Positions 1-64,000 of a DNA stretch of 64,000 nucleotides are shown piece by piece. A program made the position numbers and the translations under genes. A model generated the notes under the pieces. The model saw only the letters and a program-made list of their open reading frames with translations. It did no database searches and was not told where the DNA came from. Source of the DNA: Streptomyces olivochromogenes (GTDB lineage: Bacteria; Actinomycetota; Actinomycetes; Streptomycetales; Streptomycetaceae); the NCBI RefSeq assembly GCF_021538895.1, contig NZ_JADDRL010000002.1:62001-126000 (forward strand), written 5' to 3'. Each line of letters opens with the position of its first letter. The stretch's first letter is position 1.

Positions 1-557
1 TCCACGTCTTCCTTCCAGGAGAGCGTCGACCGCAGCTCCAGCCGCAGCCGCGGGTGCTTGGGATGCTGCCGGACGGTCTTGAAGCCCACGGCCAGGAGGT
101 GGTCGGCGGGCAGCAGACAGGCGGGCTCCTTCCAGCGGGCGTCACCGAACGCCTCGATGGCCTTGAATCCGCGTCGCAGCAGATCCTTCGCCACCGTCTG
201 GACCATCACCCGGCCGAGCCCCTGGCCCTGATAGCCGGGCAGGATGAAGCCGGTGATCAGCTGCACGGCGTCCGATGAGACGGGACTCGTGGGGAACGCC
301 GTGGAGCGGGGAACGTAGGCGGGCGGGGCGTAGAGCACGAAGCCCACCGGTGCGTCGTCGACGTAGACCACACGGCCGCAGGATCCCCAGTCCAGCAGGA
401 CCGCGGAGATCCAGGACTCCTTCTCCAGGGCGGGTGTGCCCGCCCTTACCGCGGCCTCGCCGCTGACGGGGTCGAGCTCCCAGAAGACACACGAGCGACA
501 GCGGTTGGGAAGGTCCTGAAGGTTGTCCAGCGTGAGCGGTACAAGCCGGCGCCCCAT
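1..557 (-). CDS. GNAT-family N-acetyltransferase, 3' end cut by window edge
   Basis: The frame is open from an ATG at 557 to the left edge, giving about 185 visible residues, so the C-terminus lies outside the window. The start is preceded by GAGGAA on the minus strand. The protein begins MGRRLVPLTLDNLQDLP. An acetyl-CoA pyrophosphate-binding loop is visible as GYQGQGLGRVM (Q-x-x-G-x-G) after a hydrophobic beta strand (LITGFILP), which is the GNAT hallmark. Known of the family: transfer of an acetyl group from acetyl-CoA to an amine. The substrate cannot be told from sequence. In Streptomyces a GNAT gene commonly follows parB, as here. It is separated from parB by a terminator and is probably transcribed on its own. 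Confidence 0.85.
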   Translation of the reverse strand, partial: MGRRLVPLTLDNLQDLPNRCRSCVFWELDPVSGEAAVRAGTPALEKESWISAVLLDWGSCGRVVYVDDAPVGFVLYAPPAYVPRSTAFPTSPVSSDAVQLITGFILPGYQGQGLGRVMVQTVAKDLLRRGFKAIEAFGDARWKEPACLLPADHLLAVGFKTVRQHPKHPRLRLELRSTLSWKEDV

Positions 558-804
558 GAAGGCTGTTCCTCGCTTCCTATGCCCGTAGCCCCGCGAGCGG
601 CTGTCAGTGCGCTGCGCTCTCTGAGCAGACTGCCGACGAACCCGCCGACCGCGCCCAGCCCGAGGCCCGCCCCCACCAGTCCGGTGCGGCTCATCGATCG
701 CATGGCCCCCGCCTCCCACTCAGAGGTTGCTGCCAGGTGGATGCGCCATACCCGCTCGCATCGTATCCACCAAGCGATTCCATCGATACCGACTAAAAGC
801 AAAG

Positions 805-843
805 AGCGGACCGTGTTCCGGTACACACCGGACACGATCCGCT
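805..843 (-). terminator. Terminator after parB
   Basis: Two arms of 16 to 17 bases (AGCGGACCGTGTTCCGG and CCGGACACGATCCGCT) pair with one G-U and one bulge around a short loop. On the minus strand the hairpin is followed by a T-rich tail (CTTTGCTTTTAG). It lies 59 bp past the parB stop and ends the parAB transcript. The 344 bp between parB and the acetyltransferase gene hold nothing else that I can support. Confidence 0.8.
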
Positions 844-901
844 CTCCTCCGGCCGATCGGGCGAAGCCGTTCGGCGTGGACCGATCAGAGCCGACCGAGG
901 C

Positions 902-2008
902 TCAGTCCTCGGACTCCTCCGTCTGCCCCTCGTGCAGGCCCTTCTGCAGGACCGGTCCCTCGCCCGGGGCGAGAGAGCCGAGGATCCGCTCCAGGTCCTC
1001 CATGGAGGCGAACTCGACGGTGATCTTGCCCTTCTTCTGACCGAGGTCGACCTTCACCCGGGTCTCGAAGCGGTCCGACAGACGCGTCGCGAGCTCGTTC
1101 AGCGCCGGGGAGACCCGGGCACCGGCACGCGGCCCCTTCGAGCGCTGTGCCGTCTGGGGACGCGAGCCCATCAGGGTCACGATCTCCTCGACGGCGCGCA
1201 CCGAGAGTCCCTCGGCCACGATGCGGTGGGCCAGCCGGTCCTGCTCCTCCGAGTCCTCGACGGAGAGCAGAGCCCGCGCGTGACCGGCGGACAGCACACC
1301 GGCGGCGACGCGGCGCTGGACCGCCGGCGAGAGCTTCAGCAGACGCAGGGTGTTCGAGACCTGCGGCCGGGACCGGCCGATGCGGTCCGCCAGCTGGTCG
1401 TGCGTGCAGTTGAAGTCCTTCAGCAGCTGGTCGTAGGCGGCGGCCTCTTCCAGCGGGTTCAGCTGGGCGCGGTGCAGGTTCTCCAGCAGGGCGTCCAGAA
1501 GGAGCTTCTCGTCGTCCGTGGCCCGCACGATCGCCGGGATGGCTTCGAGGCCGGCCTCGCGGCAGGCCCGCCAGCGGCGCTCGCCCATGATGAGCTCGTA
1601 GCGGGCGGGGCCGAGCTGCCGTACGACGACGGGCTGGAGAAGACCGACCTCCTTGATGGAGGTGACCAGCTCCTGCAGCGCGTCCTCGTCGAAGACCTCA
1701 CGCGGCTGGCGCGGGTTCGGCGTGATGGAGTCGAGGGCGATCTCGGCGAAGTGGGCGCCCATGGGGGCCGCAGGCGCCTCCACGACGCCGTTCACCGACA
1801 CCTCCTCGGTCTCCTGCAGCACGGACGGCAGCGTGGCCACCTTGGCCGCTGCGACCCCACGATCGGTCGTCAGCACCGGAGCCGGGACCGCCACGGGAGC
1901 AGCGGACGCCGCGCTCCCCAGCGGGGCCGAAGCCGGAGTCTTCTCGGTCGGGGCAGCGGGGATCAGTGCGCCGAGTCCACGGCCCAAACCCCTCCGTCGC
2001 TCGCTCAC
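902..2008 (-). CDS. parB: Chromosome partitioning protein ParB
   Basis: This is a 368-residue ParB/Spo0J CTPase that binds parS, spreads on DNA and organises the origin region for segregation. The N-terminus MSERRRGLGRGLGALIP is the conserved arginine/glycine-rich ParA-interacting peptide. The ParB/Srx nuclease-like domain starts near residue 85, with the CTP-binding GERRWR motif at 142-147. A helix-turn-helix follows (about 185-245, QLADRIGRSRPQVSNTLRLL). The C-terminal dimerisation region (about 305-350) comes after a basic linker. It overlaps the end of parA by 4 bp, so the two are translationally coupled. Four parS-like sites lie in this window. Streptomyces ParB condenses oriC regions during sporulation septation. 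Confidence 0.98.
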   Translation of the reverse strand: MSERRRGLGRGLGALIPAAPTEKTPASAPLGSAASAAPVAVPAPVLTTDRGVAAAKVATLPSVLQETEEVSVNGVVEAPAAPMGAHFAEIALDSITPNPRQPREVFDEDALQELVTSIKEVGLLQPVVVRQLGPARYELIMGERRWRACREAGLEAIPAIVRATDDEKLLLDALLENLHRAQLNPLEEAAAYDQLLKDFNCTHDQLADRIGRSRPQVSNTLRLLKLSPAVQRRVAAGVLSAGHARALLSVEDSEEQDRLAHRIVAEGLSVRAVEEIVTLMGSRPQTAQRSKGPRAGARVSPALNELATRLSDRFETRVKVDLGQKKGKITVEFASMEDLERILGSLAPGEGPVLQKGLHEGQTEESED

Positions 2009-3078
2009 TGAATCCCCTCCACCATGCTCGGGTTGCTCTGGGCGCCGATGTGGGCCTGTGTCGGGTCGTAGCTGACACCGACGCCCTTCAGCGCGATTTC
2101 TCGTGCCGCCTCAAGGTAGGAGAGGGCACCGCTCGATCCAGGATCGTAAGTCAGCACCGTCTGCCCGTAGCTCGGCGCCTCGGAGATACGGACCGACCGG
2201 GGAATGCTCGTCCGCAGGACCTCGTCGCCGAAGTGACTGCGTACCTCATCCGCGACCTGGGAGGCAAGACGCGTACGACCGTCGTACATGGTGAGCAGGA
2301 TGGTCGACACGTGCAGGGCCGGGTTGAGGTGACCGCGCACCAGGTCGACGTTGCGCAGCAGCTGCCCCAGGCCCTCCAGCGCGTAGTACTCGCACTGGAT
2401 CGGGATGAGGACCTCCTGGCCCGCCACGAGTGCGTTGACCGTCAGCAGGCCGAGCGAGGGCGGACAGTCGATGAGGATGTAGTCCAGCGGCTGCTCGTAG
2501 GCCTGAATGGCCCTCTCAAGCCGGCTCTCTCGCGCCACCAGGGACACCAGCTCGATCTCCGCACCGGCGAGATCGATCGTGGCGGGGGCGCAGAAGAGGC
2601 CTTCGACATCGGGGACCGGCTGGACGACCTCGGACAGGGGTCTGCTATCGACCAATACGTCGTAGATGGATGGCACTTCGGCGTGATGGTCGATCCCCAG
2701 GGCCGTGGACGCGTTGCCCTGCGGGTCGAGGTCGATCACCAGGACACGGGCGCCATGGAGAGCCAGTGAAGCGGCGAGGTTGACCGTAGTCGTCGTCTTG
2801 CCGACGCCACCCTTCTGGTTGGCGACCACCATGACCCGGGTCTGCTCGGGACGTGGAAGGCCTTCGCCGGCACGGCCCAGAGCCTCCACGGCCAGTTGGG
2901 CAGCACGACCGATGGGAGTGTCGTCCATCGGAGGCGGTGTTTCACGTGAAACATCCGCCCCCATCGACTCGGTACGGGGACCGGGGACCGGATCGGTCAT
3001 CGGTCCCGCGATGTTGGCGTCGGACCGCACGGATTCACTCTCCTCGACTTCAGGCTCGCAATGAACAGAGCCTCCCAT
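2005..3078 (-). CDS. parA: Chromosome partitioning ATPase ParA
   Basis: This is a Walker-type ParA/Soj ATPase that works with ParB to position origins. The deviant Walker A motif KGGVGKT lies at about residues 89-95 and is followed by the VIDLDPQGNAS strand and the DCPPSLG Walker B region. I place the start at the ATG at 3078 (MGGSVHCEPE), giving 357 residues, which matches my memory of Streptomyces ParA length. An in-frame GTG at 3252 would give 415 residues, but that GTG lies inside a parS palindrome and has no ribosome-binding site. The 3078 start also has only a weak one, so the true start is uncertain. The roughly 80-residue N-terminal extension ahead of the ATPase core is acidic and low in complexity. 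A second parS is embedded in the coding region at 2938-2953. Confidence 0.95.
   Translation of the reverse strand: MGGSVHCEPEVEESESVRSDANIAGPMTDPVPGPRTESMGADVSRETPPPMDDTPIGRAAQLAVEALGRAGEGLPRPEQTRVMVVANQKGGVGKTTTTVNLAASLALHGARVLVIDLDPQGNASTALGIDHHAEVPSIYDVLVDSRPLSEVVQPVPDVEGLFCAPATIDLAGAEIELVSLVARESRLERAIQAYEQPLDYILIDCPPSLGLLTVNALVAGQEVLIPIQCEYYALEGLGQLLRNVDLVRGHLNPALHVSTILLTMYDGRTRLASQVADEVRSHFGDEVLRTSIPRSVRISEAPSYGQTVLTYDPGSSGALSYLEAAREIALKGVGVSYDPTQAHIGAQSNPSMVEGIQ
2938..2953. promoter_or_regulatory. parS site, perfect, inside parA
   Basis: TGTTTCACGTGAAACA is a perfect 16-bp palindrome containing the 14-bp parS core to which ParB binds. It encodes residues of the ParA N-terminal extension (DVSRET). 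Confidence 0.95.
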
Positions 3079-3235
3079 GTCTTCGGGGTCGTGAACCAGT
3101 GAGGCCTGTTGTTGTGTGGAGAAATCCACCTCTGTGGACAACTCTGTTGCCTCTCCGAGTGACCCAAGAGGCCTGCGGTCGCGTGGTTCGGCGGCAGCGC
3201 GGCCGCGGCTGATGATGCCGTGCAGCAGTGAGCGA

Positions 3236-3251
3236 CGTTTCACGTGAAACA
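3236..3251. promoter_or_regulatory. parS site between rsmG and parA
   Basis: CGTTTCACGTGAAACA carries the perfect 14-bp core GTTTCACGTGAAAC. It lies in the 262-bp gap between parA (start 3078) and rsmG (stop 3341), which should also carry the parAB promoters. Apart from this site I see no gene in that gap. Confidence 0.93.
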
Positions 3252-3340
3252 CGATGCACAGCGGCCGCTGCCCGGCCTTCGCGACACTCCGGGATGCGTC
3301 GGTTTGACAGCTTGTGTGGAGTACGTCTCAAGCGGAGCGC

Positions 3341-4057
3341 TCAACGCCGGCGGCGCATGCGCCCCGTACGGGCGGCCTTCGCCCGCTTTGCGGCGAACCT
3401 CACACCACCGGGGCTCTCCCCGACCTCGACCCGCACCACCGTGGACAGAGGATCGACGATGCCCTCACCGACGTGAAGGACGGATGTCTCCACCGCTCCG
3501 AGCTTGCTCAGCGCGGTAGCCGCGCTCTTGAGCTCCTCCTCGGCGGTGTCCCCCTTGAGCGCCAGCATCTCGCCGTACGGGCGCAGCAGCGGGATCCCCC
3601 AGGTGGCCAGCCGGTCCAGCGGGGCCACGGCTCGCGCGGTCACCACATGCACCGGCGGCAGCGAGCCCATGACCTCCTCGGCGCGCCCACGCACGACGGT
3701 GACGTGCTCCAGGCCCAGCAGCTCGACGACCTCGGTGAGGAAGTTGGTACGCCGCAGCAGCGGTTCCAGCAAGGTGATCTTCAGGTCCTCCCGGACGAGG
3801 GCCAGGGGAATCCCCGGCAGCCCGGCGCCCGAGCCGACGTCGCACACGGTCACCCCCTCGGGGACGACCTCCGAGAGCACCGCGCAGTTCAGTAGATGGC
3901 GCTCCCACAGACGGGGCACTTCGCGTGGGCCGATCAGACCGCGCTGCACGCCTGCCTCGGCGAGCAGCTCCGCGTAGCGGACCGCATCGGCGAAGCGATC
4001 GCCAAACACTTCCCGCGCCTGCTCGGGCGCAGGGGGGAGCTCCGCTGCCTCCGTCAC
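3341..4057 (-). CDS. rsmG: 16S rRNA (guanine(527)-N(7))-methyltransferase RsmG
   Basis: This is a 238-residue SAM-dependent methyltransferase (GidB/RsmG) that modifies G527 in the 530 loop of 16S rRNA; loss in Streptomyces gives low-level streptomycin resistance. The SAM-binding loop [17 protein letters not shown] is visible at about residues 71-87, followed by [12 protein letters not shown]. The C-terminus is very basic ([15 protein letters not shown]). It is upstream of parA on the same strand, as in most actinobacteria and Bacillus. Confidence 0.97.
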
Positions 4058-4127
4058 GGGGACCGTCCTTCCGTACAGCGCCGACGCACCGAGCGCCGAC
4101 CACCAGAACTACCAGGCTGACAAAGTT

Positions 4128-4155
4128 CGGCCCCGCCTGCGGGCAGACGGGGCCG
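4128..4155 (-). terminator. Terminator after jag
   Basis: CGGCCCCG and CGGGGCCG pair perfectly around a 12-base loop. On the minus strand they are followed by AACTTTGTC. It lies between jag and rsmG and probably ends the rpmH-to-jag transcript. Confidence 0.6.
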
Positions 4156-4173
4156 GTGGATCGTAAGGACCGA

Positions 4174-4686
4174 TCAAGCGGGAAGTACGACGACGAAGCG
4201 CTGCGGCTCCTCGCCCTCCGACTCGCTGCGCAGCCCCGCGGCCTTGACCGCGTCGTGCACGACCTTGCGCTCGAACGGAGTCATCGGCTTGAGCTTCACG
4301 GGCTCACCGGTGTTCTTGACGTCGGCGGCGGCCTTGGCGCCCAGCTCGGACAGCTCGGCGCGCTTCTTGGCGCGGTAGCCCGCGATGTCCAGCATCAGCC
4401 GGCTGCGGTCGCCGGTCTCCCGGTGCACGGCCAGGCGCGTCAGCTCCTGCAGCGCCTCCAGCACCTCGCCGTCACGGCCGACCAGCTTCTGCAGGTCACG
4501 GCCGCCCGTGTCGCTGATGATCGACACAGAGGCCCGGTCGGCCTCGACGTCCATGTCGATATCGCCGTCGAGGTCGGCGATATCCAGCAGACCCTCAAGG
4601 TAGTCCGCCGCGATCTCGCCCTCCTGCTCCAGGCGGGACAGGGTGTCTGCACCCTCGGCAGCGGCGGAGGTGGTGCCTTCCGTCAC
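4174..4686 (-). CDS. jag: Jag/KhpB-type single-stranded nucleic-acid binding protein (R3H)
   Basis: The protein has 170 residues. It carries a KH-like domain (about 55-110, ISDTGGRDLQKLVGRDGEVLEALQELTRLA) followed by an R3H domain (about 110-165) with the R-x3-H motif in the stretch ending FERKVVHDAVKAAGLRSESEG. The acidic N-terminus (about 1-45) replaces the longer Jag-N domain of Firmicutes. It follows yidC by 15 bp, the usual order. Family members bind RNA and influence cell-wall and division gene expression; the exact role in Streptomyces is unsettled. Confidence 0.93.
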   Translation of the reverse strand: MTEGTTSAAAEGADTLSRLEQEGEIAADYLEGLLDIADLDGDIDMDVEADRASVSIISDTGGRDLQKLVGRDGEVLEALQELTRLAVHRETGDRSRLMLDIAGYRAKKRAELSELGAKAAADVKNTGEPVKLKPMTPFERKVVHDAVKAAGLRSESEGEEPQRFVVVLPA

Positions 4687-4701
4687 GGGATGGACTCCTT
4701 C

Positions 4702-5958
4702 TTACTTCTTGGACGGGGACTTGGGCCGCTGCGGCCCCTTGCGCTGACCGGACTGGGCCTTGCTGCGGGCACCGGAGCCGGACTTCGAAGCCTGCTGAGC
4801 GGCGGGCTTGTCGTCCTGCGGCTCGTCGGACTTCTCCAGCGACGTCGTCGGCGTGGAGTCATCGGCCTGCTTCGGGCCACCCGACTGACGCTGCGACTTG
4901 GTCTGACGCTTGGGCTGCTGGCGCCTGGGGGCTGCCGCACCGTCCTCGGTCTGGGCGGCGACCTGGGCCTCGCCCTTCACCACGGTGCCGTCGGCCTGGG
5001 CCGCGAGGCCGGCCTTGCTCAGGGCGTTGATGAACTGACGCTCGGCGTCGTTGCGGTCACGGCCCTTGGCGACGATCGCCTTGACGATGGTCTTCTCGCT
5101 CCGCCGGCGGGTCTTGCCGTGGCTCGTGACGTGCTTGGTCAGGCGCTCCAGGTAAGCGGCCTGGGCCTTGGAACCCGGGGTCGGGTTGTTGTGGATGACG
5201 TACATCTGCTGGCCCATGGTCCACACGTTGGTGGTCAGCCAGTAGACGAGGACACCGACCGGGAAGCGGATACCGAAGAAGGCGAACATGATCGGGAAGA
5301 CGTACATCAGCATCTTCTGCTGCTGCATGAACGGGGTCTTCACCGTCGTGTCGACGTTCTTCGTCATCAGCTGACGCTGCGTGTAGAACTGCGACCCCGA
5401 CATCAGGACGATCATGATGGCGGTGACGACGCGGATGTCCGTCAGCGAGGCGCCGAGCTTGGTGGCCGTGTCAGCGCTGTCCAGGAACTTCGAGGCCAGC
5501 GGAGCACCGAAGATGTGCGCCTTCTGCGCGCTCTCCAGCAGGCTCTGGTTGATGACCCCGACGGTGTCGCCCGAGGCGATGCCGTTGAGCACGTGGTACA
5601 GGGCGAAGAAGAACGGGGACTGCGCCAGGATGGGAAGGCACGAGGAGAGCGGGTTGGTGCCCGCGTCCTTGTACAGCTTCATCATCTCTTCGGACTGGCG
5701 CTGCTTGTCGTTCTTGTAGCGCTCCTGGATCTTCTTCATCTCGGGCTGCAGCGTCTGCATGGCCCGGGTCGCCTTGATCTGCTTCACGAAGAGCGGGATC
5801 AGGCAGATACGAATCAGAATCACCAGGGACACGATGGACAGGCCCCAGGCCCATCCGGTGTCGGGGCCGAAGATGGCGCCGTACACCGTGTGGAACTGGA
5901 CGATGACCCAGGAGACAGGTGTCGTGATGAAGCTGAAGAGGCTGGCAATCGTGTCCAC
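4702..5958 (-). CDS. yidC: Membrane protein insertase YidC/Oxa1
   Basis: This 418-residue insertase helps SecYEG-dependent and independent insertion of membrane proteins. Visible membrane segments are at about 8-30, 38-60, around 128-145 ([14 protein letters not shown]), about 190-205 ([15 protein letters not shown]) and about 228-262 ([18 protein letters not shown]). It lacks the large periplasmic domain of enterobacterial YidC, as expected for a Gram-positive. The C-terminal 150 residues are a basic, Lys/Ser/Gln-rich tail likely to contact ribosomes. It lies 3 bp from yidD in the rpmH-rnpA-yidD-yidC-jag operon. Confidence 0.97.
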
Positions 5959-5961
5959 TAA

Positions 5962-6315
5962 TCATGCTCCTTGGGCATGGGACGGGGTCTCAGCGGCCGG
6001 GCTCGAAGACGGAATCTCTTCGATGGCCGATTCGGCGGCGGAGGGCCCGCCCTTGCGTGCACGCCAGGCGTCGCGCAGCATTTCGTGCCACCGCGGGCGC
6101 TTACGCGGCGGAACATGGTCCACACCGCCGAGCGACCACGGATTGCACCGGAGGATGCGCCAGGCAGTGAGTGCCGTTCCCTTGATCGCACCGTGCCGGT
6201 CGATGGCCGTGTACCCGTAGTGCGAACACGACGGGTAGTACTTGCACACCGGGCCCAACAACGGGCTGATCGTCCACTGGTACAGCTTGATCAGTGCCAG
6301 CAGCGGGTACTTCAT
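5962..6315 (-). CDS. yidD: Membrane protein insertion efficiency factor YidD
   Basis: This is a 117-residue member of the YidD (DUF37) family. The signature [29 protein letters not shown], with its conserved Cys residues, and the following [14 protein letters not shown] are complete. The C-terminal third is an extension rich in Ala, Ser and Pro. The start overlaps rnpA by 4 bp. It is thought to assist YidC at the membrane. Confidence 0.95.
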
Positions 6316-6683
6316 CGCGCGCCCCCTCCCAGTAGCCGTTGAAGGGCGGCATCAAGGTCTTGGGCCAGCTGTGCATGGTCGGCGTCGCCCGCTCCGGGTA
6401 GCGCCCGTACGACTACCAGGCTACCGGGGGGAAACAGGGCGACTCGGTCACGCATCAGATGGCGCAGTCTGCGCTTCACCGCATTGCGTACGACCGCGCC
6501 ACCCACTGCCTTGCTCACGACGAAACCCGCACGCGTCGGGGGAGCGCTCTCCCCTGGCGCGTGCGGGTCCGTGGCACCGCTACGAAAGTGGACGACGAGG
6601 AGCGGGCGGCCTGCCCGGCGCCCTCGCCGTACCGCGGTCGCGAAGTCCTCGCGCCGCCTCAGCCGGTTCTCGGTGGGCAGCAC
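6312..6683 (-). CDS. rnpA: Ribonuclease P protein component
   Basis: This 123-residue protein subunit of RNase P helps the RNA subunit cleave tRNA 5' leaders. The family pattern is visible: [19 protein letters not shown] at the N-terminus and the RNR-like basic motif [16 protein letters not shown] at about residues 68-83. The spacing to rpmH (21 bp) and the 4-bp overlap with yidD are typical. Confidence 0.96.
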
Positions 6684-6704
6684 GATGTCATGACCTGATC
6701 GGGA

Positions 6705-6842
6705 TCAGGCGGACAGGCTGGCGCGACCCTTGGCACGACGGTTCGCGAGAATCGCGCGGCCCGCACGGGTACGCATCCGCAGGCGGAAGCCGTGGGTCTT
6801 CGCCCGACGACGGTTGTTCGGCTGGAAAGTGCGCTTGCTCAC
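6705..6842 (-). CDS. rpmH: 50S ribosomal protein L34
   Basis: This 45-residue protein is read from a GTG at 6842: [18 protein letters not shown], then [19 protein letters not shown] and a short tail. That matches the almost invariant L34 sequence over its full length. It is the first gene of the minus-strand operon running to jag and is divergent from dnaA. Confidence 0.98.
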
Positions 6843-7060
6843 TCGGGGGCTCCAGAAATCAATCGGTGGTGGCGGGGTGCCGTCCTGGCTGTCACCGTGC
6901 GCCCACGAGTAGCTCGCGTCACGCCCGAGTGCACCGCTTCCCGATCACCTTCAGTGATCTGTGCCCATCGGAGGCAGGCGGCAGCAGCCATCGACAACTC
7001 GACCTGGTTACGGTACGCGGGGCTACGCCATCCGGTCAAACCGGGGGTCACGGAGAGACA

Positions 7061-7115
7061 CTATCCACAGGCTGGGGACAACAACTTGAACCGCACCCGC
7101 CGCGCTGACTACCGT
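7061..7115 (+). promoter_or_regulatory. dnaA promoter region with DnaA boxes
   Basis: CTATCCACA at 7061-7069 and TGGGGACAA (reverse of TTGTCCCCA) at 7073-7081 are near-consensus DnaA boxes. A promoter-like pair, TTGAAC at 7086-7091 and TACCGT at 7110-7115 with 18 bp between, follows. This fits DnaA autoregulating its own gene, as reported for Streptomyces. The rest of the 397-bp rpmH-dnaA gap holds no gene; the rpmH promoter must also lie there. Confidence 0.55.
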
Positions 7116-7239
7116 GGCTGGACTCCGATTCGTTCCCTTATCCCCGGCCGAGCGGGGTTCCTCCCGCCCGTCCACCCGATTTACATCCCGATCCGTCCCA
7201 CAACCACACGTTCGTGGGACCTGTGAGAGAGCGTGCCCT

Positions 7240-9204
7240 GTGGCTGACGTACCTGCCGATCTTGCCGCAGTGTGGCCACGAGTACTGGAGCAGCTCCTCG
7301 GAGAGGGTCGCGGTCAGGGTGTCGAGTCGAAGGACGAGCACTGGATCCGGCGCTGCCAGCCGCTCGCGCTGGTCGCGGACACCGCCCTGCTCGCCGTACC
7401 GAACGAATTCGCGAAGGGCGTACTGGAGGGCCGTCTCGCCCCGATCGTCAGCGAGACCCTGAGCCGCGAGTGCGGCCGCCCGATCCGCATCGCGATCACC
7501 GTCGACGACTCCGCCGGCGAGCCCCCGGCCCCGCCGGCGCCCCAGCTGCGGCCGAAGCCGCGCTACGAGGAGCCCGAACTCCCCTCCGGGCAGTACGAGG
7601 GATACGGCCGTCACCGCGCCGACCAGCACCAGGGCGGCGACCCGGCGGGCCGCGCCGACCAACTCCCCACGGCCCGGCCCGCCTACCCCTCCGAGTACCA
7701 GCGCCCCGAGCCCGGCGCCTGGCCGCGGCCGCAGCAGGACGAGTACCGGCCCCAGCAGGACGAGTACAGCTGGCAGCAGCAGCGGCTCGGCTTCCCCGAG
7801 CGCGACCCCTACGCCTCGCCGCCCCAGGACTCCTACGGGTCCCAGGATTCCTACGGCTCGCCGTCGCGCGACTCCTACCGGACGCCGTCGCAGGACGCGT
7901 ACGGGCCGGGGAACGACGCGTACGGCTCCCCGGGCCAGGACTACCGGCCGCAGCCGATGGAGCGTCCGTCGTACGACGGCCAGCGCTCCGAGTACGACCC
8001 GTCCCGCGTCGACTACGACCAGCGCGACCCGTCCCGCCGCGAGCTGCCCGAGCCGCCGTCCGGCCCCGGTCACATGCACCGCGGCGGTCCGGCGGGCACC
8101 GGCGGGCCGACGCCCGGCGCGCCCGGTCCGCTGGCCGCGAAGCCCGCGCCGGCGCCCGGTCCCGGTGAGCCGACCGCGCGGCTGAACCCGAAGTACCTCT
8201 TCGACACGTTCGTGATCGGCGCGTCCAACCGCTTCGCGCACGCGGCCGCGGTCGCCGTCGCCGAGGCGCCCGCCAAGGCGTACAACCCCCTCTTCATCTA
8301 CGGGGAGTCGGGCCTCGGCAAGACGCACCTGCTGCACGCGATCGGGCACTACGCGCGCAGCCTCTACCCGGGCACGCGCGTGCGCTACGTGAGCTCCGAG
8401 GAGTTCACCAACGAGTTCATCAACTCCATCCGCGACGGCAAGGGCGACAGCTTCCGCAAGCGCTACCGCGAGATGGACATCCTTCTCGTGGACGACATCC
8501 AGTTCCTGGCGGACAAGGAGTCGACGCAGGAGGAGTTCTTCCACACCTTCAACACGCTCCACAACGCCAACAAGCAGATCGTGCTCTCCAGCGACCGGCC
8601 GCCCAAGCAGCTGGTGACGCTGGAGGACCGGCTGCGGAACCGTTTCGAGTGGGGTCTGATCACCGACGTCCAGCCGCCCGAGCTGGAGACGCGGATCGCG
8701 ATCCTGCGCAAGAAGGCGGTGCAGGAGCAGCTCAACGCCCCGCCGGAGGTACTGGAGTTCATCGCCTCCCGCATCTCGCGCAACATCCGCGAGCTGGAGG
8801 GCGCGCTGATCCGGGTGACGGCGTTCGCGTCACTCAACCGGCAGCCGGTGGACCTGGGCCTGACCGAGATCGTCCTCAAGGACCTGATCCCCGGCGGCGA
8901 GGACTCGACGCCGGAGATCACCGCGACGGCCATCATGGCGGCGACGGCCGACTACTTCGGTCTCACGGTCGAGGACCTGTGCGGCAGCTCGCGCGGCCGC
9001 CAGCTGGTCACGGCCCGCCAGATCGCCATGTACCTGTGCCGTGAGCTCACCGATCTGTCGCTGCCGAAGATCGGCGCGCAGTTCGGCGGCCGCGACCACA
9101 CGACCGTCATGCACGCCGACCGCAAGATCCGCGCGCTGATGGCCGAGCGGCGCTCCATCTACAACCAGGTCACCGAGCTGACCAACCGCATCAAGAACGG
9201 CTGA
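7240..9204 (+). CDS. dnaA: Chromosomal replication initiator DnaA
   Basis: DnaA binds boxes in oriC and opens the origin. I chose the GTG at 7240 ([19 protein letters not shown]), preceded by GAGAGA, giving 654 residues. Domain I covers about 1-85. Domain II is a very long low-complexity linker (about 90-315) full of Tyr, Pro, Gln, Ser and Asp with repeated DSYGS/DAYG units, a Streptomyces feature. The AAA+ domain III carries Walker [10 protein letters not shown] and Walker [11 protein letters not shown]. Domain IV ends with the box-binding helix-turn-helix motif [15 protein letters not shown]. Confidence 0.98.
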
Positions 9205-9248
9205 CGGCCCAGGCCCAGGCACGGGCGCCGAGAGCCGAGCGGACGACG

Positions 9249-9289
9249 CCGAGGGCGCCTCCGGGAACAGATCCCGGAGGCGCCCTCGG
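9249..9289 (+). terminator. Terminator after dnaA
   Basis: An 18-bp perfect stem (CCGAGGGCGCCTCCGGGA and its complement) encloses the loop ACAGA, 45 bp past the dnaA stop. There is no clear T-run, but the stem is very stable, as is usual in Streptomyces. Confidence 0.8.
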
Positions 9290-9630
9290 TCGTTCCGGCA
9301 CGACGCCCGCCGCCGCGCCGGCCCACGTGTCCGGTCATCCCTCCGCGAGGCCGTCTCTCGTAGCCCCCGGAGGGCGTCCCTGGCCCCTCCCGAGGCCCGC
9401 CGCATCCCCTCCTCCGCCGCTCTCCCGCGGAGCGACCCGTCGTTCCGCGGCCACCGGCTGTTCGAATACCTGCCGGGTTACGGCCGCTCTCCACAGATTC
9501 GGTGACTTTCTTCCGTCCACATCCTGGGGACTGCGAAGTTGTCCCGATCTCCGTCCACAGGCTGGCTGTTGAGGAGCTGTCAGCCCAGCTCAGGACCCTG
9601 TGGAATCGTGGACGAAGGATCTCCACAGAC

Positions 9631-9639
9631 TGTGGACAA
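9631..9639 (-). promoter_or_regulatory. DnaA box, perfect
   Basis: TGTGGACAA is the exact complement of TTGTCCACA, the strong Streptomyces DnaA box. Confidence 0.85.
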
Positions 9640-9911
9640 AGCGGAGATCCACAGGCTGTGCACGAAGTTGTCCACCGGTAGCCCACAGGCTGGGGGCGGT
9701 TGTCCCCAGTGAACCGTGTCTTCTCCACATGGCTGTCCACTGTTCGGCAACGCGACGCACCTGATCACCGCGTCGAGTGAAAGCCGTCACACCAAGGTGC
9801 CTGGTTGGGGTGTGGGAAACGTGGGTAAACCTGGGGACGCAGCTGGGGAGAAGTGCCCTCGGGCTGTGGGCGGAGTGTGCAGAACTTCTTGTTCTCCACA
9901 GAGACCCCCAG

Positions 9912-9947
9912 TTGTCCACCGGCGTCACCCACAGGGTCGGTGGACAA
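9912..9947. promoter_or_regulatory. Pair of inverted DnaA boxes in oriC
   Basis: TTGTCCACC at 9912-9920 and its exact complement GGTGGACAA at 9939-9947 face each other with 18 bp between, inside the box-rich half of oriC. Confidence 0.75.
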
Positions 9948-9976
9948 AATTTCCGCGCTGAGCTGGGCAAACGTGG

Positions 9977-9994
9977 TTATCCACGGTATCCACA
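9977..9994 (+). promoter_or_regulatory. Adjacent direct DnaA boxes in oriC
   Basis: TTATCCACG (9977-9985) is followed directly by GTATCCACA (9986-9994), both on the plus strand. They are the last strong pair before dnaN. Confidence 0.7.
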
Positions 9995-10219
9995 GGCCCT
10001 ACTACTACTCCCGACCAGAGAGAGTGCGGAATCCGTTTCGAAGCGGGGCCTGTGCACAACTCGCTGTTTCGAGCCCGACCGCCCCTCGGCACGACTTGAC
10101 CCCGACAGGCACCTACTGTCAGTGCGGTGCGTCAGACTGGTCCCCGGTGTTCTGCCCGTCGCAGTGGGCGGTGACACCGGGTCGTAGGGCTCAGAAGCAA
10201 CAGCAGGAGGCGGCTTACG

Positions 10220-11350
10220 GTGAAGATCCGGGTGGAACGCGACGTACTCGCGGAGGCAGTGGCCTGGGCGGCGCGCAGCCTTCCGGCCCGGCCGCCGGCG
10301 CCTGTCCTCGCCGGCCTCCTGCTGAAGGCCGAGGAAGGCCAGCTGAGCCTGTCGAGCTTCGACTACGAGGTCTCCGCGCGCGTCTCCGTCGACGCGGAGG
10401 TCGAGGAGGAGGGCACGGTCCTCGTCTCCGGCCGCCTGCTCGCCGACATCTGCCGCGCTCTCCCCAACCGCCCGGTCGAGATTTCCACAGACGGTGTACG
10501 GGCGACGGTGGTCTGCGGCTCCTCGCGCTTCACCCTCCACACGCTGCCTGTGGAGGAGTACCCGGCGCTGCCCCAGATGCCGAACGCGACCGGCACCGTC
10601 CCCGGCGAGGTCTTCTCCTCCGCAGTCCAGCAGGTCGCCATCGCCGCCGGCCGTGACGACACGCTGCCCGTCCTCACCGGTGTGCGCATCGAGATCGAGG
10701 GCGACACGGTCACCCTGGCCTCCACCGACCGCTACCGCTTCGCGGTCCGCGAGTTCCTGTGGAAGCCGGAGAACCCGGACGCCTCCGCGGTCGCCCTGGT
10801 GCCCGCCAAGACGCTCCTGGACACGGCCAAGGCGCTCACCAGCGGCGACAGCGTGATCCTGGCGCTGTCCGGTTCGGGCGCGGGCGAGGGCCTGATCGGT
10901 TTCGAGGGCGCCGGACGGCGGACCACGACCCGCCTGCTGGAGGGCGACCTCCCGAAGTACCGCACGCTGTTCCCGACCGAGTTCAACTCCGTCGCAGTGA
11001 TCGAGACCGCCCCCTTCGTGGAGGCCGTCAAGCGTGTGGCCCTGGTCGCCGAGCGGAACACCCCGGTGCGGCTGAGCTTCGAGCAGGGCGTGCTCATCCT
11101 GGAGGCCGGCTCCAGCGACGACGCACAGGCTGTGGAAAGGGTCGACGCGCAGCTGGACGGCGACGACATCTCGATCGCCTTCAACCCGACCTTCCTGCTG
11201 GACGGCCTGAGCGCCATCGACTCCCCGGTGGCCCAGCTGTCGTTCACCACGTCCACCAAGCCCGCGCTGCTCAGCGGCAAGCCCGCGGTGGACGCGGAGG
11301 CGGACGACGCATACAAGTACCTGATCATGCCGGTCCGCCTCAGCGGCTGA
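10220..11350 (+). CDS. dnaN: DNA polymerase III beta sliding clamp
   Basis: This 376-residue clamp starts at a GTG (VKIRVERDVLAEAVAWAARSL) with AGGAGG 9 bp upstream. The three repeated clamp folds are discernible, including the family-typical stretch GVRIEIEGDTVTLASTDRYR and the C-terminal YLIMPVRLSG. It encircles DNA and tethers the replicase. Its transcript starts within or just after oriC. Confidence 0.98.
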   Translation: MKIRVERDVLAEAVAWAARSLPARPPAPVLAGLLLKAEEGQLSLSSFDYEVSARVSVDAEVEEEGTVLVSGRLLADICRALPNRPVEISTDGVRATVVCGSSRFTLHTLPVEEYPALPQMPNATGTVPGEVFSSAVQQVAIAAGRDDTLPVLTGVRIEIEGDTVTLASTDRYRFAVREFLWKPENPDASAVALVPAKTLLDTAKALTSGDSVILALSGSGAGEGLIGFEGAGRRTTTRLLEGDLPKYRTLFPTEFNSVAVIETAPFVEAVKRVALVAERNTPVRLSFEQGVLILEAGSSDDAQAVERVDAQLDGDDISIAFNPTFLLDGLSAIDSPVAQLSFTTSTKPALLSGKPAVDAEADDAYKYLIMPVRLSG

Positions 11351-11499
11351 GCCGGGCCGCCCTCCGTCGGACGAACCCGCAGGTGAGGGCATACGCATGA
11401 GCGCGTATGCCCACAGATGTGCGTGAGCGTCCGGGTTTAGGCTCGGACGCAGGTACGAACGTGCCGCACACGTCACACAGCAACCTAAGGAACCAACTG

Positions 11500-12375
11500 A
11501 TGGAGCTCGGTCTCGTCGGCCTCGGCAAGATGGGCGGCAACATGCGCGAGCGGATCCGCCGCGCCGGCCACACCGTCATCGGGTACGACCGCAACGCGGA
11601 CCTCGCCGATGTCCACAGCCTGGAAGAGCTTGTGGGCAAGCTCTCCGGCCCCCGCGTGGTCTGGGTGATGGTCCCGGCCGGCGAGGCCACCCAGACCACG
11701 GTCGACGAGCTCGCCAAGCTCCTGGAGCCCGGTGACGTGGTCGTGGACGGCGGCAACTCCCGCTGGACGGACGACGAGAAGCACGCCGAGGAGCTGGCCG
11801 CCCAGGGCATCGGCTTCGTCGACTGCGGCGTCTCCGGCGGCGTCTGGGGCCTGGAGAACGGCTATGCGCTGATGTACGGCGGCGACGCGGAGAACGTCGC
11901 CAAGGTGCAGCCGGTCTTCGACGCGCTCAAGCCGGAGGGCGACTTCGGCGCGGTGCACGCCGGCAAGGTCGGCGCGGGGCACTTCGCGAAGATGGTCCAC
12001 AACGGCATCGAGTACGCGATGATGCAGGCCTATGCCGAGGGCTGGGAGCTCCTGGAGAAGGTCGACTCCGTCACGGACGTCCGCGAGGTCTTCCGCTCCT
12101 GGCAGGAGGGCACGGTCATCCGCTCCTGGCTGCTCGACCTCGCGGTGAACGCCCTCGCCGAGGACGAGCACCTGGAGCAGCTGAAGGGTTATGCACAGGA
12201 CTCCGGCGAGGGCCGGTGGACTGTGGAGGCCGCCATAGACAACGCGGTGCCGCTGCCCGCGATCACCGCCTCGCTGTTCGCGCGGTTCGCCTCCCGCCAG
12301 GAGGACTCGCCGCAGATGAAGATGATCGCCGCGCTGCGCAACCAGTTCGGCGGCCACGCCGTAGAGAAGAAGTAA
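11500..12375 (+). CDS. gnd: 6-phosphogluconate dehydrogenase, decarboxylating (short form)
   Basis: The enzyme oxidises 6-phosphogluconate to ribulose 5-phosphate and CO2 in the pentose phosphate pathway. It has 291 residues, so it belongs to the short (GntZ/YqeC-type) branch that often uses NAD rather than the 470-residue form. The nucleotide-binding motif [12 protein letters not shown] is at the N-terminus (GxGxxG), followed by DGGNSRW and the substrate-binding [13 protein letters not shown]. The start is the ATG at 11500 with AAGGA upstream. It sits between dnaN and recF, a position conserved in Streptomyces. Confidence 0.95.
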
Positions 12376-12427
12376 TCCACAGGGTCGCCCGGCGATCCAC
12401 AACCCTGGGGGAGGTCGGCGAACGACC

Positions 12428-13549
12428 ATGCACGTCACGCATCTGTCGCTGGCCGACTTCCGCTCGTACGCCCGGGTCGAGGTCCCGCTCGACCCGGGCG
12501 TCACCGCCTTCGTCGGCCCGAACGGGCAGGGAAAGACCAATCTCGTCGAGGCGATCGGCTACCTCGCCAGCCTCGGCAGCCACCGCGTCGCCTCCGACGC
12601 CCCCCTGGTCCGCATGGGCGCCGACCAGGCGATCATCCGGGCGCAGGTCAGGCAGGGCGAGCGGCAGCAGCTGGTCGAGCTGGAGCTGAACCCCGGCAAG
12701 GCCAACCGCGCCCGGATCAACAGGTCCTCGCAGGTCAGACCGCGTGACGTGCTGGGGATCGTACGGACCGTGCTGTTCGCGCCCGAGGATCTCGCCCTGG
12801 TCAAGGGCGACCCCGGTGAGCGGCGGCGCCTCCTGGACGAGCTGATCACCGCCCGCTCCCCGCGCATGGCGGGCGTGCGCTCCGACTACGAGCGGGTGCT
12901 CAAGCAGCGCAACACGCTGCTGAAGACGGCCGCGCTGGCCCGCCGGCACGGTGGCCGCTCGATGGACCTGTCGACGCTCGACGTGTGGGACCAGCACCTC
13001 GCGCGGGCGGGCGCCGAGCTGCTCGCCCAGCGCCTGGACCTGATCGCCGCGATCCAGCCGCTGGCCGACAAGGCGTACGAGCAGCTGGCCCCGGGCGGCG
13101 GCCCCGTCGCCCTGGAGTACAAGCCGTCGGCGCCCGGTGAGGCCCACACGCGCGAGGATCTGTACGCCCAGCTGATGGCCGCGCTCGCCGAGGCCCGCAA
13201 GCAGGAGATCGAGCGGGGCGTCACGCTCGTCGGCCCGCACCGGGACGATCTGGTGCTCAAGCTCGGTCAGCTGCCCGCCAAGGGCTATGCCTCCCACGGC
13301 GAGTCCTGGTCGTACGCGCTGGCGCTGCGGCTGGCGTCGTACGACCTGCTGCGTGCGGAGGGCAACGAGCCGGTGCTGATCCTCGACGACGTCTTCGCCG
13401 AGCTGGACGCCCGCCGCCGGGAGCGGCTGGCCGAGCTGGTCGCGCCCGGTGAGCAGGTGCTGGTGACCGCCGCGGTCGGCGACGACGTACCGCGCGTCCT
13501 CACCGGGGCGCGGTACGTGGTGTCCGAGGGGACGGTGGAGCGCGTATGA
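12428..13549 (+). CDS. recF: DNA replication/repair protein RecF
   Basis: This 373-residue SMC-like ATPase loads RecA at single-strand gaps with RecO and RecR. Walker [10 protein letters not shown] is at about residues 34-42, the signature region is around 290-310 ([16 protein letters not shown]) and Walker [14 protein letters not shown] is at about 316-328. The next gene overlaps its stop by 4 bp. Confidence 0.97.
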
Positions 13550-14079
13550 GCGGCCCGGAACCCACCCCCGGGAAGGCGCCGGAGCCGTCCGGTGTCGATC
13601 TCGCGCGCGTGGCGCTGCGCGCGGCGCGGGAGCAGGCACGCGCGCGTGGGGACGCGGCGCAGCAGAAGAAGCAGGCGCGCCGCGGCGGCCTGCGCTCCGG
13701 CGCGCGCGCCGACGGGCGCGACCCGATGGCGCTCGGCTCCGCGATCAACCGGCTGATCACCGAGCGGGGCTGGGAGACCCCGGCCGCGGTGGGCGGGGTC
13801 ATGGGCCGCTGGCCGCAGATCGTCGGGGAGGACCTCGCCAAGCACTGCGTGCCGCAGCGGTACGACGAGGACGAGCGGGTCCTGGTCGTGCAGTGCGACT
13901 CCACGGCGTGGGCGACGCAGCTGCGGCTGCTGGCCCCCGCGCTGGTCGCCCGGCTCAACGAGGACCTCGGGCACGGCACGGTGCGGGTGATCAAGGTGCA
14001 CGGCCCCAGTGGCCCCACCCGCCGCTACGGCCCCTTGCGCGCCCCTGGAAGCACGGGTCCCGGCGACACCTACGGGTGA
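13546..14079 (+). CDS. DUF721 (DciA-like) family protein
   Basis: The protein has 177 residues and starts inside recF (ATGA overlap), so it is translationally coupled. The N-terminal 60 residues are basic and Ala/Gln/Arg-rich. The DUF721 core covers about 75-150: [20 protein letters not shown], then [21 protein letters not shown]721 includes DciA, the helicase-loading operator of many bacteria, and the position next to recF and gyrB supports a replication role. That role is inferred, not shown. Confidence 0.9.
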
Positions 14080-16549
<2,470 letters not shown>

Positions 16550-16591
16550 GTCGGTCTCAGCTGACCGCACCAGGAAGGATCTTCACCAGCA

Positions 16592-19189
16592 ATGGCCGAC
16601 GAGAACACTCCAGACACTCCTGAGACCGAGGGCACCGAGGTCACCGTGCGCGTCGAGCCCGTCGGGCTCGAAACGGAGATGCAGCGCTCGTACCTCGACT
16701 ACGCGATGTCCGTCATCGTGTCCCGTGCGCTGCCCGACGTCCGCGACGGTCTCAAGCCCGTCCACCGACGCGTCCTGTACGCCATGTACGACGGCGGCTA
16801 CCGCCCCGAGCGCGGCTTCTACAAGTGCGCCCGCGTGGTCGGCGACGTCATGGGCAACTACCACCCGCACGGCGACTCCTCGATCTACGACGCGCTGGTC
16901 CGCCTCGCGCAGCCGTGGGCGATGCGGATGCCGCTCGTCGACTCCAACGGCAACTTCGGCTCCCCGGGCAACGACCCGGCGGCCGCCATGCGCTACACCG
17001 AGTGCAAGATGGCGCCGCTGTCGATGGAGATGGTCCGCGACATCGACGAGGAGACCGTCGACTTCACGGACAACTACGACGGCCGCTCCCAGGAGCCGAC
17101 CGTCCTGCCCTCCCGCTTCCCGAACCTGCTGATCAACGGCTCCGCCGGTATCGCGGTCGGCATGGCGACCAACATCCCGTCGCACAACCTGCGCGAGGTC
17201 GCGGCCGGTGCCCAGTGGTGCCTGGAGAACCCGGAGGCCTCGCACGAGGAGCTCCTGGACGCGCTGATCGAGCGCATCAAGGGCCCCGACTTCCCGACCG
17301 GCGCGCTCGTCGTGGGCCGCAAGGGCATCGAGGAGGCCTACCGTACGGGCCGCGGCTCGATCACCATGCGCGCGGTCGTCGAGGTCGAGGAGATCCAGAA
17401 CCGCCAGTGCCTGGTGGTCACGGAGCTGCCGTACCAGGTCAACCCCGACAACCTCGCGCAGAAGATCGCCGACCTGGTGAAGGACGGCAAGATCGGCGGC
17501 ATCGCGGACGTCCGCGACGAGACGTCGTCCCGTACGGGCCAGCGCCTGGTGATCGTCCTGAAGCGGGACGCGGTCGCCAAGGTCGTCCTGAACAACCTGT
17601 ACAAGCACACCGACCTGCAGACGAACTTCGGCGCCAACATGCTGGCGCTGGTCGACGGCGTGCCGCGCACGCTGTCCCTGGACGCGTTCATCCGGCACTG
17701 GGTGACGCACCAGATCGAGGTCGTCGTCCGCCGGACGCGCTTCAGGCTGCGCAAGGCCGAGGAGCGCGCGCACATCCTGCGCGGTCTGCTGAAGGCGCTG
17801 GACGCCATCGACGAGGTCATCGCGTTGATCCGGGCGAGTGACACGGTCGAGATCGCGCGTACGGGCCTGATGGAGCTCCTGGAGATCGACGAGATCCAGG
17901 CCAACGCCATCCTGGAGATGCAGCTGCGGCGACTGGCCGCCCTGGAGCGCCAGAAGATCATCCAGGAGCACGACGAGCTCCAGGCGAAGATCACCGAATA
18001 CAACGCGATCCTGGCCTCGCCGGTCCGCCAGCGCGGCATCGTCAGCGCCGAGCTGGCCGCGATCGTCGAGAAGTTCGGCGAGGACCGCAAGACGATGCTG
18101 GTGCCCTACGACGGTGACATGTCCATCGAGGACCTGATCGCCGAGGAGGACATCGTCGTCACCGTCTCGCGCGGCGGCTACGTGAAGCGCACCAAGACCG
18201 TCGACTACCGGGCGCAGAAGCGCGGCGGCAAGGGTGTGCGCGGCACGAAGCTGAAGGAAGACGACATCGTCGACCACTTCTTCGTCTCCACCACGCACCA
18301 CTGGCTGCTGTTCTTCACGAACAAGGGCCGGGTGTACCGGGCGAAGGCGTACGAGCTGCCCGACGCCGGCCGGGACGCGCGCGGCCAGCACGTGGCCAAC
18401 CTGCTCGCCTTCCAGCCGGACGAGGCGATCGCCGAGATCCTCGCGATCCGCGACTACGAGGCGGCGCCGTACCTGGTGCTGGCCACCAAGGCGGGCCTGG
18501 TCAAGAAGACCTCGCTGAAGGATTACGACTCCCCGCGCTCGGGCGGTGTCATCGCCATCAACCTGCGGGAGCGGGAGGACGGTTCCGACGACGAACTGAT
18601 CGGAGCCGAGCTCGTTTCGGCCGATGACGATCTGCTGCTGATCAGCAAGAAGGCGCAGTCGATCAGGTTCACTGCCACGGACGAGTCCCTGCGGCCGATG
18701 GGCCGTGCCACCTCGGGTGTCAAGGGCATGAGTTTCCGTGAGGGCGATGAACTTCTCTCGATGAATGTTGTTCGACCCGGTACGTTCGTGTTCACTGCCA
18801 CGGACGGCGGGTACGCGAAGCGGACCCCCGTCGACGAGTACCGCGTCCAGGGTCGCGGTGGCCTGGGTATCAAGGCCGCCAAGATCGTGGAGGACCGCGG
18901 CTCGCTCGTCGGCGCGCTGGTGGTCGAGGAGACCGATGAGATCCTCGCCATCACGCTGTCCGGCGGTGTGATTCGTACGCGAGTCAACGAGGTCAGGGAG
19001 ACGGGCCGTGACACCATGGGCGTCCAACTGATCAACCTGGGCAAGCGCGATGCCGTGGTCGGTATCGCACGTAACGCCGAGGCGGGTCGCGAGGCGGAGG
19101 AGGTCGACGGCGACATCGCCGTCGACGAGACCGCCGAGGGTGGCCCGGCCGTCGGCACGGACGAGGGTGACGCGCCCTCGTCCGAGTAG
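16592..19189 (+). CDS. gyrA: DNA gyrase subunit A
   Basis: This 865-residue breakage-reunion subunit carries the catalytic tyrosine at Y135 ([11 protein letters not shown]). The quinolone-determining region reads [12 protein letters not shown], with Ser96 and Asp100 at the positions of E. coli S83 and D87, so it looks unmutated there. Six GyrA-box beta-propeller blades fill about 510-830; the box motif appears as QKRGGKG near 540. The acidic C-terminal tail (about 835-865) is typical. It starts 42 bp after gyrB. Confidence 0.98.
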
Positions 19190-19207
19190 CACGAGGAGTG
19201 AGTCAGC

Positions 19208-19996
19208 GTGAGCGGAGCCACGGATGCCGGACATGCCGGTATGACCGGCATGTCGTCCGGCAACAATACGGACGGCAACGGCCGTGGCTCCGCCGCGCAG
19301 GCGATGGACTCACACACGACCCAACTGAAGGCGATCAAGTCCACCGACTCGCCCTCTCCTCACCAGCAGGGATCCCAAGGGGGAACCGTGACGGACACCC
19401 GAGGCTCGCAGGCCCAGCAGTACGCGGCTGGGGCGGGCCCCGCCGCTCCGGGCGCCCAGACCCAGCCGGTGGCCGGGGGCGCCGAGGCGCAGCACGGCTC
19501 GCCGCTGCCCGGTGAGCGCCAGTCGCAGCAGCACGCCGGGCCCTACCACCCGCCGCAGGCCTACCCGGCGCAGACCGCGGCGGGCGGCGTACGCCGCCCG
19601 CGCACCGGCGTGAAGACCGCGCCCCGCACCCGCAAGGCGCGGCTGCGCGTGGCCAAGGCCGACCCGTGGTCGGTCATGAAGGTGAGCTTCCTGCTCTCCA
19701 TCGCGCTCGGCATCTGCACGATCGTCGCGTCCGCGGTGCTGTGGATGGTCATGGACGCGATGGGCGTCTTCTCGACGGTCGGCGGCACGATCTCGGAGGC
19801 GACCGGTTCGAACGAGGCGAACGGCTTCGACCTCCAGGCCTTCCTCTCGCTCCCGCACGTCCTGATGTTCACGTCGATCATCGCGGTCATCGACGTCGTC
19901 CTCGCGACGGCCCTGGCCACGCTGGGCGCGTTCATCTACAACCTCTCCGCGGGCTTCGTGGGCGGCGTCGAGCTGACCCTGGCCGAGGACGAGTGA
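19208..19996 (+). CDS. DUF3566 domain membrane protein
   Basis: The protein has 262 residues. The first 140 are low complexity (Gly, Gln, Ala, Ser, Thr). The DUF3566 domain fills the C-terminal half, with two membrane segments (about 155-180, VSFLLSIALGICTIVASAVLWMV, and about 212-240, containing LMFTSIIAVIDVVLATALA). A positive patch (RKARLRVAKADPWSVMK) precedes the first. It follows gyrA in Streptomyces and mycobacteria. The function is not established; a role in cell growth has been suggested from the gyrase and division gene context. The GTG start at 19208 has GAGGAGTGAG upstream. Confidence 0.9.
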   Translation: MSGATDAGHAGMTGMSSGNNTDGNGRGSAAQAMDSHTTQLKAIKSTDSPSPHQQGSQGGTVTDTRGSQAQQYAAGAGPAAPGAQTQPVAGGAEAQHGSPLPGERQSQQHAGPYHPPQAYPAQTAAGGVRRPRTGVKTAPRTRKARLRVAKADPWSVMKVSFLLSIALGICTIVASAVLWMVMDAMGVFSTVGGTISEATGSNEANGFDLQAFLSLPHVLMFTSIIAVIDVVLATALATLGAFIYNLSAGFVGGVELTLAEDE

Positions 19997-20117
19997 CGTA
20001 CCGCGTCCTGGCAGTTCAAACCTCTGTTGACGGCCCCCCGACAACCGATTTTGGGACTGACCCGGTCGTGCGCTAATCTTCAGGAGTCAGCGCGCGGGAC
20101 ACACCGCAGAGCGCGGC

Positions 20118-20194
20118 GGGGCTATAGCTCAGTTGGTTAGAGCGCATCCCTGATAAGGATGAGGCCACAGGTTCAAATCCTGTTAGCCCCACCA
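20118..20194 (+). tRNA. tRNA-Ile (GAT anticodon)
   Basis: A full cloverleaf is visible: acceptor GGGGCTA with TAGCCCC, D-arm AGCTCAGTTGGTTAGAGC, anticodon loop CTGATAA giving GAT, T-arm GTTCAAATC, discriminator A and an encoded CCA. Its last 12 bases are overlapped antisense by the coding region at 20183. Confidence 0.98.
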
Positions 20195-21304
20195 ATAAAA
20201 AGACCCCCGGTCCATCAGGATCGAGGGTCTTTTTACATCTGCGGCCGACCTCATCCGATGAGTGGGGCGACCGGCTTCCTCACGTGACCTTTGATGCCGC
20301 CTCCGACGCCGCAGCAGCAGAGCGACGGGGATCGCGCCGGCCAGGACCAGCCCGGTCGCTCCTCCGTAGAAGGCCAGGGATCTGCCGTCGGCAACGGCGT
20401 GTGCCCGGGCAGGACGCCCCTGACCACTGTGCCGTGGGAAAGTGATGCGGGCGCTGTAGGTCTCCTCGTACAGACCGCTCTTGAGGTGGAGCGTGGCCTT
20501 CCAGGGGCCATCGGCCACTTGGTCGGTGACCAGCATCGTCACCGTCTCGGGCTGGCCGGGCGCGAGGGTGGTGCCGAGCTGAACCGGGTAAGGACCGGCG
20601 TTGATACTTCCTGTCACCTTGGCCAGATCGAGGGTTCCGCTCAAGTCCAGAGCACGGCCGCCGGTGTTGTGAACGTGGGCCTTGACGACGGCACGCCCGA
20701 GCCGGTCGCGTTCGGCGGTCATCGTGTCCACCTTGAATTTGGTCGGCGGCGGATTGTGGCCGCCCACGGAGAGATACAGCCGGATCCCGGCGCGGTTGAC
20801 CAAGGTGACGCCGGGGCCGTGTCCTCCGGACACCTGCGCCCGGACGACGCCGTACCTCTCGCCCGGCGCCGCGTCGCTGGGCACACGGATCGTCACGGAC
20901 GTGCGGGCCGTGGAGTGGGCCGGCACCTTCAGCCGCTTCCTGTCCAGCGACGTCCAGGAGGTGAGTTCGTTCTTGTGTCTTCCGAATGCTCCGATGAACG
21001 AACCGTGCCTGATGCTTGCCGCGCTGGGATACATCGTCACGCGCGCCGGTTCGTCGGAGGTGTTCGCCACTTCCACGCGTCGGTGGATGGTCGTGCCGGG
21101 ACGCAGGTCGTCGATGATGTACTGGCGCGCCCGGGTGTCGTCGACCAGGGACGCGGGAACGTCGACGAGCCGCACGAAGAAGCTGCCTCGACCGTCAGTG
21201 CCCTCCGTCGCGACCCGGGGTGCTGCGGCTGCGGACGGAGGGGCGCCGATGGTCCCGGCGAACGCCAGCAGGCACAGCGCTGAAGCCGGAATGTACTTGT
21301 GCAC
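20183..21304 (-). CDS. WxL-interacting-type (DUF916-like) membrane-anchored surface protein
   Basis: The protein has 373 residues. A signal peptide ends near residue 29 (LCLLAFAGTIGAPPSAAAA). Two Ig-like regions follow, resembling the peptidoglycan-binding and host-binding domains of WxL-interacting proteins: SFFVRLVDVPASLVDDTRAR with the conserved TTIHRRVEVANTSDEP near 75. A membrane helix (about 314-333, FYGGATGLVLAGAIPVALLL) is followed by an RRRRRHQR stop-transfer. It pairs with a WxL-like protein 28 bp upstream, as in Firmicutes clusters. The start is a GTG with GAGG upstream. The last 23 residues are encoded by the reverse of the tRNA-Ile terminator and tRNA 3' end, and the stop (TAA) is formed by tRNA bases, so this tail is probably not ancestral. 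Confidence 0.75.
   Translation of the reverse strand: MHKYIPASALCLLAFAGTIGAPPSAAAAPRVATEGTDGRGSFFVRLVDVPASLVDDTRARQYIIDDLRPGTTIHRRVEVANTSDEPARVTMYPSAASIRHGSFIGAFGRHKNELTSWTSLDRKRLKVPAHSTARTSVTIRVPSDAAPGERYGVVRAQVSGGHGPGVTLVNRAGIRLYLSVGGHNPPPTKFKVDTMTAERDRLGRAVVKAHVHNTGGRALDLSGTLDLAKVTGSINAGPYPVQLGTTLAPGQPETVTMLVTDQVADGPWKATLHLKSGLYEETYSARITFPRHSGQGRPARAHAVADGRSLAFYGGATGLVLAGAIPVALLLRRRRRHQRSREEAGRPTHRMRSAADVKRPSILMDRGSFYWWG
20197..20234. terminator. Bidirectional terminator of tRNA-Ile
   Basis: AAAAAGACCC at the left and GGGTCTTTTT at the right pair to give a hairpin with a T-run on either strand. It ends tRNA-Ile transcription. It also lies inside the last codons of the antisense surface-protein gene, upstream of that gene's stop codon. 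Confidence 0.85.
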
Positions 21305-21332
21305 AGGAGAGCCTCGGTGGGGTGCCGTCAGG

Positions 21333-21782
21333 TCACGCCACGGAATGCGTGATGGTCGAGGTGTACGTGCCCGCGAGCGAGTTCGCGGGGACCGTGATCG
21401 AGATCGTCGGGTTCCAGGTGGCCGTGGCGGTGCCGATGACGCTCGCCTGGGGAGCGTGGTACGTGCTGGAGTTCGGCGCGGAGACCGAGATCGTGGTGTT
21501 GCTGGGACCGATGAAGTCCACTGCCTGTGCCGTGGTGGTCCAGCCCGCGGTGCCGCCGCGCTGGTCAGTCACGGTGACGTTGCCGAGTTGATTGGTGACC
21601 GACTGCGGGGTGGAGCTGACGGTGACCGTGCCGAGGTCGACCGGTCCCTGCGGCACTGTGATGCCGAGGCCGCCCCCCGTCACCTCCAGCGTCGCGGGGG
21701 TGTCTTCGGCGGACGCCGATGTGGGGCAGGCCAGAACGGCCAGGGTGGACAGCATCACAAGCAAGGGAATGCCACGGCGCAT
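21333..21782 (-). CDS. Secreted WxL-domain-like surface protein
   Basis: The protein has 149 residues, read from the ATG at 21782, which has AGGA 8 bp upstream; longer in-frame starts lack one. The signal peptide is MRRGIPLLVMLSTLAVLACPTSASA. The mature part is a single beta-rich domain. It carries GWTTTAQAVDF where WxL domains have the first WxL motif, and ends GTYTSTITHSVA, matching the C-terminal strand of the family. In Firmicutes WxL domains bind peptidoglycan non-covalently; whether that holds in actinobacteria is not known to me. It is followed by the DUF916-like partner, and both are probably co-transcribed. Confidence 0.7.
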   Translation of the reverse strand: MRRGIPLLVMLSTLAVLACPTSASAEDTPATLEVTGGGLGITVPQGPVDLGTVTVSSTPQSVTNQLGNVTVTDQRGGTAGWTTTAQAVDFIGPSNTTISVSAPNSSTYHAPQASVIGTATATWNPTISITVPANSLAGTYTSTITHSVA

Positions 21783-21879
21783 TCTCTTTTTCCTGATCCG
21801 GATCATTAGACACACCGGGCCCTCACGTCACCGCGGTCACGCGGGCGACGGCGCAGGCACTGCCTCAGGGCATGAAAAC

Positions 21880-21919
21880 GCCCGACCGCTAGCGACGGGG
21901 GATGCACCAGCGATCGGGC
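21880..21919 (-). terminator. Terminator after the STAND/WD40 gene
   Basis: GCCCGACCGCT and AGCGATCGGGC pair with one G-U around an 18-base loop. On the minus strand the hairpin is followed by CGTTTTC. It separates the WD40 gene from the WxL pair. Confidence 0.6.
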
Positions 21920-22039
21920 TTGTGGCCACAGTAACAAGGCTGGATCCGCGGCGGGAGTCGACTGCTCGGCTGTGACGGCGAGTTGTGATCGGGATCACGC
22001 AAGCGCTGTCTGGGGTGAACGCTCCACGCGTACCTGCCG

Positions 22040-25000
22040 TCACTTCGGGCAGGGCGGCTCGTACGACAGCCGGGGCAGGTACTCGTGCCACTTCTCCGGT
22101 GTCAGGACGCCCCGGGTGATCGAGCAGATGCGGTCGATCGCCCGGTCGGTGTCGAGGTTCCACAGCCGGACGGTGTCGGCGCCGCTGGACACCCCGAGCA
22201 GGTGGCTGTTGGGACTGAACGACAGGAAGTTGCCCGTCCTGGCGTTCGGGCTCATCGACTGTCCGATCGGGGAGGCGTCGGCCGGGTCGGTGACGTTCCA
22301 CAGCCGGACCGTGTCGTCGTTGCCGCCGCTGGCCAGCGTGCGGCCGTCCTGCCGGAACGTCAGCGACACGACCGCCTCGGTGTGGCCGGTGAGCGTGCGG
22401 CCCAGCCGGGTCGCCCGCGCGGGATCGGTGACGTCCCACAGCCGGACCGTGCCGTCGTCGCCGCCGCTGGCCAGCGTGCGGCCGTCCTGGCTGTAGGCGA
22501 GCGCGTTGACGGGAGCCAGATGCCCCTTGAGGGGCCTGCCGAGGAGCGTGGTGCGACGTGGGTCGGTCACGTCCCACAGCCGGACGGTGGTGTCGGCGCT
22601 GCCACTGGCGAGGGTGCTGCCGTCCGGGCTGAAGACGAGGGTGTCGACGTACCCCGTGTGCCCGGTGAGCGGCGCGCCCAGCGGGAGGAGACGGGAGGGG
22701 TCGCCGACGTTCCACAGCTGGATGGTGCGGTCGTCGAAGGCGGTCGCAAGGGTGCGCCCGTCCGGGCTGAACGCCAGCGCGTCGGGGCCCGCGAACCGGG
22801 TCCGCAGCGTGACCGGCGGGCCGGAGGCCACGGGGCGGGCCGGATCGCCGACGTCCCACAGCTGCACCCCGCGGCTCCCCGTCAGCACCGCGAGGGTGCG
22901 CCCGTCCGGGGAGAACACCAGGGACCGCAGATCGCCCTCCCCGGGCATGAAGGGCCTGTTCAGCAGGACGGGCCGGACCGGGTTGCGTACGTCCCACAGC
23001 CGGACCCGCCCGTCGCGGGCGGCCGTGGCGAGCACACGGCCGTCCGGGCGGAACGCCCCTATGCGGCCGATCATGTCCGACGTCGGGATCGACCACAGCC
23101 GGACCTTGTTGTCGCCGCTGCCGGTGGCGAGGGTGCGCCCGTCCGGGCTGAAGCCCACGGCGTACATCTCGCCGCTGCCGCCCGCGAGGGGCTCGCCGAC
23201 CTGCGAGGGATAGGCCGGGTTGCGTACGTTCCACAGGCTGGCCGTGCTGTCCGCGCTGCCGGCGGCGAGCATGGTGCCGTCGGGGCTGAAGGCCACCGAC
23301 CAGATCGGACCGGTGTGACCGGTGAGCGGGGCGCCGAGCCGAGTCGCGTGCCGGGGGTCGGCGACCTTCCACAGCCGGATGGTGTCGTCGGCGCTGCCGC
23401 TGGCGAGCGTGCCGCCGTCGGGGCTGAACGCCACGGAGTGCACGGTGCCCGTGTGGCCGGTCAGCGCCTGGCCGACGGACCTCGGGTGGGCGGGGTCGGC
23501 CACGCTCCACAGCCGGATCGTGTTGTCGTCGCCGCCGGCGGCCAGCGTCTGCCCGTCGGGGCTGAACGCCACGCAGCGCACGGCGGCCGAGTGGCCGGTC
23601 AGCTTGCCGAGCGCGGTCGGCCTGGCCGGCTCGCGTACGTCCCACAGGTGGACGGTGTGGTCCTCGGCGGCGCCCGCGAGGGTGTGGCCGTCCGGGCTGA
23701 AGGCGAGCAGATAGACCGTGCCGGCGTGGCCGGTCAGGGGTGTGCCGAGCGGGCGCGGACGGCCGGGGTCGGTCACGTCCCACAGCCGGACCGTGCCGTC
23801 GTCCGAGGCGCTGGCCAGGGTGTGGCCGTCGGGGCTGAAGACCGCGGTGCTCACCCAGCTGGTGTGGCCGGTCAGGGGTCCACCCAGTGGTGTGGGGTGG
23901 GTCGGGTCCGCGACGTTCCACAGGCGGACGGTGTGGTCGTAGCTGGCGGTGGCCAGCAGGCGGCCGTCCGGGCTGAACGTGGTGAGGTAGACGGCGCCGG
24001 TGTGGCCGAGGAGCGGGGTGGCCAGCGGCGCGTTCACGATCGAGACCAGGCGGTTGTTGGTCCCCTCGTCGCCGGGCCGCAGCCGGTGAGCCACCAGGTC
24101 GAGCTGGGCGGACAGCGACGGATCCGTGTACTGGACGCGGTCGGCCTCGGCCACCACCTGCTGGAACACGGCGTCGTCGCGCTGCTGCCGGGCGATCACC
24201 GCCGAGCCGACGGCCAGCAGCGCCAGGACGACCAGCGCCGACACCGCGCCCCGGCTGAGCCAGACGCTGCGCCGGCGCAGCCGGACCGAGGCGGCCAGGA
24301 ACTCCACCGCGCCGCGGGTCAGGAAGGTGTCCCCGGCCGACTTCGCCCAGGTGTGGGCCTGCTCCAGCCGGGAGCCCCGGTAGAGCAGGGACGTGTCACG
24401 GTCGGAGTTCTCCCAGGCCCGGCCGTCCTCCTCCAGCCGCTGGCGCAGCAGGTTGCCGTTGCGGTCCTCGTCGATCCAGCCACGCAGCCGGGGCCAGGCG
24501 TGCAGCAGTGCCTCGTGGGTGATCTCCACGGTCTCCGCGTCCAGCGTCACCAGACGGGCGCGGACCAGCGCTTCGAGGGACTCCTCGGTCTTGTCCGGGT
24601 CGGTCGACTCGGCTGCCAGTCGGCGGCGGGTACCCCGGCGCCGGGTGGCCTGGGTGTCCTCGCCGAGCCGGACCAGCCTGAGCAGCAGCAGACGGGCGGC
24701 CGTGCGGGCCGCCGGGTCGAGATCGGACCAGGCACGCTCGGCGGTCGCCGCCACGGCTCCCTGGATACCGCCCGCCGCGCGATAGCCGGCCACCGTCAGC
24801 CGGCCCGCCTTGCGGCGCTGCCAGGTGGCGAGCAGGGCGTGGGACAGGAGCGGCAGCACGCCCGCGTCGTGGGCGCCGCGCGGGCCGTCGGCGCTCACCT
24901 CGCGGACGATCAGCTCCGCCAGCCCGGGTTCGAGCTCCACGCCCACGGCCTTGGCCGGGCCGGTCACCGCCTCGCGCAGCTCGGCGGTGGTCAGCGGGCC

Positions 25001-26023
25001 GAGGACCATGTGCCGGTGCTGCAGCGCGTCGGCGAGTTCGGGGTGGCGCAAGCACTGGTCGTAGAAGTCGGCCCGTATGCCGAGGACCACGAGCACGGGG
25101 GCCGGGTCGGCCGGGTCGGCCGGTGAGCAGGCGGCGTGCAGGAGCCGTACGAGGGTGCGTCGGCTCGTCTCGTCGGAGCAGAGGGTGAACGCCTCCTCGA
25201 ACTGGTCCACGATCAGGACCGGACGGCTGGTGGAGGGCGACGCGCGCCGCGCCCAGGTGGTGACGGCCTTCCGCACCGCCTCCGCGAACCCGGCCCCTTC
25301 GGGGTCGGTCAGGGCATCGGCCAGTTCGGGGATCAGGCGGGTCAGTTCCGCGAGAGGATCCGCCCCCGGTACGAGCTGCACCACCACCCGGGCCGGGCCC
25401 TCGTCCTCGCCGAGCGCCCCGCGCTGCACGGCGGGCAGCAGACCGGCGCTGAGCAGGGAGGACTTCCCGGCTCCCGAGGCGCCCACGAGCATGACCAGGC
25501 CGCCCGTGCGCCGCACCGCGCGGAGCTGGGCGACGAGGGCGTCCGTGCTGCGCTCCCGGCCGAAGAACCAGCGGGCGTCCTGCCTGCGGTAGGAGGCCAG
25601 CCCGCGGTAGGGACAGACACCGGGCACGGCCGTGGGCTCGGCCGGGGTGTGCTCCTCTTCCTCCGTGGCCGCGCCGCCGACCACGGGGTCGGCCACCGCG
25701 CGCTCCCACAGGCGCTGCCACTGGGTCAGGTCGTACAGGCCGGCCGACACCGGGGTGGGGCGGGCGCGCCGGGCCGGGGGGATCAGGACGTGCAGCACCG
25801 CCGCGAGCGCGGCGAACTGGGCGGGTACGTTCTTCGCCCGCCGCCAGTCGCTGATCCGCTGGGCGGAGACTCGGACCGGACGGCCCCGCTCGTCGACCCG
25901 GTGGAGCCGCTCGACGGCCTCGGCCACGCGCTTGAGGGGAGGGTTGCCGGCCTCCTTGTACAGCAGCGCGAGACGTTCCGCGAAGGCCGTGCGTGTCCCT
26001 GAGTCGGAACTCAAGGTGTCCAC
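22040..26023 (-). CDS. STAND NTPase with N-terminal HTH and 14 WD40 repeats
   Basis: I chose the GTG at 26023 (MDTLSSDSGTRTAFAERLALL), giving 1327 residues. A helix-turn-helix-like region covers about 10-85 (VSAQRISDWRRAKNVPAQFAALAAVL). A novel-STAND P-loop follows, with Walker A GASGAGKSS at 181-189 and Walker B PVLIVDQFEEAF, and a membrane helix (RGAVSALVVLALLAVGSAVI) splits the protein. Fourteen WD repeats then follow, built on GHT...VAFSPDGxTLASGSxDxTVRLWDV, enough for two seven-bladed propellers; blades 7-9 and 14 are the most diverged. Such proteins are signalling ATPases that sense a ligand through the propeller and oligomerise. Several relatives are antiphage or developmental factors; the role here is unknown. 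It is transcribed alone. Confidence 0.88.
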   Translation of the reverse strand: MDTLSSDSGTRTAFAERLALLYKEAGNPPLKRVAEAVERLHRVDERGRPVRVSAQRISDWRRAKNVPAQFAALAAVLHVLIPPARRARPTPVSAGLYDLTQWQRLWERAVADPVVGGAATEEEEHTPAEPTAVPGVCPYRGLASYRRQDARWFFGRERSTDALVAQLRAVRRTGGLVMLVGASGAGKSSLLSAGLLPAVQRGALGEDEGPARVVVQLVPGADPLAELTRLIPELADALTDPEGAGFAEAVRKAVTTWARRASPSTSRPVLIVDQFEEAFTLCSDETSRRTLVRLLHAACSPADPADPAPVLVVLGIRADFYDQCLRHPELADALQHRHMVLGPLTTAELREAVTGPAKAVGVELEPGLAELIVREVSADGPRGAHDAGVLPLLSHALLATWQRRKAGRLTVAGYRAAGGIQGAVAATAERAWSDLDPAARTAARLLLLRLVRLGEDTQATRRRGTRRRLAAESTDPDKTEESLEALVRARLVTLDAETVEITHEALLHAWPRLRGWIDEDRNGNLLRQRLEEDGRAWENSDRDTSLLYRGSRLEQAHTWAKSAGDTFLTRGAVEFLAASVRLRRRSVWLSRGAVSALVVLALLAVGSAVIARQQRDDAVFQQVVAEADRVQYTDPSLSAQLDLVAHRLRPGDEGTNNRLVSIVNAPLATPLLGHTGAVYLTTFSPDGRLLATASYDHTVRLWNVADPTHPTPLGGPLTGHTSWVSTAVFSPDGHTLASASDDGTVRLWDVTDPGRPRPLGTPLTGHAGTVYLLAFSPDGHTLAGAAEDHTVHLWDVREPARPTALGKLTGHSAAVRCVAFSPDGQTLAAGGDDNTIRLWSVADPAHPRSVGQALTGHTGTVHSVAFSPDGGTLASGSADDTIRLWKVADPRHATRLGAPLTGHTGPIWSVAFSPDGTMLAAGSADSTASLWNVRNPAYPSQVGEPLAGGSGEMYAVGFSPDGRTLATGSGDNKVRLWSIPTSDMIGRIGAFRPDGRVLATAARDGRVRLWDVRNPVRPVLLNRPFMPGEGDLRSLVFSPDGRTLAVLTGSRGVQLWDVGDPARPVASGPPVTLRTRFAGPDALAFSPDGRTLATAFDDRTIQLWNVGDPSRLLPLGAPLTGHTGYVDTLVFSPDGSTLASGSADTTVRLWDVTDPRRTTLLGRPLKGHLAPVNALAYSQDGRTLASGGDDGTVRLWDVTDPARATRLGRTLTGHTEAVVSLTFRQDGRTLASGGNDDTVRLWNVTDPADASPIGQSMSPNARTGNFLSFSPNSHLLGVSSGADTVRLWNLDTDRAIDRICSITRGVLTPEKWHEYLPRLSYEPPCPK

Positions 26024-26357
26024 CCCTAACTTCCCGCCGCACCTGGACATCCGGACCGGAAAACTCACTTTATACGGCTGACCTGCGGTAAAGCCCGTGT
26101 CTTCGGGACCGGATCCTCCTCCTGGAGAGCCAAAACTGGCAGGATCTCGATGCAGTCGCCGCTCCGCCGAGCGGCACCCGGACAGGCCACCAGCACAGCG
26201 TTCGACGCGGCGCCGCACGACGCCACTCGTTCTCGGACAGCTTCCGCCGAAGCCACGAGACGGGTGGCGAGGGTCTCGTCGCGCGGGCTGGACGGACCCG
26301 TGCGACAACCGGTCCCGCCGGACCGCTGTCCGCCGACCACGGGTTTGGCCTCTCCCC

Positions 26358-26387
26358 GATCCGTGCCGTTATTTCACGGCACGGATC
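26358..26387. terminator. Strong hairpin upstream of the STAND gene
   Basis: GATCCGTGCCGT and its exact complement form a 12-bp stem around TATTTC. It lies downstream of the alanine-rich gene on the minus strand, and is probably one of two tandem terminators before the STAND gene. Confidence 0.55.
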
Positions 26388-26397
26388 CCCGGCGCCC

Positions 26398-26449
26398 GCG
26401 CCGTTCGGTACCGGTCCCCACGTGGGGAGGGACCGGTACCGAACGGCGC
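26398..26449. terminator. Very long perfect hairpin
   Basis: Two 21-base arms (left arm 26398-26418, right arm 26429-26449) are perfect complements around a 10-base loop, and the centre also contains the palindrome CCCCACGTGGGG. It has no T-run. It probably acts as a terminator or mRNA-stabilising structure for the gene at 26775. Confidence 0.5.
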
Positions 26450-26511
26450 CGGGTCACATCACTTGGCCCGGCGCGCATCCTGAGAGGCGCAGGGTCCGCG
26501 TCAGCCGATCC

Positions 26512-26805
26512 GGTCCGCTTCCCGAGAGGCTCACCCCTGCGTCGGCCGGTCTGCTTCCCGAGTGGCGCAGGCCCCCGTCACCAAGTCCGGTCTGCTTCCC
26601 GAGTGGCGCAGGCCCCCGTCACCAAGTCCGGCCTGCCTCCCGGGCGGTGCAGGCCCCGTCACTGAGTCCGGCCGTCTTCCGGGGGTGCAGCCCCTGTCAC
26701 CCGGACCGGCCCCCTCCCGAGCGGCGCAGCCTCCGTCACCCGGACCGGCCCCCTCCCGAGCGGCGCAGCCCCCGTCACCCCGTCCAGCCCGCCTCCCGAG
26801 CGGCC
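26512..26805. repeat. About seven tandem copies of a 38-41 bp unit
   Basis: Units begin near 26512, 26549, 26590, 26631, 26671, 26709, 26748 and (partial) 26787. The copies at 26549-26589 and 26590-26630 are identical over 41 bp; the others diverge. The unit contains TTCCCGAG(T/C)GGCGCAG and CCGTCACC. The last copies run into the 3' end of the gene at 26775, whose stop codon belongs to one unit, so the array looks like serial duplication of that gene's end. Confidence 0.8.
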
Positions 26806-27260
26806 ATGCCCGCCCGTGTTTCCGCCTCGTCGGCCGCCGTGTTCAGGGTCGTGTTCCTGCCGCCCGCCGTTCCGCCGGCGGCGACCGCGGCTGCCTGGGA
26901 GGCGGCGAGGGCCGTGCGTAGGGCCTCGGTCGCCTTGGTGGCGCCGTCCGGCGGCTGGGCCGCGTGGGCGACCTGGGCCGCCAATGCCGCCGCGGCGGCC
27001 GCGTTGCGGGCGCAGCGGGCGTCCGCGGCGGGGTCGGGGGTCCGGCCGGTGAGGGCGTCGAGCGAGGCGGCGGACAGCAGCAGCGCGTGGGCGGCCCGGC
27101 CGACGGGGCTCTTCGGCACGGTCTCGGCCGCGTCCGGGCCGATTCCGGCGTGCCGGCACGTGGCCGCGGCGCGTTCCTGCGCGCTGCGTGCGCGGGCGGC
27201 GTGGATCGCCCTGAGGGCGTGCGCCGAGGTCGCGGTCCGTACGTCTTCGGGTTCGGCCAT
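26775..27260 (-). CDS. Alanine-rich hypothetical protein
   Basis: The protein has 161 residues from the ATG at 27260 (MAEPEDVRTATSAHALRAIHAARARSAQERAAA), with GAGGAG upstream. It has no signal peptide or membrane segment. It is mostly predicted helix with very high Ala and Arg; one Cys-His pair (CRHAG) and one Cys (ARCARN) are visible. I do not recognise the family. It is divergent from the amidohydrolase, so the two may share a control region at 27261-27430. Its last codons and stop lie within the tandem repeat array. Confidence 0.6.
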   Translation of the reverse strand: MAEPEDVRTATSAHALRAIHAARARSAQERAAATCRHAGIGPDAAETVPKSPVGRAAHALLLSAASLDALTGRTPDPAADARCARNAAAAAALAAQVAHAAQPPDGATKATEALRTALAASQAAAVAAGGTAGGRNTTLNTAADEAETRAGMAAREAGWTG

Positions 27261-27376
27261 CGCCGTCTCCTCACCTGTCGGGACGAGCACCGGGCGCGGG
27301 CAGGGTGGCACGCCGGCGGCGAAGAGGCCAGAGAAGGTCCGCCCCTTGCTGGGGCCGCCTTCTCCCCCTAGCCTGA

Positions 27377-27397
27377 AATCTGATGGACCGTCAGATT
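27377..27397. promoter_or_regulatory. Palindromic operator upstream of the amidohydrolase
   Basis: AATCTGA and TCAGATT are perfect inverted arms separated by TGGACCG, 33 bp before the amidohydrolase ATG. Size and symmetry fit a TetR-family operator. No TetR gene is in the adjacent sequence. Confidence 0.55.
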
Positions 27398-27430
27398 GAC
27401 CGGAGTCCCGGCAGACAGCAGGGGGTAGGC

Positions 27431-28642
27431 ATGGCAACCATCCCGACGGACGCGGAGGATCTGCCCAGGGTCATCAGCGTGGACGACCACGTCATCGAGC
27501 CCGCGCACCTCTTCGAGACGTGGCTTCCGGCCAAGTACCGCGACAGGGGCCCGAAGCCGCTCACCGCGGGCATCGGCGACCTTCAGTACATCGGCGGGAA
27601 GTACCGGTTCTCCACGGACCCGGACGGCCAGATCACCGACTGGTGGGAGTACGAGGGGGAGCTCTTCCCGTACAAGCGCATCATCGCCGCCGTCGGCTTC
27701 TCGCGTGACGAGATGACGCTCGACGGCATCACCCGGGAGCAGATGCGGCGGGGCTGCTGGGACCCGAAGGCGCGGCTGGCGGACATGGACATCAACCACG
27801 TCGAGGCCTCGCTCTGCTTCCCCACGTTCCCGCGTTTTTGCGGGCAGACCTTCGCGGAGGCCAAGGACAAGGAGGTCGGCCTGGCCTGCGTGCGCGCCTA
27901 CAACGACTGGATGGTCGAGGAGTGGTGCGGCGACAGCGGCGGCCGGCTCATCCCGCTGTGCCTCATCCCGCTGTGGGACGTCTCCCTGGCCGTCGCCGAG
28001 ATCCGGCGCAACGCGGAGCGGGGCGTACGGGCCGTGACCTTCAGCGAGATCCCGACGTACCTGGGGCTGCCGTCGATCCACTCCGGCTACTGGGACCCGT
28101 TCTTCGCGGCCTGCGAGGAGACCGGGACCGTGGTCAACATGCACATCGGGTCCTCGTCGCAGATGCCGGCGGCCTCCCCGGACGCGCCGCCCGCCGTGCA
28201 GGCCTCGCTGAGCTTCAACAACGCCATGGCGTCGATGATGGACTTCCTCTTCTCCGGGGTGCTGGTGAAGTTCCCGCGGCTCAAACTCGCCTACAGCGAG
28301 GGCCAGATGGGCTGGATCCCGTACGCCCTGGAGCGCGCCGACGACGTGTGGGAGGAGCACCGGGCCTGGGGCGGGGTGAAGGACCTGATCCCGGAGCCGC
28401 CGTCGACGTACTACTACCGGCAGATCTTCTGCTGCTTCTTCCGCGACAAGCACGGCATCGAGGCGATCGAGACCGTGGGCGTGGACAACGCGACCTTCGA
28501 GACGGACTACCCGCACGTCGACTCCACCTGGCCGGAGACCAAGCGCGTCGCGCAGGAGCACGTGGGCGGCCTGTCCCCGGACGTGGCCTACAAGCTGCTG
28601 CGGGGCAACGCGATCCGCATGCTGGAGCTGCCCTTCGAGTAG
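27431..28642 (+). CDS. Amidohydrolase family protein (TIM-barrel, ACMSD-like)
   Basis: The protein has 403 residues from the ATG at 27431, which has AGGGGG upstream; an earlier ATG at 27383 lies inside the operator. The metal-binding motif near the N-terminus reads VISVDDHVIEP (D-x-H in place of HxH). Further family landmarks are CFPTFPRF, NMHIGSSS (a likely metal His) and GVDNATFETDYPHVDSTWPET, with the Asp/His of the last barrel strands. The family (amidohydrolase_2) contains decarboxylases and hydrolases of aromatic or cyclic substrates. The substrate is unknown. The ferredoxin immediately downstream suggests a small oxidative or catabolic module whose oxygenase is elsewhere. Confidence 0.85.
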   Translation: MATIPTDAEDLPRVISVDDHVIEPAHLFETWLPAKYRDRGPKPLTAGIGDLQYIGGKYRFSTDPDGQITDWWEYEGELFPYKRIIAAVGFSRDEMTLDGITREQMRRGCWDPKARLADMDINHVEASLCFPTFPRFCGQTFAEAKDKEVGLACVRAYNDWMVEEWCGDSGGRLIPLCLIPLWDVSLAVAEIRRNAERGVRAVTFSEIPTYLGLPSIHSGYWDPFFAACEETGTVVNMHIGSSSQMPAASPDAPPAVQASLSFNNAMASMMDFLFSGVLVKFPRLKLAYSEGQMGWIPYALERADDVWEEHRAWGGVKDLIPEPPSTYYYRQIFCCFFRDKHGIEAIETVGVDNATFETDYPHVDSTWPETKRVAQEHVGGLSPDVAYKLLRGNAIRMLELPFE

Positions 28643-28671
28643 CCGGGGCCGCCCCTGGGAAGGGAGCACGC

Positions 28672-28884
28672 ATGAAGGTCTCCGTCGACCCCGGCCTCTG
28701 TTACGGCTCCGCCGAGTGCGTCCACCGCGCGCCGTCCGTGTTCGCCTTCGAGGACGACTACGGCGTCGTCCGGGCCGGCCGCGAGGACAGTGGCGAGGAC
28801 CCGCTGGTGCGCGAGGCGGCCGAGCGCTGCCCGTCCCAGGCCATAAGGATCACCGGGGCCATAGGGATCACCGGGAACGGCTGA
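28672..28884 (+). CDS. Ferredoxin (single 3Fe-4S type)
   Basis: The protein has 70 residues, with AAGGGAG before the ATG at 28672. Cluster ligands are Cys10, Cys16 and Cys53 in the pattern C-YGSAE-C...C-P. The usual second Cys of a 4Fe-4S motif is missing (it falls within YGS), which is typical of ferredoxins that serve cytochrome P450s in Streptomyces. It lies 29 bp behind the amidohydrolase and is likely co-transcribed. Its C-terminal tail contains a small duplication (RITGAIGITG). Confidence 0.88.
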   Translation: MKVSVDPGLCYGSAECVHRAPSVFAFEDDYGVVRAGREDSGEDPLVREAAERCPSQAIRITGAIGITGNG

Positions 28885-28893
28885 GCACCGGGC

Positions 28894-29670
28894 TCACCGA
28901 GCCGGATAGGTCCAGTGGAGGTGGGCCAGGGCCCGTGCCCTGGCCTCGACGACCGCCATGCGTGCCTCGCGCTCCACCGGATCGACGTGCGAGGGCTGCC
29001 CGGTGACCTGCCCCTCCCACTTGCGGTAGAGCAGCCCCGCCTCGCGGGTGAACCAGCCCCGGCTCACGGCGTTCAGCGCGAGCAGCAGGCCGGTGTCCTC
29101 GGAGGCGGGCAGGGCCATCCAGCCGCCGAGGGCGAGCAGCAGGTCGCGGCGGACGCACAGGGTCGCGGGGTGGACCTGGGCGAGGAAGCCGTGCGCCCGC
29201 CAGTAGTCGAGCACGGCCCCGCGCTCGACGGGGCCGTCGTCCGGGTCGTCCGGGAAGCCCACCGTCGAACCGTCGGGCAGCAGGTCCAGCGCCCGGGACG
29301 TCGTCCACCCGATGCCGGGATCGGCTTCGAGCACGGCCAGGTCGCGGGCGAGGGCGCCCGGGGTGAGCTGGTCGTCGGCGTCCAGGAGCCGGACGTACTC
29401 GCCGTCGGCGTGCGCCAGGGCGAGCGTCCGGGCGATGCCGGGTCCGCCGGGACGGTCCTGGCGGCCCTGCCGGAAGGTCACCCGCACGTCGTCGGGGACG
29501 TACGGCCGGACCTCGTCCGTCCTGCCGTCCTCCTGGACGAGCCAGTGCCACTCCCAGCCGTTCGGCAGCCGCTGCTCGCACAGGGACTTGTACGCCTCCG
29601 GCAGGAACGGGGCCGAGGGGGCGTGCACGGCGGTGACGATGACGACGCGCCGGTTCACGGCGGCACTCAC
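28894..29670 (-). CDS. Glycosyltransferase family 2 protein
   Basis: The protein has 258 residues from a GTG at 29670 that overlaps the gntR stop (GTGA), with GAAAGG upstream. The GT-A fold is visible: VVIVTAVHAPSAPFLPEAYKS at the N-terminus, the nucleotide-binding ARTLALAHADGEYVRLLDADDQL with the DxD-like motif DADD at about residues 90-93, and a later ED pair (PASEDTGLLLAL). It likely transfers a sugar from an activated nucleotide sugar; donor and acceptor are unknown. It has no membrane helix. Coupling to the regulator upstream suggests the two form a unit. Confidence 0.85.
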   Translation of the reverse strand: MSAAVNRRVVIVTAVHAPSAPFLPEAYKSLCEQRLPNGWEWHWLVQEDGRTDEVRPYVPDDVRVTFRQGRQDRPGGPGIARTLALAHADGEYVRLLDADDQLTPGALARDLAVLEADPGIGWTTSRALDLLPDGSTVGFPDDPDDGPVERGAVLDYWRAHGFLAQVHPATLCVRRDLLLALGGWMALPASEDTGLLLALNAVSRGWFTREAGLLYRKWEGQVTGQPSHVDPVEREARMAVVEARARALAHLHWTYPAR

Positions 29671-30455
29671 CACCTTTCCAGACACGTGGTGAACACCAGC
29701 TCCGTACGGTCGCCGGGCAGCGTGACGAGGGAGAGGTCGACCACGCGGCCGTCGATGTCGTACGAGGTCTTGCGCAGGAGGATCACCGACGTGCCCGCGG
29801 ACAGCTCCAGGGCCTTCGCCTCCTCCGGCGTCGGGGGGCGGGCGGTGCAGCGCTCCTCGATCCGGTCGAGCTCGATGCCGACGGTGGAGAGCTGGTGCTG
29901 GGTGCCGCCCGGCCAGGGTTCCTTCGTCTCGTCCAGGAGATCGGGGTTGGCCGCGATCATGTCCCGGACCAGGTAGGAGGTGATCAGGTTCAGGGGCGCG
30001 GTCTCGGTCGCGCAGCGGGTCCTGTACGTCCGTTCGAGCAACGGGGTGCCCACGGGCACGCCGAACGGGCCGGCCAGCTCCTCGGACGCCTCGACCTCGC
30101 GGTAGCGCGCCGAGAAGACGAGGTCGTCACGGCACAGACCCGTGTCGTGCTCGGTGACTCCGGTCCGGGCCCGGACCGTCTTCGGCTGCCGCGCGCGGTT
30201 CTTCTCCCACTGATGCCTGCCGTTGCCGCGGACCGTGAGGGTGCGGGGGCGGCGCACGAAGGTGCCGAGGCCGTGCCGCTTGTCGATCAGGCCTTCCTCG
30301 CTCAGCACCCGCAGCGCGCTCTGCACCGTCGGCAGACTCCGGCCGTAGTGCCGCGCCAGGTCCGCCTCGGACGGCAGCCGGTCACCGGGCTCGCGCGTGC
30401 CGTCCCGGATGGAGCGGCGGAGGTCGTCCGCGATCTCCTCGTAGGCCTTCGGCAC
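29667..30455 (-). CDS. GntR family (HutC-type) transcriptional regulator
   Basis: The protein has 262 residues from a GTG at 30455 (MPKAYEEIADDLRRSIRDG), with GGAG upstream; a 44-residue longer frame has no family support. The winged helix-turn-helix covers about 1-70 (LPSEADLARHYGRSLPTVQSALRVLSEEGLI). The UTRA effector-binding domain follows (about 95-255, LVFSARYREVEASEELA, LLERTYRTR, and a C-terminal SLVTLPGDRTELVFTT). It overlaps and presumably controls the glycosyltransferase gene. The ligand is unknown. Confidence 0.9.
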   Translation of the reverse strand: MPKAYEEIADDLRRSIRDGTREPGDRLPSEADLARHYGRSLPTVQSALRVLSEEGLIDKRHGLGTFVRRPRTLTVRGNGRHQWEKNRARQPKTVRARTGVTEHDTGLCRDDLVFSARYREVEASEELAGPFGVPVGTPLLERTYRTRCATETAPLNLITSYLVRDMIAANPDLLDETKEPWPGGTQHQLSTVGIELDRIEERCTARPPTPEEAKALELSAGTSVILLRKTSYDIDGRVVDLSLVTLPGDRTELVFTTCLERW

Positions 30456-30527
30456 TGGTGCCCACCGCTCCGTCGGCGACAACTGTGGCCTCAGCCTACG
30501 ACTCCTCAAGAAATCTTGACGACTCGT

Positions 30528-30565
30528 ACGAAGACCCCCGGCCGTCCGTGGCCGGGGGTCTTCGT
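30528..30565 (-). terminator. Perfect hairpin terminator
   Basis: A 16-bp perfect stem (ACGAAGACCCCCGGCC and complement) encloses GTCCGT. It lies 64 bp beyond the small secreted-protein gene on the minus strand. Confidence 0.75.
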
Positions 30566-30629
30566 CGTCCGTAACGCTGGTACGCAAGTTCGCCGTTACG
30601 TCGTGGTCGTGGGGTGTCGCGTCCCGCCG

Positions 30630-30962
30630 TCAGCAGGTCAGCGGTGCCGTGACTTCGGCCGGGACGTCCGCCTCCGTGGCCTCGGCGTCGGGGCGGTGGC
30701 GGCAGCTGGGGGACTTTCCGTGGGCCTCGGCTCCGATGCGTTGCTTCATCGTGGGCGGCAGGGCCATGGCGTGGGACCAGGACGGTGGCCAGGACCAGTG
30801 GGACATCGTCGGGAGCGTCGGGTACGCGATCCGGTTGCGCGGTGTCTCGCTCTGCGCTACTGCGGTCGTGCTGGTCGCGGTGACGAGTCCCAGCGCCGTG
30901 CACAGCGCGAGGAAGGCGGTGACGATGGCGGTCCACAGCTTCATGACCTTGTTCCGGGCCAT
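30630..30962 (-). CDS. Small secreted protein, DUF6344-like
   Basis: The protein has 110 residues, with GAGGGG before the ATG at 30962. The signal peptide is KVMKLWTAIVTAFLALCTALG followed by an Ala/Thr region with a likely cut near STTAVAQ. The mature part carries LPPTMKQRIGAEAHG, which I associate from memory with a Streptomyces small-protein family (DUF6344). The C-terminus is Cys. No enzymatic motif is present. Confidence 0.7.
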   Translation of the reverse strand: MARNKVMKLWTAIVTAFLALCTALGLVTATSTTAVAQSETPRNRIAYPTLPTMSHWSWPPSWSHAMALPPTMKQRIGAEAHGKSPSCRHRPDAEATEADVPAEVTAPLTC

Positions 30963-31310
30963 GGCCCCTCACTTTCGGGTCGGGCGATTTGCGTACTTTG
31001 CTCATCATGTGTATGGGGGCCGCGAAGTGGTGGACCTGAGCCCGTGGCGCGTCGAAGTTCAGATCAACACCACTCGGATGTACGCAAGGAAGCCGTAAAT
31101 TTCTGATAATCAGGCGACACGGGGCGAAGAGGGGGGAAAGTGACCCTCCGTGGAGGTGTGATCACCCTCCGATCGGACGGCATGGGTGGCGCCCACGGCG
31201 CCGGTGCGGGGCGGGAGTTGGGCTCCGACGCAGGTCACCGTTGGATATCGGTCGGTGTGTATAGTCGGGCGCCAGAGGTCCCCTACGTCAAGGAAAGACG
31301 AGGTCGCGCG
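30963..31310. other. Non-coding region between divergent genes
   Basis: These 348 bp separate the divergent secreted-protein and DLW-39 genes. I find no gene. TATAGT at 31260-31265 could be the -10 element for DLW-39. No convincing RNA structure is seen. Confidence 0.45.
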
Positions 31311-31439
31311 GTGAAGAAGCTTCTCCTGGTCGCACTGGCCGCCATCGGCGGGCTCCTCGTGTACCGCCAGATCCAGGCGGATCGCGCCGAGCAGGATCTG
31401 TGGACGGAGGCGACTGACTCCGTGCCCACGGGTTCGTGA
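31311..31439 (+). CDS. DLW-39 family protein
   Basis: The protein has 42 residues: MKKLLLVALAAIGGLLVYRQ and then IQADRAEQDLWTEATDSV, containing the family's conserved DLW motif. It has one N-terminal membrane helix and a short acidic tail. It starts at a GTG with GAGG upstream. This tiny protein is conserved near gyrA in Streptomyces; its function is unknown. Confidence 0.9.
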   Translation: MKKLLLVALAAIGGLLVYRQIQADRAEQDLWTEATDSVPTGS

Positions 31440-31463
31440 GTACCGATACCGGAATCTGATCAG

Positions 31464-31492
31464 ACCCCGACCGCCCTCGCGGTCGGGGTTTT
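31464..31492 (+). terminator. Terminator after DLW-39
   Basis: ACCCCGACCGC and GCGGTCGGGGT pair around a 4-base loop and are followed by TTTTG. Confidence 0.85.
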
Positions 31493-31644
31493 GTGTTTCC
31501 CGGGGCGTGGACCGCGGGGGTGAGTCGGGCGTTTCGGACGCCTGCGCGAAATGCGCGGGTGGCGCCGGGACGGGCGGGGCAGGATGGCCACGTTCCGGTA
31601 CTGCGCGGTTACGGCAGCGGGTGTACGACGACGAGGGGTGACGC

Positions 31645-33036
31645 GTGATGAGGCGGCGTACGGCGTGGTGGCGGGCCGCCGTGGTCGGCGCGGTGCTGTC
31701 CACGGTCGGGACACTGCCGACGAGTGGCGCGACGGCGGCGGCGGGTGTATTAGTCGGCTCCCCTACCTACGGCGCCGGCACCTCGGCCCGCGGGGACAGC
31801 GCCTTTGCCCACGACGACAGCACCTTTGCCTACGACGAGGACGACCGGCCCGTCGACGGGGCGGCGACCACCGCCGACGCCACAGCGCTGAAGCCGGGCG
31901 AGACCTACCGAAGCTCCATCCGGCGCAACGCCACGCTCTACTACCGCGTCGAACTCGACACCACCTCGACCGCGTACGTCCCGGTCACCGCCGTACCCCC
32001 CGCCGAAGCCAAGGTCGCCGCCACCGACGGCATCAAGGTGTCGGTGCAGAACGCCGCCGGCGCCCCCTGCTCGCTCACCAGCGCCGGCTTCGGCGCCGGA
32101 CTGAGCCCCCGCCCCGTCACGGCGCTCGGAATGCGCGAGACCAGCAGGGCGAGCTGCCGGGCAGGCGGCACGTACTACGTACGGGTCGAGCGGCGGGACG
32201 CGACCGGATCCGGGTCGGACGCCTGGGGCCTGGAGCTCGCGCCGGTCACCGAGCCGCCGCCGGCGAGGACCGGGCCCACCAAGGCTCCCGAGGTCTGGAA
32301 CTCCGCCTCGCCCGAGGCCGTCACCGGCGAGCCGCGACGCCGCGACGGCGGAGCGGGCTTCGCCACGGCACGGACGCTGGGACAAGGCGTCTGGCGGACC
32401 GGCATCGCGCCCGGACAGACGCTCTTCTACCGGGTGCCGGTCGACTGGGGCCAACAGCTGTACGCCACCGCCGAACTGGACGGTTCGAGCGCCGACGGCG
32501 GTTATGTCAGCGGCGCACTCGGCCTGTCCGTGTACAACCCCGTCCGCGCGGACGTCGACGACGTGGCCCGCAGCTACTCCGGCCGGCCGACGGCGGCCGC
32601 CGTCGATCCCCTGCCGCCGGTCGCGTACCGCAACCGGTACACGGTCATCGACAAGGTGCGGACCATGCGCTTCGCCGGCGGCTACTACCTCGTCGTGCAC
32701 CTCAACGGCCAGATGGCCGACACGTTCGGGCAGGGGCCGCACGGGCTGACGCTGCGGGTACGGGTCAGCGGCACCGCGCAGGCCGCCCCGGGATACTCCG
32801 GGCGGTCCGCGCCGCGAGGCCTGTTCGAGGTGACGGACCAGGACCGGGCGGCGGGCGCGGCGGGCGCCGCCCCGGACGGTGCCCCGGGCGACGACAGCGG
32901 CGCGATGAAGGCGCTCGCGGTGGGCGGCATCGGGACCGGCACCGCGCTGCTCGTCGTGCTCCTGGTGTGGACGGTGACGGCCCGGCGCCGCGCGAGCGCT
33001 CAGATGCGGGTCAGTGCCCAGAAGCCCACGGCGTAA
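31645..33036 (+). CDS. Secreted, C-terminally membrane-anchored protein of unknown function
   Basis: The protein has 463 residues from a GTG at 31645 behind GAGGGG. It has a signal peptide (about 10-33, AAVVGAVLSTVGTLPTSGATA), then a low-complexity stretch. Two similar beta-rich domains follow, opening with YRSSIRRNATLYYRVELD (about 85) and WRTGIAPGQTLFYRVPVD (about 250), which suggests a tandem duplication. Two cysteines (PCSLTS, ASCRAGG) could form a disulfide. A C-terminal helix (IGTGTALLVVLLVWTV) precedes RRRASAQ. Family unknown to me. Its last 37 bp overlap the convergent kinase gene. Confidence 0.8.
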   Translation: MMRRRTAWWRAAVVGAVLSTVGTLPTSGATAAAGVLVGSPTYGAGTSARGDSAFAHDDSTFAYDEDDRPVDGAATTADATALKPGETYRSSIRRNATLYYRVELDTTSTAYVPVTAVPPAEAKVAATDGIKVSVQNAAGAPCSLTSAGFGAGLSPRPVTALGMRETSRASCRAGGTYYVRVERRDATGSGSDAWGLELAPVTEPPPARTGPTKAPEVWNSASPEAVTGEPRRRDGGAGFATARTLGQGVWRTGIAPGQTLFYRVPVDWGQQLYATAELDGSSADGGYVSGALGLSVYNPVRADVDDVARSYSGRPTAAAVDPLPPVAYRNRYTVIDKVRTMRFAGGYYLVVHLNGQMADTFGQGPHGLTLRVRVSGTAQAAPGYSGRSAPRGLFEVTDQDRAAGAAGAAPDGAPGDDSGAMKALAVGGIGTGTALLVVLLVWTVTARRRASAQMRVSAQKPTA

Positions 33037-34523
33037 CAGGCCAGCGCGAGCAGCAGGATCGGGATCGCCGCCTTGGCCGGAGGACCGGGGCGGGCGGAAC
33101 GGGCGGCGCGGTGCGTGCGGCGTCGGGCGGGGTGCCGGGGGATTTCCTGCGCGGTGTACGAAGCGGTGGAGGGATCACCCTGCTGCTGCTGCGGCGCCGG
33201 GGTCGGAGCCTGCGTCCAGGGCGTGCTGTGCGGTTGCGGAGCGACCGTGCGCAGGGGGTAGGTGTGCTCCACGGCGTGGGCGTACGTCTGCGGGGTGGGC
33301 GTTTCCGGCTGGTGCCGGGGCAGGGGCGGCTGCGGCGGCGGCAGCGGGAAGCTGCCCGTGTCGGACATGGGCGGCAGCGACGGCGACGGAGGCCGCGAGG
33401 ACTGTGGGCCGGTGCCGTGGCGCGGGGCGGTGTTCTGCCGCTGCTCAACTGCCGCCTGCCCGGCGGTGCTTCCGGTGCCGGTGGCGCTTCCCGTGCCGGT
33501 GTCCGTCGCGCCGGCGGAGGCCGCCCCGGCGTCGCCTCCGGCTCGGGGGACGGCGTGGCCTGCGTCCGGAGCGTCGTCCGTCCCCGTCTCCGCCCCGGCG
33601 TCCGCCTGCCTGAGCACTCCCGAATCCACTCCAGAAGCCCGCTGCAGGGGTCCGGAAGGGGCGAAGCCCGGTGGAAGCGGCCCCAGTTGGTCGAATATCT
33701 CGATCAATTCGTCGTCGGGGCCCGGCTCCGGGAGCAGTTCCACCGCCGAGGCGAGCGCCTTGCGCGCCCCTGTCGCGGTGCGGAAGCGCGCGTGCGGATC
33801 CGGCTGGAGCAGCATGGCCACGACCTGCCACAGCGGTTCGGGGATGCCCTTGGGGGCACCCGGTGTGCCGTGTTCGGCGAAGTACTCGACCAGTGCCTTG
33901 GCGTCGGGCTTGGCGCCCTCCAGGAGATACAGGGCGACCAGGCCCACGGCGAACAGGTCGGCGGGGAAGTCCGGTTCGGCGCCCAGCATCTGCTCGGGCG
34001 CGAGGTAACCGGGCGTCCCCACCACGAGGTTGGTCTCCGTCAGCCGCGGTTCGCCCAGCCGCATCGCGATGCCGAAGTCGGACAGACGCAGCCGCGGGCG
34101 GCCGGTACCGGTGGCTTCGAGCAGGATGTTGGCGGGCTTGATGTCCCGGTGCACCACGCCTTCGGCGTGCACGGCGGAGAGCCCCGACAGCAGCTGGTCG
34201 AGCAGGAGGCAGACGAACGAGGGCGGCAGCGGGCCGTAGTCCCCGACCAGGTGGACCAGCGAACCGCCGCCGACCAGGTCCATGGTGAACAGGACCTGGT
34301 CGTCGTCGGCGGCCCAGCTGGCCGGTGCGAGTACATGGGGGTGGTCGATGCGCAGCGCCTGCTCCCGTACGAAGCGCAGGAGCGAGTGGGCATCGCGCTG
34401 CTGGAGCACCTTGGCGGCCACATAGCGGCGGCGGCGGTGGTCCCAGGCGCGCCAGACGGCGCCGACCCCGCCCCGGCCGATCGGGTCGACCAGTTCGTAC
34501 CGGCCGGCGAAGACCTCACCCAT
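33000..34523 (-). CDS. Transmembrane Ser/Thr protein kinase
   Basis: The protein has 507 residues. The kinase domain covers about 8-265: glycine loop IGRGGVGAVW, lysine AAKVL, catalytic HRDIKPANILL, DFG motif as SDFGIAM, and activation segment GTPGYLAPEQ. A long Pro/Gln/Gly/Thr-rich linker (about 290-480) leads to a C-terminal membrane helix (AIPILLLALACYAVGFWAL), so little or nothing is exposed outside. It has no PASTA domains, unlike the second kinase at 44641. It is convergent with, and overlaps, the secreted-protein gene. Substrates are unknown. Confidence 0.95.
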   Translation of the reverse strand: MGEVFAGRYELVDPIGRGGVGAVWRAWDHRRRRYVAAKVLQQRDAHSLLRFVREQALRIDHPHVLAPASWAADDDQVLFTMDLVGGGSLVHLVGDYGPLPPSFVCLLLDQLLSGLSAVHAEGVVHRDIKPANILLEATGTGRPRLRLSDFGIAMRLGEPRLTETNLVVGTPGYLAPEQMLGAEPDFPADLFAVGLVALYLLEGAKPDAKALVEYFAEHGTPGAPKGIPEPLWQVVAMLLQPDPHARFRTATGARKALASAVELLPEPGPDDELIEIFDQLGPLPPGFAPSGPLQRASGVDSGVLRQADAGAETGTDDAPDAGHAVPRAGGDAGAASAGATDTGTGSATGTGSTAGQAAVEQRQNTAPRHGTGPQSSRPPSPSLPPMSDTGSFPLPPPQPPLPRHQPETPTPQTYAHAVEHTYPLRTVAPQPHSTPWTQAPTPAPQQQQGDPSTASYTAQEIPRHPARRRTHRAARSARPGPPAKAAIPILLLALACYAVGFWALTRI

Positions 34524-34672
34524 GGCTGTGCGTCGCTCCTCCCCCTCGGTTACCCCCTTGCCTCCCCTTGCTTCCCCCGTGATGAGCGATACGACCCCTC
34601 CGCGCCCCCGCGCATCCCCCGCTCGTCCCGGTCCCGGTCCGCCGGACCCCCTCCGACGGACCGGACGGGGAC

Positions 34673-35221
34673 TCAGCTCTGGTGGGACTGGTAGTGCGTG
34701 ACGGCGTCGGAGGTGCGGCCCGCGCCGTACACCCGGAGGAACTCTGCCAGTTCCGGATGGCTCGGGGCGAGGGTGTCGGCCGCGTCGATGATGTCGCCGG
34801 CGGCGGCCACCGAGCGCAGCAGCGACTGGATCTCGCGGACCACCCGCTTGACCGTGGGTGCCCCCGAACTGCTCGTCGTGTGCGTGGTGTTGCTGAGCAC
34901 GGAGCCCCCCTGCGACTTCTTGATCTCCTCCATGCGGTCGGTCGCCTCGGCCGCGCTGACGCTGCCGTCCGAGACCTGTGCCGCCAGGTCCTGCAGCAGC
35001 TGCACCCGCTGGACCACGGCGGGATTACCGATCTTCGCGCGCTGGCCGCTCATCAGCTGCGAGAGCATCGGCGCGGACAGGCCCAGCACCGCCGCGAGAC
35101 GAGCCTGGTTGAGACCAAGATCGTCGATGAGCTTACGGAAGAGCGCCCCCAACGGCTCTCCGTACCAGTTCCGCTGCAGCTCCCGCGCTCTTGCGGTGGC
35201 TTCCTGCTGTGCGGCGTCCAT
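34673..35221 (-). CDS. Helix-turn-helix (XRE-type) DNA-binding protein
   Basis: The protein has 182 residues from the ATG at 35221 with GGGGAGA upstream; an in-frame TTG 24 bp earlier lacks a ribosome-binding site. The helix-turn-helix reads LNQARLAAVLGLSAPMLSQLMSGQRAKI (about 35-62). The C-terminal half has a Ser/Thr-rich linker and a helical domain ending YGAGRTSDAVTHYQSHQS. It is conserved next to the kinase and tRNA-Ala in Streptomyces as I recall. Targets are unknown. Confidence 0.88.
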   Translation of the reverse strand: MDAAQQEATARARELQRNWYGEPLGALFRKLIDDLGLNQARLAAVLGLSAPMLSQLMSGQRAKIGNPAVVQRVQLLQDLAAQVSDGSVSAAEATDRMEEIKKSQGGSVLSNTTHTTSSSGAPTVKRVVREIQSLLRSVAAAGDIIDAADTLAPSHPELAEFLRVYGAGRTSDAVTHYQSHQS

Positions 35222-35400
35222 TGCGTCTCCCCATCGCTTCCCCAAAACGTGGTTCGCTCTAGCGAACCACGTCGAGCATCTTACGGAGAGTGGTCGTCCA
35301 CGGGGACCCCCAACTTTTTTGCGAGATCCCCGGGGTGACCCGGTAGTCTGGTCTGCGGCGTCCTCCGGAGTGCGGTTCTTCCGGCGGTGGCTTCCCTCAT

Positions 35401-35473
35401 GGGGCCTTAGCTCAGTTGGTAGAGCGCTGTCTTTGCATGGCAGATGTCAGGGGTTCGACTCCCCTAGGCTCCA
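35401..35473 (+). tRNA. tRNA-Ala (TGC anticodon)
   Basis: The cloverleaf starts GGGGCCTTAGCTCAG, has anticodon loop TTTGCAT giving TGC, T-arm GGGGTTCGACTCCCC and acceptor 3' strand AGGCTCC plus discriminator A. No CCA is encoded. Confidence 0.97.
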
Positions 35474-35482
35474 CTCTCAGAT

Positions 35483-35522
35483 ACCCCTCTGACCTGCGGA
35501 AACGCGGTTGGAGGGGTTTTTC
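35483..35522 (+). terminator. Terminator after tRNA-Ala
   Basis: ACCCCTC and GAGGGGT pair around a 21-base loop and are followed by TTTTT. Confidence 0.75.
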
Positions 35523-35964
35523 GTTCCGGAGCGCGTCCGCCCCGGTGCTCCCGTGGTCGGTGCGATCGCGAGGTCACGGCGGCCGTGGGCGTGGGCAGGG
35601 GTCGGGCCGCGGCGGACGGGCGGCGACTCGGCGCATGTGGGCACGGAACTCGGCGGGCGAGCGGCCCTCGTTCACGGCGGTCCATGGCGGGCCGGGGAGG
35701 TCCGGGGCGGTCCCGGGGCGGTCCGCAGCCGCGGTGTCGTCGGGGTCCGGTGGGCCGGGTGCGGGTAGGCCGCCGGAGGCCGATTCCTGTCTATCGTCCC
35801 GTCTGCAACGGTTCGATCGCCGACCGTGGCTCGCGGTGACGCACCATCACCAGACCGATCAGTCAGTCGGTTTTACGACAGCAAACCAGTGCCGCCGGAT
35901 GGCCGATTCCCGCGCCCTCCGGGCGCCCTTGGGTGTTTCGGAGCGGACGGGGTAGTCCCAGGCC
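35523..35964. other. Non-coding region upstream of the Ppx/GppA gene
   Basis: These 442 bp hold no supported gene. The middle part (about 35690-35750) is rich in repeated GGTCCGGGGCGG-like runs. The promoter of the downstream gene should lie near 35900, where base composition drops in GC. Confidence 0.4.
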
Positions 35965-37053
35965 ATGCGGCTGAGTGTGGTGGATGCGGGCTCGAACACG
36001 GTCCGGTTGGTGGTGGCGGACGCCGAGGGCGGTGTTCCGCTGCCGGTGCACACGGCGAAGTGGCGGCTGCGCCTGTCCGAACACCTCGGGCCCGACGGGA
36101 CCATCGAGGAGGATGCGGTCTCCCGGCTGGTCAAGGCGGTGGCCGCGGCGGGCGACACCGCCCGGCAATGGAGAGCGACGGGTCCGCTGGCCTTCGCGAC
36201 CGCCGTGGTGCGCAACGCGCCCAACCGGCAGGAGGTGCTGGAGCGGGTCCGGGCGGAGACGGGCATCCGGATGTGCACCCTGCCCGGGGAGACGGAGGCC
36301 CAGCTGACCTTCCTGGCGGCCCGTCGCTGGATGGGCTGGCGGGCCGGGCCCCTCGCCCTCCTCGACATCGGGGGCGGCTCGCTGGACGTGGCCTTCGGGC
36401 GCGGCCGGCTGCCCGACTTCGCCGTCTCCCTGCCGCTCGGCGCGAGCCGTCTGACCCGGGAGTTCCTGGGTGCCCAGGACCCGCCGGCCCAGGCCGAGCT
36501 GAAGGAGCTGCGCCGCAGGGTCCGTCACGAGCTGCGGGACGCCGCCGCCCGGGTCCGCTGGGAAGGTCCGCGCACCGCCGCCGTGACCTCACGCACCTTC
36601 CAGCAGCTGGCGCGCGTGTGCGGGGCCGCTCCCGGGCGGCACGGCCCGTTCGTGCAGCGCCACATGCTCCGCAAGGACCTGCGCGAGACCATCGGCGTCC
36701 TCGCCGCCCTGCCCGCCGCCGAGCGCGCCCAGCTGCCGGGGATCTCCGCGCCCCGCGCCGCGCAGAGCCTGGCCGGTGCCCTGGTCGGGCACACCGCCAT
36801 GAAACTGATGGGCCTGCGCCGGGTCACCGTCTGTCCCTGGGCCATCAGGGAGGGTGTGCTGCTGCGCGCCATCGAGGACGGCGCCGATTGGTGGGCGGCG
36901 ACCACGGAGAACGCCGAGGTCGTCACGGCCGGGGAGACCGACAGGGTCGCCACAGCACCGTCCGCGCCGTCCGCCCCCCTCCGTATCGCCACCACCCCGT
37001 CCGTCTTGCCGGTCGTCGGACGGTCCACGGTTCCACGTGAAACATCGCCGTGA
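35965..37053 (+). CDS. Ppx/GppA family exopolyphosphatase-like protein
   Basis: The protein has 362 residues. It has the actin-like ASKHA fold of Ppx/GppA: N-terminal phosphate loop VVDAGSNTVRLVVAD, then ETEAQLTFLAAR, and the second phosphate loop LLDIGGGSLDVAFG at about 132-145. It covers only the two actin-like domains; no C-terminal HD domain is present, so it is the short type. It likely hydrolyses polyphosphate or guanosine pentaphosphate; which one cannot be told. Its last codons contain a parS-like site. Confidence 0.9.
   Translation: MRLSVVDAGSNTVRLVVADAEGGVPLPVHTAKWRLRLSEHLGPDGTIEEDAVSRLVKAVAAAGDTARQWRATGPLAFATAVVRNAPNRQEVLERVRAETGIRMCTLPGETEAQLTFLAARRWMGWRAGPLALLDIGGGSLDVAFGRGRLPDFAVSLPLGASRLTREFLGAQDPPAQAELKELRRRVRHELRDAAARVRWEGPRTAAVTSRTFQQLARVCGAAPGRHGPFVQRHMLRKDLRETIGVLAALPAAERAQLPGISAPRAAQSLAGALVGHTAMKLMGLRRVTVCPWAIREGVLLRAIEDGADWWAATTENAEVVTAGETDRVATAPSAPSAPLRIATTPSVLPVVGRSTVPRETSP
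37029..37044. promoter_or_regulatory. parS site with one mismatch
   Basis: GGTTCCACGTGAAACA differs from the core GTTTCACGTGAAAC at one base. It lies in the last codons of the Ppx/GppA gene. Confidence 0.8.
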
Positions 37054-37131
37054 GATATCGACGTGCGACATCGCCACGGGGCAGGAGACCATCAAGTCAC
37101 CTGCCCCCGCGCGCACGTTCAGCCCCCGACG

Positions 37132-37827
37132 TCAGGGATGGTCCTTGTCGTCCTTCGCGGCCCGCTCCTCGGCCTCCTTCGCCTGCACCTCGGGATCGAG
37201 GGGGCTGCTGTCCACCGAGCCGAGCCGGCCGGACTCGGGCACCTCGGTCGGGGCGGGCGGCTCGACCAGCCAGTCGGGGTTGGCCTGCTTGTCCCACCAC
37301 TGCCAAACGACGAAGGCACCGCCCGCGAGGGCACCCAGCACGGCCAGCACCTTCACGACGCGGCCGGCCTTGGCCCGCCGCTCGTGCTTGCGGACCAGCC
37401 TGTGGATCTCCTCGGGCGTCACCTGGCCGCGCAGCGCCGCCAGCGCGGCGGCGCCGCGAGCGACGGCCTCCTCGCGCATCGGTCCTGCGGCGGCCACGGC
37501 CTGCTCGATCTTCGGCCGGGAGTAGTCGGCGGCCTGCTGGGCGGCCTTCCGGGTCATGACGGCGGCGTCGTGCGCCGCCTGGTCGACCTTCGGCGGTACA
37601 TGGGAGCGCGCCTGTTCCAGACGCGGCGCGAGACGGGCGTCGTACTGGACGCGGGCCTGTTCGGCGGCCTGCGACACCATGGGCGCGAGCCGTACGCGTG
37701 CCTCTTGCGCGTATTGCGCGGCACGCTCCTTGGCCGTGTCGGCGTAGGGCGCCACCACTTCCGCGGCGTGCAGCACGCTGTCCTTCGCCGAGCCGGTCGC
37801 GGCGCGCACGCTCTCGATGCGGGTCAC
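37132..37827 (-). CDS. DUF5324 family protein
   Basis: The protein has 231 residues. The N-terminal 120 form a long amphipathic, Ala-rich helical region with repeated 11-residue-like periodicity (AKERAAQYAQEARVRLAPM, SQAAEQARVQYDARL). A membrane helix follows at about 158-175 (VLAVLGALAGGAFVVWQWW). The C-terminus is acidic and Pro-rich. I assign DUF5324 from memory of Streptomyces proteins at this place. It starts with GAGGAGGA upstream. Function is unknown. Confidence 0.8.
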   Translation of the reverse strand: MTRIESVRAATGSAKDSVLHAAEVVAPYADTAKERAAQYAQEARVRLAPMVSQAAEQARVQYDARLAPRLEQARSHVPPKVDQAAHDAAVMTRKAAQQAADYSRPKIEQAVAAAGPMREEAVARGAAALAALRGQVTPEEIHRLVRKHERRAKAGRVVKVLAVLGALAGGAFVVWQWWDKQANPDWLVEPPAPTEVPESGRLGSVDSSPLDPEVQAKEAEERAAKDDKDHP

Positions 37828-38118
37828 GGGATCCTCCTCCTCGGTGGCGTACGGTAATTCGACTTTCCACCCTTTTACGGATCATGCCTGCCAACCGTCG
37901 GCGGGGCACCCGAGGGCGGGCATACGGGTAATACGGGGCAAGGCGCTCGTCGACGACAATGCCACGGATCGCCGTCGTGCGCTCCCGTCGCGAGGGGACT
38001 CGCCCGGTTTTCCGCAAGCGATTCGTGAGGATGCGCCCTGTCGGGGCATGGCCCGGGGACGTGCGAGGCGGACCGTGCGAGGATCGTGGGATCACACAAG
38101 GACGACGGAAGGCACACC

Positions 38119-38652
38119 GTGGCCGAGCAGCTTTACGCCACCCTGAAGACCAACCACGGCGACATCGAGATCCGGCTCTTTCCGAACCACGCGCCGAAGA
38201 CGGTCAAGAACTTCGTCGAGCTCGCCCAGGGTGAGCGTGAGTGGGAGCACCCGGCGACCGGCGTGCGGAGCACGGACAAGCTCTACGACGGCACCGTCCT
38301 CCACCGTGTGATCAGCGGCTTCATGATCCAGGGCGGCGACCCGCTGGGCACGGGCATCGGCGGCCCCGGTTACGAGTTCGAGGACGAGTTCCACCCCGAC
38401 CTCTCCTTCAACAAGCCGTACCTGCTCGCCATGGCCAACGCGGGCCCGGGCACCAACGGCTCGCAGTTCTTCATCACCGTGGGTCCCACCACGTGGCTGA
38501 ACCGCAAGCACACCATCTTTGGCGAGGTCGTCGACCCGGCCAGCCAGAAGGTCGTGGACGCCGTCTCCAATGTGCCGACCACCCGCCCCAACGACCGGCC
38601 CGTCAAGGATGTCGTCATCGAGTCGGTCGTGATCGAAAAGCGCGACCGCTGA
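38119..38652 (+). CDS. Peptidyl-prolyl cis-trans isomerase, cyclophilin type
   Basis: The protein has 177 residues from a GTG at 38119 (MAEQLYATLKTNHGDIEIRLF), with GGAAGG upstream. Catalytic landmarks are FHRVI-like LHRVISGFMIQGGDP and MANAGPGTNGSQFFIT, then TIFGEVVD. It is cytoplasmic, with no signal peptide. It catalyses proline isomerisation during folding. Confidence 0.96.
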   Translation: MAEQLYATLKTNHGDIEIRLFPNHAPKTVKNFVELAQGEREWEHPATGVRSTDKLYDGTVLHRVISGFMIQGGDPLGTGIGGPGYEFEDEFHPDLSFNKPYLLAMANAGPGTNGSQFFITVGPTTWLNRKHTIFGEVVDPASQKVVDAVSNVPTTRPNDRPVKDVVIESVVIEKRDR

Positions 38653-38712
38653 GCCCGGGAGTGCGCGCCGGCCGTCCGGCGGCTCGCCGGTTTCTCCCGG
38701 AGGGAACCAAAC

Positions 38713-38742
38713 GCCCCGCTCGTCCGTAAGGATGAGCGGGGC
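38713..38742. terminator. Terminator between cyclophilin and rhomboid genes
   Basis: GCCCCGCTCGTCC and GGATGAGCGGGGC pair with one G-U around GTAA, 60 bp past the cyclophilin stop. Confidence 0.75.
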
Positions 38743-38787
38743 GGTGTCATGACGCACGCCGCCGGCCACGACCACCGAGGGGATCTC

Positions 38788-39672
38788 ATGGACCAGGCCG
38801 CGAACAGCGCACGGGACGCCCGGAGCGTGCCCGTGTGCTATCGGCACCCGGACCGCGAGACCGGCGTCCACTGCACCCGCTGTGACCGTCCGATCTGCCC
38901 CGACTGCATGGTCAGCGCCTCCGTGGGCTTCCAGTGCCCCGACTGCGTCCGTGGCGGCTCCGGCACGAGTCACCCCCCGGCCGCCTCCCAGCCCCGTACG
39001 CTCGCGGGCGGCACGGTCAGCGCCGATCCGCGGCTGGTCACCAAGATCCTCATCGGGATCAACATCGCGGTGTTCATCGCGGTGCGCGTCCAGTCCTCGC
39101 TCCTGGACCATCTGCTGCTCGTCGGCACGTGGCCGCCGAAGCCCTTCACCCCGACCATGGGTGTCGCGGAGGGCGAGTGGTACCGCCTGGTGACGTCGAT
39201 GTTCACCCACGAAGCCATCTGGCACATCGCCTTCAACATGCTGAGCCTGTGGTGGATCGGCGGCCCGCTGGAAGCCGCCCTCGGCCGGGCCCGCTATCTC
39301 ACGCTCTACCTGGTCTCGGGTCTGGCGGGCGGCGCCCTGACCTATCTGCTGGCCGCGCCGTCTCAGGCCTCACTCGGTGCCTCCGGCGCGATCTGGGGTC
39401 TCTTCGGAGCCACCGCCATCCTCCTGCGCCGGCTCGACTACGACATGCGCCCGATCATCGCCCTGCTGGTGATCAACCTCATCTTCACCTTCAGCTGGAG
39501 CGGCATCGCGTGGCAGGCCCACATCGGCGGCCTGGTCGCGGGTGTCGTGGCGGGCTACGCCATGGTCCACGCCCCGCGCAAGAACCGGGCCCTGATCCAG
39601 TTCGGCACCTGTGCGCTGATCCTGGTCGTGACCGTGGCCCTGACCCTCGTCAGGACCGCTCAGCTCACCTGA
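38788..39672 (+). CDS. Rhomboid family intramembrane serine protease
   Basis: The protein has 294 residues from the ATG at 38788 with GAGGGG upstream. An N-terminal zinc-ribbon/B-box-like domain (C-x2-H...C-x2-C, in CYRHPDRETGVHCTRCDRPICPDC) precedes six membrane helices. The catalytic serine lies in GASGAIWGLFGA, and the His in AHIGGLVAGVVAGY. The L1-loop WR motif appears as WYRLVTSMF followed by HIAFNM with its conserved His and Asn. It cleaves membrane-protein substrates within the bilayer; the substrate is unknown. Confidence 0.94.
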   Translation: MDQAANSARDARSVPVCYRHPDRETGVHCTRCDRPICPDCMVSASVGFQCPDCVRGGSGTSHPPAASQPRTLAGGTVSADPRLVTKILIGINIAVFIAVRVQSSLLDHLLLVGTWPPKPFTPTMGVAEGEWYRLVTSMFTHEAIWHIAFNMLSLWWIGGPLEAALGRARYLTLYLVSGLAGGALTYLLAAPSQASLGASGAIWGLFGATAILLRRLDYDMRPIIALLVINLIFTFSWSGIAWQAHIGGLVAGVVAGYAMVHAPRKNRALIQFGTCALILVVTVALTLVRTAQLT

Positions 39673-39682
39673 TATCGAACCG

Positions 39683-39897
39683 TTGTCCACAGCCTGTGGC
39701 GGATCTTGTGCATACCGTGCGGATACAGGTGTGCCCCCTGCCGCTCAGGTGTGTTTTCCCAGGTCAGGCAGGGGGCGCAAGGGTTCGTGCAGGCCGGTGT
39801 GTCAGTCGTACCGGCGTCAACACCCGGCGGGTTATCCACAGATCGTCGTTTCTTTTCCCCAAGCTGATTGTGGAAATCTCGTCGAGGCTGTGGATAA
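39683..39897. promoter_or_regulatory. Cluster of three perfect DnaA boxes outside oriC
   Basis: TTGTCCACA at 39683-39691, TTATCCACA at 39832-39840 and TGTGGATAA (complement of TTATCCACA) at 39889-39897 are exact strong DnaA boxes in the 272-bp gap between the rhomboid and crgA genes. A partial copy (GCCTGTGGC) sits beside the first. The gap carries no gene. Confidence 0.8.
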
Positions 39898-39944
39898 CTC
39901 AGCGGATACCCCTGGGCAGAGGTGTGTTCACCCGCAGGCGGTCA

Positions 39945-40199
39945 CTACTTCCACTGAGTGGAGACGCCGAATCCCGCCGCGATGAAGCCGAAGCCGACCA
40001 CGATGTTCCAGTTGTCCAGCTTGTCGATGGGCAGCGAACCGTCGGTCACATAGAAGACGACGATCCAGGCCAGACCGATGAGGAACATGGCCAGCATGAC
40101 GGGCGCGACCCAGGCACGGTTGTTCAGCTTGATCGCGGTCGTCTGCTTCGCCGGCGGCGGCGTGTAGTCGGCCTTCTTGCGGATACGTGACTTCGGCAC
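39945..40199 (-). CDS. crgA: Cell division protein CrgA
   Basis: The protein has 84 residues from a GTG at 40199 ([19 protein letters not shown]), with AGGAGAG upstream. It has the two CrgA membrane helices ([21 protein letters not shown] and [19 protein letters not shown]). CrgA inhibits premature FtsZ ring formation in Streptomyces aerial hyphae and recruits septal proteins in mycobacteria. It is divergent from the DUF881 gene. Confidence 0.97.
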
Positions 40200-40340
40200 G
40201 AGGGTCTCTCCTGTCGATGCGCTGCGTGGCCGCGCAGGGAACTGGTCGGGCTCCGGGGCAGCGTACAAGGGGACACTGAGTGCTCCCCCGGGCGTCCGTT
40301 AGCGTAGTGCTTCCGCGGCGCCGAAGGAGATAAGGGTACG

Positions 40341-41129
40341 TTGAGCAATTCTGCCGACTCCCCCGGGACGGATTCAATGGGTTCCGCCCCCGACCGCAGG
40401 CCCCGTGTCCGGCCGGTGCGGTTTCTCACGGGTGCCGTCTTCGCCCTGGCCGGTCTCATCTTCTTCACGAGTTTCAACACGGCCAAGGGCACCGACATCC
40501 GTACGGACGCCTCGTTGCTGAAGCTCTCCGACCTGATCCAGGAGCGCAGCCACAAGAACAAGGGGCTCGACGAGTCCAACGCGACCCTGCGCGACAACGT
40601 GGAGTCGCTCGCCGAGCAGGACGACGGCAGCTCCGACGCCCAGGACAAGAAGCTGGCCGCGCTGGAGAAGAACGCGGGCACCCAGAAGCTGACCGGCAAG
40701 GCGATCACGGTCACGCTGAACGACGCCCCGCCGAACGCCACCGCCAAGCTCCCCGGCTACCCCGAGCCGCAGCCCGACTACCTCGTCATCCACCAGCAGG
40801 ACCTCCAGGCGGTGGTGAACGCGCTGTGGCAGGGCGGCGCCCGGGGCATCAAGGTCATGGACCAGCGGCTGATCTCCACCAGCGCGGTGCGCTGCGTGGG
40901 CAACACCCTGATCCTCCAGGGCCGGGTCTACTCACCGCCGTACAAGATCACGGCGGTCGGCGACCCGGACGCGCTGCAGAAGGCGCTCGCGAAGAGCCCG
41001 GCGATCCAGAACTACATGGTGTACGTCAACGTCTACGGGCTGGGCTGGAAAGTCGCCGAGAACGGGACGGTGACTCTGCCCGGCTACTCGGGCACAGTGG
41101 ATCTGCACTACGCGAAGCCCGTGCAGTAG
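40341..41129 (+). CDS. DUF881 family membrane protein
   Basis: The protein has 262 residues from a TTG at 40341 with AAGGAG upstream. A signal-anchor helix (about 27-46, FLTGAVFALAGLIFFTSFN) is followed by a short coiled coil (about 55-115), then the DUF881 domain (ITVTLNDAPPNATAKL, VNALWQGGARGIKVMDQRL, ISTSAVRCVGNTLILQG). It is an extracellular domain of unknown function, regularly found beside crgA and sortases. It lies 22 bp before the first sortase and is likely co-transcribed. Confidence 0.9.
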   Translation: MSNSADSPGTDSMGSAPDRRPRVRPVRFLTGAVFALAGLIFFTSFNTAKGTDIRTDASLLKLSDLIQERSHKNKGLDESNATLRDNVESLAEQDDGSSDAQDKKLAALEKNAGTQKLTGKAITVTLNDAPPNATAKLPGYPEPQPDYLVIHQQDLQAVVNALWQGGARGIKVMDQRLISTSAVRCVGNTLILQGRVYSPPYKITAVGDPDALQKALAKSPAIQNYMVYVNVYGLGWKVAENGTVTLPGYSGTVDLHYAKPVQ

Positions 41130-41151
41130 CCAGCCCGCCCAGGAGCCGCCG

Positions 41152-41841
41152 GTGCGCGTGATCGTCAGGACCGTCAGCGAGCTCTGCATCACCGCCGGCA
41201 CCCTGATCGTGCTGTTCGTGGTCTACGTGCTGTTCTGGACCGGCGTGCAGGCCGACAGCGTCATGAACGACCAGATCGACCAGTTGCAACAGCAGTGGGC
41301 GCAGGGCCGTGTGGGGCACACGGCCGGCGGTCCCGGGGCCTCGGCCGCTCCCCAGGAGCCGGCGCCGTACCACTACGACAAGCCGTTCGCGATCATGTAC
41401 ATCCCGCGGCTCGGTTTCACGTGGAACAAACCCGTGCTCGAAGGCACCGGCACGGACGTGCTGAAGAAGGGCCTCGCCCACTACGCCCGCACCGCCCGGC
41501 TGGGCCAGCGGGGCAACTTCGCGATCGCCGGACACCGGCGCACGTACGGTGACCCGTTCAAGGACTTCCCCAGGCTGCGGCCGGGTGACGCGGTGGTGCT
41601 GACGGACGGGACGACCTGGTTCACGTATCGGATCGACAAAGGGCCCTACAAAACAGTTCCGAGCGACGTTGAAGTGATTGACCCTGTCCCACGTAAGTCG
41701 GGGTATACGCGCCCGGGCCGCTATCTCACACTGACCACGTGCGATCCGGAATGGGGGCACAGCCACCGGCTGATCGTCTGGGCACATCTGGACTCCACAC
41801 AGCCTGTGGAGACAGGCAAACCGAAGGCTCTACGCCGTTAG
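41152..41841 (+). CDS. Class E sortase (first of three)
   Basis: The protein has 229 residues. An N-terminal signal-anchor helix (about 10-30) precedes the sortase beta barrel. The catalytic triad is visible: His in FAIAGHRRTYG, Cys in YLTLTTCDPEWGHS, and Arg in HRLIVWAH. Class E sortases of Streptomyces recognise LAXTG-type signals and anchor surface proteins such as long chaplins to peptidoglycan. No substrate is encoded next to it. A parS-like site lies within its codons for FTWN. Confidence 0.93.
   Translation: MRVIVRTVSELCITAGTLIVLFVVYVLFWTGVQADSVMNDQIDQLQQQWAQGRVGHTAGGPGASAAPQEPAPYHYDKPFAIMYIPRLGFTWNKPVLEGTGTDVLKKGLAHYARTARLGQRGNFAIAGHRRTYGDPFKDFPRLRPGDAVVLTDGTTWFTYRIDKGPYKTVPSDVEVIDPVPRKSGYTRPGRYLTLTTCDPEWGHSHRLIVWAHLDSTQPVETGKPKALRR
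41413..41428. promoter_or_regulatory. parS-like site with one mismatch inside a sortase gene
   Basis: GGTTTCACGTGGAACA differs from the core GTTTCACGTGAAAC at a single base. Coding context cannot explain the symmetry. Confidence 0.65.
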
Positions 41842-41893
41842 TCTGGTGCCGTACGGCGTGAGTCAGGTGCCGTGGCACGACGGAAGGGACGGC

Positions 41894-42055
41894 ATGTACG
41901 GCTGGATCTGGCGGCATCTGCCGGGCAATGTGTGGGTGAGGGCGCTGATCGCACTCGTGCTGGTCCTGTTCGTGATCTACGCCCTGTTCCAGTACGTCTT
42001 CCCGTGGGCCGAACCGCTGCTGCCCTTCAACGATGTGACGGTGGACAACCAGTGA
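41894..42055 (+). CDS. Small membrane protein
   Basis: The protein has 53 residues from the ATG at 41894 with GGAAGGGA upstream (MYGWIWRHLPGNVWVRALIA). It has one membrane helix (ALIALVLVLFVIYALFQYVFP) and an acidic tail. Its stop overlaps the start of the next gene by 3 bp (GTGA). It is conserved in this place in Streptomyces as I recall; function is unknown. Confidence 0.8.
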   Translation: MYGWIWRHLPGNVWVRALIALVLVLFVIYALFQYVFPWAEPLLPFNDVTVDNQ

Positions 42056-42690
42056 GTGCGCGGATTCTCGTCGTCGACAACTACGACAGCTTCGTCTTCA
42101 ACCTGGTCCAGTACCTGTACCAGCTGGGCGCCGAGTGCGAGGTGCTGCGCAACGACGAGGTGTCGACGGCGCACGCCCAGGACGGCTTCGACGGCGTGCT
42201 GCTGTCGCCGGGCCCCGGCACCCCGGAGCACGCCGGCGTCTGCGTGGACATGGTCCGCCACTGCGCCGACACCGGTGTCCCGGTCTTCGGCGTCTGCCTC
42301 GGCATGCAGTCGATGCAGGTGGCGTACGGCGGTGTGGTGGACCGCGCCCCGGAGCTGCTGCACGGCAAGACCTCGCTGGTCGAGCACGAGGGCAAGGGCG
42401 TCTTCGCCGGGCTGCCGTCGCCGTTCACGGCGACGCGCTACCACTCGCTGGCCGCCGAGCCGGACACGGTCCCGCCGGAGCTCGAAGTCACGGCCCGTAC
42501 GCACGACGGCATCATCATGGGCCTGCGTCACCGCGAACTACTCGTCGAGGGCGTGCAGTTCCACCCCGAGTCGGTGCTGACCGAGCACGGCCACCGGATG
42601 CTGGCCAACTGGCTGGTGGAGTGCGGGTACCAGGACGCGGTGGCGAGGTCGGCGGGGCTCGCCCCGGTGGTGGGCAGGGCCACGGCGTGA
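42052..42690 (+). CDS. Aminodeoxychorismate/anthranilate synthase component II (glutamine amidotransferase)
   Basis: The protein has 212 residues from a GTG at 42052. It is a class I glutamine amidotransferase: VDNYDSFVFNLVQYL at the N-terminus, the nucleophile Cys in PVFGVCLGMQSM, and the His-Glu pair in VQFHPESVLTEHG. It supplies ammonia to a chorismate-binding component I for p-aminobenzoate or anthranilate; component I is not in the window. It overlaps both neighbours by 3-4 bp inside the sortase run, so it is probably co-translated. Confidence 0.93.
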   Translation: MSARILVVDNYDSFVFNLVQYLYQLGAECEVLRNDEVSTAHAQDGFDGVLLSPGPGTPEHAGVCVDMVRHCADTGVPVFGVCLGMQSMQVAYGGVVDRAPELLHGKTSLVEHEGKGVFAGLPSPFTATRYHSLAAEPDTVPPELEVTARTHDGIIMGLRHRELLVEGVQFHPESVLTEHGHRMLANWLVECGYQDAVARSAGLAPVVGRATA

Positions 42691-43775
42691 CCGCGCTGCG
42701 CCCGGAGCGCAAGACCGATGCCTCGTACGGGGATCAGTCGTACGGGGCTTCCGGTGCGCTTGGGGACTGGTACGGGCAGGGGGAGCCCGAGGCGGTGTAC
42801 GGGGAGCCGTACCAGGCGCCGATCGACGAGGAGACGGTCGCCCTGCGGATCCCCGATCCGACACCGGGCGCCGATGCGTCCATGACGGCCGCTGGAGCCG
42901 CCTCTGGGGCCTCGTCGGTCCCATCCGCCACCGGAGTCACACCGGGCGGCCGAGCGGCCCGCAGAAAGGCCGCCAAGCGGCGCGGCGGACGCCACGGCGG
43001 CGGCGCGCGGGAGATGTCCCCGCAGGAGACGCCCGCGCGGGGGACCCGGTCCCAGGCGCCGCTCTCCCGGGTGGAGGCCCGGCGGCAGGCGCGGGCGCGC
43101 AAGCCGAGCCCGGCGGTGCTCGCCAGCCGGGCGATAGGCGAGGTCTTCATCACCACCGGTGTGCTGCTGCTGCTGTTCGTCACCTACCAGCTGTGGTGGA
43201 CGAACGTGCGGGCGCACGCGCAGGCGGGCAAGGAGACGAGCAGCCTCGAGAACGACTGGGCGAGCGGGAAACGGGCCCCCGGGGTCTTCGAACCGGGGCA
43301 GGGTTTCGCCATCCTGCACATTCCGGCGCTGGACGTGGTGGCGCCGATAGCGGAGGGCGTCAGCAACAAGAACGTGCTCGACAAGGGCATGGTCGGCCAC
43401 TACGGCGAGGGCAGGCTGAAGACCGCGATGCCCTCGGCGAAGACGGGCAACTTCGGGCTGGCCGCGCACCGCAACACGCACGGTGAACCGTTCCGCTACA
43501 TCAACCGGCTCAAGCCGGGCGACGCGGTCGTGGTGGAGACGCAGGACACGTACTACGTCTACAAGATGACCTCGATGCTGCCGGTGACGGCGCCGAGCAA
43601 CACCAGCGTGCTGGACCCGGTCCCCAGGGGGTCGGGATTCACCGCGCCGGGTCGCTACATCACCCTGACGACCTGCACGCCGGAGTTCACGAGCAAGTAC
43701 CGGCTGATCGTCTGGGGCAAGATGGTCGAGGAACGGCCGCGCAGCAAGGGCAAGCCGGATGCGCTCGTCGAGTAA
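42687..43775 (+). CDS. Class E sortase with long N-terminal extension (second of three)
   Basis: The protein has 362 residues from a GTG at 42687 overlapping the previous stop. The first 145 residues are a cytoplasmic low-complexity region (acidic, then very basic RRKAAKRRGGRHGG). A signal-anchor helix (EVFITTGVLLLLFVTYQL) follows, then the sortase domain. Catalytic residues are His in FGLAAHRNTHGEPF, Cys in ITLTTCTPEFTS, and Arg in KYRLIVWG. Confidence 0.93.
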   Translation: MTALRPERKTDASYGDQSYGASGALGDWYGQGEPEAVYGEPYQAPIDEETVALRIPDPTPGADASMTAAGAASGASSVPSATGVTPGGRAARRKAAKRRGGRHGGGAREMSPQETPARGTRSQAPLSRVEARRQARARKPSPAVLASRAIGEVFITTGVLLLLFVTYQLWWTNVRAHAQAGKETSSLENDWASGKRAPGVFEPGQGFAILHIPALDVVAPIAEGVSNKNVLDKGMVGHYGEGRLKTAMPSAKTGNFGLAAHRNTHGEPFRYINRLKPGDAVVVETQDTYYVYKMTSMLPVTAPSNTSVLDPVPRGSGFTAPGRYITLTTCTPEFTSKYRLIVWGKMVEERPRSKGKPDALVE

Positions 43776-43788
43776 GGGCAGATGAACA

Positions 43789-44532
43789 GTGGCAGCGACC
43801 GCCGATGGCACCGAAGAACAGACGTCCGCGCGCGGTTCGGGGCCGGCCCCGGGGCGCCGGGGCACCGGCAGGATCGCCGCCGCGGTCAGCGTCTTCGGTG
43901 AACTCCTCATCACGGCGGGCCTGGTGCTCGGCCTGTTCGTCGTCTACTCCCTGTGGTGGACGAACGTCGTCGCCGACCGCGCGGCGCACCGGCAGTCCGA
44001 CAAGGTCCGCGACGACTGGGCCGACAGCGGTCCCGGCGCGCTGGACACCAAGGACGGCATCGGCTTCCTGCACGTGCCCTCGATGAAGAACGGCGAGGTG
44101 CTGGTCGAGAAGGGCACCTCGACGGAGATCCTGAACGACGGTGTGGCCGGCTACTACACGGAGCCGATCAAGTCCGCGCTCCCGACCTCCGGCAAGAAGG
44201 GCAACTTCACCCTGGCCGCCCACCGCGACGGCCACGGCGCCAAGTTCCACAACATCGACAAGGTCGAGGTGGGCGACCCGATCATCTTCGAGACGCGGGA
44301 CAAGTGGTACGTCTACAAGGTCTACGACGTCCTCCCCGAGACCTCGAAGTACAACGTCCAGGTCCTCGCCCAGGTCCCGAAGGAATCCGACAAGAAGAAG
44401 CCGGGCCACTACATCACGCTTACGACGTGCACGCCGGTGTACACGTCCCGCTACCGCTACGTCGTCTGGGGCGAGCTGGTCCGCGTGGACAAGGTGGACA
44501 GCAAGCGGACACCACCGGAGGAACTGCGCTGA
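43789..44532 (+). CDS. Class E sortase (third of three)
   Basis: The protein has 247 residues from a GTG at 43789 with AAGGG upstream. The signal-anchor helix is at about 32-55 (VFGELLITAGLVLGLFVVYSL). Catalytic residues are His in FTLAAHRDGHGAKF, Cys in ITLTTCTPVYTS, and Arg in RYRYVVWG. It is more like the second sortase than the first (shared LWWTNVVA and the LTTCTP motif), which suggests a local duplication. Confidence 0.93.
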   Translation: MAATADGTEEQTSARGSGPAPGRRGTGRIAAAVSVFGELLITAGLVLGLFVVYSLWWTNVVADRAAHRQSDKVRDDWADSGPGALDTKDGIGFLHVPSMKNGEVLVEKGTSTEILNDGVAGYYTEPIKSALPTSGKKGNFTLAAHRDGHGAKFHNIDKVEVGDPIIFETRDKWYVYKVYDVLPETSKYNVQVLAQVPKESDKKKPGHYITLTTCTPVYTSRYRYVVWGELVRVDKVDSKRTPPEELR

Positions 44533-44584
44533 CCCGGACGTGAGCCGATCCGGAAGCGAACTGATCCGGATCTGAGCCCTGACG

Positions 44585-44634
44585 AAAAGGCCCCGGCCCC
44601 CTCCAGGAGGGGACCGGGGCCTTTCCGTGAGGCC
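44585..44634. terminator. Shared terminator of convergent sortase and kinase genes
   Basis: AAAAGGCCCCGG and CCGGGGCCTTT pair, with an inner stem of CCCCTCC and AGGAGGGG, giving a long hairpin with a T-run on the plus strand and an A/T tail on the minus strand. Confidence 0.8.
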
Positions 44635-44640
44635 CGGGCG

Positions 44641-46635
<1,995 letters not shown>

Positions 46636-46804
46636 AGCTACCTACCAGCCCTCTCCGTCGGTCCCGGCCGTCACGTCTGTGCGGCCGGAGGCTGCCGTCC
46701 GGGCCTACCGTACCCGGCTAGCTCTGTGTGACCTGGCCAAGCCCGTCACCCGATACAGGACCGGTATCGCAACGTGCACCGATGTGAAGGGGACGTGAGC
46801 GGGG

Positions 46805-48289
46805 TCACTTCTTGGCGTTGATGACCGCCTCCATCACGCTCTTCGCGATCGGCGCGGCCAGGCCACCACCGGAGATGTCGTCACGGTTGGCCTGGTCGTC
46901 CTCGATCACGACGGCCACGGCGACCGGTGCGCTGCCGTCGGAAAGCCTGGCATAGGAGATGAACCACGCGTAAGGATTCTCACTGTTCTCCACACCGTGC
47001 TGGGCGGTACCGGTCTTACCACCCACGGTGGCGCCGCTGATCTGGGCCTTGGTGCCCGTGCCCTCCTTGACGACCGTCTCCATCATCGACTGCAGGATCT
47101 GGGCGTTCTCGGAGGTCAGCGGCTGGCTGAGCTCCTGCGGCTCGGTCTGCGTGAGGGTGTCGAGGTTCGACGACTGGAGCTTGTCGACCATGTACGGCTT
47201 CATCAGCTTGCCGCCGTTGGCGACCGCGGAGGCGACCATGGCCATCTGGAGCGGGGTCGCGGCGGTGTTGTACTGACCGATCGAGGACAGGGCGGTCTGC
47301 GACTGGTTCATGTCGTCGGAGAACACCGAGGAGCTGGAGCGGATCGGGGTGAACTGCTCGGCGTCGAAGCCGAACTTCTTCGCCTCGGCCAGCATCTTGT
47401 CGTTGCCGAGGTCGGCGCCGATCTTGCCGAAGACGGTGTTGCAGGAGTAGCGCAGCGCGATCCGCATGGTCGCGTTCTTGCAGGGGATGCTGCCCTCGTT
47501 CTTCAGCTGGGTCGTGGTGCCCGGCATGGTCCAGGGCAGCGGGGACTTCGTGTTCTCGTCCGCCGTCTTGTACAGCCCGTTCTCCAGCGCGGCCGCGGCC
47601 GTGACCACCTTGAAGGTGGAGCCCGGCGGGTAGGTCTCGCGCAGCGCCCGGTTCAGCATCGGGTCGTTGGGGTTGTACTTCTTCTGCAGGTCCTTCCAGG
47701 CCTTGGCGTCGTCGTTGCTGTTGCCGGCGAAGACGGACGGGTCGTACGACGGGTACGAGGCCAGCGCCAGGATCTTGCCGGTGGACGGCTCGATGGCGAC
47801 CGCCGCGCCCTTGCCGCCCTGGGCCTTCAGGCCGTTGTACGCGGCCTTCTGCGCGGCGGCGTTCAGGGTCGTGACGATGTTGCCGCCCTGCCGCTCCTTG
47901 CCGGTGATCATGTCGAGGGTGTTGCGGAAGAAGAGCCGGTCGTCGTCGCCGGTGAGGATGCCGTCCTCGATGGACTCCAGCTGGTTGGCGCCGAAGGCCT
48001 GCGAGGCGTACCCGGTGACCGGGGACCACATGGGGCCGTTCTTGTACGTGCGCTTGTACTTCAGGTCGTTCAGGCCGGTCTTGCTCGACTCGGTGGACCC
48101 GGTGATCGGGTCGCCGTCGACGACGATGTCGCCGCGCGGGGTGGAGTAGCGGGCGATGGTGACTCGGCGGTTCTTGGGGTCTTCCCTGAGGTTGTCGGCC
48201 TTGACGTACTGGAGCCAGTTGTCGCGGATGAGCAGCGTGAGGACCAGGAGACCGCAGAAGATCGCGATCCGGCGCAGGGGCTTGTTCAC
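46805..48289 (-). CDS. pbpA: Class B penicillin-binding protein (PbpA-like transpeptidase)
   Basis: The protein has 494 residues. An N-terminal signal anchor (IAIFCGLLVLTLLI) is followed by a dimerisation domain and a transpeptidase domain. All three catalytic motifs are visible: STFK (in YPPGSTFKVV), SCN (in LRYSCNTVF) and KTG (in GGKTGTAQHG). It cross-links peptidoglycan outside the membrane. It overlaps the upstream SEDS gene by 4 bp, matching the SEDS/bPBP partner rule. Confidence 0.96.
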   Translation of the reverse strand: MNKPLRRIAIFCGLLVLTLLIRDNWLQYVKADNLREDPKNRRVTIARYSTPRGDIVVDGDPITGSTESSKTGLNDLKYKRTYKNGPMWSPVTGYASQAFGANQLESIEDGILTGDDDRLFFRNTLDMITGKERQGGNIVTTLNAAAQKAAYNGLKAQGGKGAAVAIEPSTGKILALASYPSYDPSVFAGNSNDDAKAWKDLQKKYNPNDPMLNRALRETYPPGSTFKVVTAAAALENGLYKTADENTKSPLPWTMPGTTTQLKNEGSIPCKNATMRIALRYSCNTVFGKIGADLGNDKMLAEAKKFGFDAEQFTPIRSSSSVFSDDMNQSQTALSSIGQYNTAATPLQMAMVASAVANGGKLMKPYMVDKLQSSNLDTLTQTEPQELSQPLTSENAQILQSMMETVVKEGTGTKAQISGATVGGKTGTAQHGVENSENPYAWFISYARLSDGSAPVAVAVVIEDDQANRDDISGGGLAAPIAKSVMEAVINAKK

Positions 48290-49725
48290 GGGCGGACCAC
48301 CTGGGTCATCTCGGCGTCGGGGTTGCTGGCGGGGGCGGGCGCCGGGCGGCGGGCCGTGTCGCTGATCCGGATCAGGATGCCGATCAGCGCCCAGTTGGCC
48401 AGCACGGAGGAACCGCCGTACGCCACGAACGGCATCGTCATACCGGTCAGCGGGATAAGCCCCATCACACCGCCGGCCACGACGAAGACCTGGAGGGCGA
48501 AGGCCCCGGACAGGCCGACGGCGAGCAGCTTGCCGAACGGGTCGCGGGCGGCGAGGGCGGTGCGCACGCCGCGTTCCACGATCAGGCCGTAGATCAGCAG
48601 GATGGCCATGATGCCGGCCAGGCCGAGCTCCTCACCGAAGGTGGCGAGGATGAAGTCGGAGTTGGCGGCGAACCGGATGAGGTCCGAGTGGCCCTGGCCC
48701 CAGCCGGTGCCGAGGGTGCCGCCGGAACCGAACGCCCACAGCGCCTGCTGCAGCTGCTCGGAGTGACCGGCGACGCCCTGGCGGCTGAGCGTGAACTCCC
48801 GCATCGGGTCGAGCCAGGAGTCGACGCGACTCTTGACGTGCGGCTCGAAGCTCGCCACGCCGACCGCGCCGACCGCGGACATCAGCAGACCGAAGACGAT
48901 CCAGCTGGTCCGCTCGGTGGCGACGTACAGCATGATGACGAACATTCCGAAGAACAGCAGCGACGTACCGAGGTCGGTCTCGAAGACCAGGATGAGGATC
49001 GAGATCGCCCAGACGACCAGGATCGGGCCGAGGTCGCGGCCGCGCGGCAGGTACAGGCCCATGAAGCGGCGGCTGGCGAGGGCCAGTGCGTCGCGCTTCA
49101 CCATCAGGTAGCCGGCGAAGAAGACGGCCAGGACGATCTTCGCGAACTCGCCCGGCTGCAGGGAGCCGAGGCCGGGGATGTTGATCCAGATCTTGGCGCC
49201 GTAGATGTTGGCCCCGAGCCCCGGGACCAGCGGCAGCATGAGCAGGACCAGGGCGCCGAACATCGAGATGTACGTGTAGCGCTGGAGGACCCGGTGGTCC
49301 TTGAGGAAGAACAGCACCGCGGCGAACATGGCGATGCCGAGCGCGGTGTACAGCAGCTGGCGGGGCGCGGCCGGGGCGAAGTTGGGCAGTGACTGCAACA
49401 GCTTCGACTGGTCCAGGCGCCAGATGACGACGAGCCCGAGCCCGTTGAGCAGGGTGGCCAGCGGCAGCAGCAGCGGGTCGGCGTACGGGGCGAACTTCCG
49501 TACGGCGAGATGGGCGACGCCGGCCAGCAGACCGAGCCCGAGGCCGTACCCCAGCAGCCCGGCAGGCACCTGGTCGTTGATGGCCAGGCCCACGTTGGCG
49601 TAGGCGAACACCGGGATGACCACGGCGAACACCAGCAGCGCGAGCTCGGTGTTGCGCCGGCTCGGCGCTCCGATCGCACCGATCGTGGACGTGTGGTGCG
49701 TCGACGTGTTGGTAGTACTGCTCAT
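48286..49725 (-). CDS. SEDS family peptidoglycan polymerase (FtsW/RodA)
   Basis: The protein has 479 residues and ten or more membrane helices. The SEDS signature is present in the C-terminal half (AFALQVFVVAGGVMGLIPLTGMTMPFVAYGGSS, shown here for its GLIPLTG core), with the catalytic-region Asp likely in FETDLGTSLLFF. It polymerises glycan strands from lipid II with the class B PBP encoded next to it. Whether it acts in division or elongation is not decided; a second RodA/FtsW near the dcw cluster is expected elsewhere. Confidence 0.95.
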   Translation of the reverse strand: MSSTTNTSTHHTSTIGAIGAPSRRNTELALLVFAVVIPVFAYANVGLAINDQVPAGLLGYGLGLGLLAGVAHLAVRKFAPYADPLLLPLATLLNGLGLVVIWRLDQSKLLQSLPNFAPAAPRQLLYTALGIAMFAAVLFFLKDHRVLQRYTYISMFGALVLLMLPLVPGLGANIYGAKIWINIPGLGSLQPGEFAKIVLAVFFAGYLMVKRDALALASRRFMGLYLPRGRDLGPILVVWAISILILVFETDLGTSLLFFGMFVIMLYVATERTSWIVFGLLMSAVGAVGVASFEPHVKSRVDSWLDPMREFTLSRQGVAGHSEQLQQALWAFGSGGTLGTGWGQGHSDLIRFAANSDFILATFGEELGLAGIMAILLIYGLIVERGVRTALAARDPFGKLLAVGLSGAFALQVFVVAGGVMGLIPLTGMTMPFVAYGGSSVLANWALIGILIRISDTARRPAPAPASNPDAEMTQVVRP

Positions 49726-49752
49726 CGTGTGACGGGGCCTCTCACGGCTTGC

Positions 49753-51312
49753 CTACTGCTTACCGCACAGCGAGACGACCTTCTGCTCATCCTCCGAGAG
49801 GGTGGGGCCGGGGCTGGGAGTCGCGGTCGCGGACGGGGTCGAGGACGGAGACTTCGAGGACGGGGGCTTCGGGGACGTCTTCGAGGCCGACGAGTTGGGT
49901 GTCGGCGAGGCCTTGGACGTGAGGGAGGTACGGGTGGTTCCCGTGGTGCCTCCGGCCTCGCCCTGGCCCGTCTTGGCGTTCTTGTCGCTCTCGGCTGCGG
50001 TGCGCTGGACTTCCTTCTTGCAGGCGGACGCCTGCACCGACAGCTCCTGGATCTTCGACTGGGCGTCGCCGAGGCCACCCTCCGCGATCGTGTTCTTGAC
50101 CTGCTTCTGCTGGTAGGGCGGCAGGTACTTGAGTTCGATCTCGGGGTGGTCCTTCTCCACCTTGGACAGCGACACCCAGGCCAGATCCTGGCTGATGCCG
50201 CGGTACAGCGCGACGTGCTCGCCCTGGGTGCCCACGTAGTACTGCGTCTGCGTCCAGCGGTAGCCGCCGTACAGGCCGCCGCCGATGACGGCGAGGGCGA
50301 GACCGCCGTACAGGGATCTCTTCAGCCACCTGCGGCCCTTGCGGGGCTTGACGAAGTCCTCGTCGGAGTAGTCGCCGAAGCTGCCCGCCGGGACGTAGCC
50401 GGTGGTGTCGCCGCTGCCGGGCGGGCCGAACTCGCCGCCGCCCTGACCGTGGCCCTGGCGGCCGAGGTGGGAGGCGCGGCCGGCCGGGGTCTGCATGATG
50501 CCGTTGTCGTGCAGGTGGTGCTGGTTTTCGGCGACCGCGCCGACCACCACGGGGGTGTCGGACAGCTGGCCGGCGAGGGTGTCACCGGTGTCCAGGTCGA
50601 GGACGTCGGCGATGATCACCGTGATGTTGTCGGGGCCGCCGCCGCGCAGCGCGAGCTGGATCAGCTCCTGCACGGTCTCCTGCGGGCCCTGGTAGCTGGC
50701 GAGGGTCTCCTCCATCGTCTGGTGGGAGACGACGCCGGACAGGCCGTCGGAGCAGATCAGATAGCGGTCGCCGGCCCGGACCTCGCGGATCGACAGGTCG
50801 GGCTCGACGTGGTCGCCGCTGCCCAGCGCCCGCATCAGCAGGGAGCGCTGGGGGTGCGTGGTGGCCTCTTCCTCGGTGATCCGGCCCTCGTCGACGAGCC
50901 GCTGCACCCAGGTGTGGTCCTGCGTGATCTGCGTGAGCACGCCGTCGCGCAGCAGATAGGCGCGGGAGTCGCCGACGTGGACGAGGCCGAGCCGCTGTCC
51001 GGTCCACAGCAGGGCGGTCAGGGTCGTGCCCATGCCCTCCAGCTGCGGGTCCTCCTCGACCATGGCGCGCAGCTGGTCGTTCGCCCGCTGCACGGCGGCG
51101 CCGAGGGAGGTGAGGATGTCCGAGCCGGGGACGTCGTCGTCGAGCGTGACGAGCGTCGAGATCACCTCGGAGGAGGCGACCTCGCCCGCGGCCTGGCCGC
51201 CCATGCCGTCGGCGATGGCGAGCAGCCGCGGACCGGCGTAGCCGGAGTCCTCGTTGCCCTCCCGGATCATGCCTTTGTGCGATCCGGCGGCGAAGCGCAG
51301 TGACAGACTCAT
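49753..51312 (-). CDS. pstP: PP2C-family Ser/Thr phosphatase PstP
   Basis: The protein has 519 residues from the ATG at 51312 (MSLSLRFAAGSHKGMIREGNEDS), with GCGAGG upstream; a start 45 bp earlier is possible. The PP2C domain (about 1-235) shows the metal-binding REGNEDS, AIADGMGGQAAGE, LVHVGDSRAYLLRDG, LLICSDGLSGVV-type and GGPDNITVI motifs. A linker leads to one membrane helix (LYGGLALAVIGGGLYGG) and an extracellular tail that is Ser/Thr/Pro-rich at the end. It reverses phosphorylation by the PknB kinase of the same cluster. Confidence 0.96.
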   Translation of the reverse strand: MSLSLRFAAGSHKGMIREGNEDSGYAGPRLLAIADGMGGQAAGEVASSEVISTLVTLDDDVPGSDILTSLGAAVQRANDQLRAMVEEDPQLEGMGTTLTALLWTGQRLGLVHVGDSRAYLLRDGVLTQITQDHTWVQRLVDEGRITEEEATTHPQRSLLMRALGSGDHVEPDLSIREVRAGDRYLICSDGLSGVVSHQTMEETLASYQGPQETVQELIQLALRGGGPDNITVIIADVLDLDTGDTLAGQLSDTPVVVGAVAENQHHLHDNGIMQTPAGRASHLGRQGHGQGGGEFGPPGSGDTTGYVPAGSFGDYSDEDFVKPRKGRRWLKRSLYGGLALAVIGGGLYGGYRWTQTQYYVGTQGEHVALYRGISQDLAWVSLSKVEKDHPEIELKYLPPYQQKQVKNTIAEGGLGDAQSKIQELSVQASACKKEVQRTAAESDKNAKTGQGEAGGTTGTTRTSLTSKASPTPNSSASKTSPKPPSSKSPSSTPSATATPSPGPTLSEDEQKVVSLCGKQ

Positions 51313-51432
51313 GCGCACCTCGCCAGTCGGCTCCGGATACATCCGCACGGTGCCCACCCTCCGGTCGGGAGCGCGCCGCGGCCCGGGGTGCCGGCCGCCA
51401 CTGCGTGCTCGCTCCGCTCGCTCATTGTCGTA

Positions 51433-51954
51433 CTACTTCCGCAGCTCGATGACTGTCTTGCCGATGCGGATCGGCGCACCCAGCGGGATCGGTGTGGGGG
51501 TCGTCAGCCGGGACCGGTCCAGGTACGTGCCATTGGTGGAGCCGAGATCCTCGACGATCCACTGGCCGTCGCGGTCCGGGTAGATCCTGGCATGGCGGCT
51601 GGAGGCGTAGTCGTCGTCCAGCACGATCGTGGAGTCGTGCGCCCGGCCCAGGGTGATGGTCTGGCCCTGCAGCGCGACGGTGGTGCCGGTCAGGGTGCCC
51701 TCGCTCACGACCAGCTTGCTGGGGGCGTTGCGGCGCTGGCGGCCGCCGCCCTGCTGGCCACGCTGCTGCGGGGGCGCGGACTGCTGCTGCTGGCGGGCGG
51801 CCTGCTGCGGCCGTGCCGCCTCCCTGCGCGCTCCGCGCTGGGTGACGCGCGTACCGAACAGGTCGCTGCGGATGACCTGCACGGCCACGATCACGAACAG
51901 CCACAGTACGGCCAGGAAACCCAGCCGCATGACCGTGAGGGTCAGCTCTGACAT
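51433..51954 (-). CDS. fhaB: FHA-domain membrane protein FhaB/FipA-like
   Basis: The protein has 173 residues from the ATG at 51954 (MSELTLTVMRLGFLAVLWLF). It has an N-terminal membrane helix, a Gln/Arg-rich linker (about 40-75) and an FHA domain (about 80-170) with the phosphothreonine-binding core LGRAHDSTIVLDDDYASSRHARI and DLGSTNGTYLD. It binds phosphorylated partners of the kinase. It is 10 bp downstream of fhaA. Confidence 0.94.
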   Translation of the reverse strand: MSELTLTVMRLGFLAVLWLFVIVAVQVIRSDLFGTRVTQRGARREAARPQQAARQQQQSAPPQQRGQQGGGRQRRNAPSKLVVSEGTLTGTTVALQGQTITLGRAHDSTIVLDDDYASSRHARIYPDRDGQWIVEDLGSTNGTYLDRSRLTTPTPIPLGAPIRIGKTVIELRK

Positions 51955-51964
51955 TGCCCCCGCT

Positions 51965-52819
51965 TCACCCTTCGGCTTGCCGGTAAATGATGGTGCTGCT
52001 GCCCACGACGATCCGCGAGCCGTCGCGGAGCGTAGCGCGGGTGGTGTGCTGCCCGTCCACCACGATGCCGTTGGTGGACCCGAGATCCTGGATCGTCGAG
52101 GGCGTTCCGGTCCGGATCTCACAGTGCCGGCGGGAGACGCCGGGGTCGTCGATCCGCACGTCGGCTTCGGTGCTGCGGCCCAGCACCAGAGTCGGGCGGG
52201 AGATCTGATGGCGGGCGCCGTTGATCTCGATCCAGTAGCGGGTGCGGCCGCCGGCGGCCGGTGCGGCCGCGGGGCGCTGACCGGCGGGCTGCGGGTAGCC
52301 GTAGCCGCCGGGCCGAGCGCCGGGCGGCGGCGCGGACGGCATCGGGGGTGCCGCGGCGGCGGGCGCGGCCGGCGGGTAGCCGTAGCCGCCGCCCGGGGCG
52401 CCGCCCCGGCCGGGCGGGGCGGCGGAGGGGGCCTGCTGGTTGGTGGAGGAGGCGAGCGTACGGCTGCGAACCCGGTACAGACCCGTGTCCAGGTCGTCAG
52501 CCTTCTCCAGGTTGACCTTGATCGAGCCCATGAAGGTGTAGCGCTGCTGCTTCGCGTAGTCGCGCACCATGCCGGCGAGCTCGTCGCCGAGCTGGCCCGA
52601 GTAGGGGCTGAGGCGCTCGAAGTCCGGCGCGCTCAGCTCCACGATGAAGTCGTTGGGGACCACGGTGCGCTCGCGGTTCCAGATGGTCGCGTTGTTGTCG
52701 CACTCCCGCTGGAGCGCGCCGGCGATCTCGACGGGCTGGACCTCGGACTTGAACACCTTGGCGAAGGTGCCGTTGACCAGACCTTCGAGACGCTGCTCGA
52801 ACTTCTTCAGGACTCCCAT
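51965..52819 (-). CDS. fhaA: DUF3662 and FHA domain protein FhaA
   Basis: The protein has 284 residues from the ATG at 52819 with GGAGGAGG upstream; longer in-frame extension is non-coding. DUF3662 covers about 1-120 (MGVLKKFEQRLEGLVNGTFA). A Gly/Ala/Pro/Tyr linker (about 130-195) follows, then the C-terminal FHA domain with LGRSTEADVRIDDPGVSRRH and DLGSTNGIVVDG. It is the first gene of the fhaA-fhaB-pstP-SEDS-pbpA-pknB run and is thought to recruit phosphorylated cell-wall factors such as MviN. Confidence 0.95.
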   Translation of the reverse strand: MGVLKKFEQRLEGLVNGTFAKVFKSEVQPVEIAGALQRECDNNATIWNRERTVVPNDFIVELSAPDFERLSPYSGQLGDELAGMVRDYAKQQRYTFMGSIKVNLEKADDLDTGLYRVRSRTLASSTNQQAPSAAPPGRGGAPGGGYGYPPAAPAAAAPPMPSAPPPGARPGGYGYPQPAGQRPAAAPAAGGRTRYWIEINGARHQISRPTLVLGRSTEADVRIDDPGVSRRHCEIRTGTPSTIQDLGSTNGIVVDGQHTTRATLRDGSRIVVGSSTIIYRQAEG

Positions 52820-53223
52820 GGGGCACCTCCTCCGTCGTTGCCGTACTGATGGGCCTTGCTGCGGTGCTGCTGTGCGGTGCTGCTCTGCCTGGTACTGCTT
52901 ACTGATCGTATCCACGCGCCCGGCAATGAGCCGGTTCCCCGAGGAGCTCCCCTTCGAACTCCTCCCGTCAAGGATCGTAGAGGGGGTCGATGACCAGTGT
53001 CCCGCACCTGACTGTGGACCCGGTCCGCCTCCTGGGGAGATGACCGTGACCGGTACGAGGTTGATACGTGAACCAGCACTGCTCGGTACATGCACCAGGG
53101 TGCCGGTCCGGGGGGCCCTGCGGCCAGGCATAAGGGATGTGAACCCGCCCTGTCGGCCGTGCTAATGTTCTCGATGTCGGAAGGCGCCGCCCCAACGGGG
53201 ACAAGCCGGAAGACACACCCAAT
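52820..53223. other. Control region between fhaA and tRNA-Leu
   Basis: These 404 bp hold the promoter of the fhaA-to-pknB cluster and that of tRNA-Leu. I see no gene and no strong palindrome. The stretch at 52840-52920 is lower in GC (CGTTGCCGTACTGATGGG, then GGTACTGCTTACTGATCG). Confidence 0.5.
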
Positions 53224-53310
53224 GCGCGGGTGGCGGAATAGGCAGACGCGCTGGATTCAGGTTCCAGTGCCCGCAAGGGCGTGGGGGTTCAACTCCCCCC
53301 TCGCGCACCA
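53224..53310 (+). tRNA. tRNA-Leu (CAG anticodon)
   Basis: A class II tRNA: acceptor GCGCGGG with CTCGCGC, anticodon stem CTGGA/TCCAG around TTCAGGT giving CAG, variable arm TGCCCGCAAGGGCGT, T-arm GGGGGTTCAACTCCCCC, discriminator A and encoded CCA (53308-53310). Everything downstream is accessory in character. Confidence 0.97.
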
Positions 53311-53346
53311 TGGAGCACCGACGAAAGTGCTCCGGTTGCACCGACG

Positions 53347-53382
53347 GAACGGGCGGCATCGTGATCACGATGCCGCCCGTTC
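53347..53382. terminator. 36-bp perfect palindrome after tRNA-Leu
   Basis: The 36 bases from 53347 (GAACGGGCGGCATCGTGA) to 53382 are a perfect palindrome centred between 53364 and 53365. It probably terminates tRNA-Leu transcription. Confidence 0.7.
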
Positions 53383-53406
53383 TGCTGTGTGTGGCCAGAA
53401 ACACGT

Positions 53407-53444
53407 GGACCGCCGACGGCTGAGGCCGTCGGCGGTCCCGTTTT
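53407..53444 (+). terminator. Second terminator after tRNA-Leu
   Basis: A 14-bp perfect stem (GGACCGCCGACGGC and complement) encloses TGAG and is followed by CGTTTT. Confidence 0.75.
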
Positions 53445-53509
53445 CGGGTGTGGATCTTCGGTTGCGTCGAGGGTGGGCTACTGGTGGCTTGTGAGGAAGG
53501 TCTCAGGGG

Positions 53510-55270
53510 TTAGGGCTCGTTGACGTAGCCCTTGGGAGTCCATGTGCCCAGTGGCTTGGTCTCGCGGCGGCGGGTGGGTCGGCGGCGCGGTCGGTCGTCG
53601 TGGAGGGCGATCGAGTCGGCCCAGGCCCTGAGCTTGCGGCGGTTGGCGTGTGCGAGCTGGAAGGCCAGCAGGAGGGTCTGGGCGGCGATGCCGCGGATCC
53701 GGCGGGTACCGGCGTCTTCGAGGCGCTCGTAGAGGGGGTCCTTGGCGTAGCCGTTGATGCCTTCGACGCTGTTGCGTAGCCGGAAGTACACCCGCTGCCA
53801 GGCTTCGGAGCCGTACTGGAGGGGCTGCCAGAGGCCGGCGCCTGCCTCCGGCGGGACGGTGACGGTCCTCTGGCTGCAGCACGGAGGTGAGCCCGCAGGG
53901 CTGGGAGCGGGGTCGACGAGGGGCAGGTGGATGCCGCGGCCGAGGGTGTAGGCCTTGAGGGGGCATTGGGTCCGGTTGGCCTCGGCGGGGCACATCACGC
54001 GCCGGTGGCCTTCGGCATCGGGGCGCTGCTTGGGCATGAAGACGTAGGCGGCTCGGGCGCGGATGCGGTTGATCCAGGTCTGCTTGTCGATCTTCTCGTT
54101 GATCAGGTCCTTGGTGGCTTCCTTGAGCTCCTGGGGCATGGACGGGCAGTACCAGTTGCCCTCGACGAGTTCGGCGCCGGCGAAGCCAGCCTGGAGGCCG
54201 AGCTGGTCCTTCGCGTAGTCGTAGACAGGCTCGTAGCCCATGGCGCGGATGGGGAGCTGGAAGTTCTCCGGCTTCTGGTCGTTGTAGGCGCGGTCGCCCG
54301 CCAGGTAGCCGCGCGGGAGGCTGTCGTCGATCTGCTGGAGAGCCTCGACGGCGACGTGGCCGGGGCGGTGGCTGGGCTTGTCGACGGAGAAGGCGATGAC
54401 CAGGGCCGGGACGACGTCGGGGTCGGCGGAGCCGTCAGGCAGGGGGACGCCGTTGTGGCTGGGGTCGCGGGCGATGACGAGGGAGGCGTCGTAGCCGAAC
54501 AGGCTCTTCTTGATGCGTTCCGCCTTCCTCTGGAGCCTGGCGCCCTTCTTGTCCTGCCGGTCGGGCGCGAGGTTGTCGAGGGCGAGGGGGTCCTTGTGCT
54601 TGGTGGTGCGCACGTACCAGGCGGCGTCGGGGTCGGTGGCGGTGACAGGGCTGTTCGGAGCGAGCCCCTTGGCGTAGGTGCCGATGACGGTGGCGTCGAC
54701 GCAGACCGAGCCGTTCCAGCGGTCTTCCAGGAGCGGCATCGCCTCCCGCAGGGACATGGCCAGGATCAGGTTGGCCAGCTTGACCATGAGAGTGCGTTTC
54801 CGGGCGAGTTCGTCAGAGTTGGCTTTGGCCAGGAGTTTCTCGGCATGACGGCGGGCCAGGCGGTGGTTTTTGGGGAGGGGGGACGGATCGATCGCTCCGA
54901 GGATGCTGTGCAGGCGGCGGCGGACGGTGGCGTAGGCGGCTTCGAAGCCGCGGTCGTGGTCGGGGTAGCGGCGTAGGCCGAGCTGCTCGCGCATTGGCTC
55001 GGAGAGGGAGAAGAACAGCAGGTCGGTGACCGCAGTGAAGGTGACGACGCCGCCGTTGCGGGCGGAGGCCAGGCTCATGCCGACCAGCAGGGCCTCGACA
55101 GGGAGCTTGCAGGGGCAGCCGGTGCGGCGTGCAACGAGCGGCTCGATCTCCTCGATCAGGCCGGAGCCGGTCACTTCGTCGCGGATCTCGGCAGCTTCGA
55201 GGTCGGGAACGAGTGCGCGCTGGGAGCGCAGGCGAGCGATACGGGTGTGGCGTGCGAGGCGGCTGGTCAT
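53510..55270 (-). CDS. DDE transposase (IS4/IS1182-like RNase H fold)
   Basis: The protein has 586 residues from the ATG at 55270, with AAGGAG upstream. The candidate catalytic triad is Asp192 (in SVCVDATVIGTY), Asp326 (in YLAGDRAYND) and Glu503 (in LRNSVEGINGYAKDP), in the order and context of IS4/IS1182-type transposases. A Cys-containing insertion lies between Asp326 and Glu503 (CPAEANRTQCP and a CC pair). The N-terminal 120 residues are helical. It starts 2 bp after the recombinase-like gene, so the two are surely one operon. I saw no IS-type inverted ends immediately around it. It may be a stand-alone IS or part of the island's own machinery. Confidence 0.75.
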   Translation of the reverse strand: MTSRLARHTRIARLRSQRALVPDLEAAEIRDEVTGSGLIEEIEPLVARRTGCPCKLPVEALLVGMSLASARNGGVVTFTAVTDLLFFSLSEPMREQLGLRRYPDHDRGFEAAYATVRRRLHSILGAIDPSPLPKNHRLARRHAEKLLAKANSDELARKRTLMVKLANLILAMSLREAMPLLEDRWNGSVCVDATVIGTYAKGLAPNSPVTATDPDAAWYVRTTKHKDPLALDNLAPDRQDKKGARLQRKAERIKKSLFGYDASLVIARDPSHNGVPLPDGSADPDVVPALVIAFSVDKPSHRPGHVAVEALQQIDDSLPRGYLAGDRAYNDQKPENFQLPIRAMGYEPVYDYAKDQLGLQAGFAGAELVEGNWYCPSMPQELKEATKDLINEKIDKQTWINRIRARAAYVFMPKQRPDAEGHRRVMCPAEANRTQCPLKAYTLGRGIHLPLVDPAPSPAGSPPCCSQRTVTVPPEAGAGLWQPLQYGSEAWQRVYFRLRNSVEGINGYAKDPLYERLEDAGTRRIRGIAAQTLLLAFQLAHANRRKLRAWADSIALHDDRPRRRPTRRRETKPLGTWTPKGYVNEP

Positions 55271-55272
55271 GG

Positions 55273-56184
55273 TCAGAACTCCTTGAGCGCGGCGGCGGCC
55301 TGGTCGGGCGAGAGGTTGCGGACGTGCGGCAGGACCCGGTCGATGGAGCGCAGGGTGGCCAGGCCTGCGGCGGCCATCAGGGTGGGCAGGTGCATGCGGG
55401 CCTCGATGGCGTCGACGAGCCAGGTGGCCCGGGCCCGGCCTATGACCAGGGGCGGCATTCCGGGCGGCTTCTTGGTGCGGGCGAGGAAGTTGGTGACGGT
55501 GTTGGTGCCGCGGGTGTGACTGCTCGGACGGAAGAGGTAGCGGGCCTGGCCGGGCCGGGAGGCCCAGGCGGTGGCCTCGGTGAGGACCGGGGCCCAGGCG
55601 GTACGGCACAGCACCACGCGGGCGCGCGGTCCGCGGACGGCGACGGCCACCGCTCCGTTGGGTGCCTCACGTACGTCGTGGGTGCGTAGCGGGATGATCT
55701 CGGGTGAGTCCAGGGCGCAGCCGAAGCCGAGGGCAAGCAATGTCAGCAGGCCGTACCGCAGCTCGTCGGTGGGCTGGGCGCGGGCTGAGGCGTACAACTG
55801 GGCCTGTTCCGGCTTCGGGTACGGGCGGGAGGCGTCCGAGCCGGAGTATGCGGCCGGGTTGCCGGTGATCAGGTCAGGGCCGAGCAGGGCGCGGCGGAGT
55901 TTGTTGAGGCGGCAGCGGCGGTTGGAGCGGGAGGATTCCTCCAGGTGCAGGCAGCCGGTGGCTAGGTACCACTCGATCGCCTCCGCGGTGAGCAGGTGCT
56001 CTGCCTTCGTGGGACGCCCGGAGGCGTCCGCGTGCGCGGCGGCGTGCGCGAGGGCACCGAGCCAGTCGCGGGCCTCCTTCGGCGTGGCCGGCTTGGCCTT
56101 GGCCACCGCGCGGCGGCAGTCGGGGCCGACGCGGTCCCAGATGGGGCCGGAAAACTGAGGCCGGTAGCGCTCGATCGCGTCCAT
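55273..56184 (-). CDS. Tyrosine-recombinase-fold protein, apparently catalytically degenerate
   Basis: The protein has 303 residues from the ATG at 56184. An N-terminal helical domain covers about 1-115. The C-terminal part follows the tyrosine recombinase plan: LLTLLALGFGCALDSPEIIPLRTHDV at about 146-171 (where active enzymes have GLRxSEL), a beta hairpin (GAVAVAVRGPRARVVL), IGRARATWLVDAI at about 248-260 (box II), and LMAAAGLATLRSIDRVLPHV at about 269-288 (where active enzymes have LGHxSxxTTxxYxH). The first Arg and the nucleophilic Tyr are absent (Leu285 at the expected place), though Arg252 may remain. I infer a DNA-binding, non-cleaving relative. The alignment is by eye. Confidence 0.55.
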   Translation of the reverse strand: MDAIERYRPQFSGPIWDRVGPDCRRAVAKAKPATPKEARDWLGALAHAAAHADASGRPTKAEHLLTAEAIEWYLATGCLHLEESSRSNRRCRLNKLRRALLGPDLITGNPAAYSGSDASRPYPKPEQAQLYASARAQPTDELRYGLLTLLALGFGCALDSPEIIPLRTHDVREAPNGAVAVAVRGPRARVVLCRTAWAPVLTEATAWASRPGQARYLFRPSSHTRGTNTVTNFLARTKKPPGMPPLVIGRARATWLVDAIEARMHLPTLMAAAGLATLRSIDRVLPHVRNLSPDQAAAALKEF

Positions 56185-56216
56185 CGTGACTCTCCACCAG
56201 GAAAAGACCCCGGGAG

Positions 56217-56238
56217 GGGTGCTATTCCAATAGCATGA
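56217..56238. repeat. Palindromic repeat, copy 1
   Basis: The 22 bp contain the perfect palindrome TGCTATTCCAATAGCA (7-bp arms, 2-bp centre). They lie between the divergent recombinase-like and XRE genes, 33 bp from the first start and 58 bp from the second. Copy 2 at 60449-60470 matches at 21 of 22 positions in the same orientation. Confidence 0.85.
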
Positions 56239-56295
56239 CGTGGAGGTGGCGGACACTGTCATGCCTGGAGGGCCGGATGGGCGACACTCTTCGAC

Positions 56296-56607
56296 GTGCC
56301 CCAGGGAGACAAGCGACGACTCAAGCCCCTCACGTACGTGGTCGAGGGCATCTGGCCGCACGCTGTGCTCGGTGGCCACCATGGGGCCTGGGTGGCGCAG
56401 GAGGTGGCAGCCCGGCTGCGCCGGGTGATCGACGCCAACGGCTGGTCGGTCGCCGAGGTGTCCCGGCGCACCGGGGTGTCCCGGATGACGATCGTGCAGG
56501 TGCTCGACGGCGCGGTGTGGTGCGACCTTCTGACGATCGCGAACCTGGAGAAGGCGCTGGAGGTGGACCTCTGGCCCGGCCGCGAGCCGGGCAATCCTCC
56601 GCAGTGA
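56296..56607 (+). CDS. XRE-family helix-turn-helix regulator
   Basis: The protein has 103 residues from a GTG at 56296. After a short N-terminal strand (PLTYVVEGIWPHA) comes a five-helix XRE domain (about 33-95): VAARLRRVIDANGWSVAEVSRRTGVSRMTIVQVLDGAVWCDLLTIANLEKAL. It ends DLWPGREPGNPPQ. Phage-repressor-like size and position opposite the recombinase-transposase operon suggest it binds the palindrome at 56217. Confidence 0.8.
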   Translation: MPQGDKRRLKPLTYVVEGIWPHAVLGGHHGAWVAQEVAARLRRVIDANGWSVAEVSRRTGVSRMTIVQVLDGAVWCDLLTIANLEKALEVDLWPGREPGNPPQ

Positions 56608-56617
56608 ATTCGCATGA

Positions 56618-56662
56618 GCATTCGGCTCCTCGGGAAAGAGGCAGGGGAATATGGCCGAATGC
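56618..56662. repeat. Inverted repeat downstream of the XRE gene
   Basis: GCATTCGGC and GCCGAATGC are perfect 9-bp arms separated by 27 bp, immediately past the XRE stop. Role unknown. Confidence 0.4.
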
Positions 56663-56728
56663 CGGACACCCCCAGGCGGAGCCGGGTAGTGTCGGAAACG
56701 GCCGTAGCTGGTCACGACCGTCGCCGCG

Positions 56729-56750
56729 GATCCAGGAGGCAACCTGGATC
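56729..56750 (+). terminator. Hairpin after the XRE gene
   Basis: GATCCAGG and CCTGGATC pair perfectly around AGGCAA, followed by GCTTTATGCGG. It is a possible terminator between the convergent XRE and winged-helix genes. Confidence 0.45.
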
Positions 56751-56821
56751 GCTTTATGCGGCGGCGGTCAATTCTGCAGTAGTGCTGCGTGGATGGCTTG
56801 TCGCGGGCGGAATGGCTTGAG

Positions 56822-57454
56822 CTATTCAAACTTCCAGTTCATACGCGGGCGGTAGTAGACGTGCCGATCGTCCTCGCGCGTGATGCGCTCCACGGCGCCG
56901 ACCAGGGTCAGGGCCCGCAGGAAGTTGCGCAGGCGCTTGCGCCCTCGAGGGTCCTCTTTGGGGATGCCCAGGATTTTCGCGATGTCCTCACTGCCCCAGG
57001 CGATGTCGAGGCGGGAGGCGATGATGTTCAGGATTTCCTGCTGTTTCTTGCTGCGGATGATGATCTCGGCTGATGGCGGTCCCGCGTCCGCTGGCGTTGG
57101 AGCGGGTTCGGTAGGCGCGGGCGGCTTCCTGTCCGATACGGATGGTTCCCGGAGCTGCGGGTTCGGGACGATGCGCAGCGTCACTGAAGGGGCGGCCTGG
57201 GCGGTGCAGATACCGTGCTCTCTGGCGCGTTCGTGCATGGCCCACAAGCGCAACTGCATCCCCACCAGGCCTTGTGCCTCATCGCGGTGAGCGATCAGCG
57301 CCTCGCACTTCTCGGTTTCCTCGCGCAGCGCCGCGTTCAGCGTTTCGATGGCCGCTTGGGATTTCTCGATCAGGGCGTCGTACTGACGGACCGCACGCTC
57401 CGCTTCGTCCCCGAGGTCAGCCGGGGGACTTGGGAAAGTCTCCTGGTACGTCAT
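56822..57454 (-). CDS. Coiled-coil plus winged-helix protein, unknown
   Basis: The protein has 210 residues from the ATG at 57454 (MTYQETFPSPPADLGDEAERA). Codons before that ATG in the same frame lose G/C third-position bias, so I do not extend it to 57565. A coiled coil (about 15-75, AVRQYDALIEKSQAAIETLNAA and onward) is followed by a Pro-rich linker and a C-terminal winged-helix-like domain (about 138-210, KKQQEILNIIASRLDIAWGS, then RNFLRALTLVGAVERI). It is downstream of the fused transposase on the same strand, with 150 bp between. Role unknown; DNA binding is likely. Confidence 0.65.
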   Translation of the reverse strand: MTYQETFPSPPADLGDEAERAVRQYDALIEKSQAAIETLNAALREETEKCEALIAHRDEAQGLVGMQLRLWAMHERAREHGICTAQAAPSVTLRIVPNPQLREPSVSDRKPPAPTEPAPTPADAGPPSAEIIIRSKKQQEILNIIASRLDIAWGSEDIAKILGIPKEDPRGRKRLRNFLRALTLVGAVERITREDDRHVYYRPRMNWKFE

Positions 57455-57476
57455 GCGGACCACGGTAGAGGCAAAG

Positions 57477-57519
57477 CCACTTGGCTGTCTGGCCTTTAGG
57501 GGACCAGTTGGCTTTTTGG
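57477..57519. repeat. Direct repeat pair beside the fused transposase gene
   Basis: CCACTTGGCTGTCTGG (57477-57492) and CCAGTTGGCTTTTTGG (57504-57519) match at 13 of 16 positions with starts 27 bp apart. They sit in the AT-rich 153-bp gap 57455-57607, which holds no gene. They could be transposase-binding sites or an operator. Confidence 0.45.
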
Positions 57520-57607
57520 TGGCTGCAAGCCTTATAGAGCGCTTCTTTATCGTCTGCATGTTCATGATTCGCTTTTGTGTATGGATATTTGAGTCTCGGA
57601 GTAGGCT

Positions 57608-60235
57608 TTACTCGCGCCTGGGAAGGGGCAGCTCGCAAAGCAACGAAATTGTCAGCTGTTCGGTGCCTTCGTGAATGGCACGGACGGCTCCGGCGCGCAA
57701 GAGGAGAGCCAGTTGGCCCACGTTGCCGCCGGTGCGCTGGTGGAGAAGGCTCGCCTGGGCGGTCAGGGTGCCAGGCTCGTGTGCATGCAGACGCAGAGCG
57801 TGCTCGGCCCGGCTGATGACGTCCTGCCAGATCTCGCCTTCGGGGACGAGGTCCAGGCGTACCGACAGAAGCCGGCGGTGCGGCGTGTACGTCACCGTTG
57901 TGGCGAGAGATGTGGGGCTGCCGATCCCGGCGAAGACGAACGTCGCCGGGATGCGGTCGCACAGGTAGTCCAGAGTCTCGGCCACGGCCGTGTCCGACCA
58001 GCCTGGACTGCGAAGTTGCTGGATCTCGTCGATGAGGACAAGGCTTGTGTGCGCGGCTGCCATCGCCTCGCTCACCCGGACCGCCAGGTCGGCGGTCGTG
58101 GGTGAGCCGCGCAGCGGGATGCCGAGACTCCGCGCCAGTTCGGCCAGAAGCAGCCGCGGCGAGGTAGCAGGCGGCAGCCGGACATAGATCACCGGCATGC
58201 TGGAGTCGCCTGGTTCCTCCGAGGGGCTCCCAGGCAGTTGGGCGGTGTAGCGGCGGGCTGCTTCCAGCAGGGCCGTAGTCTTGCCGGTACCGGACACCCC
58301 GTGCAGCAGCACTCCGTGACGGGCGCCTGCCCCGTACCGGTTGAGGTCCAGCAACTCCTCGATCCGCTGAGCGGCGGACACGACGCCCGGCACGCGCAGC
58401 GGGAGCCTGGCGTGATAGGCCACGCGAACATGGTCCGGTACTGCGCGTGAGCAGGTCTCCAGGTCCGAAAATGGGGAGACCGCCCAGTCACGACAGGACG
58501 GCATAGCCCACGAGACGGGGCCGGGCGCGCTCTCGTCGGCGGCCGTGTCCGGCTGCCGCCGGGCGGTGGCGGCGTAGACCTCCGTGTGTTCGAGCGGCGC
58601 GTGATGCAGGATGGTCTGGATGGCGGGCCGGGCAGCAGGAGAGATGGCGGTAACCGTGATCCACTCGTCGTCCGCGGACCGCAGCCACACGCGGCGGAGG
58701 TCGTACGGGTCCCAGCGCACCTCGAAGGACCTGCGGCCTCCGCTGGGCGACACCGAGGAACGCAGTGGGTCCAGGGCCGGGGCGTTGTAGGTGTGCCCGC
58801 CGAGCCGCAACCCCTGGGGCCCGACCACTCTCCAGGACACGTTAAGAAGTGCCGGGAAAACCTGCGGGGGAAACGGCGTCGGTGTCCATCCCGCTGAAGC
58901 GGTCAGCGTCTCGTGACGGGTCCGTGGCGTGTGCGTTCCGCCTGCGGGTGAGGTGGGCACGGGGGCGTCCGGCCAAATACGGGTCACCCACGCGTCGAGC
59001 AGGTCTTGCACCATCTCGAGCGGCCATCCGGCCTCGTGCGCGGCCCGCCCGGAGGTGGACAGCAGATGGTCGGTGAACAAGGACGCGAAGTGGTCCAGTG
59101 TGCGCTCCACAGCTTGGCGGTCCGTCGGCCGCACACGCTGCGCGTACCGCACGTGGATGCCCAGTTGGGCGCAGGCTTCGCGCAGTGTCCGCAGGCCGGG
59201 AGCGTTGGACTCGTCGGCGACGAGGCTGGCCGGGCGGACGATCAGAGAGGACGTGTGTCGCCGCTCCGTGCCGTGGAGCCGTCCGGACAGGACGGCGCCC
59301 CAGTCGTCGTACACGTCCGGGGGCGAGCACATCCGGGCAAGCAGCGTCGTGTGCAGCGGCGGCCGGTGCCCGTTGTGGACGACGGCCGCCAGTACGAGCC
59401 TGGTCGCCTCGTCCAGAGCGACCAGCAGACGGAGACGTTCCTTTGGGTCTGCCCCGCCGGATGGCAGGGGCAGCTCGACCGTGTCCAGATGAACGCGCTC
59501 GCCCACGGCCACATCGTTCCCCCGGCGGAGCCGCGTCTTCCCTTCGCTGACAAGCATCTCGACGGCGAGCCGCCGGACGGCGGCCCGGGAAGGCCTGGGC
59601 AGCTCGCCCGCCGCGATGGGCCCGGCCAGCCGGGCCAGCACCTGATCGTGTAGATGCCTGGCCGTCGGGGGGTCTCCTGGCCGTTGCGTGGCGAGCACCT
59701 CCCAGACCGTCGTCCGTACCCGGGGATCCAGCTGGGCTTCGTCGGTCACGTACCGCCCGGCCCGGCCATCGGCGAGGCCTGCCAGTCCCTGCTGCTGATA
59801 ACGCTGCCGCTTGCGCTGCACCGTCCGCGAGGAAGCCCCGCGCACGCCCAGGTCGGCCAACTCCCTTGCTTTGGCTTCTTCCCGCTCGGCCAGCGTGTGG
59901 CGTGACGGGTCGTAGGCCGGGAGCGGCTTGGTGCCGGGCGGGGCGTCGTGCGGCACACCGGTCATCACCTCGGTGACGTGCTGCCGCCACCAGTGGACCC
60001 GTTCCAGCGCCGCCTCCGGCAGGGGCGGCGCCGACTGCTCCGGAGGTCCTGTGCCCTGCCCCAGGAACGCGAAGTCCTCCGAGGCCAGCAGTGAGACAAC
60101 GTCGACGTGCTCGGTGGCGCCGAGGTTGTCCAGCAGCGCGACGCGCCCGCCGCACACGCCGGTCACCGTGCACACCTGCCCGTCGAACCGGACCTGGTCT
60201 CCCAGGCTCAGCCGGTCGGGCCACAGCGCATCCAT
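57608..60235 (-). CDS. Fused TniA/TnsB-like DDE transposase and TniB/TnsC-like AAA+ ATPase
   Basis: One 875-residue polypeptide from the ATG at 60235, which has GAGGAG upstream. Residues about 1-230 hold an N-terminal region and helix-turn-helix domains (LADLGVRGASSRTVQRKRQRY). The RNase H domain covers about 245-425 with candidate catalytic Asp251 (VHLDTVEL), Asp341 (LVADESNA) and Glu377 (QAVERTLDHF), giving D-x35-E. A Mu-type C-terminal beta domain (about 460-560) contains LGGHTYNAP and RWDPYDLRRVWLRS. The ATPase covers about 600-870: Walker A GVSGTGKT at 646-653, Walker B SLVLIDEIQQL at 731-741, FVFAGIGSP, and RTGGNVGQL near 834. In Tn7/Tn5053 relatives these are two proteins. No TniQ or TnsA is visible. 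Confidence 0.85.
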   Translation of the reverse strand: MDALWPDRLSLGDQVRFDGQVCTVTGVCGGRVALLDNLGATEHVDVVSLLASEDFAFLGQGTGPPEQSAPPLPEAALERVHWWRQHVTEVMTGVPHDAPPGTKPLPAYDPSRHTLAEREEAKARELADLGVRGASSRTVQRKRQRYQQQGLAGLADGRAGRYVTDEAQLDPRVRTTVWEVLATQRPGDPPTARHLHDQVLARLAGPIAAGELPRPSRAAVRRLAVEMLVSEGKTRLRRGNDVAVGERVHLDTVELPLPSGGADPKERLRLLVALDEATRLVLAAVVHNGHRPPLHTTLLARMCSPPDVYDDWGAVLSGRLHGTERRHTSSLIVRPASLVADESNAPGLRTLREACAQLGIHVRYAQRVRPTDRQAVERTLDHFASLFTDHLLSTSGRAAHEAGWPLEMVQDLLDAWVTRIWPDAPVPTSPAGGTHTPRTRHETLTASAGWTPTPFPPQVFPALLNVSWRVVGPQGLRLGGHTYNAPALDPLRSSVSPSGGRRSFEVRWDPYDLRRVWLRSADDEWITVTAISPAARPAIQTILHHAPLEHTEVYAATARRQPDTAADESAPGPVSWAMPSCRDWAVSPFSDLETCSRAVPDHVRVAYHARLPLRVPGVVSAAQRIEELLDLNRYGAGARHGVLLHGVSGTGKTTALLEAARRYTAQLPGSPSEEPGDSSMPVIYVRLPPATSPRLLLAELARSLGIPLRGSPTTADLAVRVSEAMAAAHTSLVLIDEIQQLRSPGWSDTAVAETLDYLCDRIPATFVFAGIGSPTSLATTVTYTPHRRLLSVRLDLVPEGEIWQDVISRAEHALRLHAHEPGTLTAQASLLHQRTGGNVGQLALLLRAGAVRAIHEGTEQLTISLLCELPLPRRE

Positions 60236-60250
60236 CCGCTCCTCGACATC

Positions 60251-60292
60251 CGCACAGGGCCGAGCCGAGCGGTCTCGGGCTGGCCCTGTGCG
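60251..60292. repeat. Hairpin in the leader of the fused transposase gene
   Basis: CGCACAGGGCC and GGCCCTGTGCG are perfect 11-bp arms; the inner part (AGCCGAG and CTCGGGCT) pairs further with one bulge. It lies 16 bp upstream of the start codon at 60235 and could attenuate or protect the transcript. Confidence 0.55.
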
Positions 60293-60344
60293 TTCACACC
60301 GCGCATGGGCCTGTCCGGCACCGCTCGGTCCGACCGGTCTCTAT

Positions 60345-60403
60345 ATCCAGTGAACTGGATGCGGAGGCGCTCCCGCACGCACATCGCATCTAATCCACTG
60401 GAT
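60345..60403. promoter_or_regulatory. Two related palindromes in the divergent control region
   Basis: ATCCAGTGAACTGGAT (60345-60360, 7-bp arms, 2-bp centre) and ATCCACTGGAT (60393-60403, 5-bp arms) share an ATCCA...TGGAT core, with starts 48 bp apart. The first has the same 7-2-7 geometry as TGCTATTCCAATAGCA. Confidence 0.5.
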
Positions 60404-60448
60404 GGCACAGGGCGGATCTTGCCCGCTGCACCCGAATGGAACACTTCA

Positions 60449-60470
60449 GGGTGCTATTCCAATGGCATGA
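60449..60470. repeat. Palindromic repeat, copy 2
   Basis: The 22 bp contain TGCTATTCCAATGGCA, one base from the perfect palindrome at 56217-56238 and in the same orientation. It ends 16 bp before the GTG start at 60487, where a bound repressor would block translation-start or promoter access. Confidence 0.85.
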
Positions 60471-60486
60471 ATGCAGGGTGACATAC

Positions 60487-60939
60487 GTGCCCCGTTCCAT
60501 TCCTGCTCCTGCCGCAGTCGTCCGTCCCGTCGTCATCGACCGGGCGGAACACCGCTTCCTGCTGTCGCCCGCTCAACTCCACTGCGGGGACGCCTGGTCG
60601 GTGCCAGCCGTGCCCGTGCGTGCGGGCGAGCCCTACCGCCGGACCGCGGTGCGCTACCTGCGGTGGGAGACCGGCCTGCCCTGTCTGCGGATCGCACCGG
60701 TGGTCGGGGTCCTTCCGGCCGTCGGCGGGCGGCAACGCGTCGAGTACGTCGTACTGGCCGGACCTGCCTCCGAGGCCTGGTTGGAGGACGTGCGTGTCCT
60801 CTTCGGCGCGGATGCGCGCTGGTGGAGCACGGCCCAACTGCGGGACGCAGGAGTGCGGGTGGAGCCGGACACGCTGCCGCTGCTCATGGACGGCTATTGG
60901 GAGGGCTGGCTGCCCGACGGTGAGGTCTCGCTCGAATGA
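60487..60939 (+). CDS. Nudix-like protein with a degenerate Nudix box
   Basis: The protein has 150 residues from a GTG at 60487 (MPRSIPAPAAVVRPVVIDRAE), with AGGGTG upstream. The segment PYRRTAVRYLRWETGLPCLRI matches the end of a Nudix box (A-x2-R-x-L-x-x-E-T-G-L), but the REUxEE catalytic acids are not all present. A later ARWWSTAQLRDAG matches the usual W-x-x-x-x-x-L strand. I infer a Nudix fold that has lost hydrolase activity or changed use. It is divergent from the fused transposase. Confidence 0.55.
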   Translation: MPRSIPAPAAVVRPVVIDRAEHRFLLSPAQLHCGDAWSVPAVPVRAGEPYRRTAVRYLRWETGLPCLRIAPVVGVLPAVGGRQRVEYVVLAGPASEAWLEDVRVLFGADARWWSTAQLRDAGVRVEPDTLPLLMDGYWEGWLPDGEVSLE

Positions 60940-60990
60940 GACCCGTTGTCGTATCGAAGTGGATCTTCTCCACAGTAGGAGAGTGCTCAA

Positions 60991-61458
60991 GTGACCATGT
61001 ATGCCGTTGAGATCACCCTGACCCGTGCGGTCGGGACCGTCGAGCTGAGAACCGCGCGGCAGGAGGGCCGTCTGCCCTTGGCGGCCTCCGGAGACCGCAA
61101 ACGCCTCGCCGTGCTTGTGTCAGCGCAGAACGAACCCCGGGCCATGAAGAAGATCTGGCGGCGGCTACAGCACGCACTGCCTATCGATGTGCTGTGCAGC
61201 ATGTTCCCTGGGCCCGACGGCAAATACCTCATGAGCATCCCCATGGCCGACGAGGTGTGGGAACGGGTCTGTGGACAGGCCGTCGTGGCCGGCAAGACTC
61301 CGGAGGACTTCCTGAGTGCGGCCGTCGCACAGGCCCTTGCCCGGGACTGGTCCGATCGCCGGGCAAGGCTGGACCGCTCGCTGGATGTCCTGCTGCGCGC
61401 CTACACCCCAGAGGAGGTCACCGAGGCGGCCGCCCGGCGAATCGACCGCCGATCCTGA
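60991..61458 (+). CDS. Hypothetical protein
   Basis: The protein has 155 residues from a GTG at 60991 with GTAGGAGAG upstream. It has no signal peptide or membrane segment. The N-terminal half is beta-rich (AVEITLTRAVGTVELRTARQ). The C-terminal half is helical (IPMADEVWERVCGQAVVAGK, TPEDFLSAAVAQALARDW) and looks somewhat like a ribbon-helix-helix protein, which is only a resemblance. It lies 51 bp behind the Nudix-like gene and is probably co-transcribed. Confidence 0.6.
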   Translation: MTMYAVEITLTRAVGTVELRTARQEGRLPLAASGDRKRLAVLVSAQNEPRAMKKIWRRLQHALPIDVLCSMFPGPDGKYLMSIPMADEVWERVCGQAVVAGKTPEDFLSAAVAQALARDWSDRRARLDRSLDVLLRAYTPEEVTEAAARRIDRRS

Positions 61459-61767
61459 GCAGCCCGCAACTTGATATGCCGTCCTCGCGGCCGCGAGCTG
61501 GGCACCTGCCGGCGGCGGCCGAACCTTTCAGGCGACGCCGAGAGCACTGAGACTGAACATGCTGACGAGGCGACCGCTGTCCTCCATCGCGGTCGTTTCG
61601 ACGAGATTCAGGTGCCGTCCCTTCCTCCTCGACTTTCGATGTTCTGACAGGTCTGTGGTCTCACGCGCCGGCGTTGTTGCTGGCGGTGGCCCACGCCTGT
61701 TGGAGGGTGCGGCTTCCCGCTCGTGGGCTGACCTGGGCGGGTGGGCAGACACGATCACCTGCCTTGA
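61459..61767. other. Non-coding gap between convergent genes
   Basis: These 309 bp show no supported gene. CGACCGC (61571-61577) and GCGGTCG (61589-61595) could form a weak terminator followed by TTTCG. Confidence 0.4.
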
Positions 61768-63024
61768 TCACTTTGACAGGTTCCCGCCCTCCCTCGGAGG
61801 GTCGAGCCTCCGGCGTGATTGCTCCAGACGGAGTGGTGTCCAGTCGATTTCGCTCACCTCGGACAGCGCAGCCTCGACTTTCGCGGGCAGTCGTCGAGCA
61901 GCGATCGGATTCCGCACACGATGCCACCATCGGAAGTCTGCGACCTGGCGGACTGCGGCATCAGCCTGCGCGATGAGCGGGTCGAGGGTTGCGGCCTGCT
62001 GGGCGATATCCGCCGCCAGCTTCTCCCGGTACGGCTCGAGCGTGGGATCGTCAACAATGGTCATCCGCCACAGTCGCAGGGCGGAGAACTGGGCCCAGGA
62101 CCGCGACGAGTCCTCAAGCGCTGCGCGGGCGGCGAGGATCCCTTCAATAGCGCTGGTCAGTCTCCGTTCACGACCTCGTAGAGTTTGATCGCGCGCGACG
62201 TCCTCAAGCGTCGTGATTGCATCGCGGAGTTGTTCGATGTCGTGGAGCTGGTGTGTCTGGAGCAGAATCCCGCTCGACTCGATCTGTCGCCAGTTCGTCT
62301 CCGAGAGGGTCCCGGCGCTCCTCGCGGTTTGGTAGACCTCCGCGAGTTGGAGTTGCGTGGCGCGAGCTTCCGCATGCCACTCGCGGAGCTGTTTTCGCTG
62401 GACGCTTCCCACCTGTTCGGAAATGGTCGTGAGCTGTTTCTCGATCCGATCGAGCTGAGCCTGGAGCGCCATCGCGGAAAGAGCGTTCGTCATCGACGCT
62501 GCTGCGGCGAGCCCACCTACCCCCTTGAGGCGCGCAACATGCTGGAACCTGCCCTTGTTGCCTCGAACGAGGGCGAGGACCTCTCCCGCCTTGTCCTTCG
62601 CCGCACTGCCCGCGCGAATAGCGGCCGCCATCTCCGGGTCGACCAGCATGAGGCGTCCGACCATCTGCTGGTACGTCTGTACGCCGTCCACGGCAGCCTT
62701 GATCTGAGTGGCCCATGATCCGAGCTGCATTGGCGTCTGGACTACCGTTGTGCCGAACAAGTCCAGATTCTCGGGCGCGCCGAACACGTACACCTCATCG
62801 TCGCTGGTTCCTGGCACGACCAAAACCTGGGAGTCAACGACAGGTACGGGCGATGGTGGCGACATCATGCCGGTCATGCCCGAGGGCGCCTTTGATTGAA
62901 GGTTCTCGTTCGCGGGTGCCGTGACGATGTTGAGCCGACGCCGACGGAGGATCAGTAGTGTTGCCAACACGGCACAACCCGCAGTTGCTAGAGCAACCAG
63001 GGTGATTGCGACAGCGTCCCGCAT
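61768..63024 (-). CDS. Membrane-anchored helical protein, unknown
   Basis: The protein has 418 residues from the ATG at 63024. An N-terminal membrane helix (AITLVALATAGCAVLATLLIL) is followed by RRRR and a short Pro-rich linker. A long, mostly helical cytoplasmic part then follows with coiled-coil character (about 170-300: LQAQLDRIEKQLTTISEQVG, LREWHAEARATQLQLAEVYQ). A hydrophobic glycine-rich patch (GVGGLAAAASMTNALSAMALQ, about 168-188) precedes it. I do not recognise a family. Its codon use has less G/C third-position bias than the core genes, consistent with acquisition. Confidence 0.65.
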   Translation of the reverse strand: MRDAVAITLVALATAGCAVLATLLILRRRRLNIVTAPANENLQSKAPSGMTGMMSPPSPVPVVDSQVLVVPGTSDDEVYVFGAPENLDLFGTTVVQTPMQLGSWATQIKAAVDGVQTYQQMVGRLMLVDPEMAAAIRAGSAAKDKAGEVLALVRGNKGRFQHVARLKGVGGLAAAASMTNALSAMALQAQLDRIEKQLTTISEQVGSVQRKQLREWHAEARATQLQLAEVYQTARSAGTLSETNWRQIESSGILLQTHQLHDIEQLRDAITTLEDVARDQTLRGRERRLTSAIEGILAARAALEDSSRSWAQFSALRLWRMTIVDDPTLEPYREKLAADIAQQAATLDPLIAQADAAVRQVADFRWWHRVRNPIAARRLPAKVEAALSEVSEIDWTPLRLEQSRRRLDPPREGGNLSK

Positions 63025-63166
63025 GTGTCATTCCTAATCGTCATCCGATGCTTCTCTGCTGCCCAGCTCCGCGCGGCCAGGCCCCCTTCACCCATACGAC
63101 GATCAACGAAAACGTGGAAAGTCGAGGCCCCCTCCGGGTGGGAAATTTTCCTTCTCCCGGGATGTG

Positions 63167-64000
63167 CTACGGCTGACCCGAGCCCAGGGCGATATCCGCG
63201 TTCAGGCCGCCCCAACTGTCGGGGGTGCGCCAGAGGACATGGACGCCGAAGACGCCATGCAAGGTGTCGGCCGACCAATCCTCGGCGGGCGGCTCGGACA
63301 GCACCAGGTGGAGGCGGTCGGCAGGAGCGGGCAGGGTGTGATTGATCTCCAGGAGGCGGGTGGCTCCCAAGCGGAGGTCGGCGTAGGTGGAGCGACCGGC
63401 TCCGAGAACCTCGTAGAGGAAGTGGCCGTCCTCAGCGATGCGGCTGACATCGATGACCGGAGACTCGGTTGGTTGCAGGTCCACCCAGAGCAAGGCCGAC
63501 ATCAGCGCGTGGCGCACCGCTTCGTGCTTCTTGCAGGTGCGGTCGGCGGCCGCAGCAGTCTCCAGGGTGTGCAGAAGACTCTGTGCGGGCGTTGACGGCG
63601 TGGCGGGAATGTCTGTGACGGGCGTCATGGGATCGGCTTTCTTCTGCTCGGGCTGCTGGACGGTGGAAGCGGGTGCAGTCTCGGTTTCCGGTTCGTCCGA
63701 GGAAGCCAGGCGGAGATGGAGCGCCTCCCGGGCCTCGGCCAGAGACTGGATCCAGCCCGCGCGTGCCAATTCCTCCCGGAGTCGGTTTACGTCCAGGTTG
63801 TTGTCCTTGAGCGCGCGGTTGGTGTTCGCCGCGAGGTCACGTAGGAGGCTCAGGCGGTGCTTGTCCGGGGATCCGAGCACACGCCGCACGTCCACCCAGT
63901 CCGCCTGGTCGCGGCGAAGGACGCGGTTGGCCATGCCCTTGAGCTCAGAGAGACGTTCGCGGGCGTTCTCCGGAACAGTACTGTCTCCGTTGGTCAGCTC
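63167..64000 (-). CDS. Hypothetical protein, 5' end cut by window edge
   Basis: The frame stays open from the stop at 63167 to the right edge, including 22 codons upstream of the internal ATG at 63934, so the true start is probably outside. The visible 277 residues have a helical N-terminal part (ANTNRALKDNNLDVNRLREE), a Pro/Thr/Glu-rich linker (about 105-140) and a compact C-terminal domain. That domain contains HFLYEVLGAGRSTYADLRL, LHLVLSEPPAEDWSAD and VFGVHVLWRTPDSWGG. The last domain has the strand-helix rhythm of some nuclease-like folds, but I cannot assign it. It is upstream of the membrane protein on the same strand. Confidence 0.6.
   Translation of the reverse strand, partial: ELTNGDSTVPENARERLSELKGMANRVLRRDQADWVDVRRVLGSPDKHRLSLLRDLAANTNRALKDNNLDVNRLREELARAGWIQSLAEAREALHLRLASSDEPETETAPASTVQQPEQKKADPMTPVTDIPATPSTPAQSLLHTLETAAAADRTCKKHEAVRHALMSALLWVDLQPTESPVIDVSRIAEDGHFLYEVLGAGRSTYADLRLGATRLLEINHTLPAPADRLHLVLSEPPAEDWSADTLHGVFGVHVLWRTPDSWGGLNADIALGSGQP

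Follow-up and report, generated by a model that had tools for sequence, protein, structure and literature searches.

Gene C, encoded within a 64,000-nucleotide stretch of Streptomyces olivochromogenes DNA (hereafter the window), is a conserved and genuine fusion of a TnsB-type transposase to a TnsC-type ATPase, two Tn7 proteins that are normally made separately. The gene lies in a 39.6-kb transposon inserted at a leucine tRNA gene. We give about an even chance to the explanation that C is a fusion accessory on a transposon moved by the product of gene F and aimed by that of gene E. The features of the region are as follows.

53224..53310, plus strand: tRNA-Leu (CAG), the target gene (ARAGORN)
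53307..53311, no strand: left 5-bp target-site duplication ACCAT, directly after the GCGC that ends the acceptor stem
53312..53350, no strand: left transposon end, with terminal GGAGCACCGACGAAAG and inner GCACCGACGGAAC at 53338
53510..55270, minus strand: gene F, the gene nearest to the tRNA, resembling IS4-type DDE transposases; 586 aa from ATG (start uncertain)
55273..56184, minus strand: gene E, 303 aa from ATG (307 aa in the alignments), tyrosine-recombinase-like, TnsF-like
56296..56607, plus strand (opposite to its neighbours E and D): small HTH (Xre-like) gene (HTH_31 2.9e-5, below the model's own cut-off)
56822..57565, minus strand: gene D, about 222–247 aa (start uncertain), conserved, no assigned family
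57608..60235, minus strand: gene C, TnsB–TnsC fusion, 875 aa (ORF, Pfam, alignments)
57611..58435, minus strand: C residues 601–875, TnsC/TniB-like AAA+ half (Pfam, PDB sequence search)
58277..58300, minus strand: Walker A motif of C, GVSGTGKT, residues 646–653
58436..58645, minus strand: C residues 531–600, poorly conserved linker replacing the TnsB tail and the TnsC N terminus
58646..60235, minus strand: C residues 1–530, TnsB-like half with HTH region, DDE core and Mu-type C-terminal domain (Pfam, alignment)
60436..60939, plus strand: gene B (start uncertain), NUDIX-like, divergent from C (Pfam NUDIX 3e-4; 1.2e-7 in L004)
60991..61458, plus strand: gene A, 155 aa, at the outer edge of the conserved module (ribbon-helix-helix likeness weak and below cut-off, 0.011 in L004)
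61459..64000, no strand: start of the variable cargo; the transposon runs on to extended coordinate 92880 (contig C112:154880)

The frame of C comprises 875 aa from ATG within 910 open codons, and the ORF at 57608–60235 on the minus strand agrees with the single uninterrupted frame of the original prediction. The residues D251, D341 and E377 and the Walker A motif were re-read exactly where that prediction had placed them, and the three acidic residues align with the catalytic triad of five split TnsBs. The predicted Mu-type C-terminal domain was recovered by Pfam as Mu-transpos_C at residues 469–527 (2.7e-7), and the predicted Walker B motif as LVLIDE at residues 732–737. Pfam also assigned TniB to residues 621–772 (3.5e-15) and AAA_22 (6.5e-16), and a PDB sequence search returned VchTnsC and ShTnsC (6e-6 to 3e-5); the rve model gave 0.017 only, below its cut-off. 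The protein therefore has both a TnsB-type DDE transposase with a Mu-type C-terminal domain and a TnsC/TniB AAA+ ATPase with Walker A and B motifs. An NCBIfam match to the IS481 transposases was set aside at 37.9 bits against a curated cut-off of 224 bits. For the full-length protein, AlphaFold gave a poor model (pLDDT 54.8), unsuitable for a structure search. Within its own genome, C was the sole match at E ≤ 0.001.

A peptide scan of public genome contigs revealed three relatives spanning residues 2–872 (L002, L003 and L004). When 843 bases encoding the ATPase half were used as a DNA query against 392 genomes of the genus, four matched at E ≤ 1e-12, namely the window's own, G141 (locus L144), G208 (L145) and G319 (L146); the last was rejected as a fusion, as its tnsC is a separate gene. 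Altogether, six fused loci were found, five of which (the window, L002, L004, L144 and L145, in five genomes) are intact in a single frame, and the copy in L003 is broken, with both halves spread over three frames by frameshifting. The four intact fusions outside the window share 48–66% identity with C and have lengths of 884 aa (L002), 890 aa (L004), 885 aa as read in 959 open codons (L144) and 904 aa as read in 962 (L145). A protein search of 100 relatives gave matches in 46 of them at E ≤ 0.001, and no fusion besides the window's own was seen among the matches listed; a 1084-aa open frame listed for G058 proved on reading the DNA to be separate ORFs with a stop between the halves. Plasmid records matched in 134 cases, all in two or three pieces among the 40 matches listed, and the three matching prophage records were all in two pieces, these survey searches being blind to very diverged fusions. 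The original prediction had called for a check on whether homologues are consistently split. The close homologues are fused, whereas the distant relatives seen, at about 30–37% identity, are split into two genes. Its claim of a genuine fusion without a frameshift was borne out, since, with five members intact in a single frame, a frameshift is very unlikely.

The split relatives with which C could be compared are actinobacterial Tn7-like operons (L134–L139), to which each half of C can be aligned across most of its length at about 30–37%, the alignments taking in the D-D-E and Walker motifs. In these operons tnsB and tnsC are separate and TnsB carries a C-terminal peptide, whereas C is one chain that lacks the peptide and has no adjoining TnsA gene. 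L134 has a TnsA gene (Pfam 1.9e-6), tnsB and tnsC in a row, and its tnsB (7210–9291) and tnsC (from 9285) overlap by a few bases; a TnsA-first arrangement was assigned to L136 and L138 by likeness. The gene after tnsC in L134 and L135 is TniQ-like by eye, with no Pfam match for that of L134. The fusion would probably derive from an actinobacterial Tn7-like operon with overlapping tnsB and tnsC. The earlier label "Tn7/Tn5053-type" is inexact as to Tn5053, since the nearest split relatives include operons that start with a TnsA gene. Tn5053/Tn402 elements carry TniA, TniB, TniQ and the resolvase TniR in one operon. In the window the TniA and TniB functions are joined in one chain, and no TniQ or resolvase family was found in module genes A–F.

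In each of the five intact fusions a linker occupies the same position between the halves, and the identity to the window linker is 16–40%. The pattern [PGAL][LFMYW][GEPN][IVL][FYW][DN], drawn up after the tails were seen, occurred within the last 30 residues of 20 of 24 distinct uncut split TnsBs and in none of the five intact-fusion linkers; the set of 24 omits loci short of the Mu-type domain, cut frames and repeated tails. An earlier, stricter pattern, which matched just five of the 24 split proteins, was replaced by this looser one. TnsB of ShCAST binds TnsC through a C-terminal hook. Since the linkers lack the tail peptide, the tether may replace a contact of the kind made by the ShCAST hook.

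Comparison of the five intact fusions showed that D341, E377 and the Walker residues K652 and T653 are kept in every one, as are the acidic residues of Walker B. Residue 251 is D in the window, L002 and L004, Y in L144 and N in L145; thus, the DDE triad is complete in three fusions and incomplete in two. With the window protein as reference, the identities of the DDE core (residues 241–530) and the ATPase half (601–875) were, respectively, 45% and 63% in L002, 70% and 68% in L004, 49% and 60% in L144, and 49% and 59% in L145. The ATPase half was therefore the more conserved in three of four comparisons, L004 being the exception. The dN/dS values were 0.36–0.56 for the core and 0.34–0.41 for the ATPase half, and remained below 1 wherever they could be scored, the linker being unscorable in two of four comparisons. 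These values indicate that C is under selection, most evenly across the ATPase half. We read C as a putative single-chain AAA+ helper with an eroding transposase domain; in the three fusions with a complete DDE triad, it could still be catalytic.

The boundaries of the transposon were established from its duplications and ends. The right copy of ACCAT starts at extended coordinate 92881, outside the window, leaving 39,569 bp between the two copies. The two ends of the element form an inverted pair, GGAGCACCGACGAAAG at the left and, read inward, GGGGCACCGACGGAAC at the right, with the inverted partner of the left end at extended coordinate 92865. The insertion lies exactly at the 3' end of tRNA-Leu, the duplicated bases starting just past the acceptor stem; a tRNA-Leu (CAG) also adjoins L002, L003, L004 and L144. 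Chromosomal sequence resumes at about extended coordinate 93086, given that 7 of 10 stretches from other genomes of the genus begin at 93086–93246, the three stretches without a chromosome match being L103, L117 and L118. Inverted ends with exact 5-bp duplications were also found in G102 (ACCGT), G101 (ACAGC) and G100 (ACAGA, with one base of spacing ambiguous). In G141, ACCAC lies on the left beside the tRNA, and another contig holds a right end, after which come ACCAC and one more left end. The island thus has the inverted ends and 5-bp target-site duplication of a Tn7-like transposon; duplications of 5 bp fit the Tn7/Mu type. An 18-bp repeat (TGTGAGGAA..TCTCAGG, at 53490 and 93030) was considered as an attachment site and rejected: the copy at 53490 falls within the element, the copy at 93030 lies past the right duplication, and, with up to 4 mismatches allowed, L004 had no left copy and G100 no right copy. 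Because the repeat is misplaced and copies are missing, the model based on the 5-bp duplication was adopted.

The cargo of the window island includes a type I restriction system, a UvrD-type helicase, an SMC-like ATPase, an NB-ARC/TPR protein, a radical-SAM protein with similarity to the viperin model, and a trypsin-like protein. Over roughly its first 5 kb, the cargo of the three relatives had no DNA similarity to the window island. No Pfam match to a TniQ/TnsD-type selector was found in module genes A–F or in nine scanned cargo genes. A zinc-motif scan of 53.3–95.9 kb gave one match, in a short uncalled frame; this motif also missed the TniQ-like genes of L134 and L135.

From C toward the tRNA the genes are D, the small HTH gene, E and F, and on the other side of C lie B and A. 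L002 and L004 share this order with the window, as does L144 except for A, which is present in L002 and L004 and was not detected in L144, where the contig stops 948 bp past B. In F, D192, D326 and E503 are invariant in 11 of 11 aligned members. A Pfam DDE_Tnp_1 match (4.6e-5) was obtained for one of the 11, the window's F giving none, and the F profile found nothing convincing in the PDB, with no match below E 0.4. The assignment of F thus draws on its motifs and this single Pfam match.

For gene E, a profile search returned the XerC-like structure 4a8e (3.2e-4), and weak Phage_integrase matches were obtained in 4 of 12 members (best 0.048). Its AF2 model (pLDDT 85, pTM 0.60) matched Cre and XerH in Foldseek at 1e-6 to 1e-5 (matches overall 1e-6 to 1e-3), with listed TM-scores of at most 0.50. 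Tyrosine recombinases usually carry the box I Arg, His and Tyr as catalytic residues, and none of these is conserved in the E alignment. Thus, E resembles TnsF in a predicted tyrosine-recombinase fold with lost catalytic residues; no N-terminal zinc-finger region was found in the 307 aa aligned. A TniQ partner for E was not found in the window island by Pfam (genes A–F and the nine cargo genes) or by the zinc-motif scan. Gene D was judged by eye to contain a coiled coil and a winged helix.

The association of E and F was examined at 15 loci (the window, L002, L003, L004, L144, L097–L101 and L111–L115), L003 having only parts of both genes. At 13 of the 15, F and a tRNA gene (Leu CAG, Leu GAG, Ala GGC or Ala CGC) lie with their 3' ends toward each other, with no tRNA within the fetched stretch in L097 and L100. 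The three remnants L116–L118 also adjoin tRNA-Leu. D-like genes adjoin E in fusion-free elements, as judged by eye; genes similar to the small HTH gene occur in L100, L101 and L111–L114, with no counterpart in L097–L099 or L115. The slot between D and the NUDIX gene is occupied by the fusion in the C islands, by a TniQ protein in L100 (1.2e-16) and, by eye, by a gene of different appearance in L101 and L112. Since the fusion and TniQ are both Tn7 target-choice proteins, this slot hints that C is a helper in target choice or restraint. In G208, C lies beside D and an HTH gene with no E or F matches around it, an observation that counts against the explanation preferred here; a recombinase-like gene near this C was considered as an E homologue and rejected, as its alignment with E was unconvincing.

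Two elements without C bear on which protein moves the island. The one in G065, of 6.9 kb, lies at a tRNA-Leu 3' end and has an exact ACTTG duplication. The one on contig C111 of G071, of about 6.8 kb in a tandem array, is flanked on either side by ACTCA, which is also the 5-bp sequence found at the tRNA-side end of L098 in the same genome. C itself had no match in G071, where 9 of 39 first-look candidates were scored, and a different contig of G065 encodes a stand-alone TnsC-like ATPase (27%, E 6.5e-12); help in trans is therefore possible for these elements, given this ATPase and the partial scoring of G071. The five C islands carry one or two GGGAAA-type repeats about 61–62 and 83–84 bp from the right end. 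These repeats (GTGGGAAACGATCT) were considered as C-specific sites and rejected, since three right ends without C have weaker versions at like positions, 63 and 85, with just the one at 85 in G065; the weaker versions have 3–4 mismatches, for which the chance per end is 0.03 at 3 and 0.25 at 4. No right ends of L098, L101 and L111–L116 were found in the stretches examined. That the ends are common to elements without C argues against TnsB-type end recognition by C.

Because elements without C have similar ends, 5-bp duplications and both F and E, we consider F and E the likely movers and C an accessory. F, as an IS4-type DDE protein, would move the island and leave the 5-bp duplications, and E, a TnsF-like protein whose catalytic residues are gone, would aim the insertion at tRNA 3' ends. 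C would have been recruited as an accessory of this unrelated transposon; its former transposase half would bind DNA or the F/E complex, and its ATPase would license or restrict the use of targets by F and E, without C joining DNA itself. A more specific reading, in which a Tn7 regulator–transposase pair in one chain, losing its catalytic site, was recruited to control F, with homing to tRNA via E, is held tentatively, below an even chance. If true, this would be a transposase turned regulator of a second transposase.

We regard as rather unlikely, though the strongest of the competing explanations, the view of C as a passenger, i.e., a decaying remnant of a Tn7-like element captured beside D with no part in the movement of the island. 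It would account for the catalytic Asp being gone in two members and for the frameshifted copy in L003. In addition, between the window and L002 the synonymous divergence of A–D (0.82–0.96) is about twice that of E–F (0.40–0.47), and this gap suggests partly separate histories of the two groups of genes. Against a decaying passenger stand dN/dS values below 1 wherever scorable (0.34–0.41 in the ATPase half), a frame kept in five of six loci at 48–66% identity, Walker motifs intact in all five intact fusions, and a gene order kept in the window, L002, L004 and, apart from A, L144.

A role for C as an active transposase, with its DDE half cutting and joining, its AAA+ half picking the target, and E (perhaps with F) serving as a captured selector, appears distinctly improbable. 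D251, D341 and E377 are kept in the window, L002 and L004, and the 5-bp duplications fit the Tn7/Mu type. Borrowing of selectors by Tn7-like elements, e.g., TnsF, is documented in PMC10293859. Against this role, the two C-less elements have similar ends and exact duplications, and L144 lacks the first catalytic Asp yet keeps F, E and a tRNA-Leu left end. The same evidence, namely the ends and 5-bp duplications of C-less elements that carry F and E, together with a first catalytic Asp that is missing from two of the five intact fusions, speaks against the original prediction that C is both the transposase of the island and its regulator. Its fixed 1:1 ratio of the two activities follows trivially from the fusion, and no functional inference can yet be attached to it. 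Finally, a sequencing or assembly artefact joining two genes is scarcely credible, since, despite the split state of the distant relatives (about 30–37%), intact fusions occur in five genomes with the linker at the same place in all of them.

The way in which TnsC-type ATPases pass target DNA to TnsB-type transposases is among the central problems of Tn7 and CAST biology. A natural chain without the TnsB tail peptide, some members of which lack the catalytic Asp, provides a test of what tethering replaces and of the role of the ATPase without chemistry. We recognised no paper on a TnsB–TnsC or TniA–TniB fusion, or on an E–F element, in the open-access PMC literature searched. The host element, which pairs an IS4-type DDE protein with a dead tyrosine recombinase and mostly lies beside tRNA genes, looks undescribed in that literature; its cargo in the window includes defence genes, and it could serve as a further tRNA-directed insertion system.

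Known systems share individual traits with the one described here. Natural TnsA–TnsB fusions occur in type I-B2, type I-D and some type I-F3 CASTs, according to PMC11406308, and resemble C in that two core Tn7 proteins are covalently linked in nature; they join a nuclease to the transposase, whereas C joins the transposase to an AAA+ regulator. An engineered fusion of TnsB to a homing endonuclease is the subject of PMC10761935. TnsF of Tn6022 is described in PMC10293859 as a target selector with an inactivated recombinase domain, and both gene E and the TnsF proteins of Tn6022 and Tsy show tyrosine-recombinase kinship. TnsF has N-terminal zinc fingers, a TniQ partner in Tn6022 and comM as its target; the TnsF-like E differs in lying beside tRNA genes and next to a DDE gene of another family. 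A leucine tRNA gene is the homing site of the type I-D CAST, as outlined in PMC10293859, and of the window island alike. The former inserts 30–33 nt downstream of the tRNA via TnsAB, TnsC and TnsD, whereas the window island is inserted at the end of the acceptor stem.

The synonymous divergence between the window (53510-61458) and L002, another locus with an intact TnsB-TnsC fusion, was 0.82-0.96 for genes A-D, a block that includes the fusion gene C, and 0.40-0.47 for the tyrosine-recombinase-like E and IS4-type DDE gene F. Because the A-D values were approximately twice those of E-F, this sequence comparison suggests that the two blocks had separate histories.

At the fusion locus L145 (genome G208, 3300-11752), D and the HTH gene accompanied the fused C, insertion-sequence-like genes separated D from C, and no match to E or F was found; a tRNA-Arg gene was located farther along (L147).

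In the window, a terminator-like hairpin was located in the transposon left end, directly past tRNA-Leu (53312-53560), and a second one lay outside the right end, at the expected place of the native terminator (92880-93086 in extended coordinates, which continue the window numbering along the contig). An 18-bp motif, TGTGAGGAA..TCTCAGG, was present as a single copy within the left end (53490) and a single copy past the right end (93030). The island cargo (extended 63170-90614) was rich in defence genes:

type I restriction-modification
UvrD-type helicase
SMC-like ATPase
NB-ARC/TPR
viperin-like radical SAM
trypsin plus Trypco2

In L097 (G071, contig C111; 2343-2366 and 9157-9180), the right end ran straight into the 5-bp duplication, and this in turn into the left end; L149 (G141) had the same immediate series. 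The elements are stacked in tandem at both loci, in each case probably at a single tRNA-Leu site. In L111, an E-F pair was found between two tRNA-Ala(GGC) genes (3366-3439 and 9144-9217), approximately 5.8 kb apart.

A single open frame of 1088 codons spanned E and F in L112 (G036, 5483-8746), possibly representing a further fusion within the E-F element family. In L146 (8547-11438), a 964-codon open frame covered TnsB and a region judged TnsA-like by eye, with TnsC encoded apart. At the related locus L100 (5942-8456), where the F gene appeared broken, a TniQ protein filled the slot held by the TnsB-TnsC fusion in the window island.
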